From Bacteroidia bacterium (GTDB taxonomy: Bacteria > Bacteroidota > Bacteroidia > CAILMK01 > JBBDIG01): DNA of 51,545 nt. Within the stretch, counting starts at the first letter, position 1. The number at the start of each line of letters is the position of its first letter. The position numbers were made by a program, and so were the translations under genes. This document shows, piece after piece, positions 1 to 51,545 of this stretch. The stretch is taken from NCBI GenBank assembly GCA_040880525.1, contig JBBDIG010000028.1:70563-122107 (forward strand), written 5' to 3'. Below the pieces are notes generated by a model that did not search any database, was not told the origin of the DNA, and saw nothing but the letters and a program-made list of their open reading frames with translations.

Positions 1-18
1 ACGCACACACACACACAA
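1..18. repeat. Short AC dinucleotide repeat at window edge
   Basis: The first bases are an almost pure AC dinucleotide run upstream of the first gene. It is cut by the window edge, so its true length is unknown. Dinucleotide runs can vary in length by slippage, but no promoter spacing can be judged here. Confidence 0.5.
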
Positions 19-47
19 CGCTGCAAAATCACAAAACATAAAAAACC

Positions 48-926
48 ATGAACATATTAATTTTAGGCGCATCCGGGCTGGTAGGTGGCAATTGTCTCAA
101 CCTATTCTCCGGCAACTCGCAATGGAAGGTGGCGGGAACCCATTTTTCTTTTCCTACAGAGCAAACGCAATTCTTCAATACCCTCCGGCTGGATGACCCG
201 GATAACTTTGATATAGCGGCTTTCCGGCCCTCCATTATCCTACATGCCGGGGCGCTCACTCATGTAGATCATTGCGAAGACCATGAGGAAGAGAGCTATC
301 AGAAAACGGTGCAATCCACGGCCAATGTTGCGCTGCTGGTGAAGCAGTACAATGCGAAATTCATCTACATTTCTACCGATTACGTATTCGATGGAACCAA
401 CGGCCCCTATGACGAGGAAGCCGAAGTGAATCCACTATCCGTATATGGGCGGCACAAGCTGGAAGCTGAAAACATTGTGCGGGCAACTACTGAAAATCAC
501 CTCATCCTGCGCATCACCAATGTGTATGGCGATGAGATCCGCAACAAGAACTTTATATCAAGGATCGTGGAGGCCATCATCGAAGGCAAAACACTGCAAC
601 TGCGCCTGCCCTACGACCAGTATGCCACCCCGGCCAATGCGTTCGATATTGCACGTATGCTCTACCTGTTGATTGGCGATGACAAAAAGGGTTTGTATCA
701 TGTAGCTTCTACTGATTCCCTGAATCGGGTGCAACTTGCTCAGCGCATCCTCAAGCATTTCCCCGTGAACAGGGTGGAAGTAATTCCAGCTACTACGGCT
801 GAAATTGCGCAAAAAGCCCCACGACCACTGCAAGGCGGACTGAAACCGCAGAAGTTCCTGGCCGAGTACCCGGATTTCCACTTCAGCAATGTGGATGATT
901 TCCTCAGGAGCAAAGAGCAGGTGTAG
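48..926 (+). CDS. RmlD-like SDR sugar-nucleotide reductase
   Basis: Probable NAD(P)-dependent reductase of the RmlD (dTDP-4-dehydrorhamnose reductase) branch of the extended SDR superfamily, acting in the cytoplasm on a nucleotide-linked keto-sugar. The protein (292 aa, the usual RmlD length) opens with the Rossmann motif GASGLVG at residues 7-13, carries the family motif STDYVFDG near residue 108 and the catalytic YGRHK (Tyr-x3-Lys) near residue 132. No RmlA, RmlB or RmlC is present in the window, so a rhamnose pathway is not shown; the substrate may be another 4-keto sugar. It ends about 20 nt before the promoter of the antiterminator gene and may belong to an upstream unit. Confidence 0.85.
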   Translation: MNILILGASGLVGGNCLNLFSGNSQWKVAGTHFSFPTEQTQFFNTLRLDDPDNFDIAAFRPSIILHAGALTHVDHCEDHEEESYQKTVQSTANVALLVKQYNAKFIYISTDYVFDGTNGPYDEEAEVNPLSVYGRHKLEAENIVRATTENHLILRITNVYGDEIRNKNFISRIVEAIIEGKTLQLRLPYDQYATPANAFDIARMLYLLIGDDKKGLYHVASTDSLNRVQLAQRILKHFPVNRVEVIPATTAEIAQKAPRPLQGGLKPQKFLAEYPDFHFSNVDDFLRSKEQV

Positions 927-946
927 CTGAAAAAGAGCAGGAAAGT

Positions 947-976
947 TTTGGATTTACCGGAGTACATTTATCTTTG
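947..976 (+). promoter_or_regulatory. Bacteroidota-type promoter of the upxY operon
   Basis: A TTTG at 947-950 is followed after 18 bp by TATCTTTG at 969-976. This matches the Bacteroidota sigma-ABfr consensus (TTTG, about 19-21 bp, TAnnTTTG). Transcription would start near 983, giving a leader of about 70 nt before the GTG at 1053. It is the best promoter seen in the window and lies just where an antiterminator-led operon would begin. Confidence 0.7.
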
Positions 977-996
977 CCCCTGGATAAATGAGTGTC

Positions 997-1013
997 GAGT
1001 AAGATTGTTACTC
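997..1013. promoter_or_regulatory. Operator-like 17-bp palindrome, copy 1
   Basis: GAGTAAGATTGTTACTC, with perfect 6-bp arms (GAGTAA/TTACTC) around a 5-nt centre, lies just downstream of the predicted start of upxY transcription. A 17-bp sequence identical at 14 positions recurs at 1578-1594 before the next gene. As DNA it could be the binding site of the neighbouring winged-helix regulator; as RNA it would be a leader hairpin. An overlapping alternative pairing, AATGAGT (987-993) with ACTCATT (1010-1016), would exclude it. Confidence 0.55.
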
Positions 1014-1052
1014 ATTCGGCATGAAACCTACAACCAGCATTAAGCATTCAAC

Positions 1053-1559
1053 GTGGCAGCAACAGCGAAATGGTATGTGTTCTATACCAGGAGCAGGGCT
1101 GAAAAAAAGACCTTGGAGCAACTCACCCGACACGGACAGCAAACCTATCTTCCCCTCATAGAGGAGGTAAAACAATGGAGTGACCGCAAAAAGAAAGTGG
1201 AAGTCCCGCTGTTCCGGTCCTATATCTTCATCCATTGTGCAGAGCACGAAATACCGGAATTACTACAATGGCAGCCAAACCTTGTCACCTACGTCAGGTA
1301 CAACGGCAAGCCCGCTGTCATCCGGCAGGAAGAACTTGACTCTATTGAACGATTTATCAGTACCGGTCTCAGCATAACGGTACAAAATGATTCAGAACTG
1401 GAGCAGGGCGACCGCGTAAAAGTAATGGGCGGCCCGCTTGAAGGCATGGAAGGCGAGATCACGGAGATGGCCAACCAGCATTTCTTCATGGTACATATTG
1501 AAGCGATCCAACAGGCGATGATGGTAAAAGTACCTGAACAATTTTTAAAGAAAATTTAA
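1053..1559 (+). CDS. upxY: UpxY-family transcription antiterminator (NusG-like)
   Basis: NusG-like specialised antiterminator that lets RNA polymerase read through long polysaccharide operons. The 168-aa protein has an N-terminal NGN domain (KWYVFYTRSRAEKK near residue 6, then a basic QWSDRKKKVEVP stretch and FRSYIFIH) and a C-terminal KOW segment around residues 110-150 (GDRVKVMGGPLEGMEGEI). Bacteroides UpxY proteins occupy the first position of capsule operons and act on their own leader. The start is GTG; an ATG at 1021 is in another frame. The gene is preceded by the promoter at 947-976 and the palindrome at 997-1013, and its stop is followed by the second palindrome. Its probable target is the operon that follows. 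Confidence 0.9.
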   Translation: MAATAKWYVFYTRSRAEKKTLEQLTRHGQQTYLPLIEEVKQWSDRKKKVEVPLFRSYIFIHCAEHEIPELLQWQPNLVTYVRYNGKPAVIRQEELDSIERFISTGLSITVQNDSELEQGDRVKVMGGPLEGMEGEITEMANQHFFMVHIEAIQQAMMVKVPEQFLKKI

Positions 1560-1577
1560 TAATAGCGTAACGAGATA

Positions 1578-1594
1578 GAGTAAGAATTCTACTC
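1578..1594. promoter_or_regulatory. Operator-like 17-bp palindrome, copy 2
   Basis: GAGTAAGAATTCTACTC has 5-bp arms (GAGTA/TACTC) and matches the copy at 997-1013 at 14 of 17 positions. It lies 20 bp before the TACTTTTG element at 1615-1622, so it covers roughly the -33 region of the regulator's promoter, a position suited to autoregulation. Confidence 0.55.
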
Positions 1595-1614
1595 GATAAA
1601 TAAACAATGCACCT

Positions 1615-1622
1615 TACTTTTG
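1615..1622 (+). promoter_or_regulatory. Putative -7 element of the regulator gene
   Basis: TACTTTTG fits TAnnTTTG and is followed by CCCC exactly as in the upxY promoter (TATCTTTGCCCC). No TTTG is seen at the -33 position; the palindrome 1578-1594 sits there instead. The element overlaps the ATG at 1607, which argues that translation starts downstream, at the TTG at 1646. Confidence 0.45.
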
Positions 1623-1645
1623 CCCCAGAACCCGTACAGACGATT

Positions 1646-2188
1646 TTGTTAGATTCCCTGATCACATCCAAGACCCGAATTAAGCTGTTGCTGAAGTTCT
1701 TTTCGAACTCCAATGCAACCTCCCATTTGCGTGGCCTGGCCGTGGAGTTTGATGAATCTACCAATGCCGTGCGCCTGGAACTGAATAAGCTGACGAATGC
1801 AGGACTGCTGCAATCGAGTGACAGCGGCAATAAAAAGGTCTACCAGGCCAACCGGAAGCATCCGCTCTTCCCGGAACTCAACAGCATCGTGATGAAGTAT
1901 CTGGGGCTTGACAAACTCATTATAGACGTAATACATAAACTGGGAGACCTGAAGCTCGCCCTTATTACAGGCGATTACGCCAACGGCAACGACAGCGGCA
2001 TCATTGATCTTGTGCTGGTAGGCGATATAGACCGCGACCTGCTGCACCGCCTCATCGGCAAAGCAGAAACCCTGATAAAGCGCAAAGTAAGACCCCTGGT
2101 CCTGCTGAGCGAAGAGTACGAAAACCTGAAAGGAACCATCGCCCCGGAAAAGGCCCTCATCCTGTGGGAAGATGGCGTAAGTGCCTAA
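1646..2188 (+). CDS. Winged-helix regulator with nucleotidyltransferase-like domain
   Basis: Probable DNA-binding regulator of the polysaccharide locus. Residues about 1-75 (from the TTG start) form an ArsR-like winged helix (SLITSKTRIKLLLKFF, then an ESTNAVRLELNKLTNAGLL recognition segment). The C-terminal half resembles a minimal nucleotidyltransferase fold (ITGDYANGNDSGIIDLVLVGD), a pairing typical of regulators found beside UpxY genes in Bacteroidota. An in-frame ATG at 1607 exists, but it overlaps a TAnnTTTG element and adds 13 residues that look unlike the domain start; the TTG at 1646 is preferred. It lies 86 nt after upxY and probably binds the two palindromes. Whether it retains catalytic activity is unknown. 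Confidence 0.8.
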   Translation: MLDSLITSKTRIKLLLKFFSNSNATSHLRGLAVEFDESTNAVRLELNKLTNAGLLQSSDSGNKKVYQANRKHPLFPELNSIVMKYLGLDKLIIDVIHKLGDLKLALITGDYANGNDSGIIDLVLVGDIDRDLLHRLIGKAETLIKRKVRPLVLLSEEYENLKGTIAPEKALILWEDGVSA

Positions 2189-2190
2189 TA

Positions 2191-2216
2191 TCCAGCTCAA
2201 TTGCTGGAAATTTTAT
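2191..2216 (+). terminator. Weak hairpin after the regulator
   Basis: TCCAGC (2191-2196) can pair with GCTGGA (2203-2208) across a 6-nt loop, followed by AATTTTATT. The stem is short and the U-tract imperfect, so it would be at best a leaky intrinsic terminator; it is, however, well placed for read-through control by the antiterminator. Confidence 0.35.
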
Positions 2217-2315
2217 TGGAATGAAAAAAACTTGCTGTGGGAGTGAGGAGGCGAAGCTGTAGGAAGGGTTGAGAAATTAGAAGAATGACAAGTATATTAA
2301 TATTTAGCGCTTAGC

Positions 2316-4112
2316 GTGAGTGCCATAAAAAAACTTATAGCGCGAAACTTCGAGAGTTTCACTTATTTCTACCGGCATCTCCGTTACCGGATATTTCTGA
2401 GTGTGGGCATCAGCTTATTGGTGGGCGTGCTGGATGGATTTGGCCTCGCCATGTTCCTGCCGTTACTGCAAATGACCAATGAAGATTCCGCTGTTGACTC
2501 CGAGGGAATGGGAAAAATGGGTTTTCTTGTAGAAATGATGGAAGGGGTTGGCATATCACTTACGTTGTTCAATGTACTTGCGATTATCGTCATATTCTTT
2601 TTATTGAAAGGAGTCGCATTATTTATAAACAATGTGTACAGGGTATTGATACAGCAATTTTTCATAAAGAAACTAAGGCTGGAACTTCTACAGGGTTTTA
2701 ATCGTGTGAATTATAATTATTATGTAAACTCGGATGTGGGCCGTATCCAAAATACCATGACAGGTGAAGTGTCGCGGGTAGCGAGGGCCTTTCAAAATTA
2801 TTTTCAGACGGTAGAGAAGGCATTTATGGTTATGATTTATGTATCCTTTGCCTTTTTTGTGGATGCAAGATTTGCTTTGCTTGTGGCACTTGGCAGCGTG
2901 CTCACCAATTTGCTCTATCAGGTTTTGTACAAGTACACCAAAACTGCTTCGAAAAAATTCACCAAAGACTCGCACAGCTACCAGGGGCAGATGATTCAGC
3001 ATGTCGGTAACTTTAAGTATCTGAAAGCAACCGGTCTGGTGCAGGTCTATGCAGATAAATTACGAAAGACGATAATTAGTATTGAGCAGATAAGAAAAAA
3101 GATAGGGATTATTGCTGCATTTCTCGCCTCGGCAAGAGAGCCTTTGCTTATTATTGTGGTGGCTATTGTCATAATTATCCAAACAGGTTTACTTGGCGCT
3201 CCGTTGGGTCCTATCCTCATCAGCCTCCTGTTTTTTTATCGCGCACTTACGGCCTTGTTGACGATGCAGAATTTCTGGAATAAGTTTCTTGAAGTTTCAG
3301 GATCGCTTAGCAATACACAGGCATTTCAGGAAGAAATAAAAAGCAATAAGGAGCGCCCGGGTAAAGTCAAAATAGATGCTTTCAAGGATAGAATTATTCT
3401 AGAAGATGTTTCATTCTCCTACGGTGAGGATGTGGTTCTTAAACATATTAACCTGACCATTGACCGGAATGAAACAGTAGCCTTTGTAGGTGAAAGCGGA
3501 AGCGGTAAAACTACTCTGGTAAATCTGCTGGCAGGCTTGATGAAGCTGAAGGATGGCAGGATGCAGGTAGATGATATTAACATCCTAAAACTCAATATTC
3601 AATCTTATCAGGAACGTATTGGATACATTACACAGGAACCGGTAATATTCAACGATTCCATATACAATAATGTAACGTTTTGGTCCGAGCGCAACCCGGA
3701 AAACGAATCACGTTTCAATAATGCCCTGAAGCGAGCGTCTATTGACGAATTTGTGACAGGACTTGATAACGGACCTGATACCATCCTCGGCAACAACGGG
3801 GTAAACCTGAGCGGAGGTCAAAAACAGCGCATTTCCATTGCCCGTGAATTATATAAGGACATTGATATTCTCATTATGGACGAAGCCACATCTGCACTGG
3901 ATAGTGAGACAGAGAGGGCCATACAAACCAGCATTGATGCCTTAAAGGGCAACTACACGATTTTGATTGTGGCACACAGACTATCAACCATCAGGAATGC
4001 TGACAGAATTGTTTTATTAAATAATGGAAGCATTGAATCTATTGGCAATTATTCGGAATTGATTAATCAAAATTTTGGATTTAAGAAAATGGTGCAATTG
4101 CAGGAGCTTTAG
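2316..4112 (+). CDS. ABC half-transporter (MsbA/PglK-like)
   Basis: Inner-membrane ABC exporter with permease and ATPase in one chain (598 aa), expected to act as a homodimer. The N-terminal ~320 residues hold about six hydrophobic spans; the C-terminal ATPase has Walker A GESGSGKTT near residue 392, signature LSGGQKQR near 497, Walker B ILIMDEATSALD near 515 and the H-loop AHRLST near 553. Family members flip lipid A (MsbA) or lipid-linked oligosaccharide (PglK/WlaB). Because no Wzx is visible and the locus carries a PglC/PglD/PglE-like set, a flippase for the undecaprenyl-linked unit is the likeliest role, by inference. The start is GTG. It is the first structural gene after the regulators. 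Confidence 0.9.
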   Translation: MSAIKKLIARNFESFTYFYRHLRYRIFLSVGISLLVGVLDGFGLAMFLPLLQMTNEDSAVDSEGMGKMGFLVEMMEGVGISLTLFNVLAIIVIFFLLKGVALFINNVYRVLIQQFFIKKLRLELLQGFNRVNYNYYVNSDVGRIQNTMTGEVSRVARAFQNYFQTVEKAFMVMIYVSFAFFVDARFALLVALGSVLTNLLYQVLYKYTKTASKKFTKDSHSYQGQMIQHVGNFKYLKATGLVQVYADKLRKTIISIEQIRKKIGIIAAFLASAREPLLIIVVAIVIIIQTGLLGAPLGPILISLLFFYRALTALLTMQNFWNKFLEVSGSLSNTQAFQEEIKSNKERPGKVKIDAFKDRIILEDVSFSYGEDVVLKHINLTIDRNETVAFVGESGSGKTTLVNLLAGLMKLKDGRMQVDDINILKLNIQSYQERIGYITQEPVIFNDSIYNNVTFWSERNPENESRFNNALKRASIDEFVTGLDNGPDTILGNNGVNLSGGQKQRISIARELYKDIDILIMDEATSALDSETERAIQTSIDALKGNYTILIVAHRLSTIRNADRIVLLNNGSIESIGNYSELINQNFGFKKMVQLQEL

Positions 4113-4148
4113 TGGTAAGGTTTAGATTTTAATCTGAATTTAAGAAAT

Positions 4149-5216
4149 ATGGATTTAAAAGGAAAGGCAATTTTAATTACAGGCGGCACCGGCTCGCTGG
4201 GAAAGGCATTGACGAAGCATTTGCTGGAACATCATGGAGATATAGACAGGCTTGTCATATTTTCCCGTGATGAGCAAAAGCAGTTTGAAATGGCAAATGA
4301 CTACCCTTCCGAGAAGCACCGAAAAATTATGCGTTTTTTTATCGGTGATGTCAGGGACCGGAACCGGTTGATTCGTGCCATGAAAGGTATTGATTATGTT
4401 ATTCATGCTGCGGCTATGAAACATGTTCCTATTGCCGAGTACAATCCAATGGAATGTATCAAGACCAATATCATTGGTGCTGAAAATGTGATAGAAGCTT
4501 GCCTGGAAACGGATGTGAAAAAGGTGATTGCCTTATCTACTGATAAAGCAGCGGCACCCATTAATCTCTACGGTGCGACTAAACTCGCTTCGGATAAGTT
4601 ATTCGTTGCCGCTAACAATATTAAAGGATGGAATCCTATAATTTTTTCGGTGGTGCGGTACGGCAATGTCATGGGCTCCAACGGATCAGTTATTCCGTTC
4701 TTTTTGAAAAAGCGTAAAGAGGGAAGTTTACCCATAACGGACGATACAATGACGCGGTTTAATATTTCCCTGCAGGGCGGTGTGGATATGGTGATGCACG
4801 CTTTGGAGCACGCCTGGGGCGGAGAGATTTTTGTGCCCAAAATCCCGTCCTATAAGATCACGGATGTAGCGGAGGCGATAGGCCCGGAATGCAGCAAACC
4901 GGTGATTGGCATACGTCCCGGTGAAAAGATCCACGAGGAAATGATCACTACTTCCGACTCATACTATACCTATGACCTGGGCAAGTATTATGTAATTGTT
5001 CCATCCAAGACCAAATGGGAAATGGAAGACTTTATTAAGCATTTTAACGCGAAAAAAGTCCCGGAAGGTTTTTGTTACAATTCAAGCAGCAACACAGCAT
5101 GGGTAGGTGTTGAAGAAATGAGGTCGCTAATTAGGGAACATGTTGATCCTTCATTTAATCCTCAAATTGATGCAAATGCTTCCACAAAAGTTTCCGCAAA
5201 AAATTCCACAAATTGA
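4149..5216 (+). CDS. pseB: PseB, UDP-GlcNAc C6-dehydratase/C5-epimerase
   Basis: First step of pseudaminic acid synthesis: UDP-GlcNAc to the 4-keto-6-deoxy-L-arabino-hexose. The Rossmann motif TGGTGSLG is at residues 11-18. The triad Asp132-Lys133...Tyr141 (STDKAAAPINLYGATK) has the same numbering as reported for Helicobacter PseB, including the Asp/Lys pair typical of the inverting dehydratases. Odd feature: the last ~20 residues, rich in Ala, Ser, Thr, Asn and Lys, are encoded by AT-rich sequence leading into an inverted repeat (5207-5223) that flanks the next gene, and the stop codon itself lies inside that repeat. The natural C-terminus was therefore probably replaced by an insertion. Confidence 0.92.
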   Translation: MDLKGKAILITGGTGSLGKALTKHLLEHHGDIDRLVIFSRDEQKQFEMANDYPSEKHRKIMRFFIGDVRDRNRLIRAMKGIDYVIHAAAMKHVPIAEYNPMECIKTNIIGAENVIEACLETDVKKVIALSTDKAAAPINLYGATKLASDKLFVAANNIKGWNPIIFSVVRYGNVMGSNGSVIPFFLKKRKEGSLPITDDTMTRFNISLQGGVDMVMHALEHAWGGEIFVPKIPSYKITDVAEAIGPECSKPVIGIRPGEKIHEEMITTSDSYYTYDLGKYYVIVPSKTKWEMEDFIKHFNAKKVPEGFCYNSSSNTAWVGVEEMRSLIREHVDPSFNPQIDANASTKVSAKNSTN

Positions 5217-5223
5217 CACTGAT
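5207..5223. repeat. Left inverted repeat of GxxExxY insertion
   Basis: CACAAATTGACACTGAT matches the reverse complement of 5711-5727 at 16 of 17 positions. It contains the pseB stop codon. Further CACAAAT-like units follow at 5230-5245. Confidence 0.6.
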
Positions 5224-5315
5224 GCTTTCACAAATGGACACAAATAAAGAATGTTGTTGTGTTACTTTGATCGTTTTGGCAAAGAAAATTAGTTTGTATT
5301 CTTTTAAATGGTTTC

Positions 5316-5708
5316 GTGGATAATATTATAGGCACCGGGGATTTTCAATTAAAAGAAGAGTGCTATAAGGTTATTGGTTGTGCGATGAACGTACATAATG
5401 AATTAGGTTGTGGGTTTTTAGAGCCGGTTTATCAGGAAGCACTGGGTATCGAACTTTTAGAAAGTGAAATTCAGTACACTAAAGAACAGCGACTGAATAT
5501 TAGTTATAAGGGTCGTTTATTAATGAAACAATATATTGCAGATTTCGTATGCTTTAATCAATTGATTGTAGAAGTAAAAGCAATGGAGGGTCTGCTACCA
5601 GTGCATTCTGCACAGGTGCTGAATTACCTGAAAGCAACAGGGTTAAAAGTAGCCCTTCTGCTTAATTTCGGCACCACCAAGCTTCAATACAAGAGAATAA
5701 TCCTCTAA
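5316..5708 (+). CDS. GxxExxY family protein (possible PD-(D/E)XK nuclease)
   Basis: A 130-aa protein of the GxxExxY family, named for the motif seen here as GFLEPVYQEAL near residue 32. The later ADFVCFNQLIVEVKA (Asp ... Glu-x-Lys) fits a PD-(D/E)XK nuclease core. No function is established for the family. It has no evident role in sugar synthesis yet separates pseB from pseC, which are normally adjacent. It is bracketed by inverted repeats (5207-5223 and 5711-5727), consistent with an inserted cassette. The start is GTG. A TTACTTTG at 5262-5269, close to the promoter consensus, may give it its own transcription. Confidence 0.85.
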   Translation: MDNIIGTGDFQLKEECYKVIGCAMNVHNELGCGFLEPVYQEALGIELLESEIQYTKEQRLNISYKGRLLMKQYIADFVCFNQLIVEVKAMEGLLPVHSAQVLNYLKATGLKVALLLNFGTTKLQYKRIIL

Positions 5709-5710
5709 TA

Positions 5711-5727
5711 ATTAGTGTCAATTTGTG
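5711..5727. repeat. Right inverted repeat of GxxExxY insertion
   Basis: ATTAGTGTCAATTTGTG is the inverted partner of 5207-5223 (16 of 17). A further GTGTATTTGTGG unit at 5741-5752 supplies the GTG start chosen for pseC. Confidence 0.6.
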
Positions 5728-5748
5728 TACTTCAATTCGTGTGTATTT

Positions 5749-7059
5749 GTGGATAAAATAATACCCTACGGCAAGCAAGATATTACAAACGAGGACATCA
5801 CTGCTGTGGTGGAAGTGCTGAAATCTGATTACCTGACGCAGGGACCAAAGATTGCGGAATTTGAGGAAGCCTTTGCCTCGTACGTAGGGGCAAAGTATGC
5901 GGTAGCCGTTAGCAATGGGACAGCAGCGCTGCATCTCTGTGCGATGGCATTGGGCGTAAGACCAGGACAAAAAGTGATCACAACGCCCATCACTTTTGCT
6001 GCCAGCGCTAATTGTGTTCATTATTGTGGTGGGGAAGTGGTCTTTGCAGATATTGAACGGGACAGTTATCTGCTGGATATAAATAAGGTTCGGGCGTTAC
6101 TTCAGGCTTCACCGAAAGGAACTTTCGCAGGAATTATTCCGGTGGATTTTACCGGCAACCCTGTAGATCTGGAGGCGTTCCGACAATTAGCGGATGAGTA
6201 TGATTTGTGGATCATAGAAGATGCCTGTCATGCTCCCGGTGGATACTTCACGGATACAAAGGGCGCAAGGCAAATGTGCGGCAATGGAAAATTTGCTGAA
6301 CTCGCCATTTTTTCATTTCATCCTGTAAAACATATTGCAGCCGGTGAAGGGGGCATGATTACCACCAACGATCTCAAACTTTACGAAAAGCTCCTGACTC
6401 TCCGTACCCACGGAATAACCAAGGATCCAGACAAGTTTCAAAATACGATGGAGATGGCTTATGGCCAGTTGCCATTAGCTTTTAGCAACCAGCCAATCGC
6501 CAACAGCCAACCGCCAAGGGCCAACCGCCAGCCGCCAGCCGCCAACCGCCAGCCGCCAGCCGCCAACAGCCAACAGCCAACCGCCAACAGCCAATGGCCA
6601 GCCTGGTATATGGAGATGCAGGAGCTTGGTTACAACTACCGGATTACGGATTTTCAGGCTGCTTTGGGTGCCAGTCAACTCAAGAGAGCGGATGAAGGGT
6701 TGGCAAGGAGGCAGGAAATTGCCCAGCGATATATTGAAGCTTTTGATGGAACAGGTATTGTGAAGCAGGAGAACACAGCGCATGGTTTGAATGCATACCA
6801 CCTGTTTGTTGTGGAAGTAGAAGATCGCAGAGGATTATACGACCATCTGCGCGAACACAAAATATTTGCCCAGGTACATTATATTCCTGTACACCTAATG
6901 CCTTATTACCGCGAGTTTGGATGGAAGGAAGGGGATTTTCCGAATGCTGAAGATTATTATAGCAAATGCCTTAGCCTCCCCATGTATCCCAGTTTAGAAG
7001 TTGAGCAGCAAGAATTTGTTATAAATACGGTCAAAGAATTTTTAAAGAAGAACAGGTGA
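5749..7059 (+). CDS. pseC: PseC, PLP aminotransferase of Pse pathway
   Basis: DegT/DnrJ/EryC1-family enzyme that aminates the PseB product at C4 using PLP and glutamate. Features: IPYGKQDI at the N-terminus, the phosphate-site motif VSNGTAALHLCAMALG, the EDACHAPGG segment, and the PLP lysine in SFHPVKHIAAGEGG near residue 193. Reading could open at a GTG at 5725, but that lies within the inverted repeat; GTG 5749 gives the family-like MDKIIPYGKQ. A low-complexity insert rich in Asn, Gln, Pro and Ala (about residues 239-284) interrupts the segment before ELGYNYRITDFQAALG; it is encoded by a GCC-AAC-type tandem repeat. The insert is in frame and the rest is intact, so the enzyme is probably active. 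Confidence 0.9.
   Translation: MDKIIPYGKQDITNEDITAVVEVLKSDYLTQGPKIAEFEEAFASYVGAKYAVAVSNGTAALHLCAMALGVRPGQKVITTPITFAASANCVHYCGGEVVFADIERDSYLLDINKVRALLQASPKGTFAGIIPVDFTGNPVDLEAFRQLADEYDLWIIEDACHAPGGYFTDTKGARQMCGNGKFAELAIFSFHPVKHIAAGEGGMITTNDLKLYEKLLTLRTHGITKDPDKFQNTMEMAYGQLPLAFSNQPIANSQPPRANRQPPAANRQPPAANSQQPTANSQWPAWYMEMQELGYNYRITDFQAALGASQLKRADEGLARRQEIAQRYIEAFDGTGIVKQENTAHGLNAYHLFVVEVEDRRGLYDHLREHKIFAQVHYIPVHLMPYYREFGWKEGDFPNAEDYYSKCLSLPMYPSLEVEQQEFVINTVKEFLKKNR
6468..6600. repeat. In-frame GCCAAC/GCCAGCC tandem repeat within pseC
   Basis: A degenerate tandem array of GCCAAC-, CAGCCAA- and CCGCCAG-like units encodes repeated ANRQPPA-type heptads inside pseC. A 21-bp unit appears twice in a row around 6528-6570. 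Arrays of this composition are usually seen between genes in Bacteroidota. Confidence 0.8.
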
Positions 7060-8012
7060 ATATAGAGCTGAAAGCACTTGCTGATCTTAATGATATTGAG
7101 AATAATAAGATACAGCAGAGTAACTTGGTAGTGGAAGCAAACAAAAACTGGAATTATTCTTCAGGTGCACGTGAATATTATCTGGAATATTTTGGGCCGG
7201 ATTACCTGAATAGATCATTCGTTGTTTTAGCGGAAAGGGAGCCTGTTGCATTTGCCTACATTTTTATGAAAGAAGAGGTTTCTTACTACAACATGCCGGT
7301 TAATATCTTCTTAACTAAACCACTCGTTTCTAAAAAAATAGTAACGCTAATACTGGACTTCCTAAAAGAAATTAGCAATGGAAATGAAATCAAACTTTAT
7401 GATAATTCATTTTTGACGTATGAGCTAATCGGCTCTGCTGATTTGAAACTTAGTATTTCGCAGGAGTACAGCTACATAGTTGATATGTCCGTTGATATGG
7501 AAATTATCTGGACAAACATTAGAAGGCGTTACAAATCTATGATCAACTGGTGTATTAAAAATATAAACTATAAAATAATTACCAGTGATAATTTTGACAG
7601 GGATGAATTCCTGAAGTTGAAGCAATTTCATTTGGAAACGGCTGGCAAAAGCACCAGATCTGACAGGTCATGGGAGATACAGATGGATATGATAGCCAAC
7701 GGTGAGGCATTTTTGATCAATGGTTATCTGGAGGATAAGTTAGTCTCTTCAGGATGGTACATGTTGGGAGAAGTGACCTATTATGGAGTGGGTGTCTATG
7801 ACCGGGAACTAATGAATACCAACCGGGGGATTGCGCATGGTTCTATGTATAAGGCAATTGAGTACGTTCATCAGAAGGGTGGTAAAGGTTTCCTTTTAGG
7901 ATATTATGAGGATTATGACAAGCTTTCAGAAAAGGAACAACAGATATTTAATTTTAAAAGAGGATTCTCCCATGAACTCATGATCAAGAACTTGCTTCTT
8001 CTTAATTACTAG
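7056..8012 (+). CDS. FemAB/GNAT-like acyltransferase
   Basis: A 318-aa protein resembling the GNAT-fold FemAB-like acyltransferases. The C-terminal half has IRRRYKSMINWCIKN, then LKQFHLETAGKSTRSDRSWEIQ, and GEAFLINGYLEDKLVSSGWYM, a pattern of that group. It probably transfers an acyl or aminoacyl group to a sugar amine. The GTG start overlaps the pseC stop by 4 nt, so translation is coupled and an N-acylation linked to the 4-amino sugar or to Pse is plausible. A separate PseH candidate lies at 13123, which suggests this enzyme adds a second or alternative acyl group. Substrate unknown. Confidence 0.6.
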   Translation: MNIELKALADLNDIENNKIQQSNLVVEANKNWNYSSGAREYYLEYFGPDYLNRSFVVLAEREPVAFAYIFMKEEVSYYNMPVNIFLTKPLVSKKIVTLILDFLKEISNGNEIKLYDNSFLTYELIGSADLKLSISQEYSYIVDMSVDMEIIWTNIRRRYKSMINWCIKNINYKIITSDNFDRDEFLKLKQFHLETAGKSTRSDRSWEIQMDMIANGEAFLINGYLEDKLVSSGWYMLGEVTYYGVGVYDRELMNTNRGIAHGSMYKAIEYVHQKGGKGFLLGYYEDYDKLSEKEQQIFNFKRGFSHELMIKNLLLLNY

Positions 8013-8043
8013 CATGTTTTCTAATCTCTATAAGTTTTAATTC

Positions 8044-9153
8044 GTGAAGGAAATAATTGATAATCCAATATTTATTAGTGGACATACCCGATCAGGTACA
8101 AACTTGCTCATGCGATTACTGGATGGCAGCAGCGGTCTTTTATCACCACCTGGTGTAGGTAAAATGCATACTTTAAGGAGGTTGTCATGGAGTAGTGGAG
8201 ATGGTGAGGATAATGAAGGCAGAATGAAGCGGCTGCTGGGTTTAGTAGAGTTACAGTTGAGTGAGGAGAAGCTGCAAAAATTTAGATCGCATTTATTTAT
8301 ATCAGTAAGCAATGCGCCTACAGGATTTAAGGGAGATGTAACGGCCCTTCTGAATGCCATTAAGGATTATTCGGGTTTTGAGAATAGTAAGTTACAGAAA
8401 TGGGTGGAAAAAAACCATAACCTGGAGTTTTATTGGGGAAGGGTATTAATGGCTTTTTCAAATCCCCGGTTGCTTGTGATGATGCGGGATCCCCGTGATG
8501 TTTGGGGATCGTGGCGGGAAGAGTGCCGGAAAAATAACCTGGACACCGGCAAAACACAAATGAGGCGAAATCTTCAGCAGCACCTCTTTGAAGAAACCGT
8601 GGAAGCCAGCCTGGGGGTGAGCCGGTTTAAAAATACACCTGATATTCTTGAATACTATAAAGTTCCTGAAAAGAACCGGACTGTTTTTAATAAGGCCCTT
8701 TCCAATGTTATGTTTAATGGAATTCAGGGCGCAGATGTAAATGCTGAGATAATTGATGTGGATGCTTATGCCCATAGCGATAATGAAGCAGGAAGGTTTG
8801 CCTGGAATTATCGAATCATTGCGGAGCGCACAATGTGGCTGGTCAATACCTACCCTGACAAAGCGGCCATCGTTTGTTATGAAAACTTGGTAATATCACC
8901 GGAGAAGATGGTGAAGCAAATTACGGAGTTTTGTGAAATTGAAATTCCCCTAAATATTGCACCTACTGAAATTGGGGAACAATGGAGCGGTAACAGCAGC
9001 TTTGCAGCAAATTTTCAAGGGGTATCCACTGATTCGGTGGGCAGATGGAAGAAACGATTGGATGATGAGGAAGTGGCAGCTATAATGGCTGTGGCAGGGA
9101 AGGCTTATGAAGAAAGTGTGAAATGGCAGGAGAAAGCGCTACAGCCAGGCTGA
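8044..9153 (+). CDS. Sulfotransferase family protein
   Basis: Putative PAPS-dependent carbohydrate sulfotransferase (369 aa), cytoplasmic or membrane-associated. The 5'-phosphosulfate loop is visible near residues 11-27 (FISGHTRSGTNLLMRLLD) and the 3'-phosphate region as MMRDPRDVWGSWR near residue 145; a C-terminal VCYENLVISPEKMVKQI fits the family. It is the first of five sulfotransferase-like genes in the window. The start is GTG. The acceptor is unknown; placement within the Pse genes suggests a Pse or neighbouring residue, or simply the finished polymer. Confidence 0.82.
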   Translation: MKEIIDNPIFISGHTRSGTNLLMRLLDGSSGLLSPPGVGKMHTLRRLSWSSGDGEDNEGRMKRLLGLVELQLSEEKLQKFRSHLFISVSNAPTGFKGDVTALLNAIKDYSGFENSKLQKWVEKNHNLEFYWGRVLMAFSNPRLLVMMRDPRDVWGSWREECRKNNLDTGKTQMRRNLQQHLFEETVEASLGVSRFKNTPDILEYYKVPEKNRTVFNKALSNVMFNGIQGADVNAEIIDVDAYAHSDNEAGRFAWNYRIIAERTMWLVNTYPDKAAIVCYENLVISPEKMVKQITEFCEIEIPLNIAPTEIGEQWSGNSSFAANFQGVSTDSVGRWKKRLDDEEVAAIMAVAGKAYEESVKWQEKALQPG

Positions 9154-9995
9154 TTTTAGGTACGGTGCAACTTGGGTTGGCCTACGGTATTAACAATGCT
9201 GGTGGCAAACCTTCAATGAGCGAGGCATTCAGTATTCTTAAAGTTGCAGAAGATGCGGGCATTACCCATCTGGATACCGCAGCGGCTTACGGAAATTCCG
9301 AAGCGGTTATCGGCAACTACATTCGTCAAAATGGGGAGAGCCGGTTCAGGATCATTACAAAACTTAATGGCAAAGCAGACTGGCAACCCTCATTGCAGCA
9401 AAGCTTAACGCACTTGGGAGTAGAAAAAGTGGATGTACTCTTTTTTCATACTTATCAGGATTATTTAAAAAACAGTGATCATATAGATAATTTAATTAAA
9501 ACTGAGAAGGACAGGAGTTTTTCCCGGTTGGGTGTTTCCGTTTATACCAACGAAGAAATGGAAGCATTGTCCGGTGATGATCGCATTTCGGTAATTCAGG
9601 CGCCTTTTAATCTATTGGACAATGACTATCATCGCAGCGCGGCATTTGAAATTTGCAAAAGCCAGGGGAAGGAAATACATACCCGTTCGGTGTTTTTGCA
9701 AGGGCTGTTCTTTATGCCTGTGTCCCGGATACCTGCGCGGCTACAACCCGTCAAGCCTTATGTAATGGAGCTGACCGGCATAGCGAATGATTTGGGCATT
9801 GATGTCGGGGCATTGGCACTGCAATACGCATTGTCTAAAGATTATATTGACAAAGTATTAGTTGGTGTGGATGGGGTGGCGCAGTTGCAAAAAAACCTGA
9901 AATGGACACAAATAACCGTCCCTGAAAAAGCATTCCAACAAATAGATAAAATCGAAGTAGCGGATAAGGATTTATTAAATCCATCAAAATGGTAA
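9123..9995 (+). CDS. Aldo/keto reductase
   Basis: NAD(P)H-dependent aldo/keto reductase (290 aa). The catalytic tetrad pattern is present: Asp and Tyr in HLDTAAAYG (near residue 50), Lys in IITKLNG (near 80) and His in VLFFHTYQDY (near 107). The C-terminal LALQYALSKDYIDKVLVGV is typical. It overlaps the preceding sulfotransferase gene by 31 nt and the following SpsF-like gene by 7 nt. A role in oxidising or reducing a sugar or nonulosonate, together with the class-III aminotransferase at 10761, is inferred from the conserved look of this trio; the substrate is not known. Confidence 0.85.
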   Translation: MAGESATARLILGTVQLGLAYGINNAGGKPSMSEAFSILKVAEDAGITHLDTAAAYGNSEAVIGNYIRQNGESRFRIITKLNGKADWQPSLQQSLTHLGVEKVDVLFFHTYQDYLKNSDHIDNLIKTEKDRSFSRLGVSVYTNEEMEALSGDDRISVIQAPFNLLDNDYHRSAAFEICKSQGKEIHTRSVFLQGLFFMPVSRIPARLQPVKPYVMELTGIANDLGIDVGALALQYALSKDYIDKVLVGVDGVAQLQKNLKWTQITVPEKAFQQIDKIEVADKDLLNPSKW

Positions 9996-10759
9996 AAAAT
10001 AAAGTAATTATTATAACGCAGGCTCGTGTAGCCAGCACCCGGTTGCCAGGAAAAGTATTAAAAGAGATTAATGGAACTTCCCTGCTATCCATTCACCTGA
10101 ATCAGCTAAAGAAGGCCAAAGCAGCAGATGCGGTGGTATTGGCGACAACGAATGAAGAGGGGGCAGGAAAGATTGTTGAGATTGGAAATAAGGCGCAGGT
10201 GAGCGTTTATCAGGGATCAACGGATGATGTACTCGATCGTTTTTATCAGGCCGTCAAGAATATGAATCCTCAGTTTGTGGTCAGGGTAACGTCTGATTGT
10301 CCGCTTATTGATCCGCAGCTTATTGATGAGGTAGTGGAAATGACCATTTCGCAGGATTTGGATTATGGAGCGAATATTTTGGAAGAGCATTTCCCTGATG
10401 GACAGGATGTGGAGGTACTTAAATTCAGTGCATTGGAAAGAGCCTGGAAAGAAGCCAAATTGCAATCGGAGCGCGAACATGTCACGCCTTTTATCAGAAA
10501 TAACAGCGATTATAAAGGGGGCAATATTTTTAAGGCTGCCAATTATCCGGCCCCTGATAATTTTAATCATATCAGGATGACGGTGGATGAACCGGCTGAT
10601 TTTGAGGCTGTGGAACACCTGATTGATGCTTTAGGCACTGATGCAGGTTGGAAGGCATATACGGAATACGTAATTAGAAATCCCGAAAGATTTATCAATC
10701 AAAAAATAATACGAAATGAGGGGCTATTAAAATCCCTTCAAAAGGAAAGCAATATTTAA
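9989..10759 (+). CDS. pseF: SpsF-type cytidylyltransferase (probable PseF)
   Basis: Nucleotidyltransferase of the SpsF / CMP-Kdo-synthetase-like family (256 aa). The N-terminal ITQARVASTRLPGKVL is the nucleotide-binding loop, followed by VVLATTNEEGAGKIVE, VRVTSDCPLIDPQLID and TVDEPADFEAVE, all family landmarks. No other candidate CMP-Pse synthetase is present in the Pse block, and SpsF-type proteins fill that slot in many Pse clusters, so activation of Pse to CMP-Pse is proposed. The Leg block has its own NeuA-like enzyme at 22587. Confidence 0.78.
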   Translation: MVKNKVIIITQARVASTRLPGKVLKEINGTSLLSIHLNQLKKAKAADAVVLATTNEEGAGKIVEIGNKAQVSVYQGSTDDVLDRFYQAVKNMNPQFVVRVTSDCPLIDPQLIDEVVEMTISQDLDYGANILEEHFPDGQDVEVLKFSALERAWKEAKLQSEREHVTPFIRNNSDYKGGNIFKAANYPAPDNFNHIRMTVDEPADFEAVEHLIDALGTDAGWKAYTEYVIRNPERFINQKIIRNEGLLKSLQKESNI

Positions 10760-10760
10760 A

Positions 10761-12071
10761 ATGGGGACAGGACAAGAATTATATAGAAAAGCGAAGCGAC
10801 TGATACCGGGAGGTACCATGCTTCTTTCAAAACGGCCGGAGATGTTCCTTCCAGACCAATGGCCCGCCTATTTCAGCAAATCAAAAGGCTGTGAGGTGTG
10901 GGACCTGGACGGAAATAAATACCTGGATATGTCCATCATGGGCATTGGAACAAACACATTAGGTTACGGACATCCGAAGGTAGACGAAGCCGTAAGGCAG
11001 GTGATTGACAAAGGCAATATGGCCACCTTGAACTGTCCTGAAGAAGTATACCTGGCGGAGAAAATGGTGGAGCTAAACCCCTGGGCAGAAATGGTCCGGT
11101 TTGCAAGATCGGGTGGAGAGGCCAACGCAATCGCCATTCGTATTGCAAGGGCTGCTTCCGGGAAAGACAAAGTTGCTATATGTGGCTACCACGGCTGGCA
11201 TGACTGGTACCTGTCAGCCAACCTGGGAGAGGAAGACGGACTGGAAGGTCACTTGTTACCAGGCCTCGACCCCGCAGGCGTTCCAAAGGGATTGCGCAAT
11301 ACGGTTATTCCCTTCAACTATAATGATATTGACGGACTGCGGAAGCTGGTAAATGACAATCCTGAGATCGGGATTATCAAGATGGAAGTGACCCGCAACA
11401 TGGGGCCTGCTGAAGGATTTCTGGAGGCGGTTCGTAAGCTGGCTTCGGAAAACGGTATCGTACTCATATTCGATGAATGCACCTCCGGCTTCCGGGAGAG
11501 CTTTGGCGGCATACACAAAAACTTCGGGGTGGAGCCGGATCTCTGTATGTACGGCAAAGCACTGGGCAATGGTTACGGAATTACCGCAGTAGTGGGCAGG
11601 CGCGAAGTGATAGAGGCAGCGCAGAAAACCTTTATTAGCAGCACGTTCTGGACGGAACGGATAGGCCCTGCTGCTGCATTGGCTACTTTGGAGGTGATGG
11701 AAGAAACCAGGTCTTGGGAACGCATTACAGCCACCGGCAAAGAAATTACCCAAAGGTGGAAGGACTTGGGCGCAAAGCATCAGCTAAACCTGACCACCGC
11801 TGGAATTCCGGCTTTAACCTCGTTCGGCATCAATGCCCCAAACTGGTTGAAATATAAAACATACATCACCCAGGAGATGCTGAAAAAAGGCATCCTTGCA
11901 TCCAATAGCGTATACGTTTGCATCGCGCATGAGGCTCCACAGCTTAAAAGATATTTTGAAGAATTGGAGCCGCTTTTTGAAACGATTGCGATTTGTGAGA
12001 AAGGAGATAAAAGTATTGATGCGCTTTTGGAAGGCCCGGTTTGTCATGGCGGATTTAAACGATTGAATTAA
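10761..12071 (+). CDS. Class-III PLP aminotransferase (GSA aminomutase-like)
   Basis: Aminotransferase of the glutamate-1-semialdehyde aminomutase branch (436 aa). It shows LIPGGTMLLSKRPEMF, RFARSGGEANAIAIRIARAASGKDK, the GYHGWHDWY motif, the PLP-ring Asp in LIFDECTSGFR, and the Schiff-base Lys in MYGKALGNGYGI near residue 267. Its position between the cytidylyltransferase and PseG makes a haem role unlikely; it probably aminates a sugar or nonulosonate keto group, perhaps one produced by the aldo/keto reductase. Start ATG lies 2 nt after the preceding stop. Confidence 0.85.
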   Translation: MGTGQELYRKAKRLIPGGTMLLSKRPEMFLPDQWPAYFSKSKGCEVWDLDGNKYLDMSIMGIGTNTLGYGHPKVDEAVRQVIDKGNMATLNCPEEVYLAEKMVELNPWAEMVRFARSGGEANAIAIRIARAASGKDKVAICGYHGWHDWYLSANLGEEDGLEGHLLPGLDPAGVPKGLRNTVIPFNYNDIDGLRKLVNDNPEIGIIKMEVTRNMGPAEGFLEAVRKLASENGIVLIFDECTSGFRESFGGIHKNFGVEPDLCMYGKALGNGYGITAVVGRREVIEAAQKTFISSTFWTERIGPAAALATLEVMEETRSWERITATGKEITQRWKDLGAKHQLNLTTAGIPALTSFGINAPNWLKYKTYITQEMLKKGILASNSVYVCIAHEAPQLKRYFEELEPLFETIAICEKGDKSIDALLEGPVCHGGFKRLN

Positions 12072-12073
12072 TC

Positions 12074-13126
12074 CTGGAACAAAAAACAAAAGTTATTTTC
12101 AGGGCCGATGCAAATAGCCAGATAGGCTATGGGCATTTTACCCGTTCGATTGCCCTAGCCCAGATGCTGAAGGAAGATTTTGAATGCCATATAGCAATTG
12201 CCACCCCAGGCAACGCAATGCTGTTGCAGCTACAAAATGCAGGTGTCGGGCTGATTGAGCTTCCTCCGGTGGCGTACACCACTCCTGACCGCAGGAATGC
12301 TGAGGATGAAATTCCCTTTGATTTGGAGGATTGTCTTAAGGGAGATGAAATTGTGGTGTTGGATGGATACTGGTTTGGAGAAAAATACCAGCAGCGTTTG
12401 CGGAAATACCCGGTAAAGATTGCCATCATAGAGGATGATGGAAAGGGTAATTATTGTGCGGATATGATCATTAATCATGCACCGGGCTTAAAAGCGGAAG
12501 ACTATACGCTGGATACCAAAAATCCTGTTTTTGCATTGGGGCCGGATTATGCCTTGTTGCGCCCGGAGTTTCTGAAAGCAGCGCGTGAGGAGCGCAGGGC
12601 AAAAGTTGAAATAAAAACGGTAATGGTTTGTTTTGGAGGTGCTGATTCCAAGAACCTCGTAAATATTGTAACCGGATGGCTATTGCAAAATACCGATTAT
12701 CACGTCCATGCTATAGTAGGTGGGAGTTTCCGGAATATAATTGAATTGAATCAACGCAGGATAAATGCAAGCAGCAGACTGACGATCAGCCAAAATCTGA
12801 GAGAGGCGGAAATGCTGGCCGCGATGAAGGATGCTGATCTTGCAATCGTACCGGCCAGTGGGATATTGTATGAATGCATTGCATGTCGGCTGCCTGTGAT
12901 TTCAGGATATTGTGCTGAAAATCAGAAAAGAATATACCAGGGGCTTTTGCATTTCGATGCCTTTGAGGACGCAGGAGAATTTGATGAGATGGCTATTCAA
13001 CGAGCAATAAAGCAACTCTCCTTAGATAGGCTGAAGGAAATATCCGAACATCAAAAAGTTTGTATTGATGGGAAGTCAATGGACAGAATGAAGAATGCTT
13101 TTTTGAGTATGAGAACGGTAGCATGA
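12074..13126 (+). CDS. pseG: PseG, UDP-sugar hydrolase, non-canonical start
   Basis: Hydrolyses UDP from UDP-2,4-diacetamido-2,4,6-trideoxy-L-altrose in Pse synthesis. The N-terminus reads VIFRADANSQIGYGHFTRSIALAQML; the G-x-GH-x2-R motif with the catalytic His is upstream of the first ATG (12164), so that ATG cannot be the true start. The reading frame opens after a stop at 12056-12058 and contains no ATG, GTG or TTG before the motif; CTG at 12074, ATC 12071, ATT 12062 or ACG 12059 are the only options. CTG 12074, 2 nt after the previous stop, gives the best length (350 aa). The nucleotide-binding MVCFGGADSKNLVN and late SGILYECIACRLPVI segments are intact. Confidence 0.88.
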   Translation: MEQKTKVIFRADANSQIGYGHFTRSIALAQMLKEDFECHIAIATPGNAMLLQLQNAGVGLIELPPVAYTTPDRRNAEDEIPFDLEDCLKGDEIVVLDGYWFGEKYQQRLRKYPVKIAIIEDDGKGNYCADMIINHAPGLKAEDYTLDTKNPVFALGPDYALLRPEFLKAAREERRAKVEIKTVMVCFGGADSKNLVNIVTGWLLQNTDYHVHAIVGGSFRNIIELNQRRINASSRLTISQNLREAEMLAAMKDADLAIVPASGILYECIACRLPVISGYCAENQKRIYQGLLHFDAFEDAGEFDEMAIQRAIKQLSLDRLKEISEHQKVCIDGKSMDRMKNAFLSMRTVA

Positions 13127-13611
13127 ATGCAATCAATGGCATGACTGAAAAATTGAATTGCAGGGAAGCAACAATGGCAGATTGCCAGCAAATTTATAAA
13201 TGGAATAGTGACCCTGTGACACGCGCAAATTCATTTAATTCTTCAGTTTTCAGTTTTGAGGATCATAAAAAGTGGTTTGAAGATAAATTAAAAAACGGGG
13301 CAACAAAATTCTTTGTTTTTGCGAATGAGCGGGAACAGGATGTAGGTTTGGTGAGAATGGATAGTGTAGATGATTACTGGTTGATAGGTCTCAATGTTGT
13401 GCCCGATCACCGGGGTAAAGGTTATGCCGCTAACATGATAATAGGGGCCGTTCAAAAAATCAGAGAAAAATCTCCGCTACCGGTTATTGCCCAAATTAAA
13501 GTTGAAAATCAATCCTCAGTTAAAGTATTTGAAAAGGCCGGATTCACTTTGGATAGGGAAATAGTTATTAATAATATTCCAAGTTTACAATATGTCTATG
13601 AAAATAGCTGA
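13123..13611 (+). CDS. pseH: PseH-like GNAT N-acetyltransferase
   Basis: GNAT-family enzyme (162 aa) that probably acetylates the 4-amino group of the PseC product. The acetyl-CoA motif is VVPDHRGKGYAANMII, near residue 92, followed by IKVENQSSVKVFEKAGF, the usual GNAT end. It starts 4 nt inside pseG and overlaps pseI by 20 nt, so it sits tightly between the enzymes acting after it. An internal ATG at 13141 gives a more usual N-terminus (MTEKLNCREAT). Confidence 0.85.
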   Translation: MNAINGMTEKLNCREATMADCQQIYKWNSDPVTRANSFNSSVFSFEDHKKWFEDKLKNGATKFFVFANEREQDVGLVRMDSVDDYWLIGLNVVPDHRGKGYAANMIIGAVQKIREKSPLPVIAQIKVENQSSVKVFEKAGFTLDREIVINNIPSLQYVYENS

Positions 13612-14638
13612 TTTCAAGATTGGGCAAAGAGTTTTAATTATCGCTGAACTTTCAGCAAATCATGGTCAGCAATTAAAGACGGCTGTGGACACTGTGCGCG
13701 CGGTAAAAGCTGCGGGTGCAGATGCAATTAAATTCCAGACCTACAGGGCTGACACGATTACCATTAATTCGGTTAAGGATTACTTTAAAATTAAAGGAGG
13801 GCTATGGGATGGGCGCAATTTATATGATCTCTATGAAGAAGCACATACGCCCTGGGAATGGCATAAAGAGCTTTTTGAAATATCAAAGGAAGAAGGTCTG
13901 ATTTGCTTCTCTTCTCCTTTTGATAAAACTGCTGTTGATTTTCTGGAAGAGCTGAATACAGCCGCGTATAAAATCGCTTCGTTTGAAATTCAGGATATTC
14001 CCCTTATTGCATACGCAGCATCAAAGGGAAAACCCATGATAATGAGTACGGGCATTGCAACTGAGGAGGATATTGAACTGGCCATAAGTACATGTCGTCA
14101 GGCTGGAAATAATGAGATCATTATTCTAAAATGTACCTCTGCTTATCCGGCACCTATTGAATTGGCCAATTTAAAAACAATGGTGGATATGAGGGATCGG
14201 TTTAATGTAGAAGTGGGACTTTCAGATCACACTTTCGGCCATACCGTTCCGGTTGTTGCCACGGCATTAGGGGCAAGGGTAATTGAGAAACACTTCATCC
14301 TTGATAAAACCATTGGAGGGCCGGATGCCGCTTTTTCATTAGATCCAACTGAGTTTAGCGCCCTGGTGGAAGCCGTAAGAAATGCAGAGAAAGCCCTAGG
14401 TGAGGTTACGTATGAAATTCCCGAAAAGGTGGAAAGTAACCGGAAATTCGCCCGCTCGCTTTTTGTGGTAAAAGACATGGAGCGGGGAGAGGTCTTCACT
14501 AGTGAGAACGTGCGGTCCATACGTCCTGGCTATGGCCTGCATCCTAAATATTATGATCAAGTGCTGGGAAAGCAAGCTAAAATTGATCTTAATCGTGGAA
14601 CGCCTCTGCTTAAAAATCATGTGGATGGAATACAATAA
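13592..14638 (+). CDS. pseI: PseI, pseudaminic acid synthase
   Basis: NeuB-family synthase condensing the trideoxy sugar with phosphoenolpyruvate to Pse. The TIM barrel shows IIAELSANHGQQLKTAVDTV at the N-terminus, DAIKFQTYRADTITI, CFSSPFDKTAVDFLEEL, and VGLSDHTFGHTVPVVA with the downstream VIEKHFILDKTIGGPDAAFS; the last ~65 residues form the SAF (antifreeze-like) domain (ARSLFVVKDMERGEVFTSEN). The GGPDAAFS rather than PGPDHRAS signature and the ELSANHG start separate it from the Leg-type paralogue at 19315. Length 348 aa is normal. Confidence 0.93.
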   Translation: MSMKIADFKIGQRVLIIAELSANHGQQLKTAVDTVRAVKAAGADAIKFQTYRADTITINSVKDYFKIKGGLWDGRNLYDLYEEAHTPWEWHKELFEISKEEGLICFSSPFDKTAVDFLEELNTAAYKIASFEIQDIPLIAYAASKGKPMIMSTGIATEEDIELAISTCRQAGNNEIIILKCTSAYPAPIELANLKTMVDMRDRFNVEVGLSDHTFGHTVPVVATALGARVIEKHFILDKTIGGPDAAFSLDPTEFSALVEAVRNAEKALGEVTYEIPEKVESNRKFARSLFVVKDMERGEVFTSENVRSIRPGYGLHPKYYDQVLGKQAKIDLNRGTPLLKNHVDGIQ

Positions 14639-14745
14639 CGGTGAAAGAGGGAAAGCGGAATTAGCGCATAGCATCTCGTTCCATTGTAATTATTTGCGGA
14701 GAAGTATGAACCTGATCACCTCTTATAATATATAATAGCGGAAAA

Positions 14746-16032
14746 ATGATTTCATATTACCGGATATTAACGCTAATTAATAAAAGATATGCGCTGGTTT
14801 TTAAGCCCAATAAAAAGCGTTTTACCAGAGTAGTCAAAGCCCACAAAGCCGTAGGGAAGGATTTAAAGGATGTGGATGGAAATGGCTTACATCACCTGTT
14901 TGGGCATTTTAAAAAGACAGGGATTAAATACAAAAATATTCCACTGCATGTCTGGGGGTTGTTGCATGAAGTATTAAGGACTAATAATCGAAGCCCGGAG
15001 CTCAGAAATGCTTTTGATGATTGCCCTTCAGATAGCTTGACCCCTGGGGAATGGATTGAATTGGCTACATACTTATTAAGCTTCGGCCTTTTTCAGGAAG
15101 CTGTGGTTTGCAGGCATAAATCCCATGCTTCTTTAAAATCATTGAAATCCCGGATTCATTACAATCTGCAACTTCCTAATTTGCTAATGTCTTCTTTATT
15201 CGATCAGGGCTTATGGGAAGAGCATCCGGGAAGGATGACAGATAGCCATCAATTTAAACTTAGTCCCTTTTACAGAAAATTCTTCGGAAAGGAAAAGGCC
15301 ATCGGGAAGGAAATTGATCCGGATTATTATGAATTGATCAATGGAAAGCGAATGGCGGTTATTGGTCCATTATCTTTTGATAAAGATTATAGTGAAGAAA
15401 TAAATGGCGCTGATTTAATAGTGGAGTTAAATGCCCTGGAATCGAAGCGGGAAGGTGCTAAAAGCAAGTATCATGGCCGTCCGGACATCGCATACTATAA
15501 CAATGGCCGGATTAAAAGAAGGACAAAGGAAACATTAGGGAATTTAATAAGAGACTGTAAGTATTTTGTTTTTAAAGATTCAAGTGTTTTTAAAAACGAG
15601 GACTATGAACAGGTGATGAATAAATCAGCGACAAAAGCGCGTGTCATTCCGGGTTCAGCGGAATTAACATGGAACGGAACTTTTTCGATGATGGAAAAGA
15701 CTGTGTCAGATTTGCTTTTGTTCGATCCTGCTGAAATAAAGGTGTATGGTGTTGATTTGTATTTGAGTTTTGACTATTCTAAGGGCTATGGCAATCTTGC
15801 GCCCCAGTCCCTAAGCAGCATGACCATAAATTTTACAGCACACGATATTTTTACGCAGTTTAGCTTTATGAGGAATTTAATGGACAGAGGGTTGATTAAA
15901 GCAGATGACCGCCTCTCCAAAGTAATAGGGCTGGATATTGAGGGTTATGCTGAAAAGCTGGAAGAATTATATCCGGTGTATGTGCATGATGGGCCGGATG
16001 ATCTGAAAAGAAAATTGCCGGAAAATGCTTAA
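14746..16032 (+). CDS. Unassigned protein, candidate nonulosonate transferase 1
   Basis: A 428-aa protein not matched to a named family. The N-terminal ~195 residues are helical and basic. The C-terminal half contains KRMAVIGPLSF (near residue 200), GADLIVELNAL, RPDIAYYNNGR, WNGTFSMMEK, VYGVDLYLSFDYSKGYG (near 333) and HDIFTQFSF (near 366). These recur in order in the protein at 25796, defining a shared domain. The layout, a Rossmann-like VIGP with a following LN pair, then a GVDLY segment and a late HD, is reminiscent of GT29-type sialyltransferases, but that is inference. It directly follows the last Pse gene, which favours Pse transfer. Confidence 0.55.
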   Translation: MISYYRILTLINKRYALVFKPNKKRFTRVVKAHKAVGKDLKDVDGNGLHHLFGHFKKTGIKYKNIPLHVWGLLHEVLRTNNRSPELRNAFDDCPSDSLTPGEWIELATYLLSFGLFQEAVVCRHKSHASLKSLKSRIHYNLQLPNLLMSSLFDQGLWEEHPGRMTDSHQFKLSPFYRKFFGKEKAIGKEIDPDYYELINGKRMAVIGPLSFDKDYSEEINGADLIVELNALESKREGAKSKYHGRPDIAYYNNGRIKRRTKETLGNLIRDCKYFVFKDSSVFKNEDYEQVMNKSATKARVIPGSAELTWNGTFSMMEKTVSDLLLFDPAEIKVYGVDLYLSFDYSKGYGNLAPQSLSSMTINFTAHDIFTQFSFMRNLMDRGLIKADDRLSKVIGLDIEGYAEKLEELYPVYVHDGPDDLKRKLPENA

Positions 16033-16364
16033 TAAGTGTTTAAGCGTTGAGTAGCGGGCTTGACACCCCCCTTGCCCCTCCGAAAGAGTCCGGAGTCCTT
16101 CGGACCCTCCAGGGGGGATTTTTGCGCTTTCAGCGCAAAATCACAAACGCTAAAACATAAAAAGAGAAAGCTGCTGATCTTTTAACCAGGATTAATTCAA
16201 AATGAAAAATACCATCTCGGATCGCCCCTCCGAAGCGACCTCTCAGGTCGCGAATCCCCCATTGAGGGGGGCAGGGGGGTGTGGCCGCTCTGGCTCGCAA
16301 CCATTACCATTATCGTGATAGTCCCAATAATTATAGAAGCTCATTTAACAGCAATACCGGGTAA
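16033..16364. repeat. Intergenic region with two inverted C/G-rich repeats
   Basis: This 332-bp gap holds no convincing gene. It carries two copies of a C/G-rich palindromic element in opposite orientation: about 16063-16118 (CACCCCCC ... AGGGGGG, with an inner GAGTCCGGA/TCCGGAC-like stem) and about 16223-16281 (CGCCCCTCC ... GGGGGGTGTG, with an inner CGACCT/AGGTCG stem). The first ends in a TTTTGCGC/GCGCAAAA hairpin (16120-16140), also found at 51471-51492. The repeats separate the Pse and Leg blocks and could act as transcription pause sites or recombination points. Confidence 0.65.
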
Positions 16365-17552
16365 ATGAATATTCTAAGCTTAATTAAAAGAAACAGTGGT
16401 TTGCTTGATGAAGATGTTAAGGCTTTTGATAAAGCATTAACTGAAAAAGTAGGCGATACCAATTTCCTCGTTATTGGTGGTGCTGGCTCCATCGGCCAGG
16501 CGGTGGTAAAAGAAATATTCAAGCGAAATCCGCGGAAGCTTCATGTTGTTGACATCAGCGAAAATAACATGGTGGAACTGGTGCGGGATATTCGCAGTTC
16601 ACTGGGCTATATTGACGGGGAGTTCAAAACTTTTGCACTTGATATTGGCTCCTGGCAATACGATGCTTTTTTTAACGCTGATGGCGATTATGATTATATC
16701 CTCAATCTGTCAGCATTAAAGCATGTTCGCAGCGAAAAAGATCCTTTTACGCTGATGCGGATGATTGAGGTGAATATTCTCAATACGGATAAAACCCTGC
16801 AACAGGCCATTGCAGCGGGAACGAAAAAATACTTTTGTGTCTCCACGGATAAGGCGGCCAATCCCGTAAATATGATGGGTGCCTCAAAGCGGATCATGGA
16901 AATGTTCCTGATGAGAAGGAGCGTGGACATTGACATTTCCACCGCACGTTTTGCCAATGTTGCTTTTTCTGATGGATCGCTGCTGCACGGCTTCAACCAG
17001 CGCATCCTGAAACAGCAACCTATTGTGGCCCCAAATGACGTAAAGCGCTATTTCGTTACGCCCCAGGAGTCGGGAGAGCTATGTTTAATGTCCTGCCTGT
17101 TGGGCGAAAACCGGGATATTTTCTTTCCCAAGTTAAGTGAGGCGTTGCATCTCATTACATTCTCAGAGATCGCAAAGCGCTTTCTGAAAGCATCGGGATT
17201 TGAAGCTTATGAATGTACCGATGAGGATGAAGCCCGTGCAATGGTGGCAACCCTGCCTCAGCAGGGCAAATGGCCGTGCCTCTTTACCAAAAGCGATACG
17301 ACCGGGGAAAAGGATTTCGAGGAATTCTACACCGAAAATGAAGTGCTGGACATGGAGCGGTTTGAAAGCATAGGTATCATTAAGAATGCGTTTGATTTTG
17401 ATGGTGAAAAACTCCGGTATTTCGAAGAGCGGATTGACCAGATGAAAAATAAGGGAAGTTGGACGAAGGAGGAGATCGTGGAGCTTTTCCATGTAATGAT
17501 CCCCGGGTTCGGCCATCTGGAAACAGGAAAATACCTGGACGGCAAAATGTAA
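16365..17552 (+). CDS. legB: LegB-like nucleotide-sugar 4,6-dehydratase
   Basis: First dedicated enzyme of the Leg cassette: forms the 4-keto-6-deoxy sugar from UDP- or GDP-GlcNAc. Rossmann GGAGSIGQ is near residue 38, and the active-site stretch is STDKAANPVNMMGASK, with the Asp-Lys pair of the dehydratases and Met in place of the usual Tyr, as in the FlaA1/CapD-type branch. It is longer than PseB (395 versus 355 aa) through N- and C-terminal extensions. The PtmE-like gene at 21544 suggests GDP-linked substrates. The stop overlaps the start of legC by one nucleotide (TAATG). Confidence 0.85.
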   Translation: MNILSLIKRNSGLLDEDVKAFDKALTEKVGDTNFLVIGGAGSIGQAVVKEIFKRNPRKLHVVDISENNMVELVRDIRSSLGYIDGEFKTFALDIGSWQYDAFFNADGDYDYILNLSALKHVRSEKDPFTLMRMIEVNILNTDKTLQQAIAAGTKKYFCVSTDKAANPVNMMGASKRIMEMFLMRRSVDIDISTARFANVAFSDGSLLHGFNQRILKQQPIVAPNDVKRYFVTPQESGELCLMSCLLGENRDIFFPKLSEALHLITFSEIAKRFLKASGFEAYECTDEDEARAMVATLPQQGKWPCLFTKSDTTGEKDFEEFYTENEVLDMERFESIGIIKNAFDFDGEKLRYFEERIDQMKNKGSWTKEEIVELFHVMIPGFGHLETGKYLDGKM

Positions 17553-18703
17553 TGGGAAAGGAATTTAAATCTACCATTGATTTTATAAAGGACCTCTACG
17601 GCAATCCTGCGTTTGTTCCGTTGCATATTCCCCGGTTTTGGGGAAAGGAAAAGGAATATCTCCTGGATACCATTGCGTCCACTTTTGTTTCTTCGGTTGG
17701 CGCTTATGTCAATCGTTTCGAGGAAGAAATGGCTACGCTTACGGGAACAGCAAAGGCTGCTGCTGTAGTTAATGGCACAGCCGCCCTGCAGGTGGCCTTG
17801 CGCATAGCAGGGGTACAACCGGGTGAGGAAGTCATTACCCAGGCACTCACGTTTGTGGCCACCGCCAATGCCATTGCCTATAATTATGCGCAGCCCGTTT
17901 TTGTGGATGTGGATCGGGACACCATGGGGATGTCAGCCACGGCCCTCGAAGATTTTCTTGAAACGTATGGAGAGAAAAGGGATAACGGCACGTTCAACAA
18001 ATCAACCGGGAAGCGCATTGCAGCCTGCCTGCCCATGCACACCTTCGGCTTTATGTGCCGGATTGAGGAAATCGTAAATATATGCAGCCAATGGGATATT
18101 CCTGTGGTGGAAGATGCTGCGGAGGCCCTGGGAAGCACGTATAATGGAAAACCGGCAGGCGGCTTCGGCAGGATGGGAATCTTTAGTTTTAATGGCAATA
18201 AAATTATTACAGCAGGTGGTGGTGGAGCATTGGTTTCCAATGACGCACAATGGGCAGAAAAAGCAAAATACCTAACCACCACAGCGAAAGTCCCTCACAC
18301 ATGGGATTATGTGCATGATGAATTGGGTTACAATTACAGAATGCCCAATATCAACGCGGCTCTGCTTTGTGCCCAACTTGAGCAGTTGGATGCGCTGAAG
18401 GATTCCAAAAGAGCGGTTTACGAGGGGTACACCGGTTTCTTTAATAACTACGATATACGCCTAACGCCCATTCCCGAAGGCACTGGCTGGAATTATTGGT
18501 TGATGAGCGTGGAACTGGAAGACAGAAAACAACGGGATGCATTTTTAGAAACGACAAACGCAAATGGCATAATGACCCGTCCGGTATGGCAATTAATGTA
18601 TCGCCTGCCGATGTATAAGCATTGCCAACGTGATGATGAGAAGAATGCGGAATACCTGGAAGAACGAATTGTAAATATCCCCAGTAGTGCCAGAGAAGAC
18701 TAA
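17552..18703 (+). CDS. legC: LegC-like PLP aminotransferase
   Basis: DegT/DnrJ/EryC1-family aminotransferase making the 4-amino-4,6-dideoxy sugar of the Leg route. It starts PLHIPRFWGKEKEYL and shows VVNGTAALQVALRIAGV, VVEDAAEALGSTYNG and the PLP-lysine motif FSFNGNKIITAGGGGALV. The frame is open from a start at 17459, but the ATG at 17552 overlapping the legB stop is the natural one (383 aa). It is clearly of a different subfamily from pseC and close to the enzyme at 47250, which has the same FNGNKIIT motif. Confidence 0.88.
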   Translation: MGKEFKSTIDFIKDLYGNPAFVPLHIPRFWGKEKEYLLDTIASTFVSSVGAYVNRFEEEMATLTGTAKAAAVVNGTAALQVALRIAGVQPGEEVITQALTFVATANAIAYNYAQPVFVDVDRDTMGMSATALEDFLETYGEKRDNGTFNKSTGKRIAACLPMHTFGFMCRIEEIVNICSQWDIPVVEDAAEALGSTYNGKPAGGFGRMGIFSFNGNKIITAGGGGALVSNDAQWAEKAKYLTTTAKVPHTWDYVHDELGYNYRMPNINAALLCAQLEQLDALKDSKRAVYEGYTGFFNNYDIRLTPIPEGTGWNYWLMSVELEDRKQRDAFLETTNANGIMTRPVWQLMYRLPMYKHCQRDDEKNAEYLEERIVNIPSSARED

Positions 18704-19325
18704 GCAGTGCTGTCTTTTAGGTTATGCGGGACATGGGCTTGTAGTAGCAGAAGCCGCAATGCTGTTAAAAATGAACTTAATTGCTTATGCCGATAAAAGC
18801 GCATTAACGCACAATCCTTATAACCTGAGTTATTGGGGTGACGAGGCGTCAATGGAGTTTAAAGGTTGGGCTGAAGAAGCTGTGTTTATCCTGGGTATTG
18901 GAAATAACCTCATCCGTTCAAAAGTGGGCAACTACATTCGTTCGAAAGGTTTTAGCTGCCTATCACTTATCCATCCGGCAAGCAGCGTCTCTTCTTTTAG
19001 CGAAATTGGAGAAGGCACTTTCGTGGCGCGGAATGCCGCCATTAATCCTTTTTGTAAAATAGGAATGGATGTAATCATAAACACCTCAGCCAGCATTGAC
19101 CATGAATGTACCATTGGTGCAGGATCGCATATTGCGCCTGGAGCCGTGCTGGCGGGAAATGTAACAGTAGGGGAGCAGGCCTTTATTGGCGCCAATGCTG
19201 TGATTAAGCAAGGTGTTAAAATTGAGAATGGCGCTGTGGTAGGGGCTGGATCCGTAGTGATAAAAGATGTAGCCCAAAATAAGTTGGTAATAGGAAATCC
19301 CGCGAAGGAGAGCAATGAGCGATAA
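18687..19325 (+). CDS. NeuD/PglD-type acetyltransferase (LegH role)
   Basis: Left-handed beta-helix acyltransferase with an N-terminal sugar-nucleotide-binding domain (LLGYAGHGLVVAEAA) and hexapeptide repeats from about residue 100 (IGEGTFVARNAAI, IGAGSHIAPGAVL, VGEQAFIGANAVIKQ). The His of SASIDHECTIG corresponds to the catalytic His of PglD. It most likely N-acetylates the 4-amino sugar from LegC. It overlaps legC by 17 nt and legI by 11 nt. The start is GTG. Confidence 0.85.
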   Translation: MPEKTKQCCLLGYAGHGLVVAEAAMLLKMNLIAYADKSALTHNPYNLSYWGDEASMEFKGWAEEAVFILGIGNNLIRSKVGNYIRSKGFSCLSLIHPASSVSSFSEIGEGTFVARNAAINPFCKIGMDVIINTSASIDHECTIGAGSHIAPGAVLAGNVTVGEQAFIGANAVIKQGVKIENGAVVGAGSVVIKDVAQNKLVIGNPAKESNER

Positions 19326-20340
19326 AGTACTAATCATAGCGGAAGCAGGGGTAAACCACAATGGGAATTTAGCTATTGCTAAACAGCTTATTGATGTGGG
19401 GGCTGATGCCGGAGTTGACCTGGTAAAATTCCAAACCTTTAAAGCCGATACCATTGTGAGCAAGCAGGCATTGAAGGCCTCCTACCAAAAGGAAAACACC
19501 GGGGGTGCTGACGCTTCGCAATATGCAATGCTCAAATCACTGGAGTTATCGGAGGCTGATCATACTGAACTTATCGCGTATAGCACGGCAAGGGGCGTAG
19601 GGTTTTTTTCTACAGCCTTTGACACAGCGGGGTTGGATTATCTGCATTCAATAGGCTTTCAACACTTTAAAGTTCCCAGTGGGGAGATTACCAACTATCC
19701 TTATTTAAAAAAACTGGCAGCGTTTGCAAAACCGGTTATCCTGTCTACCGGCATGGCGGGCTTGCAGGAAATAGAGGAAGCACTTAATGTTTTAACGGCA
19801 AATGGATTAACCAGATCAGATATTACGGTGCTGCATTGCAACACGGAATATCCCACCCCAATGGAGGATGTAAATCTTAAAGCCATGAACGCAATAGGAG
19901 AAGCCCTGGGGGTAAAGATTGGATATTCAGATCATACGCTCGGAATTGAAGTGCCGATTGCTGCAGTTGCATTGGGCGCTACAGTCATCGAAAAGCACTT
20001 TACGCTTGACCGCAATTTACCCGGCCCTGATCACAGGGCTTCGCTTGAGCCTGATGAGTTAAAGGAAATGGTCTCGGCCATCAGGAATATAGAAAAGGCC
20101 ATTTCCGGAAGCGGCCTGAAGGAGCCAAGCAAGAGCGAAGGCAAAAACAGGGATATTGTAAGGAAAAGCATTCACCTCAAAACAGATATTAAGGCTGGGG
20201 AAAGTATATCCGAAAAAAATATTATCCCGCTCCGTCCGGGTGATGGCATAAGCCCAATGGAATGGGAAACGGTGATGGGAAAAAAGGTAAATAAAGAAAT
20301 TAAGGCATTTGAAAAACTGAGATGGGAGGACCTGGTTTGA
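19315..20340 (+). CDS. legI: LegI/NeuB-like nonulosonate synthase
   Basis: Condenses a 2,4-diacetamido-trideoxymannose-type sugar with phosphoenolpyruvate. Signatures are IIAEAGVNHNGNLAIAKQLI, VKFQTFKADTIV, FFSTAFDTAGLDYL, KVPSGEITNYPYL, IGYSDHTLGIEVPIAAVA, VIEKHFTLDRNLPGPDH and a C-terminal SAF domain starting near residue 275 (IHLKTDIKAGESI). The sialic/legionaminic-type NHNG and PGPDH features distinguish it from pseI. Length 341 aa is normal. Confidence 0.9.
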   Translation: MSDKVLIIAEAGVNHNGNLAIAKQLIDVGADAGVDLVKFQTFKADTIVSKQALKASYQKENTGGADASQYAMLKSLELSEADHTELIAYSTARGVGFFSTAFDTAGLDYLHSIGFQHFKVPSGEITNYPYLKKLAAFAKPVILSTGMAGLQEIEEALNVLTANGLTRSDITVLHCNTEYPTPMEDVNLKAMNAIGEALGVKIGYSDHTLGIEVPIAAVALGATVIEKHFTLDRNLPGPDHRASLEPDELKEMVSAIRNIEKAISGSGLKEPSKSEGKNRDIVRKSIHLKTDIKAGESISEKNIIPLRPGDGISPMEWETVMGKKVNKEIKAFEKLRWEDLV

Positions 20341-21497
20341 GCAAACGCAAAATATGCGTGGTAACAGGTACCCGTGCAGAGTTCGGATTAATGCAATGGC
20401 TCCTGCATGATATTCGGGAGGATGATGAGCTGGAGTTGCAGGTCATAGCCACCGGGATGCACTTGTCCCCGGAATTCGGCCTGACCTATAAAGCCATCGA
20501 AGAAAGAGGTTTTAAAATTTCAAAGAAAATAGAAGTACTGCTCTCGTCAGATTCATCTGTTGGTATTTCCAAGTCAATGGGGCTAGGGATGATTTCCTTT
20601 GCTGAGGCTTATGATGAACTGAAGCCGGATATTGTCGTGGTGCTGGGCGACCGATTTGAAATCTTTGCGGCCGTAACGGCTGCCATGATCGCCAGAATCC
20701 CGGTGGGGCATATTCATGGTGGCGAAACCACCGAAGGCGTTATTGATGAGTCAATCAGGCACTCCATCACCAAAATGGCGCACCTGCACTTTACCGCCAC
20801 CAAAGCCTATGCAAAAAGGGTAATACAGTTGGGTGAACAACCGGAAAGGGTTTTTCATACCGGCACTCCGGGTTTGGATAATATAGAACGGATGGCCTTG
20901 CTGAGCCGGACAGATTTTGAAAAGTCAATTGACTTTAAGCTGGCTGAAAAAAACATTCTGATCACTTTTCATCCGGTAACGCTGGAAGAAAAGACAGCCG
21001 AAACACAATTCGGGGAATTGCTGGAGGCATTGGCGTTATTTCCTGATGTGCATTTAATATTTACCATGCCCAATGCGGATACTGATGGCAGGATCATCAT
21101 CGGGATGATAAATAGCTTTGTTGCCAGGCAAGGCGACAGGGCCAGGGCATTTACCTCTTTAGGGCAGTTGCGCTATCTGTCTGCGCTAAAGCATGTTGAC
21201 GTGGTGCTGGGCAATTCATCCAGCGGACTTATAGAGGCCCCAAGTTTCAAAGTACCCACCATAAACATAGGCGACAGGCAAAAAGGAAGGATCAAAGCCG
21301 AAACCGTAATAGATTGCGAGCCTGCCACGGAGCGCATTCAAGCTGCCTTGCAGAAGGCATTCAGTAATGAATTCCGGCAGCGCATTAAAGATGTGGAGAA
21401 TCCTTATGGTACCGGTGGCGCTTCCCTTAAAATAAAGGAGATATTAAAATCATTTCCGCTCGATGGTATTTTAAAAAAGCAATTTTACGATTTATGA
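20337..21497 (+). CDS. legG: LegG/NeuC-like hydrolysing UDP-sugar 2-epimerase
   Basis: Hydrolysing 2-epimerase that releases the 2,4-diacetamido-trideoxymannose used by LegI. The protein begins KICVVTGTRAEFGLMQWLL, with GDRFEIFAAVTAAMIARIPVGHIHGGE, a motif block typical of NeuC, and the late VLGNSSSGLIEAP nucleotide-binding segment. An in-frame ATG at 20322 exists, but TTG 20337, overlapping the preceding stop by 4 nt (TTGA), gives the family-like start MSKRKICVV and is preferred (386 aa). Confidence 0.88.
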   Translation: MSKRKICVVTGTRAEFGLMQWLLHDIREDDELELQVIATGMHLSPEFGLTYKAIEERGFKISKKIEVLLSSDSSVGISKSMGLGMISFAEAYDELKPDIVVVLGDRFEIFAAVTAAMIARIPVGHIHGGETTEGVIDESIRHSITKMAHLHFTATKAYAKRVIQLGEQPERVFHTGTPGLDNIERMALLSRTDFEKSIDFKLAEKNILITFHPVTLEEKTAETQFGELLEALALFPDVHLIFTMPNADTDGRIIIGMINSFVARQGDRARAFTSLGQLRYLSALKHVDVVLGNSSSGLIEAPSFKVPTINIGDRQKGRIKAETVIDCEPATERIQAALQKAFSNEFRQRIKDVENPYGTGGASLKIKEILKSFPLDGILKKQFYDL

Positions 21498-21543
21498 TCG
21501 CGTCTAAATGTTCAGCGCCATTCAATCTTGAAAGTAAATCCGT

Positions 21544-22590
21544 GTGAGAAACTATAAAGACCACCTGATACTTGAAGGAACTCCGATTAGAGAGGGCCTG
21601 AAAAAGCTTAATGAGCTGGCCAGGGATGCCATTTTGTTTGTGGTAAATGAGCAACGGCAATTGAAGGGATCACTTACCGATGGTGATGTGAGGCGCGGAT
21701 TAATAAAAGGATTAACTACGGAGAGCAAGGTAGAAGAATTCACACAGGCTAACCCCAGGTTTATTCACAAGGAAGATTATACCCTCGAGGATATAATCAA
21801 ACTTCGGGAGCGTAATCTGAAAGTAGTGCCGGTGCTGAATGGCAACCGTGAAATTGTGAATGTTGTGAATTTCGGGTATTTAAAGTCATACCTTCCGCTG
21901 GATGCCGTAATAATGGCCGGAGGAAAGGGAAAACGCCTGCTACCGCTCACTGAAAAAACACCCAAGCCTTTGTTGAAAATTGGCGATAAGCCCATCATGG
22001 ATTATCAGTTAGATCGCCTTAGCCAATATGGCGTGGACGATTTTTGGTTAAGCCTTAATTATTTAGGGGAGCAGATACAGGAGCACTATGGCAATGGGCA
22101 ATTGCGGGGCATAAACATCGAATATATTTGGGAGGATGCACCAATGGGAACCATTGGTGCCGTGAGTAAGATCAAAGATTTTAAACATGATTGTGTGTTA
22201 ATCACAAATTCTGATTTACTCACCACCATAGATTATGAAGATTTCTTTTTAGAATTTCAAAATCAGGATGCTGACTTTGCTGTTGCAACCATTCCTTATG
22301 CGGTGGATGTGCCTTATGCAGTAATGGAAACCACAAACAATCATGTTATTTCTTTTAAAGAGAAACCAACCTACACATACTATTCAAACGCAGGAATTTA
22401 TCTTGTAAAGCGAAAAAGCCTGGAATTAATACCACCTGAAACTTTTTATAATAGCACTGATTTAATGCAAGCATTAATTCAGCAGGGTAAAAGGGTAATT
22501 TCATATCCATTGCGGCAGTATTGGCTGGACATTGGGAAGCCTGAAGATTTTAAGAAAGCTCAGGAGGATATAAAACATCTACAGTTTTGA
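21544..22590 (+). CDS. PtmE-like sugar-1-phosphate nucleotidyltransferase with CBS domains
   Basis: Two-domain enzyme (348 aa): an N-terminal CBS pair (about residues 10-115; ILFVVNEQRQLKGSLTDGDVRRG, VPVLNGNREIVNVV) and a C-terminal nucleotidyltransferase (VIMAGGKGKRLLPLTEKTPKPLLKIGDKPIMDY from residue 121). In Campylobacter, PtmE of this form makes GDP-glucosamine at the start of the legionaminate pathway, so a similar feeder role is likely. The CBS pair may sense a nucleotide. The start is GTG. Confidence 0.82.
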   Translation: MRNYKDHLILEGTPIREGLKKLNELARDAILFVVNEQRQLKGSLTDGDVRRGLIKGLTTESKVEEFTQANPRFIHKEDYTLEDIIKLRERNLKVVPVLNGNREIVNVVNFGYLKSYLPLDAVIMAGGKGKRLLPLTEKTPKPLLKIGDKPIMDYQLDRLSQYGVDDFWLSLNYLGEQIQEHYGNGQLRGINIEYIWEDAPMGTIGAVSKIKDFKHDCVLITNSDLLTTIDYEDFFLEFQNQDADFAVATIPYAVDVPYAVMETTNNHVISFKEKPTYTYYSNAGIYLVKRKSLELIPPETFYNSTDLMQALIQQGKRVISYPLRQYWLDIGKPEDFKKAQEDIKHLQF

Positions 22591-23282
22591 ATGATCTGGT
22601 AGTGATTCCCGCACGGGGGGGAAGCAAGGGAATACCGGGAAAAAACATCAAGATGCTGAATGGGAAGCCCTTGATCCATTACAGTATTGAAGTGGCCAGG
22701 GAAGTATTTGCCGATGAACAAATATTGGTGTCTACTGATAGCCCGGCCATAAGGGATGTGGCGGAACAAACCGGCCTGGACGTGCCTTTTTTGCGACCGT
22801 CTGCTCTGGCTACAGACAGCGCGGGTAGCTATGAAGTTTTGCTGCATGCCCTGGCGCGAGCCGAAGAACAAGGCATGGATCCCTCGCGACTTATCCTGCT
22901 GCAGCCGACCTCGCCCTTCCGGCAGGCCCGGCATGTCAAGGAAGCAATGGACCTCTTTTCAACTGATTGTGAAATGGTGGTGTCCGTAAAAGTGGCTGAT
23001 GGCAATCCCTATTACAACCTGCGCGAGGAGGATGATTTCGGCTGGCTACAAAAATTTAAAGAAGCTGACAATACACGCAGACAGGATATTCCCGAGGTGT
23101 ATCAATTCAATGGAGCGGTGTACGTGATCAATATTGCCGCGCTCCGAAACAGAACGATGATAAGATTTGATAGAGTACGCAAATATCTGATGGACCCATA
23201 TTACTCCCTTGATCTGGACACCCCCCTAGATTGGCATATTGCCGAGTGCCTTATGAAAAGTGGGTTTATAGATGCAGGGTAA
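22587..23282 (+). CDS. legF: LegF/NeuA-like CMP-nonulosonate synthetase
   Basis: Activates the nonulosonic acid with CTP to the CMP-sugar used by transferases. The N-terminal VIPARGGSKGIPGKNIKMLNG is the CTP-binding motif, followed by ILVSTDSPAIRDVAE, LLQPTSPFR and FNGAVYVINIAAL, all as in NeuA. Length 231 aa is normal for the single-domain form. The TTG start overlaps the preceding stop (TTGA). It closes the Leg cassette. Confidence 0.9.
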   Translation: MNDLVVIPARGGSKGIPGKNIKMLNGKPLIHYSIEVAREVFADEQILVSTDSPAIRDVAEQTGLDVPFLRPSALATDSAGSYEVLLHALARAEEQGMDPSRLILLQPTSPFRQARHVKEAMDLFSTDCEMVVSVKVADGNPYYNLREEDDFGWLQKFKEADNTRRQDIPEVYQFNGAVYVINIAALRNRTMIRFDRVRKYLMDPYYSLDLDTPLDWHIAECLMKSGFIDAG

Positions 23283-23381
23283 AATCCAAAATATTTATTA
23301 TCAATCTTAATCAGGAGGCTGCGGTACAATCAATCAAATTCCTACTACAAAAGTTAAAATTGAATTGAGTATAATAAATTA

Positions 23382-24734
23382 ATGGTGATGAGTAAGGAAA
23401 AAATTGTTCATATTGTTCATTCAGTGGATACTGAAGGTCCACTGTATGAGAGTCTGTCATCAACCTTTAAACGAATAAAAGATATCTTCGGATTAGAGCT
23501 TGAGGCCACGAAAGAGAATTTACGAAAAATACAGCAAAGAGAACTTAATTTTTCCGGTAAAGAGGAACAGCTTTATCAAATGTTTTCTTCAGGCCAACTT
23601 TCATTCCTGGATGATTATGGAAAGGTTGATGAAATGCTGGAACACATTGGGAGTGAAAGCTTTAGAATGAAAGTTCCCGACAGTTTTGGAAATGGTTGGA
23701 TTTATAATTGGCACTGTGTGGATCATGTGGGATACTCCATAAATCCTCGTAGAAAAGATATTGGTTTTCATAACATATTTGATCACTATAAGGATCTGAT
23801 CGCACGTAATAATTGGAATGATAACATACATTGGCATTTTCATCCCGCCCATCATAGCGGGGCATCCCATATTAGTGCAACTTCTTATATTAATGATAAT
23901 AGATTTTTAGAAATCATTACTCGCAGGATCCTTGAACGTAATTGGTTCCCATCAGTTAATCGTGCAGGGTTCCATACTGAGAGACCTGATAGCCATTGGC
24001 TTCTGGAGCAATGGATTCCATTCGATCTCTCCAATCAGGCTCATAGTGAGGGTGGTGAGCAAGATGATCTGGGCGGTGGTCGTTTTGGAGACTGGAGAAG
24101 AGCCCCTAAAGATTGGCAGGTTTATAATCCCAGCCATGATGATTATCAAGTTCCAGGGTCTTGCCGCAGGCATATTGGAAGATGCCTGAATGTAGGTAGT
24201 AGACTAAGATTGTTAAGAGAAGAGGATATTCGACAGGCTTTTGATGAGGCTCAACAGAAAGGCCAAGCACTTGTGGGGTTGACAAACCATGACTTTCGAA
24301 ATATGGCTCCGGATGTTGATGCTGTTAGAAGCATTTTAAATAATGTAAGCAACGACTATCCTGATGTGAAGTTCAAATATTCAGAAGCTCGTGAAGCTTT
24401 TAATTATATGATTTTTGGAGATTACAGGAAACCACCGCGGGATTTATTAGATGTCGTAATAGTTAATGGCAGAAATAGAAACCAGCGAATATTAAAGGTT
24501 AGGGCGAAGGAAAGGATTTTCGGTCCGCAGCCATTTTTGGCTATTGAAACAAAAGACGGCAGATTTTTGCACGATAATTTTGATTTTGAAGAGCCTTTTG
24601 TATCTTGGCACTACACCTTTGATTACCAAACAATTAATCTGGATCAAATTAAAAAAATTGGTGTAGCTACAAATGACGTAAGAGGTTATCCTCACGTAAG
24701 TATTATGGATATTGAAAAAGAAAATTTATTATGA
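23382..24734 (+). CDS. NodB-fold polysaccharide-deacetylase-like protein
   Basis: A 450-aa protein with a likely deacetylase-type fold: an N-terminal HIVHSVDTEGPLYE (Asp-Thr-Glu in place of the usual TFDD), HWHFHPAHHSGASH near residue 150 giving an H-x3-H-like metal site, NRAGFHTERPDSHWLLEQW, and TNHDFRNM with a late His. Such proteins are often annotated only as hypothetical. The region after about 350 looks like a separate beta domain. It overlaps the following sulfotransferase by 4 nt. It could remove an N-acetyl group before N-sulfation, which is inference. Confidence 0.5.
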   Translation: MVMSKEKIVHIVHSVDTEGPLYESLSSTFKRIKDIFGLELEATKENLRKIQQRELNFSGKEEQLYQMFSSGQLSFLDDYGKVDEMLEHIGSESFRMKVPDSFGNGWIYNWHCVDHVGYSINPRRKDIGFHNIFDHYKDLIARNNWNDNIHWHFHPAHHSGASHISATSYINDNRFLEIITRRILERNWFPSVNRAGFHTERPDSHWLLEQWIPFDLSNQAHSEGGEQDDLGGGRFGDWRRAPKDWQVYNPSHDDYQVPGSCRRHIGRCLNVGSRLRLLREEDIRQAFDEAQQKGQALVGLTNHDFRNMAPDVDAVRSILNNVSNDYPDVKFKYSEAREAFNYMIFGDYRKPPRDLLDVVIVNGRNRNQRILKVRAKERIFGPQPFLAIETKDGRFLHDNFDFEEPFVSWHYTFDYQTINLDQIKKIGVATNDVRGYPHVSIMDIEKENLL

Positions 24735-25750
24735 CCAAGAAGTCCCCACTTTTTATTTCTGGAGTATATCGTAGTGGTACAACTTTACCAGTTAAAATAT
24801 TAAATGCCCACCCTGATATATGCCTCACGCATGATACGGTAAATTTTTTCCGTTATTATCTTAAGTACGCTGCTACTATTCAAGATGATTATGGTTTTGT
24901 AATAAATGATTGTGCAGAAAGGCTGGAAAAGCGATTTAACATAAATGTACCCGCATCCACCATTTTGTCAAAGCTTAAAGATGAGCACTCAATTTCTTTA
25001 AAAATTGTATATGAGGTTTTGATGAGGGAAACATTTTGCGCGGGTAAAAGTAATGTGATTTGGGGGGAGAAAAGCTTAATGCAATGGAGCAATATACCAT
25101 TGTTTTTACAGATGTTTGAAGATTCTAAGGCAATAATGATAATCCGGGATCCTCGAAGTGTGCTGGCTTCTTTTCGGGACTTTACCATTGAGAAGGGTGA
25201 ACGTTATCTTGATGCTATTTTTGCCACCCTTAACGCACTGCAATGGAGTGCTACAATAGGAAAAACCCTTTCTTCCGATCGCTTTAGGATTGTATACTTT
25301 GAGAAGTTAGTGGAAGATCCAGATGCCTGGGCACGGGAGATGTGTGATTTTCTTGGACTTGAGTATTACAATGAAATGACGAATAGCAAGAAATTTAAGG
25401 ATCATGAAGGGAATCCCTGGAGTGCTAATACTTCTTATCGCAATGTAAATAACTTTTCCAGGGAGCCTATTGATCGCTGGCGGAGCAAGCTTACAGATTT
25501 AGAATTATGTTTTGCTGAAAGTATTTTGGGTGATGCGATGAAGCTGCATAATTATGAATTGAGTGATGTGAAAGTTGATAGCACAACTTTGAAGAAGTTG
25601 CTCATTACTATTGGACAAACCGGGCTTTTGGAGCATCGTTTGGCGCATTGGGTAGAAACGGGAAATGGAGTAGAAGGACATCCAAGTGACGCGACCTCAC
25701 CAATGAATTGGTCTAAAACCATGCACCCAAAGGATAATTTGAAGGTGTAG
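24731..25750 (+). CDS. Sulfotransferase family protein
   Basis: PAPS-dependent sulfotransferase candidate (339 aa). The 5' loop is LFISGVYRSGTTLPVKILNAHP (residues 6-27), the 3' region IMIIRDPRSVLASFRDF near 135, and VYFEKLVEDPDAWAREMCDFLGL near 190 fits the family. It is coupled by a 4-nt overlap to the NodB-like gene, suggesting joint action on one residue. Confidence 0.85.
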   Translation: MTKKSPLFISGVYRSGTTLPVKILNAHPDICLTHDTVNFFRYYLKYAATIQDDYGFVINDCAERLEKRFNINVPASTILSKLKDEHSISLKIVYEVLMRETFCAGKSNVIWGEKSLMQWSNIPLFLQMFEDSKAIMIIRDPRSVLASFRDFTIEKGERYLDAIFATLNALQWSATIGKTLSSDRFRIVYFEKLVEDPDAWAREMCDFLGLEYYNEMTNSKKFKDHEGNPWSANTSYRNVNNFSREPIDRWRSKLTDLELCFAESILGDAMKLHNYELSDVKVDSTTLKKLLITIGQTGLLEHRLAHWVETGNGVEGHPSDATSPMNWSKTMHPKDNLKV

Positions 25751-25795
25751 TATAAACCGGCTGAAGGGCACGATGAAGGGAAGATTATTCCAGCA

Positions 25796-26980
25796 ATGAA
25801 CTACAAAACGATCTATAGAACATATCACGTTGCTAATAGAAGGTTACAAGCCGGCACGTGGATACAGATAATTGACGGAAGTGAAGGGGATTATCTGAAA
25901 AGCATAATTGCCGGGTTCAAAGAACATGATCTTGACATTCGGAGTTTACCAGGAGAAATATTTGAGAGTATACGTGAAAGAAAATTTGACCGGATTAAGG
26001 AATTAATTGAATCTATTGATCGTAGGCTAGTAGATGCTCCGGAGTGGTTGGCATTAAGTTCATTATTTATTGCATTAGGAAGGTATCACATTGCTTTGCT
26101 ACTACGTGAAATAGCCATGTTGCGAATAGAAGACTATGAAGGGAGAATAGATAAATGGCTTATAGCGGATCTAATTATTGGGAAAAAAATTGAAAGAAAA
26201 GAACTTGATTCAATTATTCCTTTTTTGAAATGGACAAGGTTGATGAGAAGTGCGTGTGGTATAAGTGTCTTTAATCCAAAGTTTCAGCAGGTACTAAAAA
26301 CATGTGATTATTCACCTGTGGATGAAGAGGATCAGAAATTTCTTGATTTGGTTAAAAATAAAAAATTAGCAATTGTAGGTCCCTTAAAGTTAAGCGCTCA
26401 GGAAGAAAATGAATTAGCAGAATTTGAGTTACTTGCGAAGCTAAATGATTTGGAATATTTTGTTCAGGAGCAAGAAAATAGCAAAAGAATACCTGACATT
26501 GTGTATTACACCCGTAAGCGAGAAGCAGCTTTGAATGACTTCAAAGGTGCTTGTAAAAGCTGTCCGACATTTATAGTAGGTAAGCGAGGCAAACAGGCAT
26601 TTGCACAGAGCGGTTTGCGCAGCCATTACAGGAAGCTGGATGATTACAATGCGTATACGTTAAACGGTGGATTGAACATGATACCGAGGATGATAATTGA
26701 TATTGCGTTTTTTAAACCGCAGGAATTAAAGGTATTTGGTGTGGATTTATATACTTCACTTAATTTTGATAAGGGATATGGGGGAATACAACAGACAGAT
26801 TGGAAGGTTGTATTTGATCATTTTATTAATCACGATTTGATAACGCAGTACAAGGTAATGCAGGGGCTATATGAAAATGGAATTTTTACCGCGGATGGTC
26901 GCTTAGAAGGTATTATGCAAATGGGGGTTGGCAAATTTTTGGACTTTTTTGAGCAAAAATTTCAAGAGGTTTATTATTAA
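25796..26980 (+). CDS. Unassigned protein, candidate nonulosonate transferase 2
   Basis: Paralogue of the protein at 14746 (394 aa). The shared C-terminal domain reads KKLAIVGPLKLS (near residue 188), LLAKLNDLEYF, IPDIVYYTRKRE, LNGGLNMIPRMIIDIAFF, VFGVDLYTSLNFDKGYGG (near 312) and HDLITQYKVM (near 345), then DGRLEGIM. The N-terminal ~185 residues differ between the two apart from a helical look. It lies two genes after the Leg cassette, while the other follows the Pse cassette. A CMP-Leg transferase is a reasonable hypothesis, unproven. Confidence 0.55.
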   Translation: MNYKTIYRTYHVANRRLQAGTWIQIIDGSEGDYLKSIIAGFKEHDLDIRSLPGEIFESIRERKFDRIKELIESIDRRLVDAPEWLALSSLFIALGRYHIALLLREIAMLRIEDYEGRIDKWLIADLIIGKKIERKELDSIIPFLKWTRLMRSACGISVFNPKFQQVLKTCDYSPVDEEDQKFLDLVKNKKLAIVGPLKLSAQEENELAEFELLAKLNDLEYFVQEQENSKRIPDIVYYTRKREAALNDFKGACKSCPTFIVGKRGKQAFAQSGLRSHYRKLDDYNAYTLNGGLNMIPRMIIDIAFFKPQELKVFGVDLYTSLNFDKGYGGIQQTDWKVVFDHFINHDLITQYKVMQGLYENGIFTADGRLEGIMQMGVGKFLDFFEQKFQEVYY

Positions 26981-26986
26981 GTAAAC

Positions 26987-27814
26987 ATGGGTATCCCAAA
27001 AATCATTTGGATTTATTGGGCCACCGGTTTTGAAGATGCACCCTTCATTATTAAACGTTGTGTGGCATCCTGGAAGCAGAAAAACCCCGGATGGGAGGTT
27101 AATCTGCTGGACAACAACAACCTTTATGATTTTATTGGGCCGGTGGATATGCGCGAATCGGTTTTTGAGCGGTTGCCCATTCAGAAGAAAGCGAACCTTA
27201 TCCGGTTAAAGCTGGTGCTTGAACGTGGTGGGGTATGGGTGGATGCTACCTGTTATTGCCTGAAACCGCTGGAAAGCTGGCTGTTTGATAGTGCACCGGG
27301 CGGATTCTTCATGTTTTATAAGCCGGGCCGGGACCGGATTATCTCGAATTGGTTCGTAGCCGGAGCCAAAGGAAATTATCTCATAAAGCGACTTTACGAG
27401 AGGCGCTGTGCATACTGGGACAAAAATGATTTTAATCATAAATCAGAAAGGCAACGCAAGTGGGTGCCTTTTCTTTGCAGGGTAATTAACCGGAACGAAG
27501 TTTTGCCTCTCATCTGGCTCACACCATTATTTACCAAAATCCTGAGAATATATCCATACCTCATTTTTCATTATGATTTTTACTGGCTCGTGAAGGTGGA
27601 TAAGCAATGCGCTAAAATCTGGGCAATGACCAGAAAGATAAATGCAGGAGAGGCCCATAAAATTCAAAGATTGGGGATGGTAAAACCGCTGACGGAAGAA
27701 GGACGAAAATTTATTGATTCAACGGCTACGCCTCTATTTAAGCTCAGTTATAAAATTGATGCTGCTAAGATGAATGCCAATTCAGTATCTCAATATTTGT
27801 TTGACAATTATTAG
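26987..27814 (+). CDS. GT32-like capsular glycosyltransferase
   Basis: Glycosyltransferase with the Och1/GT32 sugar-binding region (275 aa). It begins IPKIIWIYWATGFEDAP, has VASWKQKNPGWEV, and the signature KKANLIRLKLVLERGGVWVDAT with the DxT-type metal site near residue 83. It probably adds one sugar to the lipid-linked unit at the cytoplasmic face. Sugar and linkage are not readable from the sequence. Confidence 0.83.
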   Translation: MGIPKIIWIYWATGFEDAPFIIKRCVASWKQKNPGWEVNLLDNNNLYDFIGPVDMRESVFERLPIQKKANLIRLKLVLERGGVWVDATCYCLKPLESWLFDSAPGGFFMFYKPGRDRIISNWFVAGAKGNYLIKRLYERRCAYWDKNDFNHKSERQRKWVPFLCRVINRNEVLPLIWLTPLFTKILRIYPYLIFHYDFYWLVKVDKQCAKIWAMTRKINAGEAHKIQRLGMVKPLTEEGRKFIDSTATPLFKLSYKIDAAKMNANSVSQYLFDNY

Positions 27815-28873
27815 GTGGAGCTATATATCCATATTGGAACGGAAAAAACAGGAAGCTCTTATGTGCAGACCTTGTTTGCTCAAAATCGCATGTTGCTGGA
27901 ATCGTCTGGCTATTATTTTCCCCATGCCGGAAAACGCGAAAAAGATATGCTGTCCGGGCGCATTTCTCCGGGCAATGCCGCTGTGCTAAGTAACCTAATA
28001 GAGCAGGAAGATTGGAAGGAGGTTTCCAGTTGGTTGAAAACGCGAATGGAACAAGCGCGCAATGCCAATCTGAACAAGATGCTTTTGACCAATGAAACGC
28101 TGGTTAAGGGCTTGTCTGGAGAAGGAAAGCTAAGCCGCTTTGAAAAGCTGTATAAAGACCTGGGGATAGAAGTAATCCATTTTCTTTTGGTTTTACGCGA
28201 TCCGGTAGATCAGGCACTTTCGCTATATAAGCATCGGGCTAAGCGGGGAAACAGCCCACCGCTGGAAAAATGGCTTCAGGCAGGGTATTACCTTCCGCAA
28301 CATTTGTCAGGATTATTTAAGCAGTTAGGCGCGCATAAACTCACAGTCAGAAAGTATAAGGAAAATGGGGATGAACTGGCAAGTGTGTTTTTTAAGGATT
28401 GGCTGAACATGACAAAACCCGATAGCCTTGATGATACCAGGGTGAATCCATCGCTTTCTTTGTCAGAGCTTGAGGTTTTACGGCAAATCAGGCAACAGGA
28501 TCCTGATATGGCCAACATTTTTTATGAGCGAATGCTGAAGATTCCTGTTGCCGAAAAATCCGATGACCGGTTCCTGAAGAATTTTTACAAACGCACCATT
28601 CAAAATTTCATTTCAGGCAATGTACTGGTTTGGGAGCATTGCAATAGGTTGTTGCCCGAAGCAGAGCAACTAAAAATACCAATGAAGGCAGCACAAATAG
28701 ATCTGACTGAATACTCGCTTAGCTTCTCGCTGATACAGACGGAAGCATGGGTAAAACTGCAAAAGCAGAGTCGCACAATGTCATTCAGGCAAAAGCTTTA
28801 TTTTAATGCACGGCTTAGGCCCATGCTCGCAAAAATAAAATCCGGGGTGCTTAAGCTGTTTACTGCTCTATAG
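27815..28873 (+). CDS. Sulfotransferase-like protein
   Basis: Probable sulfotransferase (352 aa) of a divergent branch: P-loop LYIHIGTEKTGSSYVQTLFAQN at residues 3-24 and HFLLVLRDPVDQALSLYKHRAK near 120-140 as the 3'-phosphate region. The GTG start directly follows the stop of the preceding glycosyltransferase gene with no gap. The C-terminal ~100 residues are basic. Confidence 0.72.
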   Translation: MELYIHIGTEKTGSSYVQTLFAQNRMLLESSGYYFPHAGKREKDMLSGRISPGNAAVLSNLIEQEDWKEVSSWLKTRMEQARNANLNKMLLTNETLVKGLSGEGKLSRFEKLYKDLGIEVIHFLLVLRDPVDQALSLYKHRAKRGNSPPLEKWLQAGYYLPQHLSGLFKQLGAHKLTVRKYKENGDELASVFFKDWLNMTKPDSLDDTRVNPSLSLSELEVLRQIRQQDPDMANIFYERMLKIPVAEKSDDRFLKNFYKRTIQNFISGNVLVWEHCNRLLPEAEQLKIPMKAAQIDLTEYSLSFSLIQTEAWVKLQKQSRTMSFRQKLYFNARLRPMLAKIKSGVLKLFTAL

Positions 28874-28920
28874 GAAAATAAATACCGCAAACGGGATAAA
28901 ATCTTGAAATTCACACAAAC

Positions 28921-29036
28921 TGTCATTCCTGAATTTCGCGATAGCGGAATATCAGGAATCTCCTGCGCATTAAGCCCTGATGAGGGTTATGTGGCTGCTT
29001 TTACAGCCGGAGATTCCCGGCTTCGCGGGAATGACA
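28921..29036. repeat. MITE-like nested inverted repeat
   Basis: TGTCATTCC (28921-28929) pairs with GGAATGACA (29028-29036), and an inner pair GGAATCTCC (28955-28963) with GGAGATTCC (29009-29017). The element of 116 bp has no gene; a short open frame across it (28904-29104) is not credible. Elements with these cattCC ends are common in bacterial genomes as non-autonomous repeats. Confidence 0.65.
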
Positions 29037-29100
29037 ATTATTTCTGGAATTCCGGAATTTACACTGTTTATAGTACAAATACCCTGGACTTTTACAAACA

Positions 29101-30279
29101 ATGAGAATACTATTTACCTTAACCCCGGCTTTTGATCCCAATGCGGGTGGCGTACAGCGAACTACCTATAAGCTTGGAAAATACTTTTCGGAGCAGGGGT
29201 TGAGCGTGGCGTATTACTCTCTGTCGGATAAGGGGCATGTGGAAGTAGAATACGGAGTACTGTTCAGTGCCCCTGAAAATGGCCGCAATAAAAACCCTAA
29301 GAATATCCGGGATTTGAAAGAAGTGCTGCACAAGTGGCAGCCGGATATCGTGATTAACCAGATGCCGTATGAGAAAGAATTGCGGGAGGTGTTGTCTCAA
29401 AATAAACAGACTTTGGGTTTTGTGCTGTTGGGTTGTCTCCGGAATTCATTATTTAGTTTTAAGAGCAATGCCCGTGAAAACATGGGGCAAATGTTGCCTT
29501 CACCACTATTCAAACTGTTGGATAATTCCCTGGGGATCGGCATCATTCAAAAACGACATTGGCTAAAGCACAGAAAGGACCTCATGCGCATCCTCGATGC
29601 GCACGATCGCTTCATCCTATTTGCTCCGCCCAACCAGCAGGAGTTGGAACATTTTGTGGGCAATTATAAGTCAGAGAAGGTTTTGGCCATCCCCAATTCC
29701 ATACCGGAGGTTTTTTCCGGGGACGTAAAAAAGGAAAAGATCATATTGCATGTGGGCCGCTTGAATATTCAGCAAAAACGTTCTGACCTGTTGCTGGATT
29801 TTTGGGAACACGCGCATGACCGTTTACCGGATTGGCGATTTGTGATTGTGGGAGATGGCCCATATATGAATGCGCTGAAGGCGGACCTCAAAAAACGAAA
29901 CCTCCCACGGGTAGATATGGAAGGCTATCAAAAACCGGAACCCTATTATAAAAAAGCATCCATCTTCATGATGCCTTCTGCTTATGAGGGATTTCCCAAT
30001 ACGCTTATTGAAGCGCAATCCTACGGATGTGCGGTGCTGGCGTTTGACAGCTATGGTGTATTGGGCTGGATAGTAAAAGAGGGCAACGATGCGCTGCTGA
30101 GCAAACCTTTTGATGCAACGCACATGGCAACACAGGCTGTGCGCCTGGCTGCTGACAGCGAGGCGTTACATACCATGCAGCGGGCGGCACTGACCAACGC
30201 AGGCCGATTTACCATTGACAGGGTAGGCGAAGTGTGGCTCCGTCTGTTTGATGAATTAAAGAAAGTGCCTACAACATGA
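29101..30279 (+). CDS. GT4 family glycosyltransferase
   Basis: Retaining GT-B transferase (392 aa). N-terminal AGGVQRTTYKLGKYFSEQG is the acceptor domain start; the donor domain has ILHVGRLNIQQKRSDLLLDFW, VIVGDGPYMNALKADLKKRN and the E-x7-E signature in MMPSAYEGFPNTLIEAQSYG near residue 296. It overlaps the polymerase gene by 4 nt. The sugar is unknown. Confidence 0.88.
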   Translation: MRILFTLTPAFDPNAGGVQRTTYKLGKYFSEQGLSVAYYSLSDKGHVEVEYGVLFSAPENGRNKNPKNIRDLKEVLHKWQPDIVINQMPYEKELREVLSQNKQTLGFVLLGCLRNSLFSFKSNARENMGQMLPSPLFKLLDNSLGIGIIQKRHWLKHRKDLMRILDAHDRFILFAPPNQQELEHFVGNYKSEKVLAIPNSIPEVFSGDVKKEKIILHVGRLNIQQKRSDLLLDFWEHAHDRLPDWRFVIVGDGPYMNALKADLKKRNLPRVDMEGYQKPEPYYKKASIFMMPSAYEGFPNTLIEAQSYGCAVLAFDSYGVLGWIVKEGNDALLSKPFDATHMATQAVRLAADSEALHTMQRAALTNAGRFTIDRVGEVWLRLFDELKKVPTT

Positions 30280-31565
30280 CCCAGCGGCTATTTACCCATA
30301 TCATGTTGATGTTTTTATCCCCGGCCTGGAGCCTCTATACCGCATTCCGGACCGGAAGCCGTTCGCTTAGGCGATGGACGCTTATCGTCTTCATCACTTT
30401 TTATGGATCCATCATTACCATTTCAGGAACCAATGATGGGGTGGACCATTTGAACAACGTTTCTGATCATTATATGGACTTAACCTTATCTCAGTTTTTA
30501 TCAGAGATATGGAGTGCCATGACGTTTAAGAATACTGCGGGTACGGAAGAGGATCTGTACATTCAGTTTGTGTCCTATTTCACGGGTGGAATTCTCGGCC
30601 TTCCGGGACTATTCTTTGTTTTTGTATCCTTTGTCTACGCATATTTTTTTGTGGGTTCGATGTTCCGTGTTTTCAGTATTTTTCCCAGGTTTAAGCATAG
30701 TGCCTTATTCTTTGGGCTTGCGGTAGTATTCATACTTTGGAAAAACATTGAGGGCATCAATACCGTGAGAACCTGGTCTGGGTTGTGGGTGCTTTTTTAT
30801 GCCTGCATCAGCTATTATCAAACGAAACAAAAGAAATATCTATTTTTAATGTTTATGCCTCCGTTGTTTCATGTGGGGTATTTTATGATGGCTATCCCTG
30901 CCTGGATAGTGCTGATTGTAGGCGTTCGAAAGTGGATTTTTGCTGTCATTTTTTTTATGTCATTTATATCAACCATTCTTAATCCCAGCACCATCACCAG
31001 GGGGTTAAAGGAAACTGAAACAGGAGAGACAATGGTAGATTCCTACTCCAAGACAGAAGCAAAAGACTTCGGGCGAACATTTGAAATTACCGGGAAAAAA
31101 AATACAGCATGGCATTATAGGCTTTATAAGGCAGGATTACAGGATTGGGTGGTGGTACTCGTTGCAATTACATTAATGCTCTTTGGGACCTACTTCTCCA
31201 AAATGACCCGACTCGAAGCCAGTATATTTTCCATCGGATTGCTTACCAAGGCCTTGGCCAATACGATGTGGTTTCTATCCGCAGTCGCCAATCGAAGCAA
31301 TGTAGTGGTAGGGGTCTTTATACTGGCCACACTAATGCTGATGTGGGGCCGGGGCTATTTTAACCAGAAGTTGCAGACGGTGTATTATCAAAAGTGGATA
31401 TTGACGTTTGCAATGTTGGTATTCGTGCCTTTTGTCTACTATCGTATTACAGATCTTCTTTATTACATCAGTGCCTATATGCTCGCTGCACCTTTTATTC
31501 CCTGGCTGGATAGCGAACTGAATATCTCACTTCGCAAGGCGATAACAAAATTTCTCGGTTTTTAG
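30276..31565 (+). CDS. EpsG-family O-antigen/polysaccharide polymerase (Wzy-like)
   Basis: Polytopic membrane protein (429 aa) with about ten hydrophobic segments; the early FYGSIITISGTNDGVDHLNNV and later GINTVRTWSGLWVLFYA regions look like the EpsG family, which polymerises repeat units. It sits between a GT4 and the modification genes, as a Wzy would. It is the only polymerase candidate in the window. Confidence 0.75.
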   Translation: MTQRLFTHIMLMFLSPAWSLYTAFRTGSRSLRRWTLIVFITFYGSIITISGTNDGVDHLNNVSDHYMDLTLSQFLSEIWSAMTFKNTAGTEEDLYIQFVSYFTGGILGLPGLFFVFVSFVYAYFFVGSMFRVFSIFPRFKHSALFFGLAVVFILWKNIEGINTVRTWSGLWVLFYACISYYQTKQKKYLFLMFMPPLFHVGYFMMAIPAWIVLIVGVRKWIFAVIFFMSFISTILNPSTITRGLKETETGETMVDSYSKTEAKDFGRTFEITGKKNTAWHYRLYKAGLQDWVVVLVAITLMLFGTYFSKMTRLEASIFSIGLLTKALANTMWFLSAVANRSNVVVGVFILATLMLMWGRGYFNQKLQTVYYQKWILTFAMLVFVPFVYYRITDLLYYISAYMLAAPFIPWLDSELNISLRKAITKFLGF

Positions 31566-31574
31566 AATTATCTG

Positions 31575-32699
31575 GTGCTGAGAAAAATCAAACAACAGCT
31601 AATTAACCTCCCCGGCTGGCGCACTAGCCGGAAGATCATTGTTTTGGAAAGCGATGATTGGGGGGCCATCCGCAGCAAATCACTCGCTGCAATTGATGCT
31701 TTACGCAAAAAAGGTGTGGCAGTTGATAAGTGCCATTATATGCTCAATGACGCCTTGGCGAGTACCCAGGATCTGACATTGCTTTTTGATTTGTTGCTTC
31801 ATTATAAAGATAAGAATGGCAGGCCACCGGTGATAACGGCCAACAGCCTCGTGGCCAATCCGGATTTTGAAAAAATACGGGAAGGCGGCTTTCAGGAATA
31901 TTTTTTTGAGCCGGTGCAGGCCACCCTTCAAAGCTATCCTGAGCATTCACAAGCGTTTGACCTTTGGAAAAAAGGAATGGCAGACAAGATATTCCATCCT
32001 CAATCCCACGGAAGGGAGCATTTAAACATTTCCCGCTGGATGCGGGACTTACGGAATGGTGAGGCAGAAGCGCATCTCGCCTTCGACCTAGGTATGTTCG
32101 GAATTAGTGCGCACATTTCCAAAATGAAAAGGGGCAGCTACCTGGCGGCATTTGATGGCAGTCAAGATGAAATCATCATCAATCGGGGGGAGGTGGTTAA
32201 GGAAGGCCTGACGATGTTCAGGGATTTTTTCGGCTATCCTTCCCGGTCATTTATAGCGCCCAACTACCTATGGGATGATGAGATTGAAATAAGTGCTGCA
32301 AGCCAGGGTGTTCAATATTTCCAGGGTGCAATGACCCAGCGGTTACCATCGAGCCATGAAGAAAAGGTGAAAGTGAAGCGACATTACCAGGGCCAGAAAA
32401 ACAGCCAAGGATCCCGTTACCTTGTGCGCAATGTGAAGTTCGAACCATCTTCAAACCCTGCCAGGGACTGGGTGGATATTGCCATGGCAGGCATAGCAAG
32501 CGCCTTTAAATGGCACAAACCGGCCATAGTAGAGACACACCGGGTAAATTTTATCGGGTTCATTAACCCCACCAACCGGGAAACCAATTTGCGCTTGTTT
32601 GATTCCCTGCTTATCAGAATTCTCAGCACCTGGCCAGATGTGGAATTCATGACCTCTGACCAACTTGGCGATTTAATGAACGGGAACAAGGAACGTTGA
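31575..32699 (+). CDS. Polysaccharide deacetylase-like protein, copy 1
   Basis: A 374-aa NodB-fold candidate. The N-terminal KIIVLESDDWGAIRSKS gives an Asp-Asp pair and HPQSHGREHLNISRWM near residue 139 provides His ligands; SFIAPNYLWDDE and VETHRVNFIG with a late His complete the pattern. A paralogue lies at 41014 (VFSVDDYGNVR, FHGREHFNLRVF, SSHRVNFCG). Probably deacetylates a sugar residue or acts on a related amide. It overlaps the CapA-like gene by 4 nt; start GTG. Confidence 0.65.
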   Translation: MLRKIKQQLINLPGWRTSRKIIVLESDDWGAIRSKSLAAIDALRKKGVAVDKCHYMLNDALASTQDLTLLFDLLLHYKDKNGRPPVITANSLVANPDFEKIREGGFQEYFFEPVQATLQSYPEHSQAFDLWKKGMADKIFHPQSHGREHLNISRWMRDLRNGEAEAHLAFDLGMFGISAHISKMKRGSYLAAFDGSQDEIIINRGEVVKEGLTMFRDFFGYPSRSFIAPNYLWDDEIEISAASQGVQYFQGAMTQRLPSSHEEKVKVKRHYQGQKNSQGSRYLVRNVKFEPSSNPARDWVDIAMAGIASAFKWHKPAIVETHRVNFIGFINPTNRETNLRLFDSLLIRILSTWPDVEFMTSDQLGDLMNGNKER

Positions 32700-33826
32700 A
32701 AGTACTGACAACAGGAGACTTTTATCCGGGATTGCGCATGGAAGCAGTCCTTAATGATGATCCGGCAGCGATATTGGGAAACTTTTCCGAATTAATCGAA
32801 GCTTCCGATCTGGCCATCGTCAATCTGGAAGCACCCCTAACAGACCATACTGAACCAATACGGAAAACTGGCCCCGCCCTTAAAGGCTCCCATGAGGCGG
32901 CAGGTTTCCTAAAGCGGGCAGGTTTTGGTTTGGCGACCCTTGCAAATAACCATATTCTGGATTATGGTGGCGTGGGCGTGAAAGATACGCTGGAAATCCT
33001 GGGCACGGCAGATATGGATCACATTGGGGCCGGCATGGGCCACAATGAGGCGGCTGCCTGGTATATCCATGAAGACCAAGGGAAAAAACTAGCCGTGCTG
33101 AATTTTGCGGAAAATGAATGGAGCACAACCTACAATGATTCCCCTGGTGCAAATCCTGTTGATCCCGTTCTGAATAGCCGGTATATAAAAGCGGCATCCG
33201 CAAAGGCCGATCATGTACTGGTTATATCACACGGAGGCCATGAGATGTACCAATATCCCAGCCCGCGCATGAAGGACCTGTTCCGGTTCTATGTGGAGTG
33301 CGGTGCTAATGCGGTGGTGAACCATCATCCCCATTGCACCAGCGGGTTTGAGGTGTTCCAGGGTGCCCCAATATTTTACTCAACCGGCAATTTTCTATTT
33401 GATCATAAGGTACACAAACACGCTATCTGGAATAAAGGATTAGCAGTAATGTTGACTTTTAAAAATGATCAGATAGGTTTTGAAATGCATCATTTTGATC
33501 AATGTAACGAAAAACCAGGTTTAACGCTTTGCGATTTGGAGGAACAAAACCTGAGAAACAACGAAATCGCCAGGATAAATAAAGTAATTCAAAGTGATAA
33601 AGCATTAAATGCCTCATTTCAACAATGGATCAGCAAGCATAAGAAGAATTACCTTTCTTATATAGAGCCGCATAAGAGCCGTTATATTCAGGCCATGCAA
33701 AACCGGGGATGGATGCCGAGTTTGTGGAACAGGCGAAAAAAAGAGTATCTACTTAATCTTATTCGCTGCGAGGCACATCACGACATTTTAAAAGCCATCT
33801 TGCAAGATGAAATTAGCCATCCATAG
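32696..33826 (+). CDS. CapA-family protein
   Basis: Calcineurin-like CapA (poly-gamma-glutamate synthesis type) fold, 376 aa. Motifs: TTGDFYPGL, DLAIVNLEAPLTD, LATLANNHILDYGG, VISHGGHEMYQYPSPRM and NHHPHCTSGFEVFQGAPIFYSTGNFLFD. No signal peptide is seen, so a cytoplasmic location is expected. In polysaccharide loci such proteins are usually near ligases; here it lies between a deacetylase-like protein and an ATP-grasp enzyme. The reaction is unknown. Start TTG. Confidence 0.85.
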   Translation: MKVLTTGDFYPGLRMEAVLNDDPAAILGNFSELIEASDLAIVNLEAPLTDHTEPIRKTGPALKGSHEAAGFLKRAGFGLATLANNHILDYGGVGVKDTLEILGTADMDHIGAGMGHNEAAAWYIHEDQGKKLAVLNFAENEWSTTYNDSPGANPVDPVLNSRYIKAASAKADHVLVISHGGHEMYQYPSPRMKDLFRFYVECGANAVVNHHPHCTSGFEVFQGAPIFYSTGNFLFDHKVHKHAIWNKGLAVMLTFKNDQIGFEMHHFDQCNEKPGLTLCDLEEQNLRNNEIARINKVIQSDKALNASFQQWISKHKKNYLSYIEPHKSRYIQAMQNRGWMPSLWNRRKKEYLLNLIRCEAHHDILKAILQDEISHP

Positions 33827-34838
33827 CGGTTCATCAGGTTTTCATCCCCGTTGGGCTGAGTATTGCCGGCAAAATAATATAGCTTTTAAATTGGTGGATT
33901 GCTATGCCAGTGATATAATCCATCAAATTCAGGATTGCGATGCATTGATGTGGCACCACAGCCAGGGAAATCCCAAAGACATTCTGATTGCAAAACAGAT
34001 CCTCTATGCACTGGAACATAGTGGGTTTAGGGTCTTCCCGGATTTCCGTACCGCATGGCACTTTGATGACAAAGTGGCCCAGAAATATTTACTGGAAGCA
34101 TTGGGTGCTCCTATAGTACCTTCTTATGTTTTTGTGGAAAAGAAAACAGCATTGGCCTGGGCGGAGGAGACACATTTTCCAAAGGTTTTTAAATTGCGGG
34201 GCGGGGCGGGCTCATCCAATGTTCGGTTGGCCAGGAATCGGTCAGAAGCATTCCGCCTAATCAAAAAAGCATTTGGCTCCGGTTTCTCCAATTACAATGC
34301 ATTAGGAAACCTAATGGAGCGCTGGCGAAAATGGAGATTTGGTAAAACAACAATAACCGATGTAGCCAAAGGCATCATACGGCTGGGTTATAAACCACCT
34401 TTTGCAAAAATAGGCGGTAGAGAAAGGGGATATGTGTATTTTCAGGATTTTATCCCAGGCAATGATTCAGATATTAGAGTGGTGGTGATAGGGGAAAGGG
34501 CGTTTGCTTTGAAACGCATGGTGAGGCAAGGGGATTTCAGAGCTTCCGGGAGTGGTGAAATTCAATATGAGCGCGACCTATTTGACCTTGCAACAGTTGC
34601 CCTTTCATTTAAAATCACCAAAGATATGGCAGCCCAGTGTGTAGCCTTCGACTATGTGTATACGAGTGAAGCCAAACCACTTTTAGTGGAAATAAGCTAT
34701 GGATTTGCACCTGGTGCGTATGACACTTGTCCGGGCTACTGGGATTCTGAACTCAGGTGGCACAATGACAAATTCAATCCTCAAGGCTGGATGGTGGACC
34801 TTTTATTAAGGGCTGTAAATGAAGACAAGAGAGATTAA
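33807..34838 (+). CDS. ATP-grasp ligase
   Basis: RimK-like ATP-grasp enzyme (343 aa) that should join a carboxylate to an amine with ATP. Visible: HFDDKVAQKYLLEALGAPIVPSYVF (pre-domain), FPKVFKLRGGAGSSNVRL (ATP-binding Lys), DFIPGNDSDIRVVVIG and a final LLVEISYGFAPG metal-site region. It overlaps the CapA-like gene and the next sulfotransferase by 20 nt each. It may add an amino acid or acyl group to the polysaccharide building block; unproven. Confidence 0.75.
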   Translation: MKLAIHSGSSGFHPRWAEYCRQNNIAFKLVDCYASDIIHQIQDCDALMWHHSQGNPKDILIAKQILYALEHSGFRVFPDFRTAWHFDDKVAQKYLLEALGAPIVPSYVFVEKKTALAWAEETHFPKVFKLRGGAGSSNVRLARNRSEAFRLIKKAFGSGFSNYNALGNLMERWRKWRFGKTTITDVAKGIIRLGYKPPFAKIGGRERGYVYFQDFIPGNDSDIRVVVIGERAFALKRMVRQGDFRASGSGEIQYERDLFDLATVALSFKITKDMAAQCVAFDYVYTSEAKPLLVEISYGFAPGAYDTCPGYWDSELRWHNDKFNPQGWMVDLLLRAVNEDKRD

Positions 34839-35691
34839 GATACTGTATATAACGGGCAACGGTCATTCAGGGTCTACACTTTTAGATATTGTTCTGGGGT
34901 CCGCGCCTGGCTTTTTTAGCGCTGGCGAAGTAAGCTCTGTAACCCGTCCCACCATTCATGAAGAATATTGTTCATGTGGGAAGCAAATTGGGGAATGCCC
35001 TTTTTGGAAGGAGGTATGGCAACTTTGGAAAGACCGGAGTACTCTGTCAGGGCAGGAATACCGGACATTGCGGCTGCGATATGAAAGGAGCATTACTAGT
35101 TTTATTACATTAAAAAACAGGTTTTGGCCAGGGAGAAAATTTCTTGGCTATTGCGAAGCAACCAGAATTCTTTTTGAGGCTATTCAAGAAGTATCAGGTG
35201 CAGAGGTAATTATTGACTCCTCAAAATCACCCACCCGAATAGCAGTATTGAGGAGGTTCTCGGAACTGTCTGTAATCCATCTGATCCGGAATTTTACAGG
35301 TGTATTAAATTCTGCGAAAAGTTCATCCAAGAAAGATATTAAGGCGGGGATAGAGGAGGATAATCCAGCCCGAAGCACCATTAAAACATGGGCAAGTTGG
35401 TTCCTTACCCACTTACAGTGCGAAATTTTTTGCATTGGCATAAAAAGTAATAAATTAAGGTACAGAGAATATTTGAATGATCCTGAGAAACTGGAAAAAT
35501 TGGATCCTGCTTTTGCGGGTATATTAGATAGAGCTCCATTTACTTCTGAGCACATGCTGGCAGGCAATAAGATTCGATTGAAAAAATCATTAAAGGTTGA
35601 TAAGGATTTGGGATTTAAATATACTCGTTTGAATCACAAGAATTTGTTGATAGCAAAAATTACTGAGAGGTTATTTTGGTTTTGGAATTGA
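34819..35691 (+). CDS. Sulfotransferase family protein
   Basis: PAPS sulfotransferase candidate (290 aa) with P-loop YITGNGHSGSTLLDIVLGSAPG, the CSCGKQIGECPFW cysteine cluster of one sulfotransferase branch near residue 48, DSSKSPTRIAVL and HLIRNFTGVLNS near 155. The RDP motif is replaced by RNF, a possible sign of divergence. It ends the coupled block beginning at 31575. Confidence 0.78.
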   Translation: MKTREIKILYITGNGHSGSTLLDIVLGSAPGFFSAGEVSSVTRPTIHEEYCSCGKQIGECPFWKEVWQLWKDRSTLSGQEYRTLRLRYERSITSFITLKNRFWPGRKFLGYCEATRILFEAIQEVSGAEVIIDSSKSPTRIAVLRRFSELSVIHLIRNFTGVLNSAKSSSKKDIKAGIEEDNPARSTIKTWASWFLTHLQCEIFCIGIKSNKLRYREYLNDPEKLEKLDPAFAGILDRAPFTSEHMLAGNKIRLKKSLKVDKDLGFKYTRLNHKNLLIAKITERLFWFWN

Positions 35692-35773
35692 TTATCATTC
35701 CAAATGATTTTATTACCGTTCTTTTTTACAGGGCTGAGAAGATTTAGAAGTGTTTGTTTAGGTAAAAGTAGGA

Positions 35774-38074
35774 TTGTTAAATAAAGTGAAGCAGAGAGTT
35801 TTGTTTGTATTGCCCACTCTTCATGCGGGAGGTACAGAAAATTACGCCCTTAGGTTCATCCGTTTTTATGGAAATGAGTCTGTTGAATGGCATGTCTTAT
35901 CACTTAACCAGACTAAAGGCGACCTGCATGAGGAGTTTTCAAGTTTAGGGTGTCGAATACATTATCAATCTATCGGGTACTTAAACATCATGAAATTTTA
36001 TAAATTTTATGATTTACTTAAAAAATATCGCTTTGATATAATCTGCACGTTTAATGGCAATTTTGGGGGTGTTCCATTAGCCATTGCAAGTATAGCCGGA
36101 ATTAAGCACCGGATTGCCTGGCACCGCAGGTCCACCAATGCCTTTCATGAAAGTTATCTGAAAGTCAGTTATAACAAGTTAGCCAACCGTCTTATTCGCA
36201 GATATGCTACTACTATTCTATCAAATAGCCGGTTTGCTCTTGGTAATTTCTATAATGATTATTGGCTAAAGGACAATCGGTTTAAGATCATAAGAAATGG
36301 CCTGGATATCAAAATGTTTTCCAGGGGAATTACGAGGGACGAAGCCCGGAAACAACTGGGACTGCCGCTAGATAAATTTATCATTGGTCATGTGGGTCGG
36401 TATGCCCCTGCCAAGAATCATGAGACGATCTTCAAAGTGGCGGCTGAAATCAAACTTCACCTTCCGGAAATCCATTTTTTATTTTGTGGTAAAGACACGG
36501 ATTCTGACCTTTTTAAAAGGAAGCTGGAAGAGTATGGGATCACATCCATCAGTTTTACCATGGGCTTGGTAGAGGATGTTCCTTTGCTATACAAGAGCTT
36601 CGACTTGTTCTTTTTTCCCTCGGTGACAGAAGGGCAGCCAAATGCTTTAATTGAAGCGATGGTATCAGATATACCCATCTTAACTTCCAATATTCCCTCT
36701 ATACTAGAAGTATTACCGGAGGAAATAGCAGGACAAATGCCATCACCTCTTGATCATGGAGCATTTACGGCAATGATATTACAGTTAAAGGAAGATCTTT
36801 CGAAACGTGATTTGTTTCGTTGCCTGGACTATGCCCGCAATCGGTTTGACGGAAAAGAGAACTTCGAATTGTTCAAAAGGGAACTGTATATAGATAAACC
36901 AAAGAGAAAGGTTTTGTTTGCATTTGATGGGTACTTGTATCAAGATGTTGATGGGGCCTATTTTGGCGTGTATGTGGATGCAGCTACCAAGAACAGATAC
37001 TTAAGTTTAGGTGATCATGTTACTTTCTTAATGCGTTTAGAATCTCTTGAGGAAGGAGGAAATCATCGTTATAGTCCTATCCTATCGGATAACTTTTCAT
37101 TTATTGAGGTGCCCAATTTTAAATCGATTAGAAGGTGGGTCAAATACCATAGGAAAGCAAAGAAAGTAATAGAGGCCGCTGTAAAGGAGAATGACGTGGT
37201 GGTAGCCCGATTGCCCTCAGCCATTGGACGACTTACCATCGAGGCAGCAAAGAAATTTGATAAACCCCACCTGGTGGAATTCGTAGGCTGTACTTTTGAT
37301 GGATACTGGAATTATAACTGGAAGGGGAAATTGATTGCACATTTCAAGTTGGTGCAAATGCAAAAGCTTGTGCAAGGTTTACCTTATGTTATATATGTTA
37401 CTAAAGAATTTTTACAGAGGAGATACCCTACTCGGGGTAAGCAGATTTCCTGTTCAAATGTAGAGCTAAATGCCTTGGATGATTCAGACCTGATACAACG
37501 ATTGGAAAGAATTCACCGATGCAATGTAAAAGAGATGGTCGTGGCTACAATTGCAGCGATAGATGTACCTTATAAAGGCCAGGACGATATCATTAAAGTG
37601 ATAGCCCATTTAAACAATAACGAGGGTTGGCATCTCCGGTATAAAATAATAGGGCAAGGCAACCCAACCCGGTTAAAAGAAATTGCCCAACAACTGGGTA
37701 TTACGAATGATGTGGAAATTGTGGGAAGCTTAAAACATGCTGAAGTATTTGATCAATTGCGGGATATTGAACTTTATATTCAACCCAGCAAACAAGAAGG
37801 ATTACCAAGAGCATTGATTGAGGCTATGAGTGTAGCCTGTCCCGCTTTAGGTGCCAGGACCGCTGGTATTCCAGAATTGTTGGATGATAGATGCATTTTC
37901 TCTCCGGGAAGAATTCAGCAGATTACCCAAAGGATATCATCCATAGATCAGGAATGGCTAATTGAACAAGCGAGGAGAAATTTTGATGTCGCCAAAGATT
38001 ATCAAAAGGACATCTTAGAAAATAGACGAAAGAAATTCTATAAAGAGTTCCTTTCAGATCATGGATTTGATTAG
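35774..38074 (+). CDS. Fused double glycosyltransferase (GT4-GT4)
   Basis: A 766-aa protein made of two GT-B units. Residues ~8-375 form a complete GT4 transferase (LPTLHAGGTENYALRFI; RNGLDIKMF; HVGRYAPAKNHETIF; E-x7-E in PSVTEGQPNALIEAM). Residues ~380-760 hold a second GT-B unit that starts RKVLFAFDGYLYQDVDGAYFG, with ATIAAIDVPYKGQDD and SKQEGLPRALIEAMSVACPALG. The two active sites could add consecutive sugars. Start TTG 35774; a GTG 12 nt later is an alternative. No frame break occurs at the junction. Confidence 0.85.
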   Translation: MLNKVKQRVLFVLPTLHAGGTENYALRFIRFYGNESVEWHVLSLNQTKGDLHEEFSSLGCRIHYQSIGYLNIMKFYKFYDLLKKYRFDIICTFNGNFGGVPLAIASIAGIKHRIAWHRRSTNAFHESYLKVSYNKLANRLIRRYATTILSNSRFALGNFYNDYWLKDNRFKIIRNGLDIKMFSRGITRDEARKQLGLPLDKFIIGHVGRYAPAKNHETIFKVAAEIKLHLPEIHFLFCGKDTDSDLFKRKLEEYGITSISFTMGLVEDVPLLYKSFDLFFFPSVTEGQPNALIEAMVSDIPILTSNIPSILEVLPEEIAGQMPSPLDHGAFTAMILQLKEDLSKRDLFRCLDYARNRFDGKENFELFKRELYIDKPKRKVLFAFDGYLYQDVDGAYFGVYVDAATKNRYLSLGDHVTFLMRLESLEEGGNHRYSPILSDNFSFIEVPNFKSIRRWVKYHRKAKKVIEAAVKENDVVVARLPSAIGRLTIEAAKKFDKPHLVEFVGCTFDGYWNYNWKGKLIAHFKLVQMQKLVQGLPYVIYVTKEFLQRRYPTRGKQISCSNVELNALDDSDLIQRLERIHRCNVKEMVVATIAAIDVPYKGQDDIIKVIAHLNNNEGWHLRYKIIGQGNPTRLKEIAQQLGITNDVEIVGSLKHAEVFDQLRDIELYIQPSKQEGLPRALIEAMSVACPALGARTAGIPELLDDRCIFSPGRIQQITQRISSIDQEWLIEQARRNFDVAKDYQKDILENRRKKFYKEFLSDHGFD

Positions 38075-38176
38075 CGTGTCGACACATGAAATAAAGATAT
38101 TTTACAGGGGACAAGTCGGTTTTTTTTGCATTTCAGTCGTGAAAAATGACAATAAAGAAGTCGTAGTATTCATTCA

Positions 38177-39340
38177 ATGAAAAAGAACTTAGTAATCGTT
38201 CAATCATCGGCTAATGCCAACATGATTTCAAATTTTGGCCGTAACATTTCCGATTTGCTACAGGAATCCGGTTGTGACTATCACATCATTTACTCCAGTG
38301 AACAAACCAATAAGAAGGTGGCCCTGGAGGAATTAGGAGAACTGGAAGCCCAATTGCATGAATGTCCCATCCCTCAGTTCATGGCAGTTTCAACCATTAT
38401 CAAATTGCCCTGGACTTTGATGAAGTTTTATCTAGTACTCCGAAAAATTAAACCCGATGTCATTTATACGCGGGGCACTTTGGTGGGTTTTGTGGGAAGA
38501 ATTGCAGCTAAGCTTGTCGGGGTAAAACGCATTTATCACCATCAGGATGATTTCCTCCATCGGGAAGAACAGTTGGGCTCTTTTCAAAAATGGCTCTTTC
38601 GAAAAGTTGATGTATCGCTGACAAAGATTACCAACAAGATATTTTTTGTTAGCGATACAATTCTTAAGGAGGCGATTGACTCAGGTATAGACCAGCAAAA
38701 GTGTATAATGGTAGGGCATGATCTTCATCCCAAGTTTGTAGCATCAGCAAAGAATATTTATGAGGGGAGGCATCCCATAGTTGAAGCCATAATGAATGAT
38801 CGGAACACCTTTGTGGTCGGATCAATCGCCAGAATTGAGGATTTTAAAGGTATTGATACCATCATTTCGGTGGCACACCATTTCAAGAATGTGGACACTG
38901 ATGTGAAGTTTCTGATCAGGGGTAATGGTAGTAAGCGGGAAAAGTATCAAGCCAAGATCCGGGAAGAAGGCTTGGGGAACATAGTGCATTTAGTCAGTGA
39001 CTATTTACCTGCAAATGAAATTCCCTGGCTATTCAAGAGTTTTGATGTCTTCTTCCTGCCAACTAGACGGGAGGGTTTTGGGATGGTCTTCGCAGAGGCA
39101 ATGTGCATGGGTCGACCGGTTGTAGGGCCCAAAATATATCCTGTTGTGGAAGTCGTTCCTGAAGGGCTTGGTTATCTCATTGAACCGGAAAATACGTTGG
39201 CTTATGTGGAAGCTATAAAAGATATCGTACAAAATGAAGCAAAGAGAAATGCTTTAGGCCATAAAGCCAAAGAATATGCATTGGAACGTTGGGGTAAAAA
39301 AAGTTCTGCTGAACAAGTAGTGAATGTATTATTAGGTTAG
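38177..39340 (+). CDS. GT4 family glycosyltransferase
   Basis: GT-B transferase (387 aa): N-terminal SNFGRNISDLLQESGCDYHIIYSS, a YTRGTLVGFVGRIAAKLVGVKRIYHHQDDF acceptor region, and a donor domain with VGSIARIEDFKGIDTII, IRGNGSKREKYQAKIRE and LPTRREGFGMVFAEAMCMGRPVV near residue 290. Resembles transferases of capsule and lipid-linked glycan pathways. Sugar unknown. Confidence 0.87.
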   Translation: MKKNLVIVQSSANANMISNFGRNISDLLQESGCDYHIIYSSEQTNKKVALEELGELEAQLHECPIPQFMAVSTIIKLPWTLMKFYLVLRKIKPDVIYTRGTLVGFVGRIAAKLVGVKRIYHHQDDFLHREEQLGSFQKWLFRKVDVSLTKITNKIFFVSDTILKEAIDSGIDQQKCIMVGHDLHPKFVASAKNIYEGRHPIVEAIMNDRNTFVVGSIARIEDFKGIDTIISVAHHFKNVDTDVKFLIRGNGSKREKYQAKIREEGLGNIVHLVSDYLPANEIPWLFKSFDVFFLPTRREGFGMVFAEAMCMGRPVVGPKIYPVVEVVPEGLGYLIEPENTLAYVEAIKDIVQNEAKRNALGHKAKEYALERWGKKSSAEQVVNVLLG

Positions 39341-39353
39341 AGGTAAAATCCTG

Positions 39354-39563
39354 TTGAACTGGATTTTATATAATACACTAAGTGAGGTTTTTGGTTTGGT
39401 GAAAAAAGTTACAGGATTAAGTACGAAGATTATTTTAAGAGATCCTGAGAGGATGATAAAGGTAAATCCTGTTATGGGGCATTTAAATGCGGAATCAACC
39501 TATTCGGCTCCCTACAGGCTGACAGGTAATGTAATCCGTCTAAAGAAAAAACCTGACCATTGA
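39354..39563 (+). CDS. Small hypothetical protein or gene remnant
   Basis: A 69-aa reading frame with TTG start, 14 nt after the GT4 stop. It has no recognised motif (NPVMGHLNAESTYSAPYRLTG near the C-terminus). The next 116 bp up to the sulfotransferase gene carry no gene, and the area downstream holds clear gene remnants, so this too may be a truncated relic rather than a functional gene. Confidence 0.35.
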   Translation: MNWILYNTLSEVFGLVKKVTGLSTKIILRDPERMIKVNPVMGHLNAESTYSAPYRLTGNVIRLKKKPDH

Positions 39564-39679
39564 CGCTGATCTGGGGTTTCATTATAAGCGATTAAGTTCA
39601 GTCAATTGCAAGGGGAAGTTGGATTGATCGCTTGTTTTGGTTTTGGAGATGATAATTTAATGTTCTTAAACAATTTATA

Positions 39680-40369
39680 ATGATGAGGAGTAGTGTAAAA
39701 TCAAACCCTGTTCTTTTCTGGCTGTGGTATCACCTTTACCGCAAACACCGCGGTGTTAGGGTTAACTGGTTCAAAAAAGAAAGTTCCTTTTATTTCGATG
39801 GCTTTCCACGCTCAGGAAATACCTTTGGTATTTTTCTGATCCGGAGTATCTGGCCGCAATTGCATGTGGTACATCATCTTCATGCTGTGGCGCCCATTAA
39901 GATTGCATTAAAACGCAAACTCCCGGTTTTTATCCTGTTTCGTGATCCCTTAAATGCTATAAGTTCCTATTACCTCAAGCACTTTGCTCTGCGGGGTAGA
40001 GCACCTGCCGATGATGCCCTTGATCAAACACTTTTACAGATGTTGATCTCTGATTATATTCAATATTATCAATATGTAAACGACAACAGGAACCGGGTAA
40101 ATCTATTTACGTTTGGGATGATCACAAAAAGTCCTGCTGAAGTGATGAAAAACATCAATAGTAAATTGCCTGAAAGAGCAATGTTAAATGACGCAACCAT
40201 AGAAGCGAAAGTGAATGAATTAAAGGATAAACCTTTTGGGGCAAAAGACAAATTAGGTGCGAGCTTCCCCACAGTGGAAAAGGAAATTAAAAAGAAAAAA
40301 GTAATTGTTTTTTTGCAGAACCATCCTGATTTTCAGAAATGTCAAAGCCTTTATCAAAATCTTGCCTAA
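39680..40369 (+). CDS. Sulfotransferase-like protein
   Basis: Short sulfotransferase candidate (229 aa): P-loop YFDGFPRSGNTFGIFLIRS near residue 39 and VFILFRDPLNAISSYYLKH near 88. It lies just before the remnant zone 40373-41036 and ends within a few bases of it. The C-terminus is short but ends naturally. Confidence 0.75.
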   Translation: MMRSSVKSNPVLFWLWYHLYRKHRGVRVNWFKKESSFYFDGFPRSGNTFGIFLIRSIWPQLHVVHHLHAVAPIKIALKRKLPVFILFRDPLNAISSYYLKHFALRGRAPADDALDQTLLQMLISDYIQYYQYVNDNRNRVNLFTFGMITKSPAEVMKNINSKLPERAMLNDATIEAKVNELKDKPFGAKDKLGASFPTVEKEIKKKKVIVFLQNHPDFQKCQSLYQNLA

Positions 40370-40372
40370 GCC

Positions 40373-40678
40373 CGTATTATCATTCATCGTTATGCATTAA
40401 CTTCTGGTGGAGCTGAACGGGTCATCAGCCAGTTGGCCAATTATAGGGCGGAGAAAGGATATGATGTGGAAGTTATTATTCTTGCCAAGAGGCCCCATTT
40501 TTCTTCGTTGCACGCTGATGTTAAATGAACAGAGCCCGGTTTCTCAATTAATGAAAGGCCACGAATTTTATTTCAATGGAAGAACTTCTTGTGGTTGCGG
40601 AACCGGCTTCGAAAATTAAAAGTACAGGTCTTTCTTTCCGTGGGGGAAAAATTTCCATACCATCAGTTTGACGCTTGA
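40373..40678 (+). pseudogene. Remnant of a GT4 glycosyltransferase N-terminus
   Basis: Translation in one frame gives RIIIHRYALTSGGAERVISQ and LANYRAEKGYDVEVIIL, the acceptor-domain start of a GT4 transferase, then an in-frame TGA at 40526-40528, then continuing homologous-looking sequence (GFSINERPRILFQWK ... LRNRLRKLKVQVFLS) up to TGA 40676. Only about 100 codons remain; the donor domain is missing. Confidence 0.75.
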
Positions 40679-40679
40679 T

Positions 40680-41036
40680 GTTGCTACCCGGTATATGGCA
40701 CGCACCAAAGCATCTCTGGATGTTGAGGAACCTGGTCAAACCGGATTAACAATGCGAACCATTTAGGTTTTAGGGGCAAAGAGAAAACTTATTACCACAA
40801 ATCAAAAAAGCAAAGAATATGATTTTTACGATTCGGATAATGTTATGGTGATTGATCGTCAGGTACCAGTAATTGACCCGGATTTTATTAAATCACCTTT
40901 TGTTGATATTCCTTCAGGTATATATTATAATTATTCAATATCCGGCTGGATAAATGATGTTTTTAGCGATTTACAGGCTGGTTATTTTCATGCGGTTTTA
41001 ATGTCGTCAATTCATGGTTGCGATGAAAATAATTGA
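40680..41036 (+). pseudogene. Remnant of an Eps11J/RfaS-like protein C-terminus
   Basis: The frame encodes LDVEEPGQTGLTMRTI, an in-frame TAG (40764-40766), then VLGAKRKLITTNQKSKEYDF and PVIDPDFIKSPFVDIPSGIY ... YSISGWINDVF. The pattern QTGLTMRT, GAxxKLITTN and a YSIxxW end is familiar from the C-terminus of capsule/LPS proteins of the Eps11J/RfaS type. The N-terminal part is missing. It abuts the GT4 remnant, so a deletion joined the two. The next gene starts inside its last codons. Confidence 0.6.
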
Positions 41037-42156
41037 TCATTTCAAGAACATTCCTGGCTGGCGTACCAAACGAAAGTTGGTGGTTTTTTCGGTGGATGAC
41101 TACGGTAATGTGCGGGTTGATTCAAGTGAATCAAGGAAAGCCTTGGATGAAGCCGGATACCCGGCCCTAAAGCGTTTTGACCGTTATGACGCCCTGGAGA
41201 CAAGGGAAGACCTGGAGGCACTTTTTGAGGTGCTGGATACGGTGAAGGACCAACATGGGAAGCCAGCCGTTTTTACCCCTTATGCCCTGACCCGTAACAT
41301 TGATTTTGAGAAGATGGCATCGGAGGATGACGGACAGTATTATTCAGAACTGGTGAGCCATACATTCGAAAGAAAAGCGGAACAAGATCCAATCCCATAT
41401 CAAGGCACCTGGAAACTCTGGCAAAAAGGCATGGAGGAGGGATATCTTTCACCGGAATTTCATGGACGGGAGCATTTCAATCTCAGGGTTTTTCTTCAGA
41501 AGTTAAAGGAAAAGGATGCGCAGCTTATGGCATCCCTGAAGCATCGCTCCAATATTGCTCTCCAAACCAAAGGGGATGGAAATTTCAAGTACAGTGCAGC
41601 ATTTGGCTTTAAGAACAAGGAGGATCTCGCAGGTATGCCGGAAATTATAAAAGAAGGGATGCTTGATTTCCGGGAAGTCTATGGACGGCAGGCCACTGTT
41701 TTTACCCCATCGGCAAGTCAGTTTCCGCCCTCGCTTGTGAAGCACCTCCCCGAATATGGCATAGAGGCACTTGACAAACCTTTTTTTACAAAGCGTTATC
41801 AGGAATCCGGAAAGTATGCAAGGGAATTCAACTTCCTTGGGTACGATAAAAAAAACGGCCTCACCATTCTTGTTCGTAACGTGATCTTTGAACCAATAGA
41901 CGACAATACAGATCGTTGGATTAACCTGGCGTTGCGCCAGATAGAAGCTGCCTTCCGCTGGGGCAAACCAGCCAACATCAGTTCTCACCGCGTTAACTTT
42001 TGTGGACATATTGATAAGAAGAATCGTGAGAAAGGGCTGGATGCATTGAAAGTGTTGCTTGGAAAGATTGTGGAACGCTGGCCGGATGCAGAGTTTATTT
42101 CGGCCCGTGACCTTGCCAAAATAATAGGAAAGTCGGAAAAGGTTGAGCGTCTATAG
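41014..42156 (+). CDS. Polysaccharide deacetylase-like protein, copy 2
   Basis: Paralogue of 31575 (380 aa). KRKLVVFSVDDYGNVRVDS supplies the Asp pair and SPEFHGREHFNLRVFLQ the His pair; TPSASQFPPSL and SSHRVNFCGHIDKKNR match the later motifs. Start may be ATG 41014 or ATG 41023 (MKIIDHFKNIPGW), the latter being closer to the NLPGWRT start of copy 1. It overlaps the following sugar transferase gene by 14 nt. Confidence 0.65.
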   Translation: MVAMKIIDHFKNIPGWRTKRKLVVFSVDDYGNVRVDSSESRKALDEAGYPALKRFDRYDALETREDLEALFEVLDTVKDQHGKPAVFTPYALTRNIDFEKMASEDDGQYYSELVSHTFERKAEQDPIPYQGTWKLWQKGMEEGYLSPEFHGREHFNLRVFLQKLKEKDAQLMASLKHRSNIALQTKGDGNFKYSAAFGFKNKEDLAGMPEIIKEGMLDFREVYGRQATVFTPSASQFPPSLVKHLPEYGIEALDKPFFTKRYQESGKYAREFNFLGYDKKNGLTILVRNVIFEPIDDNTDRWINLALRQIEAAFRWGKPANISSHRVNFCGHIDKKNREKGLDALKVLLGKIVERWPDAEFISARDLAKIIGKSEKVERL

Positions 42157-42754
42157 AGATTACCTTAAGCGTCCCTTTGATTTTGTTGCCAGCCTTTGTG
42201 CATTGCTCCTGCTGTCTCCGTTCATTTTATTGCTGACCCTCCTTCTGGCTTTGGCTAACCAGGGTTCTCCTTTTTTCTTCCAGGAACGGCCCGGCTGGCG
42301 CGAGCAAAGGATTAGAATAGTGAAGTTCAAATCAATGAACGACAAAAAGGATGCTGCAGGAAATTTATTGCCCGATAATCAGCGATTAACCAAAATGGGC
42401 CACTTTATAAGAAAGACTTCTTTGGACGAACTGCCCCAACTTTTTAATGTATTAATTGGTGATATGAGCCTGGTAGGCCCGCGCCCGCTGTTGTTTAAAT
42501 ACATACCCCTTTATTCTCTGGAGCAAAGACGAAGACACGCGGTTCGGCCCGGTATTACCGGATTGGCGCAGGTAAGCGGCAGGAATTCGATAAGCTGGCA
42601 GAAAAAATTTGAGCATGATGTCCGGTATATTGATAATATTTCTTTTCTATTAGATATGAAAATTATTTTTAGAACAATAAAAAAAGTGATTCTGAAGGAA
42701 GGAATAAACCAATCGGCTGAACGCCCAATGCAACCTTTTAAGGGAAATAACTGA
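42143..42754 (+). CDS. PglC/WcaJ-type initiating phosphoglycosyltransferase
   Basis: Monotopic phosphoglycosyltransferase (203 aa, PglC-like length) that moves a sugar-phosphate to undecaprenyl phosphate to begin the repeat unit. One N-terminal membrane hairpin (FDFVASLCALLLLSPFILLL) precedes the catalytic VKFKSMND, KMGHFIRKTSLDELPQLFNVL, GDMSLVGPRPLL and RPGITGLAQVSGRN signatures. With the acetyltransferase at 43756 and aminotransferase at 47250 it resembles a PglC/D/E bacillosamine set. Start TTG. Confidence 0.9.
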   Translation: MSVYRDYLKRPFDFVASLCALLLLSPFILLLTLLLALANQGSPFFFQERPGWREQRIRIVKFKSMNDKKDAAGNLLPDNQRLTKMGHFIRKTSLDELPQLFNVLIGDMSLVGPRPLLFKYIPLYSLEQRRRHAVRPGITGLAQVSGRNSISWQKKFEHDVRYIDNISFLLDMKIIFRTIKKVILKEGINQSAERPMQPFKGNN

Positions 42755-43759
42755 ATGTTCAACAAGATTATATATTTTGGTTATTACCTAAAGAGTACCA
42801 ATTGGAAAGAATTCCGTGGATTTGTGAATCATGTGCAGAAAACAACCGGCAGATCCAGGCCTTCTATTCTACAAGATGTGATGACCTCATCATTTAAGTA
42901 TAAAATAGCATTTATTGATTATTTTTATTTCCGGTTTTATGAAAAAGATGCTGAAGCCCGTAAGAGTTATGCAGGCACAGGATACATGTATGAATATCAA
43001 TTAAAAATGAATCCCAGAAAATACCGGGATGTGCTGAATGATAAATGGTTATTCCTGAAGCATTTTTCGAAATATATTCACCATGCATATTTTGAGTTAC
43101 AGGAATTGAAGAAAGATCCGGATAAAATAAAAAGAATATTAGAGCAACCGCAAGGTAAGTTCGTAATTAAAGCGCGGGACGGCCAGTGTGGCCGTGAAGT
43201 ACGGGTATTTGGTTCAAAAGATAAAACCCCGGCTGATGTACTGCAACTGATGGAACTGCATGGCCTTGACCTGCTGGAGGAGTATCTGGTGCAACATCAG
43301 GACTTGCGCAGGTTGTCAGACAGCGGCTTGAATACTGTGCGGGTTTTTACTCAACTTGATGAATCTGGCAATGTACATATCCTGGGTGTGCGCCTACGCA
43401 TTACTGTAAATTCTCATGTGGACAACCTGGCGGCCGGTAACCTGGCGGCACCTGTTGACGATGAAACAGGAATAGTGACAGGCCCCGCAGTCTATTCCAA
43501 CATTACCAAGAATACCGAAACACATCATCCCATTACAGGAACAGAGATCGTTGGTTTTCAGATACCCTGCTGGCAGGCGCTGAAGAAAATGGTGACGGAG
43601 GCCGCCACGGATATGGTGGAGAACCGTTCCATCGGTTGGGATGTGGTCGTTACGGATTCAGGTCCGGAGTTGCTGGAAGGAAACCACAACTGGTGTAAGC
43701 TTTTGTGGCAACTACCGGTGCAGCGTGGATTGAAAAAGGAAATTGAGGGTTATTTATGA
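42755..43759 (+). CDS. Sugar-transfer-associated ATP-grasp protein
   Basis: ATP-grasp family commonly linked to polysaccharide loci (334 aa). KFVIKARDGQCGREVRVF carries the ATP-binding Lys, LLEEYLVQHQDLRRLSDSGLNTVRVFT and a final WDVVVTDSGPELLEGNHNW metal-site region identify the fold. Function unknown; probably ligates an acid to a sugar amine. It follows the sugar transferase gene immediately and overlaps the next by 4 nt. Confidence 0.8.
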   Translation: MFNKIIYFGYYLKSTNWKEFRGFVNHVQKTTGRSRPSILQDVMTSSFKYKIAFIDYFYFRFYEKDAEARKSYAGTGYMYEYQLKMNPRKYRDVLNDKWLFLKHFSKYIHHAYFELQELKKDPDKIKRILEQPQGKFVIKARDGQCGREVRVFGSKDKTPADVLQLMELHGLDLLEEYLVQHQDLRRLSDSGLNTVRVFTQLDESGNVHILGVRLRITVNSHVDNLAAGNLAAPVDDETGIVTGPAVYSNITKNTETHHPITGTEIVGFQIPCWQALKKMVTEAATDMVENRSIGWDVVVTDSGPELLEGNHNWCKLLWQLPVQRGLKKEIEGYL

Positions 43760-44400
43760 CGGAAAAGGATTTGATCATTATAGGAGCAGGATATATTGCG
43801 GGATTCCTGGTCAATAATCAGGAATTGTTTAATGAAAAGTATAATATAATAGGTTTTTTGGATGACGATCCGAAAAAAACCGGGAAGAAGTATTGGGATA
43901 TTCCGGTTTTAGGTTCGATTGATGATCTTGCGAATTACAACGGTGTTTCGGTGGTTATTGGAATTGCAGCACCAAAAATTAAAGTACAGATTTTAAAAAG
44001 AATTAATGTTGCAGATTATCATTTTCCCAATTTTGTATCGCGGAATGTTTGGATTTCCAATGACGTTCAAATAGGAAAAGGAAATATTATTTACCCCGGA
44101 GTAAGCATCAATCACGGTAGCAGGATAGCTGATTTCTGCGTGATCAATATGAACTGTGCTCTGGGACACGATGCAAAATTGGGCGATTATTGTGCGCTTT
44201 CTCCTGGTGTGAACCTGGGCGGGGTCACGGTGATGGGGAAAGGCGTTTTTATGGGAATCGGAGCCACCACCAATCATTTTCTTACTATAGGCGATTTTGC
44301 CATCATTGGCGGGCAGGCGATGATTATAGAGAATATTCCTGAAGGTGTTACTGTGGTAGGTGTACCGGGAAAAATTGTTTTAAGCAAAAAGAGTAGTTAA
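43756..44400 (+). CDS. PglD/NeuD-type acetyltransferase
   Basis: Hexapeptide-repeat acyltransferase (214 aa) with an N-terminal sugar-binding IIIGAGYIAGFLVNN and repeats IGKGNIIYPGVSI, IADFCVINMNCALGHDAKLGDYCALSPGVNLGG, MGKGVFMGIGATTN. The His in NCALGHD is the likely catalytic base. Would acetylate the 4-amino group produced by the aminotransferase at 47250, completing a diacetamido sugar, or act on a nonulosonate. Overlaps the next gene by 1 nt. Confidence 0.82.
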   Translation: MTEKDLIIIGAGYIAGFLVNNQELFNEKYNIIGFLDDDPKKTGKKYWDIPVLGSIDDLANYNGVSVVIGIAAPKIKVQILKRINVADYHFPNFVSRNVWISNDVQIGKGNIIYPGVSINHGSRIADFCVINMNCALGHDAKLGDYCALSPGVNLGGVTVMGKGVFMGIGATTNHFLTIGDFAIIGGQAMIIENIPEGVTVVGVPGKIVLSKKSS

Positions 44401-45938
44401 TGAAAATTTCTTCAATAGGCCATGCTGGCTTGAAAGTACAAACAAAAGATGCACTTATTTTAATTGATCCGTGGCTCTCGCCCAGTGGAAATTTCCAGGG
44501 TTCTTGGTTCCAGTTTCCTGATAACGCACATGTGTTAGAGGATGATGAGCTATATCATCCGACAGCAATTGTTATTTCTCATGAACATCTTGATCATTGT
44601 GATCCCTGGTTCCTGAGCAAGGTAGATCCAGGTGTTCCGGTAATTGTCCCTAAATACCCATCTCCTGTATTAAAGCAAAAGATCTGGCAGGGAGGAGAGC
44701 GACCCATCGTGGAAGTTCCGCAATGGGAAACCTACGAAATTGTACCCGGAACCACCGTGTTCTTCGTATCAGAACCACCCATGAATCATGATTCTGCCAT
44801 CATCATACAGTCAGAAGGGCACACCCTCCTCAATATGAATGATGCACGCCTATTCCCAATGCAACTGAGAGATATAAAGCAAAAGGTTGGAGGCGTTATT
44901 AATCTGTTCGCTTTTCAGGGTGCAGGCGCATCCTGGTTTCCGATGGTGTACAATTTTGATGAAGAGAAAAAAGATCAGTTAAGAAAACAAAAAAGGTCGG
45001 CTAAATTGTCCTATTGTTTCCGGTGCATGAAAATCGTGGAGCCGGTTATGGGATTACCATTTGCTGGGCCTCCTGCCTTCCTTGATCCCGTTTTATTTCA
45101 GTACAATAAAGAAATGGAAGGAGGTATTTTTCCGGACCAGTTTGAAGTGGCTTCCTACCTCAGGAAAAAAGGGGTTGAAAACATTACTGTCCTGCTTCCC
45201 GGTGATACATGGTCTACGGTGGGCAAAGAGAAAACGGAAGATGCTTTTTGGTTCAAACAGGATCTGCAGGATAGGTGGGCTTACCTGAGGGCTTACCAAT
45301 CGTCCAGGGAAAGTGAGATCAGGAAAATATATGACGATCATCCTGAGCCTGAAAGTTCACTCTGGAAACCGTTCAAAGAATACTTTGAGTGGCTGCTTGG
45401 TCTGAATTCATACTTTAACGAGAAAATAGACATGCGCGTTGGGTTTGAAATTGAGGGTTCGGGGGGTGGAAATTGGTACGTAGACTTCAGAAAGGATCGG
45501 CAAGAAGTAGGGCAGGGAATTGAGGACTGCGGATATATATATTCTTTTGATTCACGATGGTTGCCGCCCATATTGAGAAAAGAGGTGGCCTGGGAGGATT
45601 TCTTCCTGTCGCTCAGGTTTCGGGCAAGACGCAATCCTGACCGGTACAATGACCACTTGTTGGGGCTGCTGAAGTTTGCTGATGAAGAGGCGTTGCGCGA
45701 AGTGCAGACATTCGAAACCCAACCAAAGTCCGATGAACGGATAACGGTGCATGTGGATGGCAATACCTATTCGGTATCACGATATTGTCCACATGCAGGG
45801 AATGATCTTTTAACCACAGGTGAAGTTTTACCAGGGGGTATTTTACGTTGCCTCGCGCATCACTATGATTTTGATCTCAATACGGGCAATTGTATTACAA
45901 GTGATTGTGATAAGCTGCAGGTTGAAAAATTAAAATAG
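44400..45938 (+). CDS. MBL/Rieske protein resembling CMP-Neu5Ac hydroxylase
   Basis: A 512-aa protein with an N-terminal metallo-beta-lactamase domain (SHEHLDHCDPWF; His61, His63, Asp65, His66) and a C-terminal Rieske [2Fe-2S] domain: Cys463-x-His465 and Cys484-x2-His487 (CPHAGNDLL ... RCLAHH). The middle segment GAGASWFPMVYNFDEEKKDQ, then PFAGPPAF, and WEDFFLSLRFRARRNPDRYND resembles vertebrate CMAH, which hydroxylates CMP-Neu5Ac, but there the Rieske domain is N-terminal. In a locus making two nonulosonates, a hydroxylase for a CMP-nonulosonate or its N-acyl group is the natural hypothesis. The start overlaps the previous stop by 1 nt. Electron donors are not seen nearby. Confidence 0.72.
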   Translation: MKISSIGHAGLKVQTKDALILIDPWLSPSGNFQGSWFQFPDNAHVLEDDELYHPTAIVISHEHLDHCDPWFLSKVDPGVPVIVPKYPSPVLKQKIWQGGERPIVEVPQWETYEIVPGTTVFFVSEPPMNHDSAIIIQSEGHTLLNMNDARLFPMQLRDIKQKVGGVINLFAFQGAGASWFPMVYNFDEEKKDQLRKQKRSAKLSYCFRCMKIVEPVMGLPFAGPPAFLDPVLFQYNKEMEGGIFPDQFEVASYLRKKGVENITVLLPGDTWSTVGKEKTEDAFWFKQDLQDRWAYLRAYQSSRESEIRKIYDDHPEPESSLWKPFKEYFEWLLGLNSYFNEKIDMRVGFEIEGSGGGNWYVDFRKDRQEVGQGIEDCGYIYSFDSRWLPPILRKEVAWEDFFLSLRFRARRNPDRYNDHLLGLLKFADEEALREVQTFETQPKSDERITVHVDGNTYSVSRYCPHAGNDLLTTGEVLPGGILRCLAHHYDFDLNTGNCITSDCDKLQVEKLK

Positions 45939-46024
45939 CAATAATCTCCGGGCAGAAGCTCAGAGTTACATGAATCGCACTGCCGGCCGGAAACCCTACA
46001 AATAGCAACAATGAATATTCGCTA

Positions 46025-46783
46025 TTGAAATCCCTGATTTATTTCTTCCTTGATCCCTTCTATTTAACAGCCATCATGGCTGTTTTTTGTTTTGTGTTCA
46101 GGAAGCGGAGGTGGGTTAAATATGCCGTTGGTTTTTTGGTCCTCTGGATTTTTGTGGTGTTTGTTTCGCCACTGCCTTACGCCATGTCCGGACGAATGGA
46201 GAAGCATTATCCGCCTTTCCAGCCGGGGGTTGTAAAAACCAATCAGCCGGTTCATATCCTGGTGTTGGGCGGAGGTTATACCAATGATCCCAGCCTCCCC
46301 GCCACGTCACAGTTGGGCAGCACAGTAGCACTGCGCATGATGGAGGGTCTGCGGGTATACCGTACGCTGCCGGGTTCAAAGGTGGTTACTTCAGGAGCCG
46401 CACTGGACAAGAGCCGTTCCCAGGCCGAGGCAGTGGCGGATGCAGCGGTGACACTGGGTGTGGCGCCTGCGGATACGTTTCACCTGCCAAATACCCTGAC
46501 CACGGAACATGAGGCTGCGATGTACGTGAAAAGGTTTGGTACCGAAACGCCAGTGATCATTGCCACCAGTGCGCTTCACATTCCACGGGCCATGTTCTGG
46601 TTTCAGCATTTTGGCGTCACCACCATTATCCCCGCCCCCTGCGATCATCTGGTCAAGAATGACCCGGAAACCACGTCTTTCCGTTGGTGGCCCGGCCTTA
46701 AAAAAGGGATGGTGTTGAATAAGGTTATTCATGAAACGGTGGGCCTGTGGTGGGGGAAGCTAAAGACGAAGACCGACAAATAA
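46025..46783 (+). CDS. YdcF/ElyC-like DUF218 membrane protein
   Basis: A 252-aa protein with two N-terminal membrane spans (DPFYLTAIMAVFCFVF; VGFLVLWIFVVFVS) and a DUF218 domain: HILVLGGGYTNDP, GLRVYRTLPGSKVVTSGAA and IIATSALHIPRAMFWFQHFG. Homologues act in envelope and lipid-carrier metabolism. It is set apart from the neighbouring genes by 86 and 466 bp. The start is TTG. Confidence 0.85.
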   Translation: MKSLIYFFLDPFYLTAIMAVFCFVFRKRRWVKYAVGFLVLWIFVVFVSPLPYAMSGRMEKHYPPFQPGVVKTNQPVHILVLGGGYTNDPSLPATSQLGSTVALRMMEGLRVYRTLPGSKVVTSGAALDKSRSQAEAVADAAVTLGVAPADTFHLPNTLTTEHEAAMYVKRFGTETPVIIATSALHIPRAMFWFQHFGVTTIIPAPCDHLVKNDPETTSFRWWPGLKKGMVLNKVIHETVGLWWGKLKTKTDK

Positions 46784-47249
46784 AGCTCTACAAACCCCCT
46801 CTGGGGGCGAAGGGGGCTTCTTTGGTCGCGAATGGAGCCACTCTCAATCAATATAACAAACCCTTTCCAAAGCCTGCGCCTACAAAACCCCCTCTGGGTG
46901 CGAAGGGGGTTTCTTTGGGGCCGAAGGAGGCCATTTCTACCCCAGCCCAACGAAACGACAAAACCCCCTCTGGGGGCGAAGGGGGCCATTTTGGTCGCGA
47001 ATAGAGCCACTCTCAATCAATATAACAAACCCTTCCAAAGCCTACTCTCCAATTGTCATTGCGAGCTTTCTCAATAAATTGCTCAATAGCGTAGGGTTTA
47101 AACCCTACGCTATTGAGCCCGTGGTTCGTCTGCGCTCACCATGACCACTTCCTTTCGTTGTCATTTTCCGTTTCAGTGTTTGCGATGCCAAAAATTATTA
47201 CTGCCCATGACAGTATTCTGCGGGAAACTTTCCCATTAAAAATCAAAAC
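46784..47249. repeat. Intergenic repeat tract
   Basis: No gene is supported in this 466-bp gap; short open frames inside it are repeat-encoded. It carries two near-identical direct copies of an ~83-bp unit (46792-46875 and 46961-47043: CCCCCTCTGGGGGCGAAGGGGG, then GGTCGCGAAT, then CTCTCAATCAATATAACAAA), a shortened middle copy near 46883-46915, and the long palindrome at 47081-47118. No TAnnTTTG promoter for the aminotransferase gene was seen. Confidence 0.7.
47081..47118. repeat. Perfect 38-bp palindrome
   Basis: Two 19-bp arms without a spacer, centred at 47099/47100: the left arm is GCTCAATAGCGTAGGGTTT and the right its exact reverse complement. As RNA it forms a long hairpin. No U-tract follows, so it is not a typical intrinsic terminator. 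Confidence 0.85.
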
Positions 47250-48416
47250 ATGAAAGATAAAATTTGGCTCTCTTCACCCCACATTGGTGAGGCAGAGAAG
47301 GAATTCGTAACCGAGGCATTTGAGACCAATTGGATTGCACCCTTGGGGCCGCATGTCAATGGCTTTGAAAAAGACCTGGAAACCTATAATCAGGTAGGTT
47401 TTGCTGCGGCACTATCATCAGGAACTGCTGCGCTGCACCTGGCTTTGATATTATGTGACGTAAAGCCGGGGGATGTGGTCCTATGCCAGAGCTTCACGTT
47501 CTGCGGGTCGGCCAATCCGATACTGTATACCGGGGCCACTCCGGTGTTTATTGACAGCGAGCCAGGCTCCTGGAACATGGATCCGGTGCAGCTTGAAAAT
47601 GCCATAGTGAAAATTAATAACGGTGACCTAAAGGGGGTTGCTGCCAACGCCAGAATCAGGGCCATTATTCCTGTCAATCTTTATGGAATGCCGGCCAGGT
47701 TGAACGAGATCATCGAAATTGGAAACAAGTATAATATTCCTGTAATTGAAGATGCCGCTGAATCGCTGGGTTCAACCTACCAGGGAAAAAAAACCGGATC
47801 GTTTGGTGATTTTGGAATTTACTCTTTTAATGGCAATAAAATAATTACGACAAGTGGCGGTGGGGCATTGGTTTCAGCGGATGAGGCACTAATAAAAAAG
47901 TCAAGGTTTCTGGCCACCCAGGCACGGGATGAAGCGCCCCATTACCAACACTCTGAAGTTGGCTATAACTACAGGCTGAGCAATGTACTGGCAGGAATTG
48001 GTCGCGGACAGATGCAGGTATTGGACGCACGTATTGCTAAAAGGCGTGAAAATTTTAGCCGTTACAAAAGCTATTTTAATAAGTGGAACGACAGCGGTTT
48101 TAATATTCAATTTCAGGAGGAAGCCGAGGGCAGTTTCAGTAATCGCTGGCTTACCTGCATTCTCATTGAGCCAAAGGAGAACAAAGGCATGACGCGCGAT
48201 GAAGTGAGGCTGACGCTGGAAAAGGAAAATGTTGAGGCCCGTCCGCTTTGGAAACCGATGCACATGCAGCCATTGTTTCAGGCTTATCCTTTCTTCGGCA
48301 GTGGCGTTGCCGAGCACCTTTTCGATATTGGTCTTTGCCTGCCAAGCGGCTCAAATTTAAGTGAGGATGATTTCCAGCGGATTTTTGAGGTTTTGGACAA
48401 GTTAGTTGAGCGATAG
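47250..48416 (+). CDS. PglE/EpsN-like PLP aminotransferase
   Basis: DegT-family aminotransferase (388 aa) that makes a 4-amino-4,6-dideoxy sugar: IWLSSPHIGEAEKEFV at the start, LSSGTAALHLALILCDV, EDAAESLGSTYQGKKTG and the PLP lysine in YSFNGNKIITTSGGGALV. The pattern matches PglE/EpsN enzymes feeding UDP-bacillosamine. No matching PglF dehydratase is nearby; LegB or PseB products could supply substrate, or the dehydratase lies outside the window. Confidence 0.85.
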   Translation: MKDKIWLSSPHIGEAEKEFVTEAFETNWIAPLGPHVNGFEKDLETYNQVGFAAALSSGTAALHLALILCDVKPGDVVLCQSFTFCGSANPILYTGATPVFIDSEPGSWNMDPVQLENAIVKINNGDLKGVAANARIRAIIPVNLYGMPARLNEIIEIGNKYNIPVIEDAAESLGSTYQGKKTGSFGDFGIYSFNGNKIITTSGGGALVSADEALIKKSRFLATQARDEAPHYQHSEVGYNYRLSNVLAGIGRGQMQVLDARIAKRRENFSRYKSYFNKWNDSGFNIQFQEEAEGSFSNRWLTCILIEPKENKGMTRDEVRLTLEKENVEARPLWKPMHMQPLFQAYPFFGSGVAEHLFDIGLCLPSGSNLSEDDFQRIFEVLDKLVER

Positions 48417-48486
48417 TATCTATCATCTTTGTGATGAGAAAAATGAATATTGGAGGTATTTATTGGTCCTATCGCTCGCAGGTTGT

Positions 48487-48547
48487 ATTCGCTGGGGCGA
48501 ATTCTCGGAATGCAATTCCGAGCTACATATATTCGCTGGCGCGAATT
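48487..48547. repeat. Intergenic ATTCGCTGG repeat pair
   Basis: ATTCGCTGGGGCGAATT (48487-48503) and ATTCGCTGGCGCGAATT (48531-48547) flank a hairpin CTCGGAA (48504-48510)/TTCCGAG (48516-48522); both units are followed by GAGCTACAT. A Bacteroidota-style intergenic repeat between the aminotransferase and GT4 genes. Confidence 0.6.
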
Positions 48548-48581
48548 GTTCGAGCTACATTTAATTCATATAATTAATTAA

Positions 48582-49574
48582 TTGAAGGTACTCTACGTTA
48601 TTCCGGCCAACGTTACGAAGCACACTATTCACTATTCTCCTTTTATTAAGAGCGAATTGTTGGCGGTAAAGGGTGCAGGGGTGCTATACGAAATATTTTA
48701 TCTTACCATTAGAAATTCCCTGACATACTTATTTTATTCTCGGAAGTTGCTGAAAAACCATATTCAGAAATTTCAACCCAATCTGATTCATGCGCAATAT
48801 GGTTCGGTAACGTCATTTCTTGTGATGCTGTGCAAACCGCGTATGCCCTGGGTAGTGACTTTTGGCGGAAATGATATGCTGGGCCACCCTTATCCCGGAT
48901 TGCGCTGGCGAATAAGGGAACAGATTGCATTGTGGATGAGCCGTACCAGTGCTACAAAAGCCACGGGAATTATTTGTGTCAGCAAAAAAATATATGAGCG
49001 CCTGCCTGATGGCGTAAAAGAAAAGGCAATGGTATTAACCCGTGGAGTAAATATTTCAATATTTAAACCGGATGGGAATGAGGAAAAATCCAATAATAAA
49101 AAGATTACCATTTTATTTAATCAATCAAAGGAGGCAGCACTTGAAAAAAACCTCCCCCTGGCAGAAAAGGCCGTAGCGGCTCTGAGAGAACTATATCCGG
49201 ATGTGCATCAGCAAACGGAACTTGTTGTGGTCATGGGCAAACCTGTGGAAACGCTTGTGGCGATGATGAATGCTGCTGATGTATTGCTGGTAACTTCCAC
49301 GCAGGAGGGCAGCCCTAATATTGTAAAGGAGGCGATGGCCTGCAACCTTCCCGTGGTAAGCGTGGATTGCGGGGATGTGGCGGAGCGGCTACAGGGCGTA
49401 TCACCATCGGCCGTTGTGCCTCATGATGCAATGGCTTTGGCGCAGGCCATTTTCCGGGTGGTGCAGGCAGGAGGCCGCTCCAACGGTCGCAGCGAATTAA
49501 TTAGGCAGGGCCTTGACGCACAAACGGTGGCACATAGATTACTTGCATTTTACCGGAAAATAGTGGCTGCATAA
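48582..49574 (+). CDS. GT4 family glycosyltransferase
   Basis: GT-B transferase (330 aa). Signatures: HTIHYSPFIKSELLAVKGAG, LIHAQYGSVTSFL, VVTFGGNDMLGHPYPGL, LTRGVNISIFKPDG and the donor E-x7-E in TSTQEGSPNIVKEAMACNLPVV near residue 245. Shorter than typical GT4 in the N-terminal part. Its stop overlaps the asnB start by 1 nt. Start TTG. Confidence 0.85.
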   Translation: MKVLYVIPANVTKHTIHYSPFIKSELLAVKGAGVLYEIFYLTIRNSLTYLFYSRKLLKNHIQKFQPNLIHAQYGSVTSFLVMLCKPRMPWVVTFGGNDMLGHPYPGLRWRIREQIALWMSRTSATKATGIICVSKKIYERLPDGVKEKAMVLTRGVNISIFKPDGNEEKSNNKKITILFNQSKEAALEKNLPLAEKAVAALRELYPDVHQQTELVVVMGKPVETLVAMMNAADVLLVTSTQEGSPNIVKEAMACNLPVVSVDCGDVAERLQGVSPSAVVPHDAMALAQAIFRVVQAGGRSNGRSELIRQGLDAQTVAHRLLAFYRKIVAA

Positions 49575-51382
49575 TGTGCGGGATTGGCGGGTACATCAAT
49601 AAATCAGGTGGGGATGTGGACCCGGCAATGCTGGGGCGGATGCAGAAATCGCTGCAACATCGTGGCCCTGACGATACAGGAATTGCGCAGCGGGGCAACG
49701 TGGGGCTGGTGCATGCGCGGCTCAGTATTGTAGACCTAAGTTCCGGAGGCCATCAGCCAATGACGTATAAAGATTATACAATTACGTTTAACGGAGAAAT
49801 TTATAACCACCAGGAACTGCGGGGCGAGCTTATTAAAAAGGGCCATGTTTTTAATTCTACTTCTGATACCGAGGTTTTTTTGCATGTTTATGCAGAGTGG
49901 GGAAAGGATGGGTTTTCGCGGCTCAATGGAATGTTTGCTGCCGCGATTTTGGACGGGCCTGAAAATACGCTAATCATTGTCCGCGACAGGATTGGAATTA
50001 AACCGGTTTATATTTATGAGGATGCTAATTGTTTTGCTTTTAGTTCTGAACTTAGGGGAATTAAGGTACTGCCTGATATACAACTTTCTTTAAATAGTGC
50101 GGCTGTACCTGGATATTTTAATTTGCTTTACACAAATGGTGATAATACACCTTTTACAGAAATAAGGAAGTTGCAGCCCGGAAGTTATTTTTCTTATAAC
50201 CTTAAAACCAATACAACTTATTTAGCGCGGTATTGGGAATTGGCCCCTGAGAATATTTCAATAGAAGAAGGCAAAACTCCACTGAATCAGCAAATAACCG
50301 AAGCTGTGGAAAAACGGCTCATGGCCGATGTGCCGGTAGGATTATGGTTAAGCGGGGGCATTGATTCCGGGCTTGTGGCCGCCATCCTGGCGCGGGAGCT
50401 TAATGTTAAAATTGATGCTTTCACAATAAAATTCAGGGATAACCCCCGGCTTGACGAATCAAGGGCGGCTGAGAAATTAGCGAAAGCCCTCGGCCATCAT
50501 TTTCATCTGGTAGAATTGGATGAGGCGCAACTGTTTGAGCAGTTTGATGAAATCCTGGAATGGCAGGAAGAGTGGGTTGGGAATCCTTCGGCACTCATGT
50601 CGTTTTGCCTGGCGCGCGAAACGCGGAAGCAGGTGCCGGTGGTGCTGTCAGGAATTGGTGGCGATGAAGTATTTGGCGGGTATAATCGCTATAAGGCATT
50701 GCGTTTCGCCCAAAAACTGAAGCTATTGCCACGCCCTTTAAGAAATGCAATAGTGGCGGCCCTGTCGGTTTTACCCCAATCACGCACTTCGGCAATAGGC
50801 AATTTAAACCGGGCTATGATTAAAATGCTTAGCTCCGTCCGAAAGAATGATTACGAATCCTATTGCGAATTGATTAAATATTTTTCAATTGATGAGCAGG
50901 AGCAACTGAAATTGCGGGAGTCCGGTGATTTAATGAATGATGTGATGCGATTTGATATTGAGAATTATTTAGTTAATGATATTTTGTTATTAACCGATAA
51001 AATGTCAATGGCCAGCGCATTGGAGGTGCGGGTTCCTTTTCTGGATCACAGGGTAGTGGAGCTGGCATTTTCGCTGAAAAGCAGCGACCGCATGGGAAAG
51101 CCAGGCAACAAAGCGTTTCTCCGTTCCTGGTTTTGTGAATTAACAGGAAGCCATCATCAGGGCCGCAAGTCAGGATTTACAGCACCAGTTGAAGGGTTTT
51201 TACGGAAGAGAGGAATGTCTTATTTTTCTGAGCTTTTCATAAAAGCGGAGTTAGTTGAATTTTTAAATAATGAATTACAAAATAAAATTTTAAATGGGTT
51301 TTTTAGTGGAAAAATGGATTATAGCAATCAGTTGTATGCCCTGCTTGTATTTTGCCAATGGCGGATAAGAAATGGGATGTGA
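49574..51382 (+). CDS. asnB: Asparagine synthetase-like amidotransferase
   Basis: Glutamine-hydrolysing AsnB family (602 aa). Met-Cys2 N-terminus (MCGIGGYI) provides the nucleophile; LQHRGPDDTGI and FNGEIYNHQELR follow; the synthetase domain has the ATP-PPi loop LWLSGGIDSGLVAAIL near residue 260 and GIGGDEVFGGYNRY. In polysaccharide loci such enzymes are thought to amidate uronic or other sugar carboxylates, so amidation of the polymer (perhaps a nonulosonate carboxyl) is as likely as asparagine synthesis. No transporter or ammonia gene adjoins it. Confidence 0.88.
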   Translation: MCGIGGYINKSGGDVDPAMLGRMQKSLQHRGPDDTGIAQRGNVGLVHARLSIVDLSSGGHQPMTYKDYTITFNGEIYNHQELRGELIKKGHVFNSTSDTEVFLHVYAEWGKDGFSRLNGMFAAAILDGPENTLIIVRDRIGIKPVYIYEDANCFAFSSELRGIKVLPDIQLSLNSAAVPGYFNLLYTNGDNTPFTEIRKLQPGSYFSYNLKTNTTYLARYWELAPENISIEEGKTPLNQQITEAVEKRLMADVPVGLWLSGGIDSGLVAAILARELNVKIDAFTIKFRDNPRLDESRAAEKLAKALGHHFHLVELDEAQLFEQFDEILEWQEEWVGNPSALMSFCLARETRKQVPVVLSGIGGDEVFGGYNRYKALRFAQKLKLLPRPLRNAIVAALSVLPQSRTSAIGNLNRAMIKMLSSVRKNDYESYCELIKYFSIDEQEQLKLRESGDLMNDVMRFDIENYLVNDILLLTDKMSMASALEVRVPFLDHRVVELAFSLKSSDRMGKPGNKAFLRSWFCELTGSHHQGRKSGFTAPVEGFLRKRGMSYFSELFIKAELVEFLNNELQNKILNGFFSGKMDYSNQLYALLVFCQWRIRNGM

Positions 51383-51440
51383 GAGTTCTATTTATAATCA
51401 ATAGCTTCATCAAAGGTTGAAGAGTTTATGCAGTGGGGTA

Positions 51441-51545
51441 ACACCCCCCTACCCCCCTCAAGGGGGGAGTTTTTTGCGCTTTTGCGCAAAAAGTGAAAAA
51501 GCCCCGCATCCCCCATCGAGAGTCAGAAGCACTCCGGACTCTCGA
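51441..51545. repeat. C/G-rich repeat and hairpins at window end
   Basis: ACACCCCCCTACCCCCCTC with AGGGGGGAG, then TTTTTGCGC (51471-51479)/GCGCAAAAA (51484-51492), and TCGAGAGTC paired with GACTCTCGA at the very end. It is a relative of the repeats at 16063-16140. No gene was seen after asnB. Confidence 0.65.

Follow-up and report, generated by a model that had tools for sequence, protein, structure and literature searches.

The window, a stretch of 51,545 nucleotides of contig JBBDIG010000028.1 from a Bacteroidia bacterium, carries in a surface-glycan region one gene that joins a metallo-beta-lactamase (MBL) domain and a Rieske domain in a single protein. This raises the question of which reaction such an enzyme performs there, and on which sugar. 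The original prediction took it for a bacterial relative of CMP-N-acetylneuraminate hydroxylase (CMAH) whose Rieske domain had moved to the C-terminus and which acts on a CMP-nonulosonate. We suggest that the protein is best read, from its sequence, as a surface-polysaccharide branch of the NamH-type hydroxylases, distinct from NamH itself. The gene and its parts are as follows.

44400..45938, + strand: gene of the putative NamH-like MBL-SCP2-Rieske oxygenase (512 aa, ATG start; full-length colinear homologues)
44457..44894, + strand: MBL domain, residues 20-165 (Pfam Lactamase_B_2, PF12706, E 2e-8)
44580..44597, + strand: HxHxDH metal-binding motif, residues 61-66, read directly as HEHLDH
45366..45710, + strand: SCP2-like domain of the Rv3818/NamH type, residues 323-437 (SCP2_Rv3818, PF25451, 29.6 bits, cut-off 28.2, E 9e-7)
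45732..45905, + strand: Rieske [2Fe-2S] domain, residues 445-502 (PF00355, 29.3 bits, cut-off 20.3, E 8e-7)

Matches of all three domains were counted above the curated Pfam cut-offs; no NCBIfam model reaches its cut-off for this protein. The predicted HxHxDH MBL site and C-terminal Rieske site are thus confirmed in position and by domain. The Rieske ligands are C463 and H465 (CPH) and C484 and H487 (CLAH), and this CxH...CxxH pattern, together with PF00355 above its cut-off, identifies a Rieske protein. Across 44 aligned family members neither the four ligands nor the HxHxDH residues vary. As judged from sequence, the combination of MBL and Rieske domains in this gene is not due to chance. 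The CMAH-like middle motifs that had been predicted are real; in the collections searched, which include no vertebrate CMAH, their match is the middle domain of NamH (Rv3818).

In vertebrate CMAH the Rieske domain is N-terminal (PMC8227644), hence the order is reversed relative to our protein, as had been stated. However, the C-terminal position is not a novel rearrangement: it has been published for NamH (PMC10050696), is universal among the 44 aligned bacterial members, and is found in 30/30 loci inspected from a survey of the Kribbella class. The reversal therefore lies between CMAH and NamH and was already known, and the window protein is on the NamH side of it. The same two functional domains occur in CMAH of animals, which we compared with our protein through published descriptions and not by sequence, and the superfamily is shared via the published homology of CMAH and NamH, a review describing CMAH as distantly homologous to the genes for UDP-N-glycolylmuramate synthesis (PMC6481270). 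Unlike CMAH, which has the Rieske domain first, the MBL domain last and a CMP-sugar as substrate, the window protein starts with MBL (20-165) and ends with Rieske (445-502).

NamH, the UDP-N-acetylmuramate hydroxylase of Mycobacteriales (Rv3818 family), has the same succession of MBL, SCP2-like middle and Rieske domains, and its metal and Rieske ligands are common to both proteins. NamH of Nocardia, Rhodococcus and Tsukamurella is colinear with the window protein end to end at 30-31% identity. In plasmid records tblastn gives colinear matches over residues 1-511 in Nocardia, Rhodococcus, Tsukamurella and Microbacterium, at 29-30% identity and with E down to 4e-48. The closest relatives come from 18 genomes of Kribbella and Intrasporangiaceae, at 39-41% identity; direct comparison with Kribbella and a Nostocoides MAG gives 40-42%. 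Across the Kribbella class the protein is present in 43/297 genomes, a few of these hits being short and covering nothing but the MBL part. A maximum-likelihood tree of 36 proteins sets the window, Kribbella and Nostocoides proteins (P0002/P0003) apart from 31 NamH-side sequences with support 100/100, and the window protein is outside the NamH clade; long branches are present in this tree, and the exact neighbours of the window branch are unsure. The setting differs as well. Genes for a HAD hydrolase, a lysophospholipid acyltransferase and serS lie near the Rhodococcus and Tsukamurella copies, and we take the neighbourhood of Rv3818/namH to be the same (acyltransferase/HAD genes with serS), whereas the window branch is found in a surface-polysaccharide context. 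The architecture is ordinary, while the branch and its setting are unusual.

We consider the protein likely to be an oxygenase of the MBL + Rieske type, within the NamH/CMAH superfamily, rather than a hydrolase. Searched against the PDB, a profile of seven family sequences finds for the MBL part a non-heme di-iron monooxygenase (8a90, 3e-10) and CmlA (7e-7) ahead of the hydrolase 3rpc (4e-6); the single sequence gives 3rpc as its best match. An AlphaFold2 model built from three sequences is of moderate confidence (pLDDT 71, pTM 0.68), which suffices for a hint of the fold but is too low for the distance between Rieske cluster and metal site; Foldseek with this model ranks CmlA second, behind an isothiocyanate hydrolase. 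When the metal ligands of CmlA are compared with the window sequence, the alignment of the third-ligand loop is ambiguous. By profile, the closest solved structures to the MBL part of the family are CmlA and 8a90, two MBL-fold di-iron monooxygenases whose substrates are not sugars, but they have no Rieske domain and their companion domains are different. It is the profile preference and the invariant Rieske ligands taken together that make the oxygenase the better reading.

The hydroxylase gene closes a tight run of five genes, with gaps of -14, 0, -4 and -1 bases, whose other members, together with one aminotransferase gene further downstream, are listed below.

41014..42156, + strand: protein without a Pfam match, first gene of the run, overlapping the transferase gene by 14 bases
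42143..42754, + strand: PglC-like phosphosugar transferase (PF02397; nearest solved structure a di-N-acetylbacillosamine (diNAcBac)-1-phosphate transferase, E 1e-67, full length)
42755..43759, + strand: sugar-transfer-associated ATP-grasp protein (PF14397, E 3e-45), overlapping the next gene by 4 bases
43756..44400, + strand: NeuD/PglD-family sugar acetyltransferase (TIGR03570, 169 bits, cut-off 160.8)
47250..48416, + strand: PglE/LegC-type aminotransferase (DegT family; nearest solved structures 1o61 and 4ztc, E about 1e-91)

The transferase matches WbaP at 6e-34, against 1e-67 for the diNAcBac-1-phosphate transferase. The TAA stop of the acetyltransferase shares one base with the ATG of the hydroxylase; its nearest solved structures are VioB and perosamine N-acetyltransferase (PerB) first, then PglB and PglD. 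The aminotransferase matches TIGR04181 below the cut-off of that model, and 1o61 and 4ztc are Campylobacter PglE. A membrane dehydratase of 638 aa, nearest to WlaL/PglF (E 1e-87), is encoded outside the window at 126707-128623 of the contig, about 8 kb beyond the PglE-like gene. Homologues of PglF, PglE, PglD and PglC are thus present in one locus, and the neighbours of the hydroxylase match the Campylobacter Pgl pathway for diNAcBac. These genes, to go by their homology, are a set for UDP-diNAcBac or a close relative. The Campylobacter pathway is not known to have a hydroxylase; unlike there, one is attached to the cassette here.

For the relatives, about 20 kb around 16 further branch members and the two first loci were compared with the window and Kribbella genes. 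In 18/18 actinobacterial loci a Bac_transf sugar-1-phosphate transferase gene adjoins the hydroxylase gene within a Wzx/Wzy polysaccharide locus, followed by a 358-aa protein and a flippase, and then, on all contigs that extend far enough, by a polymerase, an APH-like protein and a glycosyltransferase. The PglD-, PglE- and PglF-like proteins of the cassette have no match in any of these 18 loci, so the common element is only the UDP-sugar-type transferase and not diNAcBac. Going by gene content, the sole partner kept between the actinobacterial loci and the window is an enzyme that uses a UDP-sugar.

The best overall explanation, which we put forward tentatively, is that this surface-glycan branch of the NamH/CMAH family converts the N-acetyl group of a UDP-sugar to N-glycolyl, with UDP-diNAcBac as the most likely substrate. 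The enzyme would be a cytosolic oxygenase of the NamH/CMAH kind, in which an outside electron donor reduces the C-terminal Rieske cluster. The cluster would pass electrons to the di-metal, probably di-iron, site of the MBL domain. There O2 would be activated and one hydroxyl placed on the N-acetyl methyl, giving the N-glycolyl group. The substrate would be a UDP-activated N-acetylated sugar of the enzyme's own operon, most likely UDP-di-N-acetylbacillosamine or a near relative. The hydroxylation would follow the step of the overlapping NeuD/PglD-type acetyltransferase and precede that of the PglC-like transferase, which would then load the sugar on undecaprenyl phosphate.

What the analysis establishes is the domains and ligands, the colinearity with NamH, the separate branch, the layout of the operon and the conserved link to sugar-1-phosphate transferases. 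We infer the oxygenase activity and the order of steps, as well as the target and the sugar, with the chemistry and the substrate taken from NamH, CMAH and the operon. By analogy to these two enzymes, N-acetyl hydroxylation is probably the reaction. For a UDP-sugar rather than a CMP-sugar as the substrate we see even chances, and diNAcBac specifically is a possible choice of which we are less confident.

An MBL/Rieske oxygenase might also have another target, namely a ring carbon, a different N-acyl chain or a sugar amine to be oxidized, and we give this a small but real chance. Related MBL di-iron oxygenases, CmlA among them, hydroxylate quite different substrates, and the neighbouring ATP-grasp ligase could attach another acyl group. 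Moreover, in the third metal-ligand loop of the MBL domain the window branch (11 sequences) has E125, M128 and H130, where the NamH side (31 sequences) has L or M, then A/N/T/S, then G; D131 and D148 are common to both. Since the loop differs from that of NamH, the reaction itself could differ. Against this stand the N-acetyl hydroxylation carried out by NamH and CMAH, the two known members with both MBL and Rieske domains, and the NamH-type middle domain of our protein.

The reading that the original prediction preferred, a CMP-nonulosonate hydroxylase, seems improbable to us. From CMP-Leg or CMP-Pse it would make legionaminic or pseudaminic acid with an N-glycolyl group, a bacterial equivalent of Neu5Gc. 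Both nonulosonate pathways are indeed in the window and look complete, with PseB/PseC/PseI and LegC/NeuB/NeuC-type genes above NCBIfam cut-offs, and sialic-acid O-acetyltransferases also belong to the NeuD family. CMAH does the same chemistry on a CMP-sugar and is distantly homologous to NamH (PMC6481270). However, the Pse and Leg genes (4149-14638 and 16365-23282) lie at least 21 kb upstream in the same long surface-glycan region, the Leg genes about 21 kb from a hydroxylase gene that sits inside the tight Pgl-like run. NamH, the closest characterised enzyme, takes a UDP-sugar. The window's NeuB, NeuC and CMP-transferases have no match within about 9 kb in 18/18 homologous loci. The CMP-nonulosonate substrate is thus left unsupported, while an N-glycolyl product stays plausible.

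Homologues mostly lacking nonulosonate genes had been named as a sign against the CMP-nonulosonate substrate, and this is what is seen at the locus level (18/18) but not at the genome level, where NeuB occurs elsewhere in 17/18 branch carriers, never linked to the hydroxylase. In Kribbella, where teichulosonic acids are reported (PMC6113628), the branch is present in 10/38 genomes and NeuB in 38/38, with or without the hydroxylase gene. In Intrasporangiaceae NeuB is commoner with the gene (7/8 genomes) than without it (56/142; Fisher p 0.01); this enrichment leans towards nonulosonates and is confounded by kinship, the carriers being close kin. We therefore do not take the co-occurrence of NeuB to prove a nonulosonate substrate.

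That the protein is simply NamH, hydroxylating UDP-MurNAc to yield N-glycolylated host peptidoglycan, is very unlikely. The identical domain order and the 30-31% identity end to end would suit it, but the gene lies in a surface-glycan operon, the protein falls outside the NamH clade with full support, and the MBL loop is different. Besides, muramic acid of Kribbellaceae, with the branch in 10/38 genomes, is described as N-acetylated (PMC6113628), so the branch is not simply NamH. Least likely of all is a UlaG-type metal hydrolase with a Rieske domain that has no catalytic role, for which the 3rpc and isothiocyanate hydrolase matches speak, as does H130, whose position apparently corresponds to that of the third metal ligand in MBL hydrolases, and against which stand the four Rieske ligands invariant in 44 members and the profile preference for di-iron monooxygenases.

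If the surface-glycan NamH/CMAH branch indeed acts on a UDP-sugar (diNAcBac type) or a CMP-nonulosonate, it would be a third natural source of N-glycolyl groups besides N-glycolylmuramate and Neu5Gc, a proposal that we regard as neither favoured nor disfavoured. That one branch of an enzyme family is fixed beside capsule/exopolysaccharide genes in unrelated bacteria suggests such a third class. It would point carbohydrate chemists to named organisms and a named gene in which to look for N-glycolyl sugars, and would offer a new enzyme with which to make them. The open-access papers searched, a set that takes in few subscription journals, contain no description of a NamH-like enzyme in a polysaccharide locus and no biochemistry of this branch.

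Surveys were run with proteins as queries because PF25451, used by itself, failed to recover even the gene in the window. Nearly 500 sampled genomes of the window's phylum contain no other MBL-Rieske fusion, nor do 11 other genomes of the organism's order, and viral and phage collections hold no homologue of the hydroxylase. The relatives in the phylum are MBL proteins of 430-560 aa without a Rieske domain, in loci that do not resemble that of the window. Such Rieske-free relatives (L003, L010, L045 and others) occur in this phylum and in haloarchaea, and in several of them the family profile matches across the middle region as well. It seems that the Rieske domain was an addition, made at one end of the protein in CMAH and at the other in NamH.

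Two more distant MBL-Rieske homologues have neighbours of their own. One (L085 in G644, 8730-13315) lies beside two genes resembling 2-oxoacid:ferredoxin oxidoreductase subunits, a pair that is possibly the electron source. The other (L086 in G643, 7785-10424) adjoins an apparent UDP-GlcNAc 2-epimerase gene, which is another link to UDP-HexNAc.

Several further features belong to the glycan region itself. The proteins encoded at 31575-32699 and 41014-42156 resemble each other (..NIPGWRTKRKLVV..DDYG..) and match no Pfam family at E 1e-3; the gene of each heads a glycan gene run. Just past the window (L049:5268-6912), adjacent genes for a Gfo/Idh/MocA oxidoreductase and a hexapeptide acetyltransferase resemble a WlbA/WlbB pair, which would serve a 2,3-diacetamido sugar. 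In the interval that separates the DUF218 gene from the PglE-like aminotransferase gene, a 79-base repeat occurs three times at 46792-47039, the copies being 63-100% alike. The PseC-type aminotransferase gene (5725-7059) contains in-frame 7- and 14-base repeats at 6450-6617; the low-complexity insert that they encode is about 40 residues long (..ANRQPPAANRQPPAANSQ..).
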